Origin: Gammaproteobacteria bacterium
GTDB lineage: Bacteria; Pseudomonadota; Gammaproteobacteria; S012-40
Direction of reading: 5' to 3'
Assembly (NCBI GenBank): GCA_919902765.1
Contig: CAKKRP010000040.1
Coordinates: forward strand, 1-43,051
DNA: 43,051 nucleotides
In this document: positions 1 to 43,051 of the stretch, one piece after another
How positions within the stretch are numbered: position 1 is the stretch's first letter
Layout of the letters: each line of letters opens with the position of its first letter
Position numbers and translations under genes: made by a program
Notes under the pieces: model-generated
Seen by the model: only the letters and a program-made list of their open reading frames with translations
Told to the model about the DNA's origin: nothing
Databases searched by the model: none

Positions 1-942
1 GATTTGGATGCCATCCCCCCCGTTGCCATCGCGCAATTGAATATCAGCGCGCGCATCGGCAATATCCCACGCATATTACGTTTTCCTAACGGGGCGCAAT
101 TTGAAACGGATCGCAATGATTTGGTTGATCAAATCTTAATACGTTTCGCATTGTCCAAGCCCAATAGCATCTTACATCGTTTGGAATCCAATCTACGCTT
201 GGCGGCGCTCGCCCTGGCCATGCTAGCCGGCTTGTCGTGGCTGACCATTCAATTCGGCGTCCCGTTATTTGCAAAATATATTGCCTTTTCCGTGTCCCCG
301 GAAACCGCCGCGTTGATCGGACAAGGGACGTTAGATGTATTGGACAAATCGATATTCGAACCCAGCGAATTGGCGGAATCCAGGCAACAGCGCTTGCAGA
401 AACGTTTTAAAGCCTTAGTGGCGCTACAACAAGATGCCTATGCTTACGAGTTGCTGTTTCGCGTGGGCGGAAAAATCGGCCCCAACGCGTTTGCCTTGCC
501 TTCCGGCGCGGTGGTGATGACGGATGAGTTAGTGCAATTGACGCACAATGACGACGAATTATTGACCGTGCTTGCGCATGAAATAGGGCATACACAACAA
601 CGCCATGGATTACGCCATGTACTGCAAACCTCCGTCATGTTCCTCATCGTAACCGCCCTGACCGGCGATGTGTCGCAAGCCAGCGGATTGGTAGCGACCT
701 TGCCCACGGCCTTGATCGACGCACAATATTCCCAAACCTTTGAACGCGAAGCGGATAACCACGCCTTGCTCACGCTACGGCAATTGGCCATAGACCCGGT
801 ACACTTCAAAAATTTGATGCTACGCATAGAAAAAAAATATAAAGACAGTGGCAAATTACCGGCCTTTCTCTCCAGTCACCCCGCGACGGAGGAACGCGTA
901 AAGCTGTTTGATCGAATGGCGGCTCACCGTTCGGAAAAATAG
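1..942 (+). CDS. M48 family metallopeptidase, 5' end outside window
   Basis: Zinc metalloprotease of the M48 (HtpX/Oma1/BepA-like) type, expected to degrade or check membrane or periplasmic proteins. The reading frame is open to the first base, so the N-terminus is probably cut by the window edge. The visible part has a soluble N-terminal region, one hydrophobic segment (about residues 66-92), and the zinc site HEIGH at about residues 192-196. The EREAD motif near 247-251 would supply the third ligand. The N-terminal region resembles the domain that precedes many gammaproteobacterial M48 peptidases. The substrate cannot be told. The gene ends 159 bases before the next start and looks like a separate unit. 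Confidence 0.85.
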   Translation, partial: DLDAIPPVAIAQLNISARIGNIPRILRFPNGAQFETDRNDLVDQILIRFALSKPNSILHRLESNLRLAALALAMLAGLSWLTIQFGVPLFAKYIAFSVSPETAALIGQGTLDVLDKSIFEPSELAESRQQRLQKRFKALVALQQDAYAYELLFRVGGKIGPNAFALPSGAVVMTDELVQLTHNDDELLTVLAHEIGHTQQRHGLRHVLQTSVMFLIVTALTGDVSQASGLVATLPTALIDAQYSQTFEREADNHALLTLRQLAIDPVHFKNLMLRIEKKYKDSGKLPAFLSSHPATEERVKLFDRMAAHRSEK

Positions 943-1101
943 CGATATCGCACAAACGTATAGCCTGAAATGTTGAAAAGTGCTATAACAAACACATTGG
1001 AGAGTGCTAAGCGCGCCTATTAAACAATAGCGCCGCCAAACACCCGCGCAACGCGTTGCACGAGCGTAGTCGTCGCCGCATTTCATCTTGGAGGCATGCA
1101 T

Positions 1102-1587
1102 ATGAGCAACAAAATCGATCACCCGTTACACTCCGATGTCACTTTAGACGTGTCCGGACTTACCTGCCCCGGCCCTATGGTGTCGGCAAAGCGTTTATTA
1201 GACGATTTAGCGGACGGGCAAACACTGTTGTTGATTTCAGATTGCGCGGGCACGCACGATGATCTCGCCGCATGGGCCAAACATACGCGCCATCAGTTAT
1301 TACATATGGAAAATATCGGCGAGAAAAAGGTCGCTTACTATATACAAAAAGGCGATCCATGGCCGGTCAATGTCAGCCTCGATACCGTCGGCACACGCTG
1401 CCCTGGCCCGGTGATCGAGGCTGCGCACCTGCTGAGAGGGCTAAAAAAAGGCGAGATACTGAAACTCGTCAGCAATTGCGAAAGCGCGCTAAAAGATGTT
1501 ACCTCGTGGTCTAGCGCCACCGGGCACGCGCTACTCGGCACCCGTCGCGACCCCAACGGGGTGATGAGTTTTTATATTAAGGCTTAA
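1102..1587 (+). CDS. Tandem TusA/SirA-domain sulfurtransferase-like protein
   Basis: A 161-aa cytoplasmic protein made of two TusA (SirA/YedF) domains in tandem. Each keeps the CPxP signature with its sulfur-carrying cysteine: LTCPGPM at Cys22 and TRCPGPV at Cys100. TusA proteins carry persulfide sulfur for tRNA thiolation, cofactor synthesis or, in sulfur oxidisers, sulfane-sulfur trafficking. ATG 1102 is chosen because GGAGG at 1090-1094 lies seven bases before it; the ATG at 1096 is too close. A typical TusA is about 80 aa with one domain, so this is a duplicated form. It lies 205 bases upstream of the MoxR/VWA/DsrS-like genes on the same strand, which hints at a shared sulfur-related role. 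That link is inference. Confidence 0.85.
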   Translation: MSNKIDHPLHSDVTLDVSGLTCPGPMVSAKRLLDDLADGQTLLLISDCAGTHDDLAAWAKHTRHQLLHMENIGEKKVAYYIQKGDPWPVNVSLDTVGTRCPGPVIEAAHLLRGLKKGEILKLVSNCESALKDVTSWSSATGHALLGTRRDPNGVMSFYIKA

Positions 1588-1792
1588 ATCGTCGTCAGCG
1601 CGCATCTTGCCATATTGAATAATAACATATTTTATGTCGGCGTGGCGCTACATGTACGACGCGGGCACTATCGTTTGGGATATAGGCGTATCTCTCAACT
1701 GGGTATAGGATAGTCCTTCATGTGCGGCCCATAACCCACTTCTGCGCCGGTGAGTGCCGCACAAGTCAACCCACGTCTTGCAGGAATGACGC

Positions 1793-2839
1793 ATGCGCAC
1801 GAGTGAAGTTTACGCAGTGCTCAATCAAGAATTTTTGAGCGCGGAATCCGGACAACATACGCCCGTGATGTTGTGGGGTCCACCCGGCATCGGTAAATCG
1901 CAATTAGTCGCACAAGTCGCCGCGCAACACGATGTCACGATGATAGACATACGTCTCTCGCAAATGGAACCCACCGATCTGCGCGGCATCCCGTTTCGCA
2001 GCGAAAACCGCGTCGAATGGGCCATCCCTGCGATGCTGCCCGACGCAACACGGCATGGCGCGCGCGGAATATTATTTTTAGACGAAATCACCTCCGCGCC
2101 ACCGAGCGTTTCCGCCGCCGCATATCAATTGATTTTGGATAGATCTCTAGGCGAATATGCCATCCCCGAAGGCTGGGCGATATTCGCCGCAGGCAATCGC
2201 CAAGGTGATCGCGGCGTGACTTACACCATGCCCGCGCCACTGGCCAATAGATTTTCGCATTACGAAGTAGAGCCTCACTTAGATGACTGGGTCGCGTGGG
2301 CCTTTGCACATAATGTAGACGAACGCTTAATCGGATTTCTGCGTTTTCGCCCGGAATTATTGTTCGAATTCGATGCGCAACGCAACCCCATCGCGTTTCC
2401 AAGTCCGCGCTCTTGGGAGTTTGCGGGCCGCGCCTTGAGCAAATTCGACGGCCGACCGCGCTTGATGTTGGGCGGTTTACAGGCCTGTGTCGGTGCCGCA
2501 CCGGGATTGGAATTACACGCCTATGTGGAGAGTGTCACGCGCATGCCCGATGTGCATGCCATTGCGCGCGGCGAATGCCAAGATGTACCGGAGGAATTGG
2601 ATTTACAATATGCAGTAGCATCCGCGCTGGTCGCGCAGGCGATACGCGTCAAGAAAAAACCCGAAGAAAATTCCACGCTGGATTTTATTCTCGCCTATGC
2701 CGCATTATTTCCGCAGCGCGAAATGGGCGTGATGCTGGTATCCGATCTACATCGCGCAATGGGCGCCGGTGTCACTCAAGCGGCGAATTTCAAACCTTGG
2801 GCGCGCCAAGTGTTGGACTTGATGTTCGATCATGCCTAA
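1793..2839 (+). CDS. MoxR-family AAA+ ATPase
   Basis: A 348-aa AAA+ ATPase of the MoxR class. Walker A is GPPGIGKS at residues 29-36, Walker B is ILFLDE at 93-98, followed by a sensor region and a C-terminal lid domain. MoxR ATPases work as rings with a von Willebrand factor A (VWA) partner to insert cofactors or remodel enzymes; CbbQ/CbbO, NorQ/NorD and BchI/BchD are known pairs. The next gene encodes just such a VWA protein and overlaps this one by 8 bases, so the two are probably translationally coupled and act together. AGGA at 1782-1785 gives a ribosome site seven bases before the ATG. The client enzyme is unknown. Confidence 0.88.
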   Translation: MRTSEVYAVLNQEFLSAESGQHTPVMLWGPPGIGKSQLVAQVAAQHDVTMIDIRLSQMEPTDLRGIPFRSENRVEWAIPAMLPDATRHGARGILFLDEITSAPPSVSAAAYQLILDRSLGEYAIPEGWAIFAAGNRQGDRGVTYTMPAPLANRFSHYEVEPHLDDWVAWAFAHNVDERLIGFLRFRPELLFEFDAQRNPIAFPSPRSWEFAGRALSKFDGRPRLMLGGLQACVGAAPGLELHAYVESVTRMPDVHAIARGECQDVPEELDLQYAVASALVAQAIRVKKKPEENSTLDFILAYAALFPQREMGVMLVSDLHRAMGAGVTQAANFKPWARQVLDLMFDHA

Positions 2840-3995
2840 CGACACCGGCCACGCCGCCAATCAACTCAGCAAGGCGCGCACGCGTTTGATTTTAGACAAA
2901 CCGTTTCTCGGCGCGTTGGTGTTGCGCCTGCCGTTGGTGGCGGCGGACCCGCAATATTGCCCCACGGTCGCCACCGATGCGCGTAATTTTTATTTTAATC
3001 CCGAATACATCGCCGGGATGAACATCAAACAAATGCAATTCGTGTTGGCGCATGAGGCCTTGCACTGCGCACTCACACACTTCGCGCGGCGTGGCCATCG
3101 CGACCGCCAGCGCTGGGACATCGCCTGCGATTATGCGATCAACGGCATTTTAGTCGATGAAGGCATGTCGCCCTGCCCCGGCGCGTTGGTCGAGGCCGGT
3201 TTTCGCGGCCTGAGCGCCGAAGAAATTTACCCCTCCATCGTCGAAAATCCCGACCAAGAAACGCAGGATGGGCATTGGTACGACAATGAACCGAGGCCTT
3301 CCAGCGCCGACGAAAAAGACCATAACGGCGAGACCAAACAACCGCCGCCACTGAATAATCAACAACGCGATGAATTAAAACAGCAATGGCAACAGCGCTT
3401 AGCCTCGGCACTACAATCCGCGCAACACGCCGGAAAACTGGGCGCGCACCTAGCGCGCATCGCCGAGCGGCTGATCCAACCCGCGTTGCCGTGGCAAGCC
3501 GTGCTTGCGCGTTATATCAACAGCCTGGCGCGTGCCGATTATTCCTTTACGCGACCCTCCAGCCGCCGCGAAGGCCCGGCCTTATATCCCACCTTATGCA
3601 GCCACAGCATTAACATCGTCGCCGCTGTGGACACCAGCGGCTCGGTGAACACCAAAGACCTCGCGCAGTTTACTTCCGAATTGAATAGTCTACGCGCGCA
3701 AGTGCATGGGCGCGTCACGCTCATCGCGTGTGATAGCGAACTCGCACCAGGGTCGCCGTGGATTTACGAACCGTGGCAGGATTTGGAATTGCCCAAACAT
3801 TGGAAAGGCGGCGGCGGCACCAGTTTCATGCCGGTTTTCGATTGGGCTGCGACGCAAGACCTGTCCCCCGATATCTTGATCTATTTTACCGATGGAAAAG
3901 GCGCGTTTCCAAAACACGCGCCGCTTTATCCTGTGCTATGGTTAATTAAGGGTAACGCCAAGGTGCCGTGGGGCGAGCGTTTGGCATTGAATTGA
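2832..3995 (+). CDS. Metallopeptidase-like / VWA-domain protein (DUF2201 type), MoxR partner
   Basis: A 387-aa protein with an N-terminal putative metallopeptidase domain and a C-terminal VWA-like domain. The zinc-type motif HEALH lies at residues 74-78. A charged, proline/glutamine-rich linker occupies about residues 140-185. The VWA-like domain carries the MIDAS motif DTSGS at 267-271 and later FTDGKG. This architecture matches the DUF2201/COG3864 group, usually encoded beside a MoxR ATPase. The expected role is target recognition or a chaperone-like adaptor for the ATPase, in the cytoplasm; no signal peptide is seen. It overlaps the ATPase gene by 8 bases and is followed seven bases later by the DsrS-like gene. 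Confidence 0.85.
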   Translation: MPNDTGHAANQLSKARTRLILDKPFLGALVLRLPLVAADPQYCPTVATDARNFYFNPEYIAGMNIKQMQFVLAHEALHCALTHFARRGHRDRQRWDIACDYAINGILVDEGMSPCPGALVEAGFRGLSAEEIYPSIVENPDQETQDGHWYDNEPRPSSADEKDHNGETKQPPPLNNQQRDELKQQWQQRLASALQSAQHAGKLGAHLARIAERLIQPALPWQAVLARYINSLARADYSFTRPSSRREGPALYPTLCSHSINIVAAVDTSGSVNTKDLAQFTSELNSLRAQVHGRVTLIACDSELAPGSPWIYEPWQDLELPKHWKGGGGTSFMPVFDWAATQDLSPDILIYFTDGKGAFPKHAPLYPVLWLIKGNAKVPWGERLALN

Positions 3996-4002
3996 GAGTA
4001 TC

Positions 4003-5076
4003 ATGATAGAACTTTCGCACGCAGATGAATTACGCCTCAGCATTATGTTCACGGAGCCGTTATATGCCGTGCGCATAGACGAAAACCGCATGATCTTGCA
4101 CGCGCTGTTGGAGCGCGGCGAGATCAATTTTCCGCTCAGCCCCAACTGTCAAACCGCGCGCTACCTCAAACAAGTGCGCGAATATCTGTCCAGCCATGCG
4201 CTAGGCTCCCCCGGCGGTTATCCGGTGTTTTTGCAACGCTGGGCGCGCATGGGCCAAATACGCGGTGAAACCTTGGCGGGTTTGTTGTGCATAGGCGAAC
4301 CCGAGGCCGTAGTCGCCGCCGCGCACGTACCTGCGCTGACATTGGAACTCGCGCGTCGCGTGTGGTGGGCGTCTCCGACGGCCGAAATTGCGCGTCAATT
4401 ATTGCGCCGGCCGGATTTTGTGCCCGCCGATTTAGGCCACACACTCGCGCAGTTTTTACTCGATGCCTTGCCGTTTGAACAAGAATCGAAATTGGTGGTG
4501 GAAAGTGTCGCCTTGTTGTTACAACCCGGTTTATTGTCTGACGACGCGCGCGCAATTTTGTGGCGCGGCGCGCAACGTCACGCGGGATATTTGACCGGCT
4601 TTATTAAAGGCGCGCCGGATGATATTCCGGCCCAAGCCTCGGCACATCCCGAACATGCGCATGTAATATTCAAGATCAATGCATCGAATTTACATCATAA
4701 TCATTATGCGCGCCTCGTTGCACGCGTGATGAGCGTAGCGGGACAAAATTTTTTGATCGAACTGGAACGCGCCATCAAGAGCGTCGCCGATCAAGACACG
4801 GTAATATTATTATTCGAGGCCATCGCGGAATATTTTTCAAACGGATCGCAAACCAAAAACAGCGACGACGCGACATCATGCCTGACCCGCTGCCCGGAAC
4901 TGGCACCCATTATTGCCGCGATCAAATCGCTAGAGACCTACAATTCCAACAGCTTAAATGACATCTTAGGCCGCACCGACGCGGTGGGGTCGGTCATGCG
5001 CAAAAAATTGACCTCGCTCACCGCCCCCTTGCTCACACATTTACACGCATTGCGCGCGGTACCTATCCATGGATGA
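4003..5076 (+). CDS. dsrS: DsrS-like protein (sulfur-oxidation-associated)
   Basis: A 357-aa, mostly alpha-helical soluble protein without signal peptide or membrane segment. Several stretches, for example LGSPGGYPVFLQRW and IGEPEAVVAA, fit what I recall of DsrS, the last gene of the dsr sulfur-oxidation cluster of purple sulfur bacteria. DsrS is a cytoplasmic protein of unknown biochemistry. The name rests on recalled sequence, not on a search. It lies seven bases after the VWA gene and overlaps the next gene by 8 bases, so all four genes probably form one transcript. No other dsr gene is in the window. If the DsrS match fails, this is an unknown helical protein encoded with a MoxR/VWA pair. 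Confidence 0.6.
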   Translation: MIELSHADELRLSIMFTEPLYAVRIDENRMILHALLERGEINFPLSPNCQTARYLKQVREYLSSHALGSPGGYPVFLQRWARMGQIRGETLAGLLCIGEPEAVVAAAHVPALTLELARRVWWASPTAEIARQLLRRPDFVPADLGHTLAQFLLDALPFEQESKLVVESVALLLQPGLLSDDARAILWRGAQRHAGYLTGFIKGAPDDIPAQASAHPEHAHVIFKINASNLHHNHYARLVARVMSVAGQNFLIELERAIKSVADQDTVILLFEAIAEYFSNGSQTKNSDDATSCLTRCPELAPIIAAIKSLETYNSNSLNDILGRTDAVGSVMRKKLTSLTAPLLTHLHALRAVPIHG

Positions 5077-5503
5077 ACACGCTTATCGCGCCATCCATCG
5101 CGACGCCAATCCGGTGCGTTGCGTCTTCGCCAAAACCATATTGAGCGCGCGTTTTCGCTGTGGCGCAGCGCAAAAAATGTTACTCGCCGAACGCGAGACC
5201 GTCGCCTGCATAGACAACGGCACGCGTGAATTATGTCAGCAATTATTGGAATTGTTCGCCGAAAAATCACGCTTCGCCTTGCGGCGCATGGACGAAGCGC
5301 CGTTAACGCACGGCCAGACGATGCGAATACAAATCGGCGGATTGACGGCAGTGAAAAATCTATCTAACGCGCCACAGGAAAATGGCGATGACGTACGCTG
5401 TATCGTCAAACAAATACGTCAGCAATTTCACGACTTTGAGTCGTTGCCGTTTGACGTGATTATGCGGGAGATTGTGCATATACAGTGGCGGGGGAAAAAA
5501 TAA
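5069..5503 (+). CDS. Unrecognised 144-aa protein, last gene of the MoxR/VWA/DsrS-like operon
   Basis: I do not recognise the family. The protein is small, basic and soluble, with spaced cysteines (near residues 17, 30, 49 and 58), a conserved-looking IQIGGL segment in the middle and another Cys near residue 111. It has no signal peptide or membrane helix. The ATG overlaps the end of the DsrS-like gene by 8 bases, which supports it being real and coupled. The N-terminal cysteines could bind metal or carry sulfur, but this is only suggested by their spacing and by the neighbours. It ends the operon; the next 440 bases hold no convincing gene. Confidence 0.7.
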   Translation: MDEHAYRAIHRDANPVRCVFAKTILSARFRCGAAQKMLLAERETVACIDNGTRELCQQLLELFAEKSRFALRRMDEAPLTHGQTMRIQIGGLTAVKNLSNAPQENGDDVRCIVKQIRQQFHDFESLPFDVIMREIVHIQWRGKK

Positions 5504-5867
5504 CTGGCAAATTTCGCCTAGGGCGTTGCCCTCAACGTCAACTACCCATCCGCCGCGCCAACTCCGACTCCCGCCCCCGCAAAAATTCCTTCAACAACGC
5601 CGGAGCGTTACCGGCGACAGCGCCTACGCCGGTGGCAATTTCACCGCTCGTGCTGGACCGGCGCGTGGCTATATTGGGTTTATCGCCCCATGATGGGTTA
5701 CCGCGCCACCCGTAAGTTGGCCCACTTTGCACCACCTCCCTCTGGCATTTAATTGAACGACCGAAAAAATTCTTAACCCCATGTTAAACAAAGAATAAGC
5801 GCTGATTTACGCAAAAAATGGGTGTTTTAGCCATAAAAATAAATAAGCGCTAAGAGGCTTACACCGC
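5504..5867. other. Gene-free stretch upstream of the mra promoter
   Basis: Between the MoxR-type operon and the mra promoter there is no gene I can support. The first half is GC-rich and contains open frames of 65-76 codons on both strands with no recognisable domain. The second half is AT-rich, as expected for a promoter region. It contains two exact copies of AATAAGCGCT at 5794-5803 and 5842-5851. No clear terminator for the upstream operon was found. Confidence 0.5.
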
Positions 5868-5897
5868 TTGACAGGCCCATTCATTGCTTCCTATAGT
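5868..5897 (+). promoter_or_regulatory. Candidate sigma70 promoter of the dcw cluster (Pmra)
   Basis: TTGACA at 5868-5873 and TATAGT at 5892-5897 are separated by 18 bases. Transcription would begin near 5904, just before the TGGGN repeats and about 40 bases upstream of mraZ. It is the only strong promoter-like sequence seen before the cluster and corresponds to the Pmra promoter known in E. coli. Confidence 0.75.
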
Positions 5898-5906
5898 GTT
5901 ACGAAG

Positions 5907-5941
5907 TGGGAAATTGTGGGACATTGTGGGCAATCGGGTGA
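5907..5941 (+). promoter_or_regulatory. MraZ operator: TGGGN direct repeats
   Basis: Three exact TGGGN units (TGGGA 5907-5911, TGGGA 5917-5921, TGGGC 5927-5931) are spaced by exactly five bases, and a degenerate fourth (GGTGA) follows at 5937-5941. MraZ is known in E. coli to bind TGGGN repeats with 5-bp spacers and repress its own operon. Their position between the promoter and mraZ predicts autorepression here. Confidence 0.88.
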
Positions 5942-5944
5942 AAT

Positions 5945-6397
5945 GTGTACCGTGGCGTCAATACTCTAACGCTAGATGACAAAGGACGGCTTACGCTGCC
6001 GTCACGCTATCGTCAGCGTCTACAAGAAGATTGCCAAGGGCAGGTGGTGGTCACGGTCGATCGTGACTTGTGCCTGCTGATATACCCTTTTGGAGAATGG
6101 GAAGAAATCGAACGCAAATTGGTCAAGCTGCCAAGCTTGAACCCGCAGGCACGCCAGCTTCAACGCTTGTTGATCGGGCATGCCACCGAGGTTGAACTGG
6201 ACAGTCACAGCCGTTTGCTATTGCCGCCGCCGTTGCGCGAGTTTGCCAAACTAGACCGTCAAGTGGTCTTGATCGGCCAGGGCAATAAGTTCGAGTTGTG
6301 GGATGAGAGTTTGTGGAATACCCGGCGTCAAGCCTGGTTGGCGGAGGGGGATGATGGGCAGTGGCTCGCAGATGGATTGGATAAGCTCTCTCTATAA
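5945..6397 (+). CDS. mraZ: Transcriptional regulator MraZ
   Basis: A 150-aa DNA-binding regulator with two SpoVT/AbrB-like (MraZ) domains, one at each end. The N-terminus YRGVNTLTLDDKGRLTLPSRYR has the DxKGR signature, and SHSRLLLPPPLRE is the second domain. It represses the dcw operon by binding the TGGGN repeats just upstream. The start is a GTG at 5945, chosen because the N-terminus then lines up with the family start (M-[FY]-RG). Length fits the usual 143-152 aa. It is followed by rsmH after two bases. Confidence 0.95.
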   Translation: MYRGVNTLTLDDKGRLTLPSRYRQRLQEDCQGQVVVTVDRDLCLLIYPFGEWEEIERKLVKLPSLNPQARQLQRLLIGHATEVELDSHSRLLLPPPLREFAKLDRQVVLIGQGNKFELWDESLWNTRRQAWLAEGDDGQWLADGLDKLSL

Positions 6398-6399
6398 CC

Positions 6400-7335
6400 A
6401 TGACAGCAGTGGAATTACACACACCGGTCCTACTCGATGAGGCACTGGCGGCACTAAATCTTACGCCCGCAGGCATTTATATCGATGCCACTTTCGGGCG
6501 CGGCGGGCATAGCCTGGCCATGTTGCGGCACTTGGGTACCCACGGGCGCGTCTATGCGTTCGATAAGGATCCAGAGGCCGTACGTCACGCACACAATATG
6601 TTCGCGGATGAACCGCGTTTTACCATACGTCATGGGTCGTATGTACAACTAGAACAGTTTGCGAGGGCCTGGGGCATTATGGCTCGGGTACAAGGTATAT
6701 TAATGGACTTGGGCGTATCGTCTCCGCAGCTCGACACCCCTGAACGCGGCTTCAGTTTCCGCGATGAGGGACCCCTCGATATGCGCATGGATACCACGCA
6801 GGGCGAAAGCGCCGCTACGTGGCTGGCGCGCGCCAGCGAGGCGGACATTGCCTATGTGCTCAAAGAATATGGCGAGGAACGCTACGCCAAACGCATTGCG
6901 CGCGCCATTGTAAACGCCCGCGTGCAAACCCCTTTTACGACCACTCGCCAATTGGCCGAGGTGGTGGCGGCGGCCAATCCGGCCTGGGAACGCCACAAGG
7001 ATCCATCGACCCGCGCCTTTCAGGGCATACGCATCTTTATTAATAACGAGCTGGCCGATCTCGACCAGGCCTTACCCCAGGCGCTGAATGTGTTGGCACC
7101 GTCAGGCCGTCTGGTGGTGATCAGTTTTCATTCACTGGAAGATCGAATCGTGAAAAATTTTATGCGTGACGAGGCCAAGGGCGATGATCTGCCGCCGGAC
7201 TTTCCGATACGCGCAGCCGAGTTGCACGCGCGCATGCGCTTGGTCGGTAAGGCGGTCAAGCCGTCGGATGACGAGATCCGCGCCAACCCGCGCGCGCGTA
7301 GCGCGGTGTTGCGTGTCGCGGCGCGTCTGTCATGA
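6400..7335 (+). CDS. rsmH: 16S rRNA (cytosine(1402)-N4)-methyltransferase RsmH
   Basis: SAM-dependent methyltransferase (also called MraW), 311 aa, that makes N4-methylcytidine at position 1402 in the decoding centre of 16S rRNA. Visible signatures are HTPVLLDEAL at the N-terminus, the SAM-binding DATFGRGGHS near residue 28, MDLGVSSPQLD, and FISFHSLEDR-type sequence (VISFHSLEDRIVK) near the C-terminus. Length matches the E. coli enzyme (313 aa). It starts two bases after mraZ and overlaps ftsL by 4 bases (ATGA). Confidence 0.96.
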   Translation: MTAVELHTPVLLDEALAALNLTPAGIYIDATFGRGGHSLAMLRHLGTHGRVYAFDKDPEAVRHAHNMFADEPRFTIRHGSYVQLEQFARAWGIMARVQGILMDLGVSSPQLDTPERGFSFRDEGPLDMRMDTTQGESAATWLARASEADIAYVLKEYGEERYAKRIARAIVNARVQTPFTTTRQLAEVVAAANPAWERHKDPSTRAFQGIRIFINNELADLDQALPQALNVLAPSGRLVVISFHSLEDRIVKNFMRDEAKGDDLPPDFPIRAAELHARMRLVGKAVKPSDDEIRANPRARSAVLRVAARLS

Positions 7336-7646
7336 GCGCGACCGCCCACGCCGTTCACGAACAAATCGCGCCGCGTGCCTGGCGCATACGCATCCAATTG
7401 CGCTTGATTTTGGTGTTGGTGGTGGTGTCGGCCTTGGCGGTGATCTATACCAAACATTGGAATCGCAAATTATTCGTTGAATTGCAGGAGTTACAACATC
7501 AACGCGACCAACTCAATGTCGAGTGGGGGCAATTGCAACTCGAACAAAGCGCCTGGGCCACGCATATCCGCGTCGAACAGATTGCGCGCGAGCGTTTGGG
7601 CCTTATCCAACCGCCGCCGGATAAAGTGGTGGTGATACGCCCATGA
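7332..7646 (+). CDS. ftsL: Cell division protein FtsL
   Basis: A 104-aa bitopic inner-membrane protein: a short cytoplasmic N-terminus, one transmembrane helix (about residues 24-42, LRLILVLVVVSALAVIYTK) and a periplasmic coiled coil rich in Gln, Leu and Glu. FtsL joins FtsB and FtsQ in the divisome and helps activate FtsWI. FtsL is poorly conserved, so the call rests on size, topology and the invariant position between rsmH and ftsI. It overlaps both neighbours by ATGA. Confidence 0.92.
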   Translation: MSATAHAVHEQIAPRAWRIRIQLRLILVLVVVSALAVIYTKHWNRKLFVELQELQHQRDQLNVEWGQLQLEQSAWATHIRVEQIARERLGLIQPPPDKVVVIRP

Positions 7647-9358
7647 ACGCCCACACCCCCGACACGCAATGGCAGCGTCGCCTGACCTGGGTGACGCTGG
7701 GGTTGTGCGTGGCGGGCGCGGCGCTGGGGTGGCGCGCGTTTGATTTGCAGGTGTTGGACAAGACCTTTTTGCAGGCGCGCGGCGATGCGCGCCATTTGCG
7801 CGTGGTGCCGCTGCCCGCCCATCGTGGCAATATTGTGGATCGCCAAGGCGATATCTTGGCCGCCAGCACGCCGGTCGATTCGATCTGGGTCAACCCCGAA
7901 GATATCGACCTGGCCGATCCACACTGGACGCAACTCGCCCAATTTTTGAATCTGCCGCTAGCGCAGATCCACACCCATGTGCAAACCTATCACGACCGCA
8001 CATTTGTGTATTTGCGTCGTCACCTCGCGCCGGATCTAAAAGACCGGGTGATGGCGCTAAAATTGGCCGGTGTATATGCGCAACGCGAATACCGGCGTTT
8101 TTATCCGTCGGGCGAGATCGCAACCCAGGTGCTAGGTGTCACCGATGTCGATGATCGCGGCATCGAGGGTCTGGAACTCTCTTACGATAATATATTGCGT
8201 GGCACGCCAGGGGCGGAGCGCGTCGTCAAAGATCTGCTCGGCAAGGCCGTCGAACGCGTCGAACTGGTGCGCGAGGCCAATCCCGGCGCGCTGTTGACCT
8301 TGAGCATTGATCATCGCATCCAATATCTGGCCTACCGCGAACTCAAGGCGGCGGTGTTGCAACACCACGCCCAGGCCGGTAGCGCGGTGGTGTTGGATAC
8401 GCAGACCGGCGAGGTCTTGGCGATGGTCAACCTGCCCGCCTACAATCCCAATAATCGCCCTGAATATCGCAGCATGAATGCGCGCAATCGCGCCGTCACC
8501 GACGTGTTGGAACCGGGTTCTACGGTCAAACCCTTCGCGGTGATCACGGCCTTGACGCAACACGCCTATGCGCCGCAAACACTAATCGACACCCGCCCCG
8601 GCAGCCTGCAAATCGGTGGACGCACGATCCGCGACGTGCATAATTACGGCGTCATCAATGTCGCGCAGATCATTCAAAAATCCAGCAACGTCGGCATCGC
8701 CAAGATCGCGTTGTCGCTGCCCAAAGAGGCCTTGTGGCAGACCTATAACGACGCCGGTTTGGGCCGGGTGACCGACAGCGGTTTCCCCGGCGAGGCCAGC
8801 GGTCGCTTACCGCCGCATCGCTTGTGGCACACCATCGACCAGGCCTCGTTGTCGTTTGGTTATAGCATGGCGGTGACGCCGTTGCAGCTCGCCCATGCCT
8901 ACGTGGCGCTGGCCAATGACGGCCTGGCGATGCCGATCTCGTTTATCAAGCGCAATGTCCCGCCCGAGGGTTTTCGCGTGCTCGATGGCGCGGCGGTGCG
9001 CACAGTGCGCACGATGCTGGAAACCGTCGTCGAGGAAGACGGCACTGGCGTGCGTGCGCGCGTGCCCGGCTATCGCATCGCCGGCAAGACCGGCACCGTG
9101 CGCAAAGTCGGCGTGAACGGTTATATGGAAAATAAATATCTGTCGTTGTTCGCCGGGTTTGCGCCTGCCAGCCGCCCGCGTTTGGCGATGGTGGTGGTGG
9201 TCGATGAGCCAACCGGCGTGTATTACGGCGGCCAGGTCGCGGCCCCGGTGTTCAGCGCGGTGATGGCGGGTGCGTTACGCATGTTGGACGTGCCACCGGA
9301 CAATGCGCCGAGCGGCCCGTTGAAGGTCGCCCATTTGGCCGGGGTGGCAACCCCATGA
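7643..9358 (+). CDS. ftsI: Peptidoglycan transpeptidase FtsI (PBP3)
   Basis: Division-specific class B penicillin-binding protein, 571 aa, that cross-links septal peptidoglycan. It has an N-terminal membrane anchor (about residues 14-30), a dimerisation/pedestal domain beginning with RGNIVDRQG, and a transpeptidase domain. The active-site motifs are STVK (Ser293), SSN (347-349) and KTG (482-484). Length is close to E. coli FtsI (588 aa). It works with FtsW, encoded seven genes downstream in the same cluster, and overlaps ftsL and murE by 4 bases each. Confidence 0.96.
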   Translation: MNAHTPDTQWQRRLTWVTLGLCVAGAALGWRAFDLQVLDKTFLQARGDARHLRVVPLPAHRGNIVDRQGDILAASTPVDSIWVNPEDIDLADPHWTQLAQFLNLPLAQIHTHVQTYHDRTFVYLRRHLAPDLKDRVMALKLAGVYAQREYRRFYPSGEIATQVLGVTDVDDRGIEGLELSYDNILRGTPGAERVVKDLLGKAVERVELVREANPGALLTLSIDHRIQYLAYRELKAAVLQHHAQAGSAVVLDTQTGEVLAMVNLPAYNPNNRPEYRSMNARNRAVTDVLEPGSTVKPFAVITALTQHAYAPQTLIDTRPGSLQIGGRTIRDVHNYGVINVAQIIQKSSNVGIAKIALSLPKEALWQTYNDAGLGRVTDSGFPGEASGRLPPHRLWHTIDQASLSFGYSMAVTPLQLAHAYVALANDGLAMPISFIKRNVPPEGFRVLDGAAVRTVRTMLETVVEEDGTGVRARVPGYRIAGKTGTVRKVGVNGYMENKYLSLFAGFAPASRPRLAMVVVVDEPTGVYYGGQVAAPVFSAVMAGALRMLDVPPDNAPSGPLKVAHLAGVATP

Positions 9359-10866
9359 ACCTGAACGCCGCGCCGATCACCCCTGCCCCGCTGACCAAGC
9401 TCTTGGCCGGGCTGACGACGGTCGCGCCGGAACAGGATAGATTAATCAGCGGTCTGGCCTTGGATAGCCGCGAGGTCAAGGCGGGCGACGTGTTCTTCGC
9501 GCGTCTGGGCACGCAGCAAGACGGCGCGCGTTATATTGATTCCGCCATCGCCGCCGGGGCCATCGCCGTGGTCGCCGACAGTGATACCACCTTCACCGAC
9601 CCCAACGTGCCAACGTTTAGATTGGCGCATCTTGACGCCAAATTGGGCGAGATCGCCGCACGTTTCTACAATCATCCGGCGCGCGACCTGTGCGTGATCG
9701 GTATCACCGGCACCAATGGCAAGACCTCGTGCAGCCAGTTCACCGCGCAATTATTGAGCACGCCGACCTGCCCGACGGGCATCATCGGCACTGTCGGCAA
9801 CGGGGTGTTCGGTGCGTTGACCCACGGCGTACACACCACGCCGGACGCGCTGGCGCTGCAACTCTGGTTACACGCGTTCCGTGCGCATGGTATGCGTTAT
9901 GTCGCGATGGAGGTGTCGTCGCACGGTCTCGATCAAGGGCGAGTCAACGGCGTCGATTTCAGCGTCGCGGTATTGACCAATCTGAGCCGCGATCACCTGG
10001 ATTATCACGGCGATATGGAGAGTTATGCCGCCGCTAAGAGTTTGCTGTTTACCCGCCCCGGCCTGCGTTATGCGGTGCTCAACATGGATGATGAATTGGG
10101 TCAACGCTTGGCGACGACCCTGCCCGCCGAAGTACAAGGTGTGGGTTACAGCCTGGACGCCGACACCAAACTGCCGCGCGGCATGTTACACGTGGTGGTG
10201 AAAAAACTCAGCCTGTCCCCCGCCGGGATAGAGATGGACGTACTCAGCCCGTGGGGTGATCATCACCTGCACACCCATTTATTGGGCCGTTTCAATGCCT
10301 CGAACGTGTTGGCGGTATTGGCCACGGCCCTGGCCTTGGGCCTGCCGCTGGGCGAGGCGGTCGCGCGGGTCGCCACGCTACAAGCCCCGCCGGGGCGTAT
10401 GGAGTGTTTCGGCGGTGGCGCGGGACAGCCATTGGTCGTCGTGGATTACGCACATACCCCGGATGCCTTAGAACAGGTATTATCCACACTACGCGAACAT
10501 ACCACGGGCGATTTGTGGTGCGTGTTCGGGTGTGGCGGTGATCGTGACCGTGGTAAACGCCCGCAAATGGCGTCCGTCTGCGAACACTATGCGGATCGCG
10601 TGGTCATCACCGACGATAATCCGCGCCGCGAAGACCCGCAACAAATTATCCAAGACATCCTGGCTGGGTTAAAATATCCCAATCATGCCCAGGTGCAACG
10701 TGATCGCGCCCAGGCCATCGCGCAGGCCGTGACACAGGCGACGCCCGGCGATGTCATCTTGGTCGCGGGTAAAGGGCATGAGGATTATCAAATCATAGGC
10801 ACGCAACGCCGTCATTACAGCGACCGCGAGACCGTCGCACAACTGCTGGGGGTGACCCATGCGTGA
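9355..10866 (+). CDS. murE: UDP-MurNAc-tripeptide ligase MurE (meso-DAP adding)
   Basis: Cytoplasmic Mur ligase, 503 aa, that adds the third residue to UDP-MurNAc-L-Ala-D-Glu using ATP. The P-loop GTNGKTS starts at residue 119. DNPR at 421-424 is the motif tied to selection of meso-diaminopimelate rather than lysine, so a DAP-type wall is predicted. That agrees with lysA in this window, which uses meso-DAP for lysine. It overlaps ftsI by 4 bases and murF by 8. Confidence 0.96.
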   Translation: MNLNAAPITPAPLTKLLAGLTTVAPEQDRLISGLALDSREVKAGDVFFARLGTQQDGARYIDSAIAAGAIAVVADSDTTFTDPNVPTFRLAHLDAKLGEIAARFYNHPARDLCVIGITGTNGKTSCSQFTAQLLSTPTCPTGIIGTVGNGVFGALTHGVHTTPDALALQLWLHAFRAHGMRYVAMEVSSHGLDQGRVNGVDFSVAVLTNLSRDHLDYHGDMESYAAAKSLLFTRPGLRYAVLNMDDELGQRLATTLPAEVQGVGYSLDADTKLPRGMLHVVVKKLSLSPAGIEMDVLSPWGDHHLHTHLLGRFNASNVLAVLATALALGLPLGEAVARVATLQAPPGRMECFGGGAGQPLVVVDYAHTPDALEQVLSTLREHTTGDLWCVFGCGGDRDRGKRPQMASVCEHYADRVVITDDNPRREDPQQIIQDILAGLKYPNHAQVQRDRAQAIAQAVTQATPGDVILVAGKGHEDYQIIGTQRRHYSDRETVAQLLGVTHA

Positions 10867-12226
10867 GCAGCGCTTGTTGCGCGAATTCACGCTGGCGCAG
10901 GCCGCCGCTGTGCTGGGCATTGCGGCGCCCGCACGCGCGGTGACGTTTAGCGGCGTCAGCACCGACACCCGCACCTTGCAGGCCGGGGAATTGTTCGTCG
11001 CCTTGCGCGGACCCAATTTTGACGGCAACACCTACGTCGCCGCCGCCGCCGAACGCGGCGCGGTAGCCGCGCTGGTGGATCGCGCCGTGGACGCCGATAT
11101 CCCCACCCTGCAGGTCGCCGATACGCGGCTGGCCTTGGGGGCCTTGGGCGCAGCACGCCGCGCCGCCTATAAGTTCCCGGTCGTAGCGGTCACCGGCAGC
11201 AATGGCAAGACCTCGGTCAAAGAAATGATAGGCCACATCCTGCGCGAGGCGGGTGGCAATATCCTGGTCACCCAGGGCAATCTAAACAACGACTTGGGCG
11301 TACCGCAGATGTTGCTACGTCTAACCCAGCAACACACTGGCGCGGTGATCGAGATGGGCGCTAACCATCTCGGCGAAATCGACTATCTGACGCATTTGAC
11401 CAAACCCACAGTCGCCGTCATCAACAACGCCGACACCGCGCATCTGGAAGGCTTCGGAAGTTTAGACGGCGTGGCCAAGGCCAAGGGCGAGATTTACGGC
11501 GGCTTGGGCAAACAAGGTATCGCCATCATCAACGCTAACGATCATTATGCGGATTATTGGCACAAGCTGAATCGTCAACGCACGATAATGAGCTTCGGAA
11601 TAGGCGTCGGGGCGGATGTCGAGGCGCACGCAGTCCGTTTGACCGCCAGCGGCAGCCAATTTGAATTGCACACCCCACAAGGGGACGCGCCGGTACAAAT
11701 CCAATTGCTGGGCCAGCACAATGTGATGAACGCGTTGGCGGCCAGCACTGCGGCGCTAGCGACAGGCGCCAGTCTGAGCAATATCGTACATGGCTTGGCC
11801 TCGATGACGCCGGTCAAAGGCCGTTTGCAATCCAAACGCGCGCGCGATGGCGCGACCGTCATCGACGACACCTATAACGCCAACCCAGCCTCGTTGCGCG
11901 CCGGAATTCAAGTGTTAAAGGCCTGCGACGGCACGCGCATCTTGGTGCTGGGCGATATGGGCGAACTCGGCCCCGACAGCGCGCATCTGCACGCCGCTGC
12001 CGGTGACGAGGCACGCGCCGCAGGCATCGACAACTTATTTGCGGTCGGCAAACTCAGCGCGGCGGCGGTCACGCATTTCGGCGCGCAGGCCATGCACTTT
12101 GCCGACCAGCCCGGTTTGATCGCGGCGCTGGCCGCCGAACTAAAACCGGGCGTCACACTGTTGGTCAAAGGCTCGCGCAGCAGTCGTATGGAAAATGTCG
12201 TCGCCGCCTTGTTAGAAACCGCTTAG
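10859..12226 (+). CDS. murF: UDP-MurNAc-tripeptide:D-Ala-D-Ala ligase MurF
   Basis: Mur ligase, 455 aa, that attaches D-Ala-D-Ala to complete the UDP-MurNAc-pentapeptide. The ATP loop [10 protein letters not shown] lies near residues 117-126, followed by [10 protein letters not shown], which is typical of MurF, and IDDTYNANP in the C-terminal half. Length is standard (E. coli 452). It starts within the end of murE and is followed after 13 bases by mraY. Confidence 0.96.
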
Positions 12227-12239
12227 GGGAGAAACACGC

Positions 12240-13322
12240 GTGTTGTTGTATCTGACCGAATATTTAGCCAAATATTGGAGCGTATTTAATGTATTCCAAT
12301 ATTTGACCTTGCGCGCCATCTTAGGCGTGATCACGGCCTTGTTGATCGGGTTAATCGTCGGCCCCAAGATGATACGCAGTCTGACGGCGCGCCAAATCGG
12401 CCAACACATCCGCAAAGACGGCCCGCAGACGCATCATAAAAAAGCCGGTACGCCGACCATGGGCGGCGCGTTGATCTTGGTGTCTATCGTCATCGCCACC
12501 TTGTTGTGGTCAGATCTTTCGAATCGCTATATGTGGGTCACGGTCGGCGTGCTGGTCGCGTTCGGCATCATCGGCTATCTCGACGATTACATCAAATTGG
12601 TCAAAAAAGACCCCAAGGGATTAAGCGCGAAGGCCAAATACGGTTTGCAAACCATCGCCGGTTTAGCGACTGCGTTTTATTTGTTTCACAACGCCAGTCT
12701 GCCGGTCGAAACGACGCTTTATGTGCCGTTTTTTAAGACCATCGCGATCCCGTTGGACTGGTGGTATGTGCCGTTTGTGTATTTGGTCATCGTCGGTTCG
12801 AGCAACGCAGTGAATTTGACCGACGGCTTGGATGGCCTGGCGATTATGCCCACGGTGATGGTCGGCGGCGCCTTGGGTTTGATCGTTTATCTGGCCGGTA
12901 ATCGCGTGTTTGCGGAATATTTGGGCATACCGCACGTGCCGCACGTCGGCGATTTGGTGGTGTTTTGCGGATCTTTGGTCGGCGCGGGCCTGGCCTTTTT
13001 GTGGTTCAACACCTATCCGGCGCAGGTCTTCATGGGCGATATCGGCGCGCTGTCGTTGGGCGCGGCGCTGGGCGTGATCGCGGTGTTGGTGCGGCAAGAG
13101 TTGGTGCTGTTCATCATGGGCGGTGTGTTCGTGATGGAGGCGGTGTCGGTGATGATGCAAGTCGCGTCGTTCAAACTCACCGGCAAACGCATATTTAGAA
13201 TGGCCCCCATCCATCATCATTTTGAATTAAAAGGCTGGCCGGAACCACGCGTCATTGTGCGTTTTTGGATCATCACGGTGATCTTGGTGCTGGCCGGATT
13301 GGCGACGTTGAAACTGAGATAA
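12240..13322 (+). CDS. mraY: Phospho-MurNAc-pentapeptide transferase MraY
   Basis: Polytopic inner-membrane enzyme, 360 aa (the same as E. coli), that moves phospho-MurNAc-pentapeptide onto undecaprenyl phosphate to give lipid I. About ten hydrophobic helices are visible, with the family motifs [24 protein letters not shown] and the cytoplasmic HHHFE near residue 325. Start is the GTG at 12240, supported by a purine-rich AGGGGAGA just upstream and by the family-like N-terminus MLLYLTEYL. It sits between murF and murD. Confidence 0.96.
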
Positions 13323-13324
13323 AC

Positions 13325-14665
13325 ATGGCCCACGCGACACCCACATACGACAATCACATCATCGGTCTAGGCGCGACCGGGATGGCGGTGGCGCGCTTTT
13401 TGGCGCGGCGCGATGAATCGTTTGTGGTGTTTGACAGCCGCGCCGAACCGCCGCTGGCGGCGCAATTCGCGCGCGATTTTCCGCACACCGAATTGCATTG
13501 CGGCGTGTTTGACATTGCAGCGTTTGCACGCGCCAAACGCCTGATTGTCAGCCCCGGCGTGGCCTTGCGCGAACCGGCGATTCAACACGCGCTGGCCTTG
13601 GGCATCCCCGCCATCGGCGACATCGAATTATTCGCACAAACGGCGCGCGCGCCAGTCATCGCGATCACCGGCGCGAACGGCAAAAGCACCGTCACCACCT
13701 TGGTCGGCGACATGGCGCGTGACGCGGGTATGGACGTGCGTATCGGTGGAAACTTGGGCACACCGGCGTTGGATCTGCTGGGCGAATCTGAACCGCAACT
13801 CTATGTGCTGGAATTATCCAGCTTCCAATTGGAGACCACCGACACACTCGCGCCGCGCGCCGCCGTAGTACTGAATATCAGCGCCGATCACATGGATCGC
13901 TATGCCGATGTGGCGGAATATAGCGCCGCCAAGGCGCGCATTTATACGCATGCGCAAACGCGTATCGCCAATGCCGACGATGCCGTGGTGATGGCCATGG
14001 TCAAACATGACGCGGCATGCATCGCCTTCACGCTGCACACGCCGCGCGCGGACCAATACGGCATCATTGAGGCCGACGGTGCGCGTTGGTTGGCACGGGG
14101 CACACAACGCTTAATCAACGAACGCGAATTAAAAATCGCCGGGCGTCACAATACCGCAAACGCATTGGCGGCCTTGGCCTTGGGCAAGGTCGTGGGCTTG
14201 CGCGACGACGCGATGTGCCAGACCTTGCACCGTTTCGCGGGTTTGCCGCACCGCACGCAATGGGTCGCCGAACGCGATGGCGTGACCTGGTTTAACGATT
14301 CCAAAGGCACCAATGTCGGGGCCACCGTCGCGGCCTTACAAGGCATGCCCGGCAAGGTGGTGTTGATCGCCGGGGGCGATGGCAAGGGACAAGATTTTGC
14401 AGAATTGCGCCCTGCCCTGCAACAATTCGGTCGCGGCATCGTGTTGATCGGGCGTGACGCGTCATTGATCGCGCGCGCGGTCGGCGACGCCGTGCCCGTG
14501 CGCCCCGCGCACGACATGCGCGAGGCGGTGCAACAGGCACAACAACTCGCACAACGCGGCGATGTGGTGCTGTTGTCGCCGGCCTGCGCCAGTTTCGATA
14601 TGTACAAAGGCTACACCCACCGTGGCGAGGTCTTCGTCGAAGCTGTGCGGAGCTTGCTCGCATGA
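13325..14665 (+). CDS. murD: UDP-MurNAc-L-alanine:D-glutamate ligase MurD
   Basis: Mur ligase, 446 aa, that adds D-Glu to UDP-MurNAc-L-Ala in the cytoplasm. GLGATGMAVARFL is at the N-terminal UDP-binding domain, ITGANGKSTVTTL is the ATP loop (about residues 114-126), and NDSKGTNVGAT is the MurD signature. ATG 13325 comes two bases after the mraY stop; longer in-frame readings would lie inside mraY. Length is close to E. coli MurD (438). The stop overlaps the ftsW start (ATGA). Confidence 0.95.
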   Translation: MAHATPTYDNHIIGLGATGMAVARFLARRDESFVVFDSRAEPPLAAQFARDFPHTELHCGVFDIAAFARAKRLIVSPGVALREPAIQHALALGIPAIGDIELFAQTARAPVIAITGANGKSTVTTLVGDMARDAGMDVRIGGNLGTPALDLLGESEPQLYVLELSSFQLETTDTLAPRAAVVLNISADHMDRYADVAEYSAAKARIYTHAQTRIANADDAVVMAMVKHDAACIAFTLHTPRADQYGIIEADGARWLARGTQRLINERELKIAGRHNTANALAALALGKVVGLRDDAMCQTLHRFAGLPHRTQWVAERDGVTWFNDSKGTNVGATVAALQGMPGKVVLIAGGDGKGQDFAELRPALQQFGRGIVLIGRDASLIARAVGDAVPVRPAHDMREAVQQAQQLAQRGDVVLLSPACASFDMYKGYTHRGEVFVEAVRSLLA

Positions 14666-15876
14666 TGACGCGCGCCTTGAATCATATTCGCAATTTCAAC
14701 CACGCGGGAACGCGGTTGTCCGGCGTGTCCAACGACGCGTGGTTGAGCGGCATCGTCTTAGCGTTGCTGACGATAGGCGTGATCATGGTCGCCTCGGCCT
14801 CCATCACCACCGCCGACAAACAAACCACGCAACCGTTTTATTATTTGTGGCGTCAGGCGATGTTTATACTCGCCGGATTGGGGGGTGCCGCCATTGTGCG
14901 CCGCATACCGTTGGCGTGGTGGGAAAACGCCAGCCGCATGTTATTGGTCGCCGCCGTGGTAATGTTGGTGGTGGTGTTCATCCCCGGATTAGGACGCACC
15001 TTGAACGGCAGCACACGCTGGCTGGCGCTAGGGCCGATCAGTATCCAAGTCTCCGAGGCGGTGAAATTATGCACCATCGTGTTTCTAGCCGGATATCTTG
15101 CGCGCCATGACGAGGCCTTACGTACCTCGCTGGCGGCCTTGTGGCGACCTTTGGCGATATTGAGCGTGTTGGCCTTGTTGTTGTTGATCGAACCCGATCT
15201 CGGCGCGACGGTGATCATTTTCGGCAGCGCATTGATCATGTTGTTCATTGCGGGCACCCCGCTCAAATATTTTCTAAGTTTAGCGGCGGCGGTCATTGCG
15301 ATCTTCAGCGCCTTGGTGGTTACGTCGCCCTACAGATTAAAACGCATGATTTCTTTTTCGGACCCATGGGCCGATCCGTTTAACACCGGGTTTCAACTCA
15401 CCCAGGCCTTAATCGCGTTCGGACGCGGCGAATGGTGGGGCGTGGGTTTAGGTGGCAGCGTGCAGAAACTTTTTTATCTGCCCGAGGCCCATACCGATTT
15501 CATTTATGCCGTTTTAGCCGAGGAATTGGGCCTCATAGGCGCGTTGTCGGTGATCGTGTTGTTTGGATTATTGTGCTGGCGCGCGTTAGTGATCGGGCGT
15601 CGCGCACGCGAGGTGCAACAAGATTTCGCCGCCTATCTGGCGTGGGGCATAGGCGCCTGGTTGGGCCTGCAAGCGTTCATCAATATTGCGGTGAATATGG
15701 GACTTTTACCGACTAAGGGCCTGACCTTACCGTTTATCAGCTATGGTGGTTCCAGCGTGTTTATTTGTTTAATCGCCGTGGCCTTATTATTGCGCGTGGA
15801 TCGCGAGACGCAAGACGGCAGTGCGCAACAAGCCCAACAACGTCGCGGAGGTCCGTTATGGCGCCGCGCGTCTTGA
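14662..15876 (+). CDS. ftsW: Septal peptidoglycan glycosyltransferase FtsW
   Basis: SEDS-family polymerase, 404 aa, with about ten transmembrane helices, that makes septal glycan strands from lipid II with FtsI. Family motifs seen are the FIPGLGRTLNGSTRWL loop, EPDLGATV, EELGLIGA and the C-terminal LPFISYGGSS. It begins with a double ATG overlapping the murD stop; the first is used here. The end overlaps murG by 19 bases. Confidence 0.95.
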   Translation: MMTRALNHIRNFNHAGTRLSGVSNDAWLSGIVLALLTIGVIMVASASITTADKQTTQPFYYLWRQAMFILAGLGGAAIVRRIPLAWWENASRMLLVAAVVMLVVVFIPGLGRTLNGSTRWLALGPISIQVSEAVKLCTIVFLAGYLARHDEALRTSLAALWRPLAILSVLALLLLIEPDLGATVIIFGSALIMLFIAGTPLKYFLSLAAAVIAIFSALVVTSPYRLKRMISFSDPWADPFNTGFQLTQALIAFGRGEWWGVGLGGSVQKLFYLPEAHTDFIYAVLAEELGLIGALSVIVLFGLLCWRALVIGRRAREVQQDFAAYLAWGIGAWLGLQAFINIAVNMGLLPTKGLTLPFISYGGSSVFICLIAVALLLRVDRETQDGSAQQAQQRRGGPLWRRAS

Positions 15877-16931
15877 TTATGGCCGGGGGCACCGGCGGCC
15901 ATGTCTTCCCCGCCTTGGCAGTCGCGCTCGAATTGCAACAACGCGGCGCGACGGTGAGTTGGCTGGGCACGCAACGCGGTCTGGAGGCCGAGGTCATTCC
16001 CAAGGCCGGGATTGACATCGACTGGGTCACCATCGGCGGACTGCGCGGCAAGGGCCTGCTTGGTTGGTTGATGGCGCCGCTGCGTTTGTCACGCGCGATG
16101 GCGCAAACCTATCGCGTATTCCGCGTGCGCAAACCCTCGGTCGTGCTCGGCATGGGTGGATTTGTGACCGGCCCCGGCGGCCTGGTCGCGTGGCTATCCG
16201 GTACGCCCCTGGTCATCCACGAACAAAATGCGCTTCCCGGCATGACCAATCGTTGGCTGGCGCGCATTGCAACACGCGTTTTAACCGCGTTCCCGGTTGC
16301 CTTTGATCATCGCCAAACGCGCGATGTCGGCAATCCGATACGCAGCACGCTGACCCACCTGCCCGCGCCCGATCAACGTTTCGCTGGGCGCACGGAAGGC
16401 GCGTTGCATTTATTGGTCGTCGGCGGCAGCTTGGGTGCCAAGGCCTTAAACGATACCGTACCGGCCGCACTCGCACTTCTACCTGTTGTGCAGCGTCATC
16501 AAGTGTGGCACCAAACCGGAAAGAAAAATCTCGTAGCGGCGCAAGCTACCTATGCCCAGGCCGGAGTAGAGGGCCGCGTCGTGCCTTTTATCGACGACAT
16601 GGCCGAGGCCTATGCCTGGGCCGATTTAGTCATTTGTCGCGCCGGCGCGTTGACGATCTCTGAATTGGCCGCCGTCGGCGTGGGTGCGATCTTAGTGCCC
16701 TTCCCGCACGCGGTGGATGATCATCAAACCGTCAACGCAAAATATTTGGCCGATTGCGGTGCCGCACTACTCGTCCCGCAAACTCAATTGAGCGCGGAAA
16801 AATTGGCCGCGATGTTGCGCGATCTTAACCGCGAAAAATTACTCGCGATGGCGCGCAAGGCGCGGCACGTCGCGCGTCCCCATGCCACTGCACAGGTCGC
16901 CGATGTGTGTCAGGAGGTGGCGCGTGTTTGA
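15858..16931 (+). CDS. murG: UDP-GlcNAc:lipid I GlcNAc transferase MurG
   Basis: Peripheral membrane glycosyltransferase (GT28), 357 aa, that turns lipid I into lipid II. The glycine-rich [12 protein letters not shown] lies at residues 9-20, with VVGGSLGA and the donor-binding [10 protein letters not shown] region near the C-terminus. ATG 15858 is supported by GGAGG at 15847-15851 and the family N-terminus. It starts inside the end of ftsW, and its own end overlaps murC by 8 bases. Confidence 0.95.
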
Positions 16932-18378
16932 ACGCCTCGCCCACTACGGCCGCCGCGCCACCGATGCCAGCGGATTGGCGCGCACCAAACGCATCCACTT
17001 CGTCGGTATCGGCGGTGCGGGCATGGGCGGCATCGCCGAGGTGATGTTGAATCTGGGTTTTGAAATCACCGGCAGCGATTTGAGTGAAAACGCCGTGGTG
17101 CAACGCCTGCGTCAACTCGGCGCGCGCGTATCGGTGGGACACGCCGCAGAACATATTCCGGGGGCGGATGTCGTCGTCATTTCCAGCGCGGTGAAAGATA
17201 ATAATCCGGAAATCACCGAGGCGCGTCGCTTGCGCGTACCGGTGGTGCCGCGCGCCGTCATGCTCGCCGAATTAATGCGTTTCCGTTACGGTATCGCGGT
17301 CGCGGGCACCCACGGCAAAACCACGACCACCAGCCTGGTCGCCAGCGTATTGGCCGAGGGTGGATTAGACCCGACGTTTGTGATCGGCGGCCGCCTCAAC
17401 AGCGCAGGCGCTAACGCACGCTTAGGCGAAGGCCGTTTTTTAGTCGCCGAGGCCGACGAAAGCGATGCCTCGTTTTTATATTTATTACCCATGATGGCCA
17501 TCGTCACCAACATCGACGCCGATCATATGGAAACCTACGGCGGGGATTTTTCGCGGCTGAAAAACACGTTTATCGAATTCCTGCATCATCTGCCGTTTTA
17601 TGGCACCGCCGCGCTCTGCATAGACGACCCGGTGGTGCGCGAAATCCTGCCGCAAATCACGCGCCCGGTGCGCACCTACGGTTTTGCCGAAGATGCCGAT
17701 GTGCGCGCGCGCAACGTGACGCAAAGCGGTCAACGCACACAATTTCAAGTGTGGCGCAAAAACGCGCCGCAATGGCTGGATATCGAATTAAATCTACCCG
17801 GCAATCACAACGTGTTGAATGCCTTGGCGGCGGTGACTATCGCCGACGAATTGGAAGTCGCCGACAGCGCCATCCAACATGGTTTGGCGCAATTCAAGGG
17901 TGTGGGTCGACGCTTGCAACAATGCGGCGACATCGCGTTGGCGCAAGGCCATGCGATGCTGGTTGATGATTACGGCCACCACCCGCGCGAAGTCGCCGCG
18001 ACGCTGCAGGCCTTACGCGCCGGTTGGCCGGATAAACGCCTGGTCGTGGTGTTCCAACCGCATCGTTACACGCGCACGCGCGATTTGCTCGATGATTTTG
18101 CGCAGGTGTTGTCGCAAATCGACGTGTTATTGTTATTAGAAGTTTACGCCGCCGGAGAAGACCCCATCCCCGGTGCCGACGGCCGCGCCTTGGCACGCGC
18201 GATCCGCGCACGCGGCAAGATCGATCCGATTTTCGTGGCGACGCCCAACGAATTGTACGATGTGTTGCCCGATGTGGTGCGCGACGGCGATTTATTGCTG
18301 ACCTTGGGTGCGGGCAACGTCGGCACCATCGCGCCCAAACTGATCGAATCCGGCATTTCCAAACGGGGGCCTGCATGA
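16924..18378 (+). CDS. murC: UDP-MurNAc:L-alanine ligase MurC
   Basis: First Mur ligase of the pathway, 484 aa, which joins L-Ala to UDP-MurNAc. [17 protein letters not shown] is the N-terminal UDP-binding signature, [10 protein letters not shown] is the ATP loop, and [11 protein letters not shown] is a MurC hallmark. I chose GTG 16924 because AGGAGG at 16912-16917 sits six bases before it; ATGs further upstream lie deep inside murG and lack such a site. Length matches E. coli MurC (491). The stop overlaps the murB start. Confidence 0.94.
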
Positions 18379-19280
18379 TGGCGGCGTTTGACCTCAATAC
18401 CGGATTGCGCGGCGAATTGCTGGAACACGAACCGCTGGCCGATCACACCTCGTGGCGCGTCGGCGGCCCTGCGCAACGAATGTATAAACCGGCGGACATC
18501 GATGACTTAGCGCTGTTTTTGAGCCAACTCGACGCCGACGAACCGCTGTTATGGGTGGGCCTGGGCAGCAATTTATTGGTACGCGACGGCGGCGTGCGCG
18601 GCACGGTGATCTTGACCAGCGGCTTGTTAAACGGACTACACCTCGAAAATACGACCACGGTGCGTGCCGAGGCCGGTGTCGCCTGCAACAAGGTCGCGCG
18701 CTTTTGCGCCCAACATCACTTAGTGGGCGCGGAATTTCTGGCCGGCATCCCCGGCACGGTCGGCGGCGCATTGGCGATGAATGCGGGGGCCTTCGGCGGC
18801 GAGACATGGACATGGGTCAACCATGTTGAAACCATAGATCGCCACGGCGAACGCCGCGTGCGCACCCCTGCGGAGTATCAAATAAGTTATCGCGAAATTC
18901 ACGGCCCGCAAGGTGAATGGTTTGTCGCCGCACATTTCACATTGAACAGCGGCGACGGCGCGGCCGCGCAACAACGCATCAAGGGATTACTGGCCGAGCG
19001 CAATCGCAAACAGCCGACCGCGCAACCCAGTTGTGGCTCGGTGTTTCGCAACCCCACCGCCGATTACGCGGCGCGTCTGATCGAGGCCTGCGGACTAAAA
19101 GGCCAGTGCATAGGCGCGGCCTGCGTGTCGGAAAAACACGCCAATTTTATCGTCAACATGGGTGACGCGCGCGCCGCCGACATCGAGGCCTTGATCGCAA
19201 AAGTGCAGCACACTGTGGCGCAAACGCACGGCGTGCAATTGAAACCTGAAGTCCACATCGTGGGAGTACCGGCAGCATGA
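18375..19280 (+). CDS. murB: UDP-N-acetylenolpyruvoylglucosamine reductase MurB
   Basis: FAD-dependent reductase, 301 aa, that makes UDP-MurNAc. [23 protein letters not shown] and [19 protein letters not shown] are the flavin-binding signatures. [10 protein letters not shown] carries the catalytic serine region, and the protein ends in LKPEVHIVG with the conserved Glu. The length and layout fit type II MurB rather than the longer E. coli type. It overlaps murC and ddl by 4 bases each. Confidence 0.95.
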
Positions 19281-20254
19281 GCAAGCTACGCAACTACACC
19301 CAGCGTTCACCCCAAGAATACGGCAAAGTCGCCGTGCTCATGGGCGGTCTGTCGGCCGAACGCGAAGTGTCACTCAAAAGCGGCAAGGCGGTGTTTGACG
19401 CCTTAAAAAAAGGCGGCGTCGATGCGCACGCGGTCGATGTCGGTCGCGACATCATCCAAGTATTAGAACGCGGACGCTTTGATCGCGCATTTAATATCCT
19501 GCATGGACGCGGCGGCGAAGACGGCACGATCCAAGGCGCATTGGAATTGTTAGGTCTGCCCTACACCGGCAGCGGGGTGCTGGGCTCTGCGCTGTCGATG
19601 GACAAGATCCGCACCAAACAAGTGTGGCTAGCCCAAGGCCTGCCGACGTTACCGTTCGCCGCGCTAACGCCCGCCACCGATTTTGCGCAAGTAGTTAAGC
19701 AATTGGGTTTGCCCATGGTCGTCAAACCCGCGCGTGAAGGTTCCAGCATAGGCATTTCCAAAGTCACGCGCGTCGAAGATTTGCACAAGGCCTACGCCGC
19801 TGCGGCGCAACACGATCCCTATGTGATCGCCGAGCCGTGGTTGACCGGCGGCGAATACACCGCATCGATTTTAAATGGCGAGAGCCTGCCCTTGGTACAC
19901 ATGGTGCCCGACCGCGAGTTTTATGATTACGAGGCCAAATACATCTCCAACGCCACGCGCTATATGTGCCCCTGCGGATTGCCCGAGTCGCAGGAACGCG
20001 AACTCGCCGCGCTGGCCATGCGCGCGTTTGATGCACTGGATGCCAGCGGTTGGGGCCGCGTCGATATCATGTTGGACGCCAAAGGCAAACCGTGGTTGTT
20101 GGAAAACAACACCCTGCCGGGCATGACCGATCATAGCTTGGTGCCGATGGCCGCCAAGGCGGCGGGCATCAGTTTCGAAGAATTAGTATTGCGCATTTTA
20201 GACGCCAGCATCGGTCGTGTGACCTTGAGCGCGCGCGCCACGAGGTCAAAGTGA
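19277..20254 (+). CDS. ddl: D-alanine--D-alanine ligase
   Basis: ATP-grasp enzyme, 325 aa, that makes the D-Ala-D-Ala used by MurF. It shows VLMGGLSAEREVSLKSG at the N-terminus, HGRGGEDGTIQG, VKPAREGSSIGI, EPWLTGGEYT and the metal-binding ENNTLPGMT near residues 277-285. The dcw position corresponds to DdlB of E. coli. The N-terminus is about 15 residues longer than usual. It overlaps murB (ATGA) and ftsQ. Confidence 0.95.
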   Translation: MSKLRNYTQRSPQEYGKVAVLMGGLSAEREVSLKSGKAVFDALKKGGVDAHAVDVGRDIIQVLERGRFDRAFNILHGRGGEDGTIQGALELLGLPYTGSGVLGSALSMDKIRTKQVWLAQGLPTLPFAALTPATDFAQVVKQLGLPMVVKPAREGSSIGISKVTRVEDLHKAYAAAAQHDPYVIAEPWLTGGEYTASILNGESLPLVHMVPDREFYDYEAKYISNATRYMCPCGLPESQERELAALAMRAFDALDASGWGRVDIMLDAKGKPWLLENNTLPGMTDHSLVPMAAKAAGISFEELVLRILDASIGRVTLSARATRSK

Positions 20255-21003
20255 TGATGCGAGACGCACACACACCCGTACGTTTTCGCCCCACACGCCG
20301 CCTGTCGATCGGGGCGTTGATCGGGATTCTCTGCGCCGCAATGACGGCGGGCGCGTGGATGATCGTGACGGATCCGCAACACTTTGTGATCCAAAAAGTT
20401 CGTTTAGAAGGCACGTTTAACCATGTCGCTATCGACACCCTCAAGCCGCGCATCGCCAGCCATCTGCGCGGCAATTTTTTTACCGTCGATATGGATGCGT
20501 TGCGCGACGGATTGCATGAAATCCCCTGGATTAAACACATCGAGACCCAACGCCTATGGCCGCATACCTTGCGCGTTACGGTCTACGAACGTGACGCTAT
20601 CGCGCGTTGGGCGCCCGGAGGCGCGTTGGATCGTGACGGCACCTTGTTCACACCCGATCCCGCCACACTCGCGGCCGACCTGCCGGTGATCGACGGCCCG
20701 CTTGGATTGCACACCGCGCTGGTGAACAAGATGCTGGAATTACAGGGCTATATGCGAGGCCTCAATGCACAAATCGCACGCCTTGATGTCGATGCGCGCC
20801 GCGCTTACCGTCTCACCTTGCGCGACGGTGTGCAGCTAATGTTAGGACGCAAGAACATGGAAATCCGTTTGGCGCGTTATACACGTGCATATTCGCGCTT
20901 GACGGATGAACAACGCCAGCATATTGTGCGCGTAGATTTACGCTATAACAACGGTTTTGCGCTGGCACGCGATAACGACTACACGCCACCGCATAAAGGT
21001 TAA
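20254..21003 (+). CDS. ftsQ: Cell division protein FtsQ
   Basis: Bitopic division protein of about 249 aa: short cytoplasmic N-terminus, one membrane helix (about residues 19-38), then a periplasmic POTRA domain starting at FVIQKVRLEGTFNHV, and a C-terminal beta domain with RVDLRYNNGFAL. It recruits FtsL/FtsB to the septum. The start region reads GTGATGATG; GAGG at 20242-20245 best fits the ATG at 20254, which shares one base with the ddl stop. ftsA follows after seven bases. Confidence 0.92.
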   Translation: MMRDAHTPVRFRPTRRLSIGALIGILCAAMTAGAWMIVTDPQHFVIQKVRLEGTFNHVAIDTLKPRIASHLRGNFFTVDMDALRDGLHEIPWIKHIETQRLWPHTLRVTVYERDAIARWAPGGALDRDGTLFTPDPATLAADLPVIDGPLGLHTALVNKMLELQGYMRGLNAQIARLDVDARRAYRLTLRDGVQLMLGRKNMEIRLARYTRAYSRLTDEQRQHIVRVDLRYNNGFALARDNDYTPPHKG

Positions 21004-21010
21004 CCACGGC

Positions 21011-22252
21011 ATGGCCAAGAAACCGGAAAAACGCATGATCGTCGGCTTGGATATCGGCACCTCCAAGGTCGTCGCCATCGTCTGCGAGATCACCCCCGAG
21101 AACGCCATCGAGATCATCGGTTTCGGCTCCTGCCCGTCGCGCGGGCTGAAAAAAGGTGTGGTCATCAACATCGAATCCACAGTGCAGTCGATAAAACGCG
21201 CGATTGAACAAGCCGAATTGATGGCGGGATGTGAGATCCACTCGGTCTACACCGGCATTGCGGGCAATCATATCCGCAGCATGAACTCGCACGGCATCGT
21301 CGCGATACGCGACAAAGAAGTCACCCAGGCCGATGTCGATCGCGTGCTTGACGCCGCCAAGGCCGTCGCCATCCCCGCCGATCAAAAAATCCTGCACGTG
21401 TTGGCGCAAGAATTCGTCATCGACAATCAAGATTGCATACGCGAGCCGGTGGGCATGGCCGGTGTGCGCTTGGAGGCCAAGGTCCACATCGTCACCGGCG
21501 CGGTCAGTGCCGCGCAAAACATCGTCAAATGCGTCGAACGCTGCGGCCTGCGTGTCGATGACATCATCCTCGAACAACTGGCGTCGAGTTATGCCGTGTT
21601 GTCCGAAGATGAAAAAGAATTAGGCGTATGCCTGGTCGATATCGGCGGCGGCACCACCGACATCGCGGTGTTCACCGATGGCGCGATACGCCACACCGCC
21701 GTCATCCCGATTGCGGGCGATCAAGTCACCAACGACATTGCAGTGGCCTTGCGCACACCGACGCAACACGCCGAAGATATCAAAATAAAATTCGGCTGCG
21801 CCTTGGTGCAATCGGCCAACCCGAACGAAAATATCGAAGTGCCCAGCGTCGGCGATCGCGCGCCACGGCGCTTGGCGCGCCAAACCCTGGCCGAGGTCAT
21901 CGAGCCGCGTTATGAAGAATTATTCACCTTGGTGCAGGCCGAATTGCGCCGCTCGGGATTTGAAGACATCATCGCCGCAGGCATCGTACTCACCGGCGGC
22001 AGTGCTAAGATGGAAGGTGTGCTCGACCTCGCAGAAGAGGTCTTTCACGTACCCGTGCGTTTAGGCGTGCCGCAAAATGTCAAAGGCCTCACCGACATCG
22101 TGCGCAACCCCGTCTACTCCACCGGCGTAGGCCTCCTGATACACGGCAAAAAGCAGCAACAACACTACGGCGGTGAATATACACGCCAAACACCGCGTAA
22201 CAACAAAGGCATGTGGTCACGTATGAAGCAATGGTTTCAGGACAATCTTTAG
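21011..22252 (+). CDS. ftsA: Cell division protein FtsA
   Basis: Actin-like ATPase, 413 aa, that ties FtsZ filaments to the inner membrane. [14 protein letters not shown] is the phosphate-1 loop, [12 protein letters not shown] the phosphate-2 loop and [13 protein letters not shown] the adenosine motif. The last residues ([13 protein letters not shown]) form the amphipathic membrane-targeting helix. ATG 21011 gives the usual start MAKKPEKR; in-frame codons upstream lie in ftsQ. Confidence 0.95.
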
Positions 22253-22290
22253 AACTGCGGTACAACCCCTCTCAAAAGGAGAAAAGCGTT

Positions 22291-23451
22291 ATGTTTGAAC
22301 TAATCGATGGTTATACACAAAGTGCAGTGATTAAGGTCGTAGGGGTTGGCGGCGGTGGTGGAAATGCCGTTGAGCATATGGTCAGCGCCAATATCGAAGG
22401 CGTGGACTTTATCTGCGCCAATACCGATGCCCAGGCGCTGCGTAACAGCCGCGCCAAGACGATCATCCAATTGGGCGGCAGTGTTACCAAGGGCCTGGGC
22501 GCGGGTGCCAATCCCTCGATAGGGCGTCAGGCGGCCATCGAAGACCGTGATCGCATCCTTGAAGTATTAGAAGGTGCCGACATGGTATTCATCACCGCCG
22601 GCATGGGCGGTGGCACCGGCACCGGCGCGGCCCCCGTGGTGGCGCAGGCGGCGAAAGAATTGGGTGCATTGACCGTTGCCGTGGTCACTCGTCCCTTCCC
22701 TTTTGAAGGCAAGAAACGCATGGCGATTGCGGACGAGGGCATCAAAGAATTGAGCCAATACGTCGATTCGTTGATCACCATCCCGAATGACAAATTGTTA
22801 TCCGTATTGGGTAAGCAAATCAGCCTGCTGAACGCCTTCAAGGCCGCCAACGACGTGTTGTTTAATGCCGTGCAAGGCATTGCCGAGTTAATCACGCGCC
22901 CTGGTTTAATCAATGTCGATTTTGCCGACGTGCGCACCGTGATGTCGGAAATGGGCATGGCCATGATGGGTTCCGGTCGCGCGCGCGGCAATAATCGTGC
23001 GCGTGAGGCGGCCGAGCTGGCCATCGCCAGTCCGCTGTTGGAAGACATTAATCTTTACGGCGCACGCGGTATTTTAGTCAACGTCACCGCCGGATTGGAC
23101 ATGGCCATCGGCGAATTCGAGGAAGTTGGAAATACTGTTAAGGCCTTTGCCTCTGAAAATGCTACCATGGTCATTGGCACAGTAATTGATCCCGACATGG
23201 CCGATGAGCTGCGTGTGACTGTCGTCGCCACCGGAATCGGCGGCGACCAAAAGCCACAAACTGTCGAACCCGTCAAACCTTCAGTAAAATTAATCAAGAA
23301 AACCGACGGCGAGGTCGATTATGGAGCATTAGAACGACCCACTGTCATACGTAATCAACATGTGGATCGTTTTGGGAGCCAACATAAACGACTGGACACA
23401 GACCTCGATTACTTAGAGATCCCGGCATTTTTACGCCGTCAGGCCGACTAA
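22291..23451 (+). CDS. ftsZ: Cell division GTPase FtsZ
   Basis: Tubulin-like GTPase, 386 aa, that forms the division ring. The tubulin signature GGGTGTG is at residues 106-112, preceded by the nucleotide-binding [12 protein letters not shown] at the N-terminus. The C-terminal peptide [13 protein letters not shown] binds FtsA and ZipA. The ATG at 22291 follows AAGGAG (22276-22281) by nine bases, the clearest ribosome site in the cluster and consistent with high expression. A 192-base spacer with a hairpin and promoter-like sequence separates it from lpxC. Confidence 0.97.
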
Positions 23452-23563
23452 GAGGGGGATATTGCGCAAGATCGACGCAATTTGCTGTGAGACTGGCTCT
23501 CCGGCGTCAGACGTGCATGGCGTGTTGCTGCGCAGTTTGACATGGTCTTCATCCCGATCCGCG

Positions 23564-23593
23564 ACGGACTTCACTTTCATGAGGAAAGTCCGT
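23564..23593 (+). other. Hairpin in the ftsZ-lpxC spacer
   Basis: ACGGACTT at 23564-23571 and AAGTCCGT at 23586-23593 form a perfect 8-bp stem around a 14-base loop. An alternative inner pairing CTTTC/GAAAG is possible. No T-run follows, so it is not a standard terminator; it may be a processing or partial-attenuation site after ftsZ. Confidence 0.5.
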
Positions 23594-23596
23594 GTG

Positions 23597-23625
23597 TTAA
23601 CATTCGCGGTTTCGCGTGGTATAAG
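23597..23625 (+). promoter_or_regulatory. Candidate sigma70 promoter for lpxC
   Basis: TTAACA at 23597-23602 and TATAAG at 23620-23625 have a 17-base spacer. The predicted start near 23632 would leave only about 12 bases before the lpxC GTG, barely covering the GGAG at 23634-23637. The short leader makes this uncertain. Confidence 0.4.
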
Positions 23626-23643
23626 GAAGGCTTGGAGCCTCTA

Positions 23644-24555
23644 GTGATTAGACAACGTACTCTTAAGAACGTAATCCGTGCCACCGGCGTGGGCTTGCAT
23701 ACTGGCCAAAAGGTCATGCTCACCCTGCGCCCTGCGGCACCTGACACTGGCATTGTGTTCCGCCGCATCGACCTGGCCGAACCCGTCGATATTCCGGCGC
23801 TTGCCGATTTTGTAGGCGATACGCGCCTCTCATCGACGCTGGTGCGTAACAATGTACGAGTTTCCACCGTCGAACATTTGTTGTCGGCGTTTGCGGGCAT
23901 GGGCATAGACAACGCCTATGTCGATTTGTCTGCGCCCGAAGTGCCCATCATGGACGGTAGCGCGGCACCGTTTGTGTTCCTGATTCAGTCCGCAGGCATT
24001 GCCGAGCAAAACGCCCATAAAAAATTCATCCGCATTAAAAAATCCATCCAAGTCAGCAGCGGTGACAAATGGGCGCGCTTCGATCCGTTCGAAGGGTTCA
24101 AGGTCGCGTTCTGCATCGATTTCGACCACCCCGCGTTTAAAAACAGCGGTCAACGCACCGAGATCGACTTCTCCACGACCTCATTCGTCAAAGAGGTCAG
24201 TCGCGCGCGCACCTTTGGTTTTATGCGCGAACTGGAAACCTTACGTAAAAACAATCTCGCCTTGGGCGCCAGCCCGGACAACGCCATTGTCGTCGGCGAT
24301 TACCGCGTCCTCAATGACGACGGCCTGCGCTATGGCGACGAGTTCGTCAAACACAAAGTGTTGGACGCGATCGGCGACCTCTATTTGTTAGGCCACAGCC
24401 TGATCGGCCAATTCACGGGCTACAAATCCGGCCACGAGCTCAACAACAAGCTGTTGCGCACCCTAGTGGCGGATGCCGAGGCCTGGGAAGTCGCGACGTT
24501 TGAACACCATAACGAACTGCCCATCTCCTTTGCCCAACCGGTCGCGGCGGCGTAA
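23644..24555 (+). CDS. lpxC: UDP-3-O-acyl-GlcNAc deacetylase LpxC
   Basis: Zinc deacetylase, 303 aa, that performs the committed step of lipid A synthesis. The start [20 protein letters not shown], the zinc motif [10 protein letters not shown] (HxxxH-type His near residue 79), [10 protein letters not shown], and [16 protein letters not shown] with the other zinc ligands are all present. GTG 23644 is chosen because the protein then begins as in the family and GGAG (23634-23637) lies six bases before it. In E. coli LpxC levels are set by FtsH proteolysis at the C-terminus; this C-terminus ends in hydrophobic-small residues (FAQPVAAA), compatible with that. Confidence 0.96.
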
Positions 24556-24568
24556 TTCCTTATTTTCC

Positions 24569-24596
24569 GTAGGGCGCTCGCCTGGAGCGCCCCTAC
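24569..24596. repeat. REP-like palindrome between lpxC and the dciA-like gene
   Basis: GGGCGCTC (24572-24579) pairs with GAGCGCCC (24585-24592) around a GCCTG loop. The stem extends with GTA/TAC after one bulged base. It lies between convergent genes and has no T-run on either strand, so a REP-type extragenic palindrome is more likely than a rho-independent terminator. Confidence 0.55.
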
Positions 24597-24599
24597 ACC

Positions 24600-25037
24600 C
24601 TACCCCTTCAATCGGCCCAATAAGCGCAACAAAGCCGCCTTTAGTTTTGGGTCGGCCACAACCTGTGCCGATTCTTGCATATCCAAAGCGGCACGCGGTG
24701 ACAACGGTGGCGGTTTAACGGTCACACGCTTAACCGCAACGCCAGCAGTTTGGACTTTCACCTTAATCTCGGAAAGTTGCCCTAACCCTTTATAAACTCT
24801 CATTTTATTGATGAGCTGGGGGGCCAAATAGCGGACCTTCGTGGCCCACACTGGGGCATCCGCCCAGAGGGTTAAACAATGGCCGTTCCAATGGCCAACG
24901 TGGCAATGCCGGGCCAGTGCAGGATCGACCTGGGAATGCAGAAAGGCCTCAATAGACCGCAAAAAAGCGGCCTGACGTAGGGGGTCTACCCATTCCGCAG
25001 GACGTTTAGCAAGTAACAGGGAATAGGCTTTGCGCAT
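24600..25037 (-). CDS. DciA-like DUF721 protein
   Basis: A 145-aa protein with the DUF721 fold: the N-terminal part (about residues 18-95) has LxxxVDPALARHCHVGHWNGHCLTLWADAPVWATKVRYL-like sequence, typical of the family, followed by a basic, proline-containing tail. DUF721 proteins related to DciA load the replicative helicase DnaB in bacteria that lack DnaC. Position next to lpxC, convergent to it and divergent from an M23 peptidase, is common in gammaproteobacteria. The KH-like core is visible but I cannot verify helicase binding. Confidence 0.8.
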   Translation of the reverse strand: MRKAYSLLLAKRPAEWVDPLRQAAFLRSIEAFLHSQVDPALARHCHVGHWNGHCLTLWADAPVWATKVRYLAPQLINKMRVYKGLGQLSEIKVKVQTAGVAVKRVTVKPPPLSPRAALDMQESAQVVADPKLKAALLRLLGRLKG

Positions 25038-25103
25038 TATTTACAACCGGGATTCAAGTAACCCGAGGATCGGCCGATAAAATCTTGAAAGGACAGAGGG
25101 CAT

Positions 25104-26021
25104 ATGAGCGTGTTAGTCGTAACCAAATACTTTGGACAAGTCAATAAACTCCACCTTAACGGGTGGCACCTGACGGGTATCACCCTCGCTGTGGTGATGA
25201 CCGCCACTGGTCTCGTTTACAGCGGCATACGCTTTGGATTGAGCCAGTCACAACCTGATAATATTGCGGACGCGCTGCAGAAGCAAGTCGCACAGCAACG
25301 CGATGACCTAACAGGCACCAAACGCCAAACCGAAGAAAACATGAACGCCCTGGCCGTACGCCTGGGCGAACTGAAGGCTCAAGTCATACGCCTCAACGCC
25401 TTGGGGCAACGGCTAGTGCATATGGCGAAATTGGACAAAGGCGAATTTAATTTCGAACACCCGCCTGCGCAAGGCGGCCCGGAAACCGCAGAACGCGGCT
25501 CACCCATGCAAGTAACCGATTTTGTGGCCTCGATGGAAGATTTGCTACGTCAAATTGAACACCGTTCACTACAGCTCAATGTACTGGAAAGCATGTTGAT
25601 GAATCGCAACCTGCAAGAAGAAGTTTATCCCGCCGGCCGGCCGGTGCGTCGCGGTTGGGTATCTTCCTATTTTGGATTCCGCACCGATCCGTTTAATGGC
25701 CGTGTCGCGCATCATGACGGTGTCGATATCGCCAGCGCCGAAGGCGCGGATATTCTGGCTGTCGCCGCCGGCGTCATCACCTGGGCGGGTCCACGTTACG
25801 GGTTCGGCCATTTAGTTGAAGTCAACCACGGCAATGGCTATGTCACGCGCTACGCCCACAACGAAGAGATCATGGTGCAAGTCGGCGCAACGGTTAAAAA
25901 AGGACAAGTCTTGGCCAAGATGGGCTCCACCGGCCGTTCCACCGGCCCGCATGTACACTTTGAAGTTTTAAAAAGCGGCAAGATGGTAGACCCGGCGAAT
26001 TATTTGCAAATCTCCGGATAA
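25104..26021 (+). CDS. M23 family (LytM-type) peptidase
   Basis: Envelope protein of 305 aa: one N-terminal membrane segment (about residues 22-44, signal anchor), a coiled-coil stretch to about residue 175, and a C-terminal M23 domain. The zinc/catalytic motifs are HHDGVDIA and GPHVHFEV, with RYAHNEE between them. The expected activity is cleavage of peptidoglycan cross-bridges, or activation of amidases if degenerate; the ligands look intact. In related genomes this gene usually sits directly before secA, which is absent here. A terminator-like hairpin follows the stop. Confidence 0.88.
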   Translation: MSVLVVTKYFGQVNKLHLNGWHLTGITLAVVMTATGLVYSGIRFGLSQSQPDNIADALQKQVAQQRDDLTGTKRQTEENMNALAVRLGELKAQVIRLNALGQRLVHMAKLDKGEFNFEHPPAQGGPETAERGSPMQVTDFVASMEDLLRQIEHRSLQLNVLESMLMNRNLQEEVYPAGRPVRRGWVSSYFGFRTDPFNGRVAHHDGVDIASAEGADILAVAAGVITWAGPRYGFGHLVEVNHGNGYVTRYAHNEEIMVQVGATVKKGQVLAKMGSTGRSTGPHVHFEVLKSGKMVDPANYLQISG

Positions 26022-26045
26022 CCGTCGAAGATTACATCTATGACG

Positions 26046-26071
26046 AGGGCGCTTACGAGCGCCCTTTCCTT
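26046..26071 (+). terminator. Intrinsic terminator after the M23 peptidase gene
   Basis: AGGGCGCT (26046-26053), tetraloop TACG, and AGCGCCCT (26058-26065) form a perfect 8-bp stem, followed by TTCCTT. It lies 25 bases after the stop codon. Confidence 0.75.
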
Positions 26072-26080
26072 AAGCCCCTG

Positions 26081-26200
26081 ACGGTAGCACAGCAGCGCAT
26101 CCGGCAACTTGAACATGAATATCGTCAACTCCGTTCGGACAATGACCTATTAAAAAATATATCGCCTACGATGCATGAAACGCAAATGGCAACAAAATAA
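26081..26200 (+). pseudogene. Remnant of an IS3-type transposase OrfA (C-terminal coiled coil)
   Basis: In this frame the DNA encodes about 39 residues ending at TAA 26198-26200, including QQRIRQLEHEYRQLRSDNDL-LLK. This is the leucine-zipper end of IS3-family OrfA proteins (pattern RIRxLExENxxLRxDNxILKK). There is no start codon, helix-turn-helix part, OrfB or visible terminal repeat, so it is a fragment. A chance coiled coil is possible but the match in spacing is good. It marks an old insertion or recombination at the place where secA would be expected. Confidence 0.5.
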
Positions 26201-26285
26201 CCTATTGCGGTGTCTGAGATAACTTGACCGCAACAATTTCTTGCAGCGCTATTTCGATTACCCGCCCATTCCCCGCAACATTTGT

Positions 26286-27329
26286 CTACAACACCGCGTC
26301 CTCGCCCATCGCCGCCAGCAACGCATCGGCATCTGGATTTGCGCGATCCACCGCTAATAATTTTTCTGCAACCATCAACCAATGATCGCGCCCGCGTTCC
26401 GCGATGTTTTTTAATTCCACCCAATGCCCATGTTCCACACTTGCGTGATAAGCATTATATGCCGCCGGAAACAATTTCGCGCGCATGCCACTGAAATTGC
26501 CGAAATAAAAATGTATTGAACTCGCCTCGCCACGCGCGATCAAGTTTGGCAAGGTCATTACACAATCGGCAAGATTATCGCGCACCGCGCGGGCGATAAT
26601 TTCCGGTTTGTGTTTGGTACACCCGGCGAGCATTTCCTGCCAACGCGATTCGCCCAGCAATTCACCCGCATGACCTTCGCCCAATTCATGCAGAATCATC
26701 GCCTCGGTCTCCGCATCGGTCATTTTTTCTAACGCCGTATCGGGATGCTGATCAAAATCATAACATTGCAAGGCGCGCCCCAAGGCATTGTCTTGGCGTT
26801 TCCAATTCCATTCTTCCAACTTGCCCCACAAAAAATCTTGCACGATTTCGCGGCGGATAAAAATATCGCGCTGCAATAACGCCGTGGGCGGTGCAACTAA
26901 ATCGCGCGCATATTCGCAATCTGCGCTGTAGATATTAAAGCCGTCGCGCTGCTCACGTTTATGCAAACGCCCTAGAAAAAAGTGCGGCCGCCCGAAACGC
27001 CCTATTCCGGCGCTGTAAACCAAGCCCTCGGGCAATAGATCCCGGTTGATGCGTTCCGCCGCGAACGGGTCGTGTGTGCCGCTGGAGGTGACGATGGGCT
27101 GGTAGTCGCTTTCTTCCAGCGTGATCCACAAGGCCTCACGCTCGGTCAGCCAATCGCCCAAGTCCTCTTTTGGTAGGCGACGCGAAAACGGCACGCTATG
27201 CTCCCAGCGGTAATATTGGCGCATTTCCAATAAATACGTACACATCGTCATGTCTTGGGCATGGCGCGCGTCATTGATATAACAATTGGTTTGTACGGTT
27301 TCGATGAGTTGTGGGAGACTAACTGTCAT
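26286..27329 (-). CDS. Conserved protein of the Sfum_1244 type, unknown function
   Basis: A 347-aa soluble protein with no signal peptide or membrane helix. The N-terminus (SLPQLIETVQTNCYINDARHAQD) and phrases such as YYRWEH, GLVYSAGIGRFGRPHFFLG fit what I recall of the Sfum_1244 family, found in sulfur- and methane-cycling bacteria; the name is from memory. The function is unknown. ATG 27329 is chosen because the protein then starts like the family and GGGGTG lies just before it; a longer reading to 27401 adds residues that cross promoter-like sequence. Two histidines and several acidic residues (HELGEGHAGELLGE) in the C-terminal half might bind metal, but this is only a suggestion. Confidence 0.65.
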   Translation of the reverse strand: MTVSLPQLIETVQTNCYINDARHAQDMTMCTYLLEMRQYYRWEHSVPFSRRLPKEDLGDWLTEREALWITLEESDYQPIVTSSGTHDPFAAERINRDLLPEGLVYSAGIGRFGRPHFFLGRLHKREQRDGFNIYSADCEYARDLVAPPTALLQRDIFIRREIVQDFLWGKLEEWNWKRQDNALGRALQCYDFDQHPDTALEKMTDAETEAMILHELGEGHAGELLGESRWQEMLAGCTKHKPEIIARAVRDNLADCVMTLPNLIARGEASSIHFYFGNFSGMRAKLFPAAYNAYHASVEHGHWVELKNIAERGRDHWLMVAEKLLAVDRANPDADALLAAMGEDAVL

Positions 27330-27341
27330 AAAGCACCCCGA

Positions 27342-27357
27342 ATATTTACCCAAATAT
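27342..27357. promoter_or_regulatory. Short palindrome upstream of the Sfum_1244-type gene
   Basis: ATATTT-ACCC-AAATAT is a perfect 6-bp inverted repeat located 13 bases before the gene start on the minus strand, with a TATACT-like -10 just upstream of it. It could be an operator, but AT-rich palindromes arise easily by chance. Confidence 0.3.
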
Positions 27358-27499
27358 ATAGTATAGATGTTCGAGTAACTTTTTCCTCGTCGAGGGTTCA
27401 TGACACCTATCTTTAGGCATTTGCGTGCTCAATCCATATGTATATTGGACATTTAATTCCCAACAATAAACCAAACTTGATCTATTTACGGCGACCCCC

Positions 27500-27528
27500 T
27501 TGACCACTGTACATATTTACAGTATATT
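27500..27528 (+). promoter_or_regulatory. Sigma70-like promoter containing a LexA-type SOS box
   Basis: TTGACC (27500-27505) and TATATT (27523-27528) are separated by exactly 17 bases. That spacer is CTGT-ACATATTT-ACAG with one leading A, so CTGT-N8-ACAG (27507-27522) is an exact match to the gammaproteobacterial LexA core. LexA bound here would cover both promoter elements. The promoter points toward the Panacea gene about 285 bases away. Confidence 0.6.
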
Positions 27529-27813
27529 TATCGTGTACCGTCCATATGCAAAGTTAGCGATCATTCATTGCATTTGCTTTACAAGCCGTTATGGTAAGTG
27601 CTAGCTTTAGTATAAATCGCATGAGTCATTCGGCAATGACTTGCCTAACTAATTGTTTTTTCTGGACAATATCATTTGCCAGACATTTATGAACGCTGGT
27701 ACTGGCTTTATTTCAAGTGGCATAGTGTTCTCATACGAAACGTGCGTGTATTCGGACTCGATATTTGCGCTGTCTGTTGTTTCATGAAAGCGTAACATGC
27801 TGGAGACGTGTTT
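27529..27813 (+). other. AT-rich leader between the LexA-box promoter and the Panacea gene
   Basis: No conserved gene is visible here. A 33-codon reading frame (ATG 27591 to TGA 27690-27692) has a weakly hydrophobic C-terminal half (CLTNCFFWTISFA), lies downstream of the SOS-like promoter, and could encode a small peptide, but there is no clear ribosome site. Otherwise the stretch would be a long untranslated leader. Confidence 0.3.
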
Positions 27814-28305
27814 ATGGCATATAACGCAAAAGCGATTGCGAACTACTTCTTCGACGTTGCGAAGGAACATCGCCAATCCATATCACCCATGAAAATGCAA
27901 AAACTTGTTTATTTTGCACATGGTTGGTATTTGGCTATAAAAAACGAGCCGCTAATCGATGAACAAGTCGAAGCATGGCAGTTCGGCCCTGTAATTCCTT
28001 CTTTGTACCAAGAATTCAAATCATATGGAAAATCTGAAATAACCGCCTATGCGACTGAATTTACGGGGCTTTCACTCGCTACACTCTCTCTCGAGACTCC
28101 ACGCATCCCAGACACCCAGGATTTAAAGGATTTTCTCAATAAAATTTGGGAAGTATACGGAGGACTCACGGCAATTCAGCTATCCAACCTCACCCATCAA
28201 TGCGACACGCCTTGGCGTAAGACGTGGGGCGAAAATGGAGTACCCAAGGGCACGGATATCAATAGCGACGAAATAAGGGCATACTTTCGTTCACAAGCAA
28301 ATTAA
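27814..28305 (+). CDS. Panacea-domain protein (SocA/PanA-like antitoxin)
   Basis: A 163-aa soluble protein that is essentially one Panacea (DUF4065) domain: AKAIANYFFDVA, then SPMKMQKLVYFAHGWYLAI and EAWQFGPVIPSLYQEFKSYG, the hallmark core, in residues 5-75, and a helical C-terminus. Panacea proteins act as antitoxins that neutralise many unrelated toxins, or as proteolytic adaptors such as SocA. ATG 27814 follows GGAG (27802-27805) by eight bases; the GTG at 27808 is too close. Codon use and GC are lower than in the flanking genes, which suggests transfer. A coiled-coil/two-TM partner gene begins 21 bases downstream but is interrupted. Confidence 0.85.
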   Translation: MAYNAKAIANYFFDVAKEHRQSISPMKMQKLVYFAHGWYLAIKNEPLIDEQVEAWQFGPVIPSLYQEFKSYGKSEITAYATEFTGLSLATLSLETPRIPDTQDLKDFLNKIWEVYGGLTAIQLSNLTHQCDTPWRKTWGENGVPKGTDINSDEIRAYFRSQAN

Positions 28306-28326
28306 ATTTCGCACGAGATCTATTGC

Positions 28327-28740
28327 ATGCGTACCAAGGATGACACAAAAAAAATTACACTCGAAAGTATAAATTTACCTGCGTAAAAACCCACGCCTGA
28401 ACAGCCCGACGATCTTACAAATCGTGAAAGCGAGCAATATGAAATCGAGAAGGAGCAAGAAGAACTTAAGAGACAGAAACTAGAAAACCGTAGCGCTGAA
28501 CAGGACATTAATGAGCGTAAAAAATATGCAGACAGAATTTTTCGGCTGATTGCCGCATGGCTTATAGGGGTTTTCACAATACTACTTTTTCAAGGCTTTC
28601 ATGGTTACCATTTTTCATTCGCTGGCGCCGACTTCAATCTTGGCGACAGCATTCTAATCGCTTTTATCACCGGAACTACGATCAACATTCTCGCAATATT
28701 CATCATTGTCGCCAACTATTTGTTTAGAAATCCGAAGTAG
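28327..28740 (+). pseudogene. Membrane protein (candidate Panacea-linked toxin) interrupted by one in-frame TAA
   Basis: From ATG 28327 to TAG 28738-28740 there is one frame of 137 sense positions broken only by TAA at 28384-28386 (codon 20). It would encode a short N-terminus, a charged coiled coil (about codons 33-70, many Glu/Lys/Arg), a first membrane helix (71-91, WLIGVFTILLFQGF), a short loop with FNLGDS, and a second helix (109-133, ending in NYLF). No ATG, GTG or usable TTG lies in frame between the TAA and the first helix, so restart is unlikely. The 2-TM layout and position just after a Panacea gene fit membrane-acting toxins or effectors paired with PanA. It is either a recent nonsense pseudogene, a sequencing error, or read-through. 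Confidence 0.65.
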
Positions 28741-28849
28741 ACAAATGTCATTCGCGTTCGGCAAACAATATAACGCACCCATGTTTTAAAAACCATTAAA
28801 TTATAGCACTTGTCTTTAAAACAAGAATGTGTTTTTCGGGAACGCTCAT

Positions 28850-29512
28850 CTACCCCACAATCCCCTGCACACACCAATGCCTATCACTGATAATTTCGCA
28901 TGTTAATCCGTTTAATCCGGCGCGCGCGATTTGCACTTGCACTTCCTCCACGCGATAGGCCGCGCACAATGAGGCGTGAAAATCCTGTTGCAATAACGGT
29001 GATTCAGCGGCGACATAATGCTCGACCAAATGCGCGACATCCGCCATTGAGGATGGACGCATCAAATCGACGATAAATACAAAACTCGGCACCGCTGATA
29101 CTTGGATCAGCGTTTGCCATAAGGTGTCGGGATTTTTTAAATGGTGCAACAGACTATTGCTGTAGATGACGGGATAACGCCGTGTAAAATGTGTATCCGG
29201 CAGCAAAACTTGTTGCAAGTTGATGCGCGATGTCAATCCCGCGTCAGCAATCGCGCGCTGGCCGAGCGCTAACATCTCAGGAGATCCGTCTATACCGTCG
29301 ATGTACGCATCGGGAATCGCGTGCGCCATGCGAATTGCGATGTCCGCCGCGCCGCATCCCAGATCCAACAACGTGCTCGCCATACACCACGGCGGCACCT
29401 TTTGTAAAAATAACTCAACGAAACGTTGATGCGGGGCATTAAAATCGGCACACGCATAGGCCTCGGCATGCGCCGGGTTGTCCATCAATTCCAGCTCGGC
29501 GATGCGTTCCAT
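28850..29512 (-). CDS. Class I SAM-dependent methyltransferase
   Basis: A 220-aa Rossmann-fold methyltransferase. SAM motif I is LDLGCGAAD (residues 49-57), and motif II is IDGIDGSPEML with the acidic ribose-binding residue. YSNSLLHHLKNPD is the post-motif region seen in small-molecule methyltransferases. The substrate is unknown. The start codon shares one base with the lysA stop (TGATG), so it is translated after lysA from the same transcript. An internal ATG at 29485 is a weaker alternative start. The protein has no signal peptide. Confidence 0.82.
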   Translation of the reverse strand: MERIAELELMDNPAHAEAYACADFNAPHQRFVELFLQKVPPWCMASTLLDLGCGAADIAIRMAHAIPDAYIDGIDGSPEMLALGQRAIADAGLTSRINLQQVLLPDTHFTRRYPVIYSNSLLHHLKNPDTLWQTLIQVSAVPSFVFIVDLMRPSSMADVAHLVEHYVAAESPLLQQDFHASLCAAYRVEEVQVQIARAGLNGLTCEIISDRHWCVQGIVG

Positions 29513-30765
29513 CAGCGCGGCAACATCGATTCAAGCGCGTACAATTCCTCGACGGTCTCGCGGCGGCGCACGATGTGATACTGCGCGCCATCGACCAGCA
29601 CTTCTGGCACGCGCGGACGGGTGTTATAATTGGAGCTCATCGCAAACCCATAGGCCCCGGCGGAATACACCGCCAATAAATCGCCTTGCGCAATCGCCAA
29701 TGCGCGATCTTTGCCGAGAAAATCGCCGGTTTCGCACACCGGCCCGACGACATCGTACACCTGGACAGGCGCGCCGCTACGTTGCACCACCGGCACGATG
29801 TCCTGCCACGCGCCATACAGAGAGGGGCGTATCAAGTCATTCATCGCGGCGTCGATCACCGCGAAATTTTTCTCGACGTGATGCTTGAGATATTCCACGC
29901 GCGTGACCAGCACGCCCGCGTTACCGACGATGGCACGACCCGGTTCGTTGTGCATAATCAGTTTACGATCGGCGACACAGCGACGCATCGCGGCGACATA
30001 GTCCTCCGGGCTAGGTGCATCTTCATCGCGATAACGTATACCTAAGCCGCCGCCGATATCCAAATGTTCCAACACGATATCGACCTTGGCTAAGCGGTCG
30101 ATCAAATCCAACACGCGTTGCATGGCGGCGATGAAGGGGCTTAAATCGGTCAGTTGCGAGCCGATGTGACAGGCGATGCCTGCGACTTTGACATGCTTCA
30201 TGCGCGCGGCCTGGCGATACACGTCGTAGGCGGCTTGAATATCGATACCGAATTTATTTTGTTTCAATCCCGTGGAAATATACGGATGCGTTTTGGCATC
30301 GACATCGGGGTTCACACGCAAGGCGACCGGCGCGATCTTGCCGATACGCCCCGCTATTTCATCTATGCGCTCCAATTCGGCCTGGGATTCGACGTTGAAA
30401 CATTGAATGTCGAGGCGCAACGCCTCTTCAATTTCAACGACGCTTTTACCGACGCCGGAGAAAATCACCTTGCGCGCATCGCCACCGGCCGCCAACACGC
30501 GGCGCAACTCGCCGCCGGACACGATGTCGAATCCGGCGCCCTGGCGCGCCAAGATATTCAATATCGCCAGGTTGGAATTGGCCTTCACCGCATAACACAC
30601 CAGGTGAGGATAATCCCCCCAGGCGCGATCGAATGCGGTATAGCGTTGTTCGATGGCCGCACGTGAATAAACATACACGGGCGTGCCCACGGCAGCGGCA
30701 ATCGCGCTCAAGGCGACGTCTTCGGCATGCAATTGGCCGTTACGATAGGTAAAATGTGTGTTCAT
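29512..30765 (-). CDS. lysA: Diaminopimelate decarboxylase LysA
   Basis: PLP enzyme, 417 aa, that decarboxylates meso-diaminopimelate to L-lysine, the last step of the pathway. The PLP lysine is K61 in CYAVKANSN. HLDIGGGLGIRY is the glycine-rich phosphate loop, EPGRAIVGNAG and VVGPVCETGDFLG follow, with the active-site cysteine and glutamate, and AGAYGFAMSSNYN near the C-terminus. Length is standard. It overlaps lptM upstream (ATGA) and the methyltransferase downstream, giving lptM-lysA-methyltransferase. lptM-lysA is a common gammaproteobacterial pair (often followed by dapF, which is absent here). Confidence 0.96.
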   Translation of the reverse strand: MNTHFTYRNGQLHAEDVALSAIAAAVGTPVYVYSRAAIEQRYTAFDRAWGDYPHLVCYAVKANSNLAILNILARQGAGFDIVSGGELRRVLAAGGDARKVIFSGVGKSVVEIEEALRLDIQCFNVESQAELERIDEIAGRIGKIAPVALRVNPDVDAKTHPYISTGLKQNKFGIDIQAAYDVYRQAARMKHVKVAGIACHIGSQLTDLSPFIAAMQRVLDLIDRLAKVDIVLEHLDIGGGLGIRYRDEDAPSPEDYVAAMRRCVADRKLIMHNEPGRAIVGNAGVLVTRVEYLKHHVEKNFAVIDAAMNDLIRPSLYGAWQDIVPVVQRSGAPVQVYDVVGPVCETGDFLGKDRALAIAQGDLLAVYSAGAYGFAMSSNYNTRPRVPEVLVDGAQYHIVRRRETVEELYALESMLPR

Positions 30766-30920
30766 GGCTGTTTCGCGGGTGGATTAGGTTTGGTAACAGG
30801 TTTGGCATTAGGATGGTCATCCGGCAAATAGAGATCGCCCTTGCGCCCGCAGGCACTGGTGGCGATTCCCACGCATAAGACGAGGATCAATGCTACAAAA
30901 ATTCGGCGGTGCAGTGACAT
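30762..30920 (-). CDS. lptM: LPS translocon maturation lipoprotein LptM (YifL-like)
   Basis: A 52-aa lipoprotein: Arg-containing N-terminus, hydrophobic signal (FVALILVLCVGIA), lipobox TSAC at about residue 24, then GRKGDLYLPDD, which is the conserved mature start of LptM/LppL. LptM helps LptD fold and form its disulfides in the outer membrane. ATG 30920 gives a normal signal peptide; an upstream ATG at 30953 would add 11 residues. The stop overlaps lysA by 4 bases. Confidence 0.88.
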   Translation of the reverse strand: MSLHRRIFVALILVLCVGIATSACGRKGDLYLPDDHPNAKPVTKPNPPAKQP

Positions 30921-30960
30921 AACGCGGCGATCCCGGCATAAAATTCGTAACATTTACCCG

Positions 30961-31062
30961 GATGTGCCCGCCTGGGTAGCAAGACCATAGCACGCGTTAA
31001 TGCGTGCTGCAAACCTACAAGGTCGTATTCACGACGTGTCTTGCTATCCAGGCGGGCACATC
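30961..31062. repeat. 25-bp inverted repeat with two nested hairpins between divergent genes
   Basis: Arms 30961-30985 and 31038-31062 are reverse complements with one mismatch in 25. The 52-base centre holds two further hairpins: AGCACGC-GTTAAT-GCGTGCT (30989-31008) and GTCGT-ATTC-ACGAC. The whole could fold as a long stem with a branched top. The right arm ends six bases before a TATAAT at 31069-31074 that would serve the downstream esterase gene. It is not a usual terminator because no T-run follows on either strand. Confidence 0.8.
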
Positions 31063-31068
31063 GAACTC

Positions 31069-31074
31069 TATAAT
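31069..31074 (+). promoter_or_regulatory. Candidate -10 element before the esterase gene
   Basis: A perfect TATAAT, 44 bases before the esterase ATG. No good -35 is seen at 16-18 bases upstream, where the right arm of the inverted repeat lies, so use of this element may depend on an activator or on the repeat. Confidence 0.4.
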
Positions 31075-31117
31075 GGAGACGCTAGTTTAGTGTTTCTGAA
31101 CGCGGAGAACAACGCAA

Positions 31118-31780
31118 ATGCTGGAATGTGTAGAAATCAATCCGCGCGGCACCCATCGTGCGTCGGTGATCTGGTTGCACGGCCTAGGCGCCGATGGCCA
31201 TGATTTTGAGGCCTTAGTGCCTGAACTACGCCTGCCCGAAGGCTTGGGGCTACGTTTCGTGTTTCCGCACGCCCCGGTGCGTCCCATCAGTATCAATGGC
31301 GGCATGCCCATGCGGGGCTGGTATGACCTGCTACCCGCGTTTCCCGACGCCATCGACGATCACGATGGCATCCGCACCTCGGCCGTCGATCTGGGTGATC
31401 TGATAGAGGCCGAACACGCGCGCGGCATCCCCTATGAACGCATAGTGTTAGCGGGATTTTCGCAGGGCGGGGCCATCGTCCTGCACACCGGCCTGCGTTA
31501 TCCGCAGCGGCTGTGTGGGTTGATGGTGTTGTCGAGTTATCTCCCCATGGCCGACACCCTAGCCTCCGAGCGCGCCCCGGCCAACGCACAAATCCCTCTG
31601 CTAATTGCCCACGGCAACGATGACCCCATCGTGCCGCTGGAACTCGGCGAACACACGGTGACAGAACTGCGATCGCTGGGGTATAGTCCTGAATTCTATA
31701 TCTATCCGATGCCACACAGCGTGTGCGCGGAGGAGGTGATGCAGATCAGGGCTTGGTTGATACAGCGGTGCATGCCGTGA
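31118..31780 (+). CDS. Carboxylesterase / phospholipase-type alpha/beta hydrolase
   Basis: A 220-aa cytoplasmic alpha/beta hydrolase of the carboxylesterase 2 (EstB/APT-like) family, which cleaves short acyl esters or lysophospholipids. VIWLHGLGADGHDF is the oxyanion-hole start, GFSQGG holds the nucleophile Ser115, the catalytic Asp is in NDDPIVP and the His in PMPHSVCAEE. Length is normal for the family. GGAG at 31104-31107 precedes the ATG. The stop overlaps the tsaC start. Confidence 0.9.
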   Translation: MLECVEINPRGTHRASVIWLHGLGADGHDFEALVPELRLPEGLGLRFVFPHAPVRPISINGGMPMRGWYDLLPAFPDAIDDHDGIRTSAVDLGDLIEAEHARGIPYERIVLAGFSQGGAIVLHTGLRYPQRLCGLMVLSSYLPMADTLASERAPANAQIPLLIAHGNDDPIVPLELGEHTVTELRSLGYSPEFYIYPMPHSVCAEEVMQIRAWLIQRCMP

Positions 31781-32340
31781 CGCCCACGCCCGCGAATTTG
31801 CGCCGCGCGGTGGCCGTGCTCAAGCGCGGCGGTATCATCGCCTCCCCCACCGAGGCTGTGTATGGCCTGGGTTGCGACCCGCAAAATGCGTCGGCCGTGC
31901 GGCGTCTAATCGCCATCAAACATCGCATCGCCCACAAAGGATTGATCTTGGTAGGGGCATCATTGGCGCAATTCCGACCCTGGTTAAGGACCATGAATGG
32001 CGAGCAACAAACGCGCATGCTCGCCTCCTGGCCCGGCCCGATCACCTGGCTAGTGCCCGCGCGCCCCAACGTCCCACGTGGGTTACGCGGTCAACACGCC
32101 AGCCTGGCCGTGCGGGTGAGTGCGCATGCCACGGTGCGCGCGCTTTGCGAAGCTTGGGATGGGCCGCTGGTGTCTACCAGCGCCAATATCAGCGGTCTAC
32201 CGGCCGCGCGCACCGTCAGCGAGGTGCGGCGCTATTTTGGGCGGCGCGTAGATTATATTGTGAGCGGAACGCTGGGTGGCGCTGCCAAGCCCTGTGAGAT
32301 ACGCGACGCGATTACCGGCGCGGTGGTACGCGGTGCTTGA
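31777..32340 (+). CDS. tsaC: Threonylcarbamoyl-AMP synthase TsaC (YrdC)
   Basis: A 187-aa enzyme of the YrdC/Sua5 family that makes threonylcarbamoyl-AMP for the t6A37 modification of ANN-reading tRNAs. GGIIASPTEAVYGLGCDP and KGLILVGAS are diagnostic, with STSANISGLP in the C-terminal half. The short form (no C-terminal Sua5 domain) is the proteobacterial TsaC. GTG 31777 overlaps the esterase stop and gives E. coli-like length (190); another GTG at 31768 is possible. Confidence 0.92.
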   Translation: MTPTPANLRRAVAVLKRGGIIASPTEAVYGLGCDPQNASAVRRLIAIKHRIAHKGLILVGASLAQFRPWLRTMNGEQQTRMLASWPGPITWLVPARPNVPRGLRGQHASLAVRVSAHATVRALCEAWDGPLVSTSANISGLPAARTVSEVRRYFGRRVDYIVSGTLGGAAKPCEIRDAITGAVVRGA

Positions 32341-32348
32341 ATATTTGA

Positions 32349-33287
<939 letters not shown>

Positions 33288-33308
33288 TTGAATATTACAT
33301 AGTTTGAG

Positions 33309-33380
33309 GTAGGATGCGGTGAACAACATGAACCGCAGCGTTCGCGATAGATGCGGTTCGCTACGCTCACCGCATACTAC
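33309..33380. repeat. REP-like palindromic element, full copy
   Basis: GTAGGATGCGGTGA (33309-33322) and TCACCGCATACTAC (33367-33380) are inverted copies with one mismatch. Between them AACCGCAGCG and ATGCGGTTCG add internal pairing. It lies between hemF and the cytochrome gene. A second, partial copy lies at 33443-33478. Confidence 0.75.
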
Positions 33381-33400
33381 GGTATCTACGAGGCCCGCAA

Positions 33401-34804
33401 ATGTTTGACTGTATCAGGGATATCGAACGAACATCGGGAGATGTAGGATGCGGTAAACAACGTGAACCGCAGCGGCCGCGATTTGCCTTCATCGCACACG
33501 CATTACTCTTGTGCGGTCTATTCGGCCTGCTCTCCACCCCACTCCACGCCGCCCAACTGACGCTGGTCTACACCGGCAATCTCGACGGCGAATTGGAACC
33601 CTGTGGGTGCAGCGCGGGCGGCGACCTCGGCGGCATCAAACGTCAAGTCCACATGCTCGATCGACTGCGCGCCAAGACGCCCGATTTGATTGCACTCTCG
33701 ACCGGCGGCCTCATCATCTCTGAAATGCCGCAGGATCGCCTCAAAAGCGCGTTCATCCTGAGTGGCGCTAGCGCCCTAGGCTTTGACGCTATCGGCGTCC
33801 AGGGCCGCGACCTGGGCTTTGGCGCGGCCTTTTTGAAAGACGTGGAACTGCCCTGGGTTGCCAGCAATCTGCACGGCGTCGCCCATGTCGCTACGGAACG
33901 CATCATCACGCGCGGCGCGCTGCGCCTGGCGTTTTTGCAATGGCTGGCACCCGACACCGCCGCCGCCAGCGCCGAGACGACACTCGACGCCGACAGTAAG
34001 CCACTTGCACAACGCCTGCACACACTCAAACAACAAGGTGTGTTGACTGCCGTCGGCACCACCCTCACGCTAGAACAAACACGCGCAATATTGCCCTTGA
34101 ACGACATCGACATCTTGTTGATCAAATCCAAATACGAGGTCTATGGTGAACCGCAAAAGGTCGCCAATACATTAGTTTTGCAACCGGGTTCCCGTGGCAT
34201 GCGCCTGGCGCAAATCCTTTTAACGCTTGACGAGCACGGCGCGATCACAAAATGGCAGCACGAGGTCATTCCATTACCCAAAGAAATCGGCGATGCCCCG
34301 CGCATGGAAAAATGGTACGCCGACTATAATGAACGCGTGAAGGCCGACTATCAGGCGCGCGTCGAACTGCGTAAAAAACTCACCGAACGCGCGAGCCCCT
34401 ACGCCGGCGCTAAGGTCTGCAAAGATTGTCACGCCCAAGAATACGCAGTGTGGGAGGCCAGCAAACACGCGCATGCGTTTGAGGCCCTAGAAACCGTCAA
34501 CAAGGCCTTCGACCCCGAATGCCTGGCGTGTCATACGGTCGGCTTTGAAAACGACGGCTTTGTCGATAGCGCGATGACCAAACACCTGCAACACGTGCAA
34601 TGCGAAAATTGTCACGGTGCGGCCAAGGCGCACGTTGCAAGCAACGGCAAGGCCCGCACGCAACATCACGGGTGGTCGCGCACGCAAGTATGCGCGCAAT
34701 GCCACAATCAAAAACGCAGCCCGGATTTTGATTTGGAAAAACGCTGGCCGCAGGTGGCGCATGGAAAGTTAAGGGAACCTCTAAAAATTCAATCAAACCA
34801 GTGA
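33401..34804 (+). CDS. Secreted multihaem c-type cytochrome with 5'-nucleotidase-like N-terminal domain
   Basis: A 467-aa exported protein. After a hydrophobic signal (LLLCGLFGLLSTPLHAAQ, cleavage near residue 51) comes a domain starting LTLVYTGNLDGELEPCGC, which resembles the calcineurin-like/5'-nucleotidase family but with metal motifs I cannot confirm. The C-terminal third has four CxxCH haem sites at residues 340, 374, 401 and 431 (CKDCH, CLACH, CENCH, CAQCH). This suggests periplasmic electron transfer in a cytochrome c554-like module. ATG 33401 follows GAGG (33390-33393). Oddly, residues about 15-28 are encoded by a partial REP-like element, giving an unusually long leader before the signal peptide. 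Confidence 0.82.
   Translation: MFDCIRDIERTSGDVGCGKQREPQRPRFAFIAHALLLCGLFGLLSTPLHAAQLTLVYTGNLDGELEPCGCSAGGDLGGIKRQVHMLDRLRAKTPDLIALSTGGLIISEMPQDRLKSAFILSGASALGFDAIGVQGRDLGFGAAFLKDVELPWVASNLHGVAHVATERIITRGALRLAFLQWLAPDTAAASAETTLDADSKPLAQRLHTLKQQGVLTAVGTTLTLEQTRAILPLNDIDILLIKSKYEVYGEPQKVANTLVLQPGSRGMRLAQILLTLDEHGAITKWQHEVIPLPKEIGDAPRMEKWYADYNERVKADYQARVELRKKLTERASPYAGAKVCKDCHAQEYAVWEASKHAHAFEALETVNKAFDPECLACHTVGFENDGFVDSAMTKHLQHVQCENCHGAAKAHVASNGKARTQHHGWSRTQVCAQCHNQKRSPDFDLEKRWPQVAHGKLREPLKIQSNQ
33443..33478 (+). repeat. Partial second copy of the REP-like element inside the cytochrome gene
   Basis: GTAGGATGCGGT, then A-CAAC, GTGAACCGCAGCG closely matches the left half of the element at 33309. 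It is read in frame as GCGKQREPQRP-like residues ahead of the signal peptide. The right half is missing. Confidence 0.7.
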
Positions 34805-34885
34805 TGGCAAGGCGCAAACGGACGAAAAAGTGGAGAAATAACGAACGGTGATACGCGGGTATGGCACGCCTAGATTTAGCGACGT

Positions 34886-35110
34886 TCACGCCGCATATTT
34901 AATTATCTCAATTTCCACATGCCGTTTTACCGCCTCGTCTGCTTGTGCATATACGCGCCGCGCAACGGCTTCATCTAAATAATATTCGCCACAATCCTGG
35001 CAAATTTGCGCTGGCACTTCCTTAATAACCACAACCGTGGCATCTCGCTGCAAGGTCACTGTCGCTTCGCCCTGTTGCGTCTCACCAGTTTTACAAATCG
35101 TGCATTTCAT
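34886..35110 (-). CDS. YgiT-type zinc-finger protein (MqsA N-terminal-like antitoxin)
   Basis: A 74-aa protein with two CxxC pairs, MKCTIC at the N-terminus and CQDCGEYYL near residues 38-46, which form the zinc finger found in YgiT/MqsA antitoxins. The C-terminal HTH part of MqsA is missing, as in stand-alone YgiT-type antitoxins. Its ATG overlaps the stop of the upstream DUF4258 gene by 4 bases, so the pair is translationally coupled. Expected role: binds and silences the DUF4258 partner. The order toxin-then-antitoxin is the mqsRA order. Confidence 0.85.
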   Translation of the reverse strand: MKCTICKTGETQQGEATVTLQRDATVVVIKEVPAQICQDCGEYYLDEAVARRVYAQADEAVKRHVEIEIIKYAA

Positions 35111-35397
35111 CGGGGGGAACTCCTACTCTTAAAGTCACCACTCCAACTTAGTGGGTTGGGACGATAAACTGTAATAACATAACACTCACCACTTTCGTCG
35201 TTTTTGGCCGCCACAATATGTATCGGCAAATCCTCTTCAAAGCCTAGCATAAGCACACTCGGGTACGGCGTATCGTGAGGATAGGACGCAATTACTTCTC
35301 CACCGGCCAAAATATCTTCCACCTTATTCGGCGTAATCGCGCGTTCGAACATACGTTCAAAGGCGTGGCGAGAAAACTGTATGGTTTTGCAATCCAT
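35107..35397 (-). CDS. DUF4258 protein, probable toxin partner
   Basis: A 96-aa protein of the DUF4258 family, related to the RelE/BrnT/HigB-like small RNase folds. It starts with FSRHAFERMFERAITPNKVEDIL, has a middle beta region (SVLMLGFEEDLPIHIVAA) and ends with CYVITVYRPNPLSW. With the YgiT-type gene downstream it forms a likely type II toxin-antitoxin pair. RNase activity is inferred from family and context only. The pair lies between the cytochrome gene and trpE, an odd place that suggests insertion. Confidence 0.8.
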   Translation of the reverse strand: MDCKTIQFSRHAFERMFERAITPNKVEDILAGGEVIASYPHDTPYPSVLMLGFEEDLPIHIVAAKNDESGECYVITVYRPNPLSWSGDFKSRSSPR

Positions 35398-35477
35398 TTA
35401 TCAATCCTAGCACAAACGCACGCAACCCCATCGGCACCCTATGCACTTCCTTGTCTTTAACGCGCAAACACCCGCAT

Positions 35478-36965
35478 CTATTGATGCACATCGTCCTTCA
35501 AACCCCGCGCCGCCCACGCCGCCGCGCGGAACACCGCCCGCCCCTTGGCCATGGTCTCTTCCCATTCGCTGCGCGGCACCGAGTCGTACACGATGCCCGC
35601 GCCGGACTGCATGTACAACATATTGTCTTGGATGACCGCCGTGCGGATCGCTATCGCGGTGTCAAGATTGCCATTCCAACCTAAATAGCCCACCGCACCC
35701 GCATAAATACCGCGTTTGACCGGTTCCAACTCGTCGATGACCTCCATCGCGCGCACCTTGGCCGCGCCCGACACCGTACCCGCCGGGAACGTCGCGCGCA
35801 ACACGTCCATTGCCGACACCTCGGGCCGTTTACGACCGATGACATTGGACACGATATGCATGACATGCGAATAACGCTCGACGATCATTTGTTCAGTCAC
35901 CTGCACCGAACCCGTTTCGGCGACACGCCCGACATCGTTGCGGCCCAGGTCGATCAACATCACGTGTTCGGCAATCTCTTTCGGGTCGGCCAATAATTCC
36001 TGTTCGAGCTCATGATCGCGTTGCTCGGTGTCGCCGCGCGGACGCGTGCCCGCGATGGGTCGCACGGTCACATTATCGCCTTCGAGCCGCACCAGGATTT
36101 CCGGCGACGAGCCCGCCACTTGAAACGCCCCGCAATTTAAAAAATACATATACGGCGACGGATTCAAACTGCGCAACGCGCGATAGACATCCAACGCGTC
36201 GCCATGAAATGGCGCCGATAATCGTTGCGATAACACCACCTGCATGATGTCGCCGGCGGTGATATATTCCTTGGCTTTGCGCACCGCGCCCTCAAAACCC
36301 GGTTGCGTGAACCCCGATATAAAATCCGCCTCAATGAGCGTGTGGTGGCTAGTCTGCTCGACATGTTGAAACGGCGCTTGCAACCGGCGCGCAAGCTCAT
36401 CCAAACGGCGTTGACCGCGCGCCCACGCATCGGGAAGTTGCGGATCGACGTGCGTGATTAAATAGAGTTTACCGCGCAAATTATCGAACACCACCACTTC
36501 TTCGGAATGTAACAACAAGATATCGGGCGTGTGCAATTCATCTGGTTTACGACACGCCGCCAAACGCGGTTCGATATAACGCACCGTGTCATAACCGAAA
36601 TAACCGACCAAACCGCCGCTGAAACGTGGCAAACCCGGCACCGTCGGCACGCGGAATTGGCGTTGATAATCCTCGATGAATTGCAGCGGATCGACACTCT
36701 CGACACTGCGCACCACGCGTTCGCCGTCGAACTCCACCACCGTATGCCCATGCACCTCGATGCGCCGCGCACACGGCAGGCCGATGATGGAATAACGCCC
36801 CCATTTCTCGCCACCGACAACGGATTCAAACAAATAGGAATAAGGCCCGGCGGCCAATTTGAGATAGGTAGACAAGGGCGTATCGAGGTCGGCCAAGACC
36901 TCGCGCACCACCGGCACGCGGTTATAGCCCGCGCGCGCCCTTTCTTGCATGTGTCGTTCGTTCAT
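35478..36965 (-). CDS. trpE: Anthranilate synthase component I TrpE
   Basis: A 495-aa chorismate-binding enzyme that makes anthranilate with the TrpG glutamine amidotransferase. The N-terminal regulatory domain carries [15 protein letters not shown]-like sequence ([19 protein letters not shown], with the Trp-feedback region), and the catalytic half has [39 protein letters not shown] and [18 protein letters not shown] 36965 is chosen for its GGGGA site; longer readings start with TTG. No trpG is next to it. gph-trpE is a frequent gammaproteobacterial order. Confidence 0.96.
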
Positions 36966-37059
36966 GGCGTCCCCGCATGTTGAAGGCGAATCAGTACCCA
37001 ACTCGTTGCGGGCGTCGCCATCGAATTCTCAAATAAATATCAGGGGCCATGTCATACAC

Positions 37060-37731
37060 TCAGGTTAAAAAATTTTTCACATCGACCAAGCTGTCGATCA
37101 CCGCGTCGGGCGCGGCATGGCGTATATCTTCGCCGTGATTATACCCATAATTCACACACAAAACCTTAAACCCCGCCGCGCGCGCCGCCTCTACGTCATG
37201 GCGCGAATCGCCCACCATCAATGAGTGCTCTGGCGCGATGTCAAAATGCCGTGCGGCGTGCAACAAGGGCTCGGGATGGGGCTTTTTATGCGGTGTGGTG
37301 TCACCGCTAACCACCAGGCCGAAATATTTTAAAATACCCAATGTATCTAAGAGGGGTAAGGTAAACTGTTCCGCCTTGTTGGTCACGCAACCCAAGCGCC
37401 GTCCCGTCGCGGCCAACTCGCGCACGCCCTGCTCGACGCCGGGGAATAAGCGGCTGTATTTGCCATTCGATGCCTGGTAATGCGCCATAAACACCGGCAG
37501 CGCGCGCGCATACAACTCCGACGCGGGCTCGGCCGCTAATTGCTGCGTCAGCGCACGCTTGACCAAGCGCTCCACGCCATTGCCCACCCAATGACGCACC
37601 GCTTGTTCGCCGCGCCGGGACAGGCCTAAATCATCCATGGTCGCATCCACCGCCCACGCCAAATCGGGCACACTGTCCACCAAGGTGCCATCTAAATCGA
37701 TCAAAATCAAACGTGCTTCGAAACGCGACAT
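37060..37731 (-). CDS. gph: Phosphoglycolate phosphatase Gph
   Basis: HAD-family phosphatase, 223 aa, that converts 2-phosphoglycolate to glycolate. HAD motif I is LIDLDGTLVDS with nucleophile D12 and acid D14; motif II is the Thr in CVTNK; motif III/IV are KKPHPEPL and MVGDSRHDVEAA. The cap domain is of the usual length. ATG 37731 is used; the GTG three bases upstream is an alternative. It lies 95 bases upstream of trpE. Glycolate formed here could be oxidised by the enzyme of which GlcF, encoded further on, is a subunit. Confidence 0.93.
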   Translation of the reverse strand: MSRFEARLILIDLDGTLVDSVPDLAWAVDATMDDLGLSRRGEQAVRHWVGNGVERLVKRALTQQLAAEPASELYARALPVFMAHYQASNGKYSRLFPGVEQGVRELAATGRRLGCVTNKAEQFTLPLLDTLGILKYFGLVVSGDTTPHKKPHPEPLLHAARHFDIAPEHSLMVGDSRHDVEAARAAGFKVLCVNYGYNHGEDIRHAAPDAVIDSLVDVKNFLT

Positions 37732-37803
37732 CACAATACAAATTCTCAGTTAAATGGTTGCTTATTGCACCATAGGCCACGCCACTTGCCAACCCATCGC
37801 ACC

Positions 37804-37831
37804 AAAAAGAAAGGGCCCCGCAGGGCCCTTT
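37804..37831 (-). terminator. Intrinsic terminator of the porin gene
   Basis: AAAGGGCCC and GGGCCCTTT (37810-37818, 37823-37831) form a perfect 9-bp stem with a 4-base loop. On the minus strand it is followed by CTTTTTGG, and it lies about 30 bases after the porin stop. Confidence 0.9.
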
Positions 37832-37859
37832 ACATCACTAAGATCAGCTTGCGCTAAAC

Positions 37860-39014
37860 TTAGAATTTTGTCGATAGACCAACCGTAAAGACCGTGTTTT
37901 CTTTCACGGAAACCTTACCGGCGGTGGTGCCAATGTCATAACCTTTCAAAACTTCATTTGCTGTACGCGCACCGTAACCAGCATAGATCTCGCTACCCTT
38001 GGCTACTGCGTACTTAGCGGCAACACGCCAGGAGCTCGAACCGTCTTTGGCCTTGGTACCCGCAGTAGCGGCTTCCGAGTCAAACTTCATACCATAGGAA
38101 CCAACGAACATCAGGTTACCCATGGTGTAATCAACGTTACCGTAAAATTGGTTATTGGTAGCGGCCTTCGCAACAGTGCCCACTGTCTTCTCTGTGGTGC
38201 CGCTGATCGCGCCGCCGTCCATTTCATAGGCCACGGCCAATCCTACACCCGCCATAGAAAGCTTAGCGGCGAACATAGTAGCGGTGCCAGCGGTGGTCAT
38301 ACCGGTGGCCAGTGCATTAACAGAACCGTCATTGATGTGGTCAACCGACAGAGCAACCGGACCCGCAGCATAACGCGCGCCTACCACATAGTTCATGGCT
38401 GTTAAATCCTTGGACACTTGCGCGATGACCTTGACACCGGCAAAGCTCGGAGAGTCATAACGCACCGAACCCACCATACTACCTTGGTCAGCGCCGTAGC
38501 CATTACCCTTACCAGAAGTCAAACCTAAATTGCCACGACCTTCCAATGCGGTAGTGAACAACGGATCGATAGTGGCATGCGTTTCTTTATAGGAGTGCGA
38601 CATGATACCACCACGCACGGTACCCAATGCGCTATTGGACAACCCGCCATAGGTATCACGCATCCACACCACGCCGGCCTTAGCGGTGGCGCCAGCGCCG
38701 CCGGTATTTGGGGTGTTTGCAACGGTATCGCTAGAGTTACCATCTATACCGACTTCAGCTTGGAACACTACTTTGGTGTCCGGGATATTGCTATCGATAC
38801 TGCCCTTCAGGCCCAAACTATTAGAACGCGAACCGCTGGCATCCGGCAGTGTCGTTTTAGTCTCTGTGCCCAGGACTATTGCAGAGGTATCCTTGCCGGT
38901 ACGGCTCAACATATCGCCCGACACATGGATGCGACCATAAGCAGTCACATCGGCCATCGCTGCCGGGGCAGCAATGGCGGCGGCCACGGAAATTACGAGA
39001 AGCTGCTTTTTCAT
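37860..39014 (-). CDS. Outer-membrane general porin (Gram-negative porin family)
   Basis: A 384-aa porin, probably a trimeric 16-strand barrel for small hydrophilic solutes. A signal peptide (KKQLLVISVAAAIAAPAAMA) is followed by DVTAYGRIHVSGDML, the typical first strand. GSRSNSLGLKGS, repeated aromatic/Gly strands, and the terminal aromatic residue in VGLSTKF fit the family used by the BAM complex. It stands alone, with its own terminator and a regulated-looking promoter region. Codon use (many GCC/GGT/ACC) suggests high expression. Confidence 0.92.
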   Translation of the reverse strand: MKKQLLVISVAAAIAAPAAMADVTAYGRIHVSGDMLSRTGKDTSAIVLGTETKTTLPDASGSRSNSLGLKGSIDSNIPDTKVVFQAEVGIDGNSSDTVANTPNTGGAGATAKAGVVWMRDTYGGLSNSALGTVRGGIMSHSYKETHATIDPLFTTALEGRGNLGLTSGKGNGYGADQGSMVGSVRYDSPSFAGVKVIAQVSKDLTAMNYVVGARYAAGPVALSVDHINDGSVNALATGMTTAGTATMFAAKLSMAGVGLAVAYEMDGGAISGTTEKTVGTVAKAATNNQFYGNVDYTMGNLMFVGSYGMKFDSEAATAGTKAKDGSSSWRVAAKYAVAKGSEIYAGYGARTANEVLKGYDIGTTAGKVSVKENTVFTVGLSTKF

Positions 39015-39325
39015 TACCTTGTTTCCTCACTGTGTGTAGTTTAAAACCAGGAAAACCCAATTGACTTGGTTACTGTATAGCACTTTGTTGCGATATTGCA
39101 ACAACTTGTTGTGTGTAACCCAGGTGTTTGACTTTGCGAGGCTTTTATACGTCGCCGAGATGCCAAATTTATGACACATGACGTAAAAAAAAACATCTTC
39201 TGAACAAGTGCTCATTCATTGTACAAAAAAATATTTTTGGCTTTTTGTCGATGAACACAGCGCACGCAGACGCGCAATTAACGCATGGCTACACACGTTA
39301 ATGATCGGCAGACGGATGACAAAAT
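39015..39325 (-). other. Region between porin and tRNA-Gln
   Basis: It holds the porin ribosome site (AAGG near 39020), a -10-like TATACA (minus strand, 39079-39074) and a -35-like TTGCAA (39101-39096) with a 16-base spacer, and the palindromes listed separately at 39085-39111. The part nearest the tRNA (39216-39325) contains AT-rich short hairpins but no gene I can support. Confidence 0.5.
39085..39111. promoter_or_regulatory. Three-half-site palindrome over the porin promoter
   Basis: TTGTTGC (39085-39091), GCAACAA (39098-39104) and TTGTTG (39106-39111) form two overlapping perfect inverted repeats, one with a 6-base and one with a 1-base centre. They cover the presumed -35 element of the porin promoter, as expected for a repressor or activator site. 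The binding protein is unknown. Confidence 0.5.
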
Positions 39326-39399
39326 TGGCTGGGGGACTAGGATTCGAACCTAGGTAAACGGTGTCAGAGACCGTTGTCCTGCCGCTAGACGATCCCCCA
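39326..39399 (-). tRNA. tRNA-Gln (anticodon CTG)
   Basis: A complete cloverleaf of 74 bases including an encoded CCA. The acceptor TGGGGGA pairs with TCCCCCA; discriminator G; T-arm has GGTTCGAATCC; anticodon stem ACGGT/ACCGT encloses CTCTGAC, giving anticodon CTG for CAG codons. The U1-A72 pair is typical of bacterial tRNA-Gln. It lies between the rpsI terminator and the porin gene. Confidence 0.95.
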
Positions 39400-39416
39400 G
39401 TGTAGAGGAACTCTGC

Positions 39417-39446
39417 AAAGAAACAGACCCGCATTGCGGGTCTGTT
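39417..39446 (-). terminator. Intrinsic terminator of rplM-rpsI
   Basis: AACAGACCCGC (39422-39432) and GCGGGTCTGTT (39436-39446) form a perfect 11-bp stem with a 3-base loop. On the minus strand TTTCTTTG follows. It lies 11 bases after rpsI and before the tRNA gene. Confidence 0.88.
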
Positions 39447-39456
39447 GAGAGAACAA

Positions 39457-39855
39457 TTAACGCTTGGAGTATTGCGTGGCGCGACGCGCCTTGCGCAAAC
39501 CGACCTTTTTACGTTCGACTTCACGCGAATCGCGCGTGACAAACCCCGCCTTGCGCAACGGTATGCGGTTGGCTTCATCGAAGACCATCAAGGCGCGCGT
39601 CAAACCATGGCGGATCGCGCCCGCTTGACCGGAAATGCCGCCGCCTTTGACCGTCACCGTGATATCGAATTTACCGTTGATGTCGAGCAACTCCAATGGT
39701 TGACGCACGACCATGCGCGCCGTCTCACGGCCGAAATATTGCTCTAGGCTACGCCCGTTGATTTCGATCTTACCGCTACCGCGCGTGACAAACACGCGTG
39801 CGGCCGAGCTCTTGCGACGGCCTGTACCATAATACTGTTGTTGCTGTGCTGCCAT
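39457..39855 (-). CDS. rpsI: 30S ribosomal protein S9
   Basis: A 132-aa ribosomal protein (uS9). [15 protein letters not shown] at the N-terminus and the basic C-terminus ending RRATQYSKR, which reaches toward the P-site tRNA, are diagnostic. It is ten bases downstream of rplM in the standard rplM-rpsI operon and is followed by a strong terminator. Confidence 0.97.
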
Positions 39856-39865
39856 GATGTTACCT

Positions 39866-40294
39866 TCACAACGCTAGAGTTTTGGGCTGCTGCGCCTGAT
39901 GGGCATGTTCCCCACCCGCGTAGACCTTGAGCTTACGGAACATGGCGCGACCGAGCGGATTCTTGGGCAACATGCCCTTGACCGCGATCTCTAACGCGCG
40001 ATGCGGAGCGCGCTCCACCATTTTCTCGTAACTCGTTTCCTTTATCCCGCCCGGAAACCCGGTATGGTGATAATATTTTTTGTCTAACAGCTTTTTGCCG
40101 GTAACGTGTACTTTCTCGGCATTGACGACGACGATGTAGTCACCGGTATCGACATGCGGTGTATACTCGGCCTTGTGCTTGCCGCGCAGTCGCTTGGCGA
40201 GCTCGCTGGCCAGACGGCCCAGGGTCAACCCAGAGGCATCCACTAAATACCAGTCCCGTTTAACGGTTTCCGGTTTGGCGTTAAAACTTTTCAT
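39866..40294 (-). CDS. rplM: 50S ribosomal protein L13
   Basis: A 142-aa ribosomal protein (uL13), the same length as in E. coli. It shows [50 protein letters not shown] at the N-terminal half in pieces, and [30 protein letters not shown] near the end. It is the first gene of rplM-rpsI, with a good sigma70 promoter about 35 bases upstream. Confidence 0.97.
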
Positions 40295-40329
40295 TGAGGT
40301 CTTCCATAGCGATCTTTTAAGAGGCGGAT

Positions 40330-40358
40330 ATCCTAGAAACCACGCCCACTTTTGTCAA
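40330..40358 (-). promoter_or_regulatory. Sigma70 promoter of rplM-rpsI
   Basis: On the minus strand TTGACA (40358-40353) and TAGGAT (40335-40330) are separated by 17 bases. The predicted start near 40323 gives a short leader of about 30 bases before rplM. Confidence 0.75.
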
Positions 40359-40379
40359 GGACTAATGAGGGTTTCCAAC

Positions 40380-40404
40380 AAAAAAAGGCCTGCGAGGGCA
40401 GGCC
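40380..40404 (-). terminator. Intrinsic terminator of the [2Fe-2S] ferredoxin gene
   Basis: GGCCTGC and GCAGGCC (40387-40393, 40398-40404) form a perfect 7-bp stem with a 4-base loop. On the minus strand it is followed by seven T residues (40386-40380). Confidence 0.9.
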
Positions 40405-40603
40405 CAACAACACAATACACCCAGGGAGGGGGAGGGTGTATCGATCTAAAATCAGTACATGCGCATATTCTAATACATTCACAAACCCGAACGCAAGTCT
40501 TAAAATGCGCATTCCTCAGCACCTTTCCTCATCGAGAAAACGGCACTGAGGCGTGCATTATACACATCTTCGATAAAAAAAACTTTGTCTATCACAAATA
40601 TTT
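40405..40603 (-). other. Untranslated stretch between ferredoxin gene and its terminator
   Basis: About 200 bases of AT-rich DNA lie between the ferredoxin stop and the terminator. No gene is supported. A G-rich run (GGGAGGGGGAGGG, 40423-40435) on the plus strand is the only notable sequence. It would make an unusually long 3' untranslated region of the ferredoxin mRNA. Confidence 0.4.
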
Positions 40604-40930
40604 TTATTTATCTGACAGCATCAGACGCGCCACAGGACGCCCGTGTACCAGGTGCTCCTCGATAATTTCGTCGATATCCTCTTCATCGACGTAGCTATAC
40701 CACACACCTTCGGGGTACACGACGATGACGGGGCCTTCATGGCAGCGATCCAGGCATCCGGCACTATTGATGCGCACCCCGCCCTTGCCGTTCAGCTTAC
40801 GCGTTTTACACTGGGCCTTGGCATAGTCGCGCAGCGCCTGCGCCCCAGAATCCTGACAACAGCGCGCGCCGTCGTCGCGTTGGTTAGTACAAAAAAATAC
40901 GTGCTGGCGATAATAAGGGGTTTGCGACAT
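40604..40930 (-). CDS. Thioredoxin-like [2Fe-2S] ferredoxin
   Basis: A 108-aa protein of the (2Fe-2S) ferredoxin domain family (thioredoxin fold, related to the NuoE-type and Azotobacter shethna ferredoxins). HVFFCTNQRDDGARCCQDSG gives the first two cluster cysteines and INSAGCLDRCHEGPVIVVYPEG the other two. Expected to carry electrons in the cytoplasm; the partner is unknown. ATG 40930 is the first ATG; the codon two residues upstream is TTG. It is divergent from glcF and has its own terminator. Confidence 0.88.
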   Translation of the reverse strand: MSQTPYYRQHVFFCTNQRDDGARCCQDSGAQALRDYAKAQCKTRKLNGKGGVRINSAGCLDRCHEGPVIVVYPEGVWYSYVDEEDIDEIIEEHLVHGRPVARLMLSDK

Positions 40931-40999
40931 GGACAAGCACCGGACATGAGAGGGAATACGCGTTATTATACTTCTTTATCACCTTTACGCGAGCCGATA

Positions 41000-42184
41000 G
41001 TGTCCCCTGCCCCGCCGCCGATCATCCGGACTTTGCTGGCCGCCGCCGACCAGTGCGTATTATGCGGCCTATGCTCGGCCCAATGCCCGACCTATGGACT
41101 ATACCAAATTGAATCGGAATCGCCACGCGGACGCATCGTGCTTATTCAAGCCTTGCTAAAGGGCCAGTTAGCCCCCGACGCCGCTACGCGTAGCTATTTG
41201 GATCACTGTTTGTCGTGTCGGCGCTGCGAGGCGCAATGTCCGTCCGGCGTGCCTTATGGCCAATTGATCGATGGTGTCAAGGCATGGGTGCCAGGGGCGG
41301 CGACGCGACGACGCACCTGGGCGATGACGCTACTCACGCGTGCGCCAACACTGCGTGCGGCGCTACGCCGCCTCGTATCTTTTCTGCCTGCCATGCTGTT
41401 ACCAAAATGGGCGGCGGTGATCAAACATTACGCGCGGCGTAGCACACACGCCACACCCACACCATCGTCACCTCCGCGTATTATGTTATTCACCGGCTGT
41501 ATCACCGAACTTGCCGACCAAGCCGCCGTACATGCCGTGCAACGCCTATGCGCCGCGCTGGGCGTAGAGATCGCCACTCCGGCCACCGCACACTGTTGCG
41601 GTGCGCTGGCCTTGCATAGCGGCCAGCATGCACAGTGGCAGGCCCTGATGTACGCCAACGGCGCACAACTCAATCATCAATACGACCAACTCCTTGGTCT
41701 GACCCCCGGTTGCACGGCGGCCTTACTTGAATACGCCCATAGCGACCATCCTGCGGCCCGCGCATTGGCGGGTAAAGTCGCCGACGTGGGGACCTATCTG
41801 GCGCACCACCCGCGTTGGGCTAGCCTGCGTTTTCGCTCCACACCGAAACGCGTCGGCATACACCTCCCATGTACGCAACGCAACGTGCTCAAAGACCACC
41901 GCAGCACGTCATTCTTACTGCAAAGTATTCCGGGCTTAGAATTGATCGCGCTGCCCGAACTCCCTGCGTGTTGCGGGGCGGCGGGCACCCATATGTTGTA
42001 TTTTTCGCAGCAGGCACAAGCCCTACGCGCGCCGCTGTTGGATTTTATACGCGCACAGCGTCTTGATTACGTGGTCAGCACCAATATCGGTTGCGCCTTG
42101 CATGTGACCGAGGGCTTGTGGAACGACACCCCGCCCGTACGGGTGCTGCATCCGCTGACACTGCTCGCCGAGGCGCTTGCATAA
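41000..42184 (+). CDS. glcF: Glycolate oxidase iron-sulfur subunit GlcF
   Basis: An approximately 394-aa Fe-S protein. Two 4Fe-4S motifs occur at Cys19/22/25/29 (CVLCGLCSAQCP) and Cys70/73/76/80 (CLSCRRCEAQCP), followed by two CCG (DUF3400-type) domains with HCCGALALHSG and PACCGAAGTHM. GlcF passes electrons from glycolate oxidation by GlcD/GlcE to the quinone pool. glcD and glcE are not in the window. GTG 41000 is preferred because a TATACT (40967-40972) would then be upstream. ATG 40946 would leave only 15 bases between divergent start codons, but cannot be ruled out. Confidence 0.85.
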   Translation: MSPAPPPIIRTLLAAADQCVLCGLCSAQCPTYGLYQIESESPRGRIVLIQALLKGQLAPDAATRSYLDHCLSCRRCEAQCPSGVPYGQLIDGVKAWVPGAATRRRTWAMTLLTRAPTLRAALRRLVSFLPAMLLPKWAAVIKHYARRSTHATPTPSSPPRIMLFTGCITELADQAAVHAVQRLCAALGVEIATPATAHCCGALALHSGQHAQWQALMYANGAQLNHQYDQLLGLTPGCTAALLEYAHSDHPAARALAGKVADVGTYLAHHPRWASLRFRSTPKRVGIHLPCTQRNVLKDHRSTSFLLQSIPGLELIALPELPACCGAAGTHMLYFSQQAQALRAPLLDFIRAQRLDYVVSTNIGCALHVTEGLWNDTPPVRVLHPLTLLAEALA

Positions 42185-42248
42185 AGCAAAATATTTGGCA
42201 TACTGGCTAGCACTCGCAACGTTGCGCTTGCGCCATTGAGAACATTTT

Positions 42249-42893
42249 ATGTCCACACGCCACTATTCCCCACTGGATAAATTATTAATCGAGGTTGATC
42301 GCGGCGTGCGCACATTGTTTGGTGTACCGGAAACCACCGAACGCGCCTACCCTGCGGAGGACATCCCGGAAGCTGATTTAACCGGCCCGCAAAAACGTCA
42401 TGCGGCCGGTTTGATGCGCGTCAATCACGCAGGGGAAGTATGCGCGCAAGGGCTTTATCAAGGCCAAGCGTTGACGGCGAAATTACCGCAGGTACGCGCG
42501 CAAATGGAACGCGCGGCCTTGGAAGAAAACGATCACCTGGCGTGGTGCGCGCAACGCCTAAGCGATTTGGGCAGCCACACCAGTTATCTCAACCCGCTAT
42601 GGTATTGCGGCGCACTCGCCATCGGCGCGGCGGCGGGCGCAGTGGGTGATCGGTGGAGCTTGGGATTTGTCTCCGAGACCGAACAACAAGTCGAACGTCA
42701 TTTGGATAGACATCTGACACAGCTACCTACTAACGATGCGCGCAGTCACGCCATTATCGCGCACATGCGCGACGACGAAATCCGCCATGGCGCGACGGCC
42801 CGCGCGGCTGGCGGTGCGGAATTACCGGCACCAGTGCGCACATTAATGGCCACCACATCCAAGATCATGACGACCTTGGCATATAAAATTTAA
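42249..42893 (+). CDS. coq7: Ubiquinone biosynthesis hydroxylase Coq7
   Basis: A 214-aa di-iron monooxygenase that hydroxylates demethoxyubiquinone in ubiquinone synthesis. The carboxylate/His iron ligands are in [41 protein letters not shown] and [12 protein letters not shown]. It is membrane-associated and needs O2. The function corresponds to UbiF in E. coli. It follows glcF by 64 bases and precedes the last gene by nine bases. Confidence 0.95.
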
Positions 42894-42902
42894 GGATAGA
42901 CC

Positions 42903-43051
42903 ATGGCAAAATTTTTTAATCGACTAGATCCCAACTTGCGCGAATTTATCGGCGCGCAACACCTATTTTTCGTCGCCAGCGCACCGCGCGAGGGCCGCGT
43001 GAATTTGTCGCCCAAGGGCATGGACACCTTGCGTATCTTGGACGACCACCG
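42903..43051 (+). CDS. Pyridoxamine 5'-phosphate oxidase family protein, 3' end outside window
   Basis: Only the first 49 residues are visible: FNRLDPNLREFIGAQHLFFVASAP, then GRVNLSPKGMDTLRILDD. This matches the N-terminus of flavin split-barrel (PNPOx-like) proteins with the VNLSPKG signature. It is not likely to be PdxH itself. FMN binding is expected; the substrate is unknown. AAGGA (42892-42896) precedes the ATG. Confidence 0.8.
   Translation, partial: MAKFFNRLDPNLREFIGAQHLFFVASAPREGRVNLSPKGMDTLRILDDH

Follow-up and report, generated by a model that had tools for sequence, protein, structure and literature searches.

Introduction

The closest described systems to the locus reported here are pairs of a MoxR AAA+ ATPase and a VWA protein. 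In NorQ-NorD, which serves non-haem iron insertion into cNOR, the VWA protein extends a 'finger' into the AAA+ pore and makes contact with the client through its MIDAS; metal insertion is made possible by ATP hydrolysis (PMC13036017, PMC9976466). CbbQ-CbbO, which also combines a MoxR protein with a VWA/MIDAS adaptor and is common in sulfur-oxidizing proteobacteria, remodels Rubisco, and its MIDAS is required for activation (PMC5437159). RavA-ViaA, also a MoxR-VWA pair, works on fumarate reductase among other respiratory enzymes (PMC10585395).

DsrS is encoded by the last gene of the A. vinosum operon dsrABEFHCMKLJOPNRS, and its function has been stated to be unresolved (PMC3368242). In the open literature that we searched, no paper joining DsrS and MoxR was found, nor anything relevant on DUF2201 with MoxR or on MoxR with dsrAB. 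We analysed a 43,051-nucleotide stretch of DNA (the window; contig CAKKRP010000040.1, assembly GCA_919902765.1) from a gammaproteobacterium, in which a candidate dsrS gene lies in one string with genes for a MoxR protein, a VWA protein and a small cysteine protein.

Results

Gene layout and the MoxR-VWA pair

All genes described here lie on the forward strand. A tandem TusA gene (1102..1587), whose product has two TusA domains (Pfam PF01206, 117 bits, in two stretches), is separated by 205 bases from a gene for a 348-residue MoxR-type AAA+ ATPase (1793..2839). This is followed by genes for a 387-residue VWA protein (2832..3995), a 357-residue protein (4003..5076) and a 144-residue cysteine protein (5069..5503), the first and third junctions being overlaps of 8 bases and the second a gap of 7 bases. 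An earlier note on the window had given this layout and these junctions exact to the base, and the motifs that it named (the MoxR Walker A and B motifs, HEALH and DTSGS in the VWA protein and CPGP in both TusA domains) are all present.

The MoxR protein matches Pfam AAA_5 at 34.9 bits (cut-off 22); its match to AAA_3 falls under the cut-off of that family. It carries a Walker A motif, GPPGIGKS (1877-1900), a Walker B motif, LFLDEI (2072-2089), and the motifs AAGNRQGDRG and PLANRF. Across 74 aligned relatives the AAA+ motifs show little or no variation and, with the AAA_5 match and the adjacent VWA gene, identify a MoxR AAA+ ATPase. Its partner consists of a DUF2201_N domain (157.6 bits) and a C-terminal VWA domain (DUF2201, VWA-like, 78.6 bits). 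The MIDAS is complete, comprising DTSGS (3630-3644, residues 267-271), T330 (3819-3821) and D354 (3891-3893); D267, S269, S271 and D354 are found in 78 of 78 relatives and T330 in 77. The N-terminal domain contains HEALHCALTH (3051-3080), in which HEALH spans residues 74-78. H78, C79 and H83 are invariant in the 78 relatives, and H74 and E75 are each kept in 68, so the catalytic pair of a DUF2201_N metallopeptidase is not a constant of the family, though the window protein has it. PADLOC gave trace AAA+ matches only, and a role in antiphage defence was rejected.

The pair resembles NorQ-NorD in that a MoxR AAA+ gene stands beside a VWA gene, and in that NorD and the window protein alike place a C-terminal VWA domain with an intact MIDAS behind an N-terminal domain and a variable linker. 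The nearest PDB sequences to the MoxR protein include NorQ, along with Midasin and AAA+ remodellers. However, the similarity to NorQ is only E 0.002, the window MoxR belongs to another lineage and its DUF2201 partner is smaller, no nor genes were recognized near the MoxR-VWA-DsrS trio, and the locus has additional partners (DsrS and the cysteine protein) and a linkage to dsr. The window pair also differs from RavA-ViaA in domain make-up and neighbourhood.

The 357-residue protein

A Pfam/NCBIfam profile search with the 357-residue protein and 14 homologues gave no match. The protein has homologues in 15 of 56 related genomes and at 497 sites in named genomes; the named-locus comparisons below concern the best 80 of these 497 sites, which by title belong to gamma- or betaproteobacteria or to unspecified Proteobacteria/Pseudomonadota. 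The Escarpia spicata endosymbiont (L113) has its homologue at the close of a canonical dsr string, dsrF-H-C-M-K-L-J-O-P-N-R-dsrS, and the homologue in L027 comes after dsrL-J-O-P-N-R. The same position at the operon end, after dsrN-dsrR, recurs in L141 and L030. Because its homologues sit where dsr operons carry dsrS, the 357-residue protein is, judged by synteny, DsrS. The name proposed in the earlier note is thereby upheld by gene order and not by any HMM. By the same reasoning the protein shares operon position and family with A. vinosum DsrS; unlike the latter, its gene lies on a different contig from the dsr operon and within the MoxR-VWA-DsrS-cysteine protein string.

The confidently predicted AlphaFold2 model of DsrS (pLDDT 88) has a short N-terminal beta region followed by an alpha-helical ARM/HEAT-like repeat. 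Structure comparison with the PDB gave no match at E <0.001, the best VIA Z being 7.8 to generic helical repeats, and detected no DNA- or RNA-binding fold. The predicted fold suggests an adaptor rather than an enzyme.

Conservation of the MoxR-VWA-DsrS order

The order MoxR-VWA-DsrS is found in about two thirds of the named loci (best 80 of 497), a share that rises further once contig ends are allowed for. A sample of 370 gammaproteobacterial genomes, each at least 90% complete, includes 102 that have both MoxR and DsrS. In 57 of these, MoxR precedes DsrS on the same strand at a distance of no more than 6 kb; in the other 45 the two genes are unlinked or on different contigs, and both are retained. 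The trio can itself be part of the dsr operon. One genome (G180, locus L141) has dsrA-B-E-F-H-C-M-K-L-J-O-P-N-R-moxR-vwa-dsrS on a single strand throughout, another (G054, L030) has dsrL-J-O-P-N-R-moxR-vwa-dsrS, and in a third (G091, L138) moxR-vwa-dsrS stands immediately ahead of dsrA. Since the arrangement recurs in most named loci (best 80 of 497) and in 57 of 370 genomes, it is not due to chance, and the neighbourhood is conserved well beyond the genome of the window. MoxR-VWA-DsrS is a conserved unit. The gene cysG adjoins many trios among the best 80 of 497 named loci. Further conserved neighbours with no assigned function also recur near the trio.

The tandem TusA does not share this conservation. 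At the trio locus of the same genus (L020), lgt takes its place upstream, and TusA was found directly upstream in none of the other trio loci. The only other locus with TusA is a DsrS locus that lacks the trio (L085), where TusA lies 8 kb from DsrS. As the adjacency is not kept even within the genus, we rejected TusA as a member of the module; it is a neighbour that probably lies outside it. The earlier linking of MoxR, VWA and tandem TusA genes to DsrS is borne out for the first two and not for TusA.

Co-occurrence with reverse Dsr

Within the 370 genomes DsrS was found in 106, MoxR in 104, the VWA protein in 110 and dsrA in 123. DsrS and MoxR occur together in 102 genomes, DsrS alone in four, MoxR alone in two and neither in 262 (phi 0.96); phi for DsrS and the VWA protein is 0.935. 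Of the four genomes with DsrS alone, two, neither with an intact MoxR, have a broken DsrS, truncated with an in-frame stop in G068 and split across three frames in G364. MoxR was also present in every one of 12 named genomes tested, Thiohalobacter thiocyanaticus and the Escarpia endosymbiont among them. For DsrS and dsrA the counts are 100 genomes with both, six with DsrS only, 23 with dsrA only and 241 with neither (phi 0.82). Of the six with DsrS only, three have dsrB, complete in one and cut at contig ends in two. The module is thus nearly nested within dsrA-positive genomes, with dsrA in 100 of 106 DsrS genomes, as would be expected of an accessory to reverse Dsr; this near-nesting ties the module to sulfur oxidation far more firmly than the earlier note had claimed.

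The sampled genomes are related, many are metagenome assemblies, and Fisher p-values presuppose independence. Since relatives violate that assumption, absence was examined inside families. In nine families some dsrA-positive members lack DsrS, MoxR and the VWA protein together, and several of these families retain dsrN-dsrR. Sixteen module-less loci could be followed past dsrP: dsrN and dsrR are kept in 10, and dsrS follows the dsrP region in none of the 16. These joint absences ease the problem of kinship and fall short of a formal phylogenetic test. By comparative genomics, the association of DsrS with MoxR-VWA in reverse-Dsr sulfur oxidizers is real and strong.

Exceptions occur on both sides. 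DsrS is missing from 23 of 123 dsrA-positive genomes (19 per cent without the module), and most of the DsrS-less dsrA genomes inspected have an otherwise full oxidative dsr set. The Dsr pathway can therefore run without the module, which is not universally required. A reductive-type Dsr as the reason for module absence was rejected, because nearly all module-less loci contain dsrEFH and most also show the remaining oxidative dsr genes. Conversely, a search for dsrAB found none in three module genomes (G125, G276, G292); G125, rated 100% complete, has the trio and cysG.

The four-cysteine protein

The 144-residue protein belongs to a family absent from Pfam; a Pfam/NCBIfam search gave no match, and its relatives gave none that was convincing. 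Its cysteines 18, 31, 47 and 56 are invariant in an alignment of 22 members. In 257 genomes, a part of the larger sample whose membership was inferred from genome handle numbers, 61 of 62 carriers also have DsrS. The protein thus shares the genome profile of MoxR, VWA and DsrS, which bears out its earlier grouping with them. Homologues lie beside dsrS or within 5 kb in L027, L113, G317 and G207, and usually elsewhere in the genome. The confidently predicted model (pLDDT 91) has no PDB match at E <0.001 (best VIA Z 3.3), a result that says nothing definite on fold novelty.

Discussion

DsrS identity, a conserved neighbourhood and a link to sulfur oxidation are the parts of the earlier interpretation that held; the tie to tandem TusA is the part that did not. 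We propose, as a reading with somewhat better than even prospects, that MoxR and the VWA protein are a chaperone module dedicated to the reverse (oxidative) Dsr pathway, with DsrS as adaptor. MoxR would form an AAA+ ring, which the DUF2201 VWA protein would plug, presenting its MIDAS as NorD does on NorQ. The helical-repeat DsrS, as adaptor or scaffold, would recruit the machine to a Dsr enzyme, and the 144-residue protein with its four cysteines may be an accessory factor handling metal, Fe-S or sulfur. ATP-driven remodelling would then help load or restore a cofactor in the Dsr enzyme, or help reset it. From the parallel with known pairs we infer complex formation, ATP-driven remodelling, the adaptor role and a client. 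Our guess at the client would be DsrAB, with its sirohaem-[4Fe-4S] centre, and after it the DsrMKJOP complex; DsrAB is favoured on account of the module's linkage to dsrAB and, in many cases, to the sirohaem synthesis gene cysG. A more specific version is tentative and, in our judgement, doubtful: the four proteins may act as a maturase or repair machine, the first AAA+ one known for an enzyme of the sirohaem sulfite-reductase type, loading or restoring the sirohaem-[4Fe-4S] centre of oxidative DsrAB with the cysteine protein donating metal or a cluster.

Shared autotrophy could by itself bring the pair and dsr genes into the same genomes, if MoxR-VWA were a CbbQO-like RuBisCO activase or a factor serving autotrophy in general. 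CbbQO has been linked to autotrophic sulfur oxidizers (PMC5437159), and RuBisCO is present in most module genomes. However, the window MoxR has no CbbQ_C match, its 387-residue DUF2201_N partner is about half the size of CbbO, and the trio has dsrS, cysG and dsr genes as neighbours, with no Rubisco genes among the nearby ORFs. Across genomes the module follows dsrA and not RuBisCO. One module genome (G177) lacks RuBisCO, the only RuBisCO-like match in two others (G056, G182) is weak (E about 1e-22), and at least 15 dsrA-positive RuBisCO genomes lack the module. Given this mismatch we reject the RuBisCO reading as very improbable. The HEALH of the window VWA protein, together with the Pfam description of DUF2201_N as a putative metallopeptidase domain, might instead point to a metalloprotease and to regulated proteolysis or quality control of Dsr proteins. 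Loss of the HE pair in relatives weakens this reading, which we consider improbable: the histidine and the glutamate are each replaced in 10 of 78, while H78, C79 and H83 never vary, a pattern easier to reconcile with metal binding or a structural role than with a need for catalysis.

It is unlikely, on our assessment, that the module serves another coexisting enzyme, such as an assimilatory or other sirohaem enzyme or the product of a conserved neighbour. The presence of cysG beside many trios, the conserved neighbours with no assigned function and the genome with the module and no detected dsrAB (G125) would all accord with such a role; the near-nesting in dsrA-positive genomes among the 370 sampled, the trios inside dsr operons (G054, G180) and the one next to dsrA (G091) argue against it. 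Somewhat less unlikely is a regulatory module, in which DsrS and MoxR-VWA would control Dsr synthesis or turnover and not cofactor loading. The neighbouring DsrR is reported to contribute to regulating sulfur oxidation (PMC11406059, citing Grimm 2010), A. vinosum dsrS has its own promoter (PMC3368242), and some lineages dispense with the module. Set against this, structure comparison of the DsrS model found no DNA- or RNA-binding fold, and MoxR-VWA pairs of known function remodel enzymes (PMC9976466, PMC5437159).

By the open literature searched, the type of machine is known, and the DsrS partner set and the pathway are new. Because in most genomes the module lies away from the dsr operon, it escapes operon-based views. 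DsrS of the textbook dsr operon gains near-obligate partners in MoxR, the VWA protein and a small cysteine protein, and with them a testable role. If these partners act together, oxidative Dsr metabolism, a major biological route of sulfur oxidation, would rely in most dsr-bearing gammaproteobacteria on an ATP-driven helper not previously described.

The moxR-vwa-dsrS trio lies within a wider set of recurrent genes. Across about 110 loci around DsrS, a Sel1-repeat gene stands directly 5' of MoxR in 61, and a gene of about 178 aa with no Pfam match directly 3' of DsrS in 52; the set further includes a gene of about 190 aa, also with no Pfam match (51 loci), and one encoding a DUF6866 protein (49 loci). 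Loci L031, L053, L109 and L144 exemplify this set. In the window the DUF6866 gene (26286-27401) is 22 kb away from the trio. Immediately downstream of the module comes what looks like a full mraZ-rsmH-fts/mur cluster for cell division and the cell wall (5945-24555).

Of note in the 370-genome gammaproteobacterial sample are G125 and G072. G125, rated complete, carries a MoxR-VWA-DsrS-178aa-cysG string (contig C42, locus L130) with a DsrC-like gene close by, and neither dsrA nor dsrB found a match in the genome. G072 possesses MoxR and VWA (partial matches), the four-cysteine protein and dsrA; DsrS was not found in it, making it the sole dsrA genome in the sample with MoxR but without DsrS.

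A Cas6-family gene (PF09559, 185 bits) and a TauD-like gene form a recurrent pair adjoining dsrA, often accompanied by a DsrC paralogue. In the window's own genome the Cas6-family gene region lies upstream of dsrA (L121:4821-7625); further loci with this gene by dsrA are L131, L133-L137 and L142-L145.

Loci L121 and L122 of the same genome (contigs C21 and C63) hold between them dsrABEFHCMK, with the contig breaking off in dsrK, and what on inspection alone resembles a TusA-DsrE2-LbpA-Hdr-type sulfur cluster. Taken with the dsr genes, this suggests that the organism may combine the Dsr and sHdr routes.
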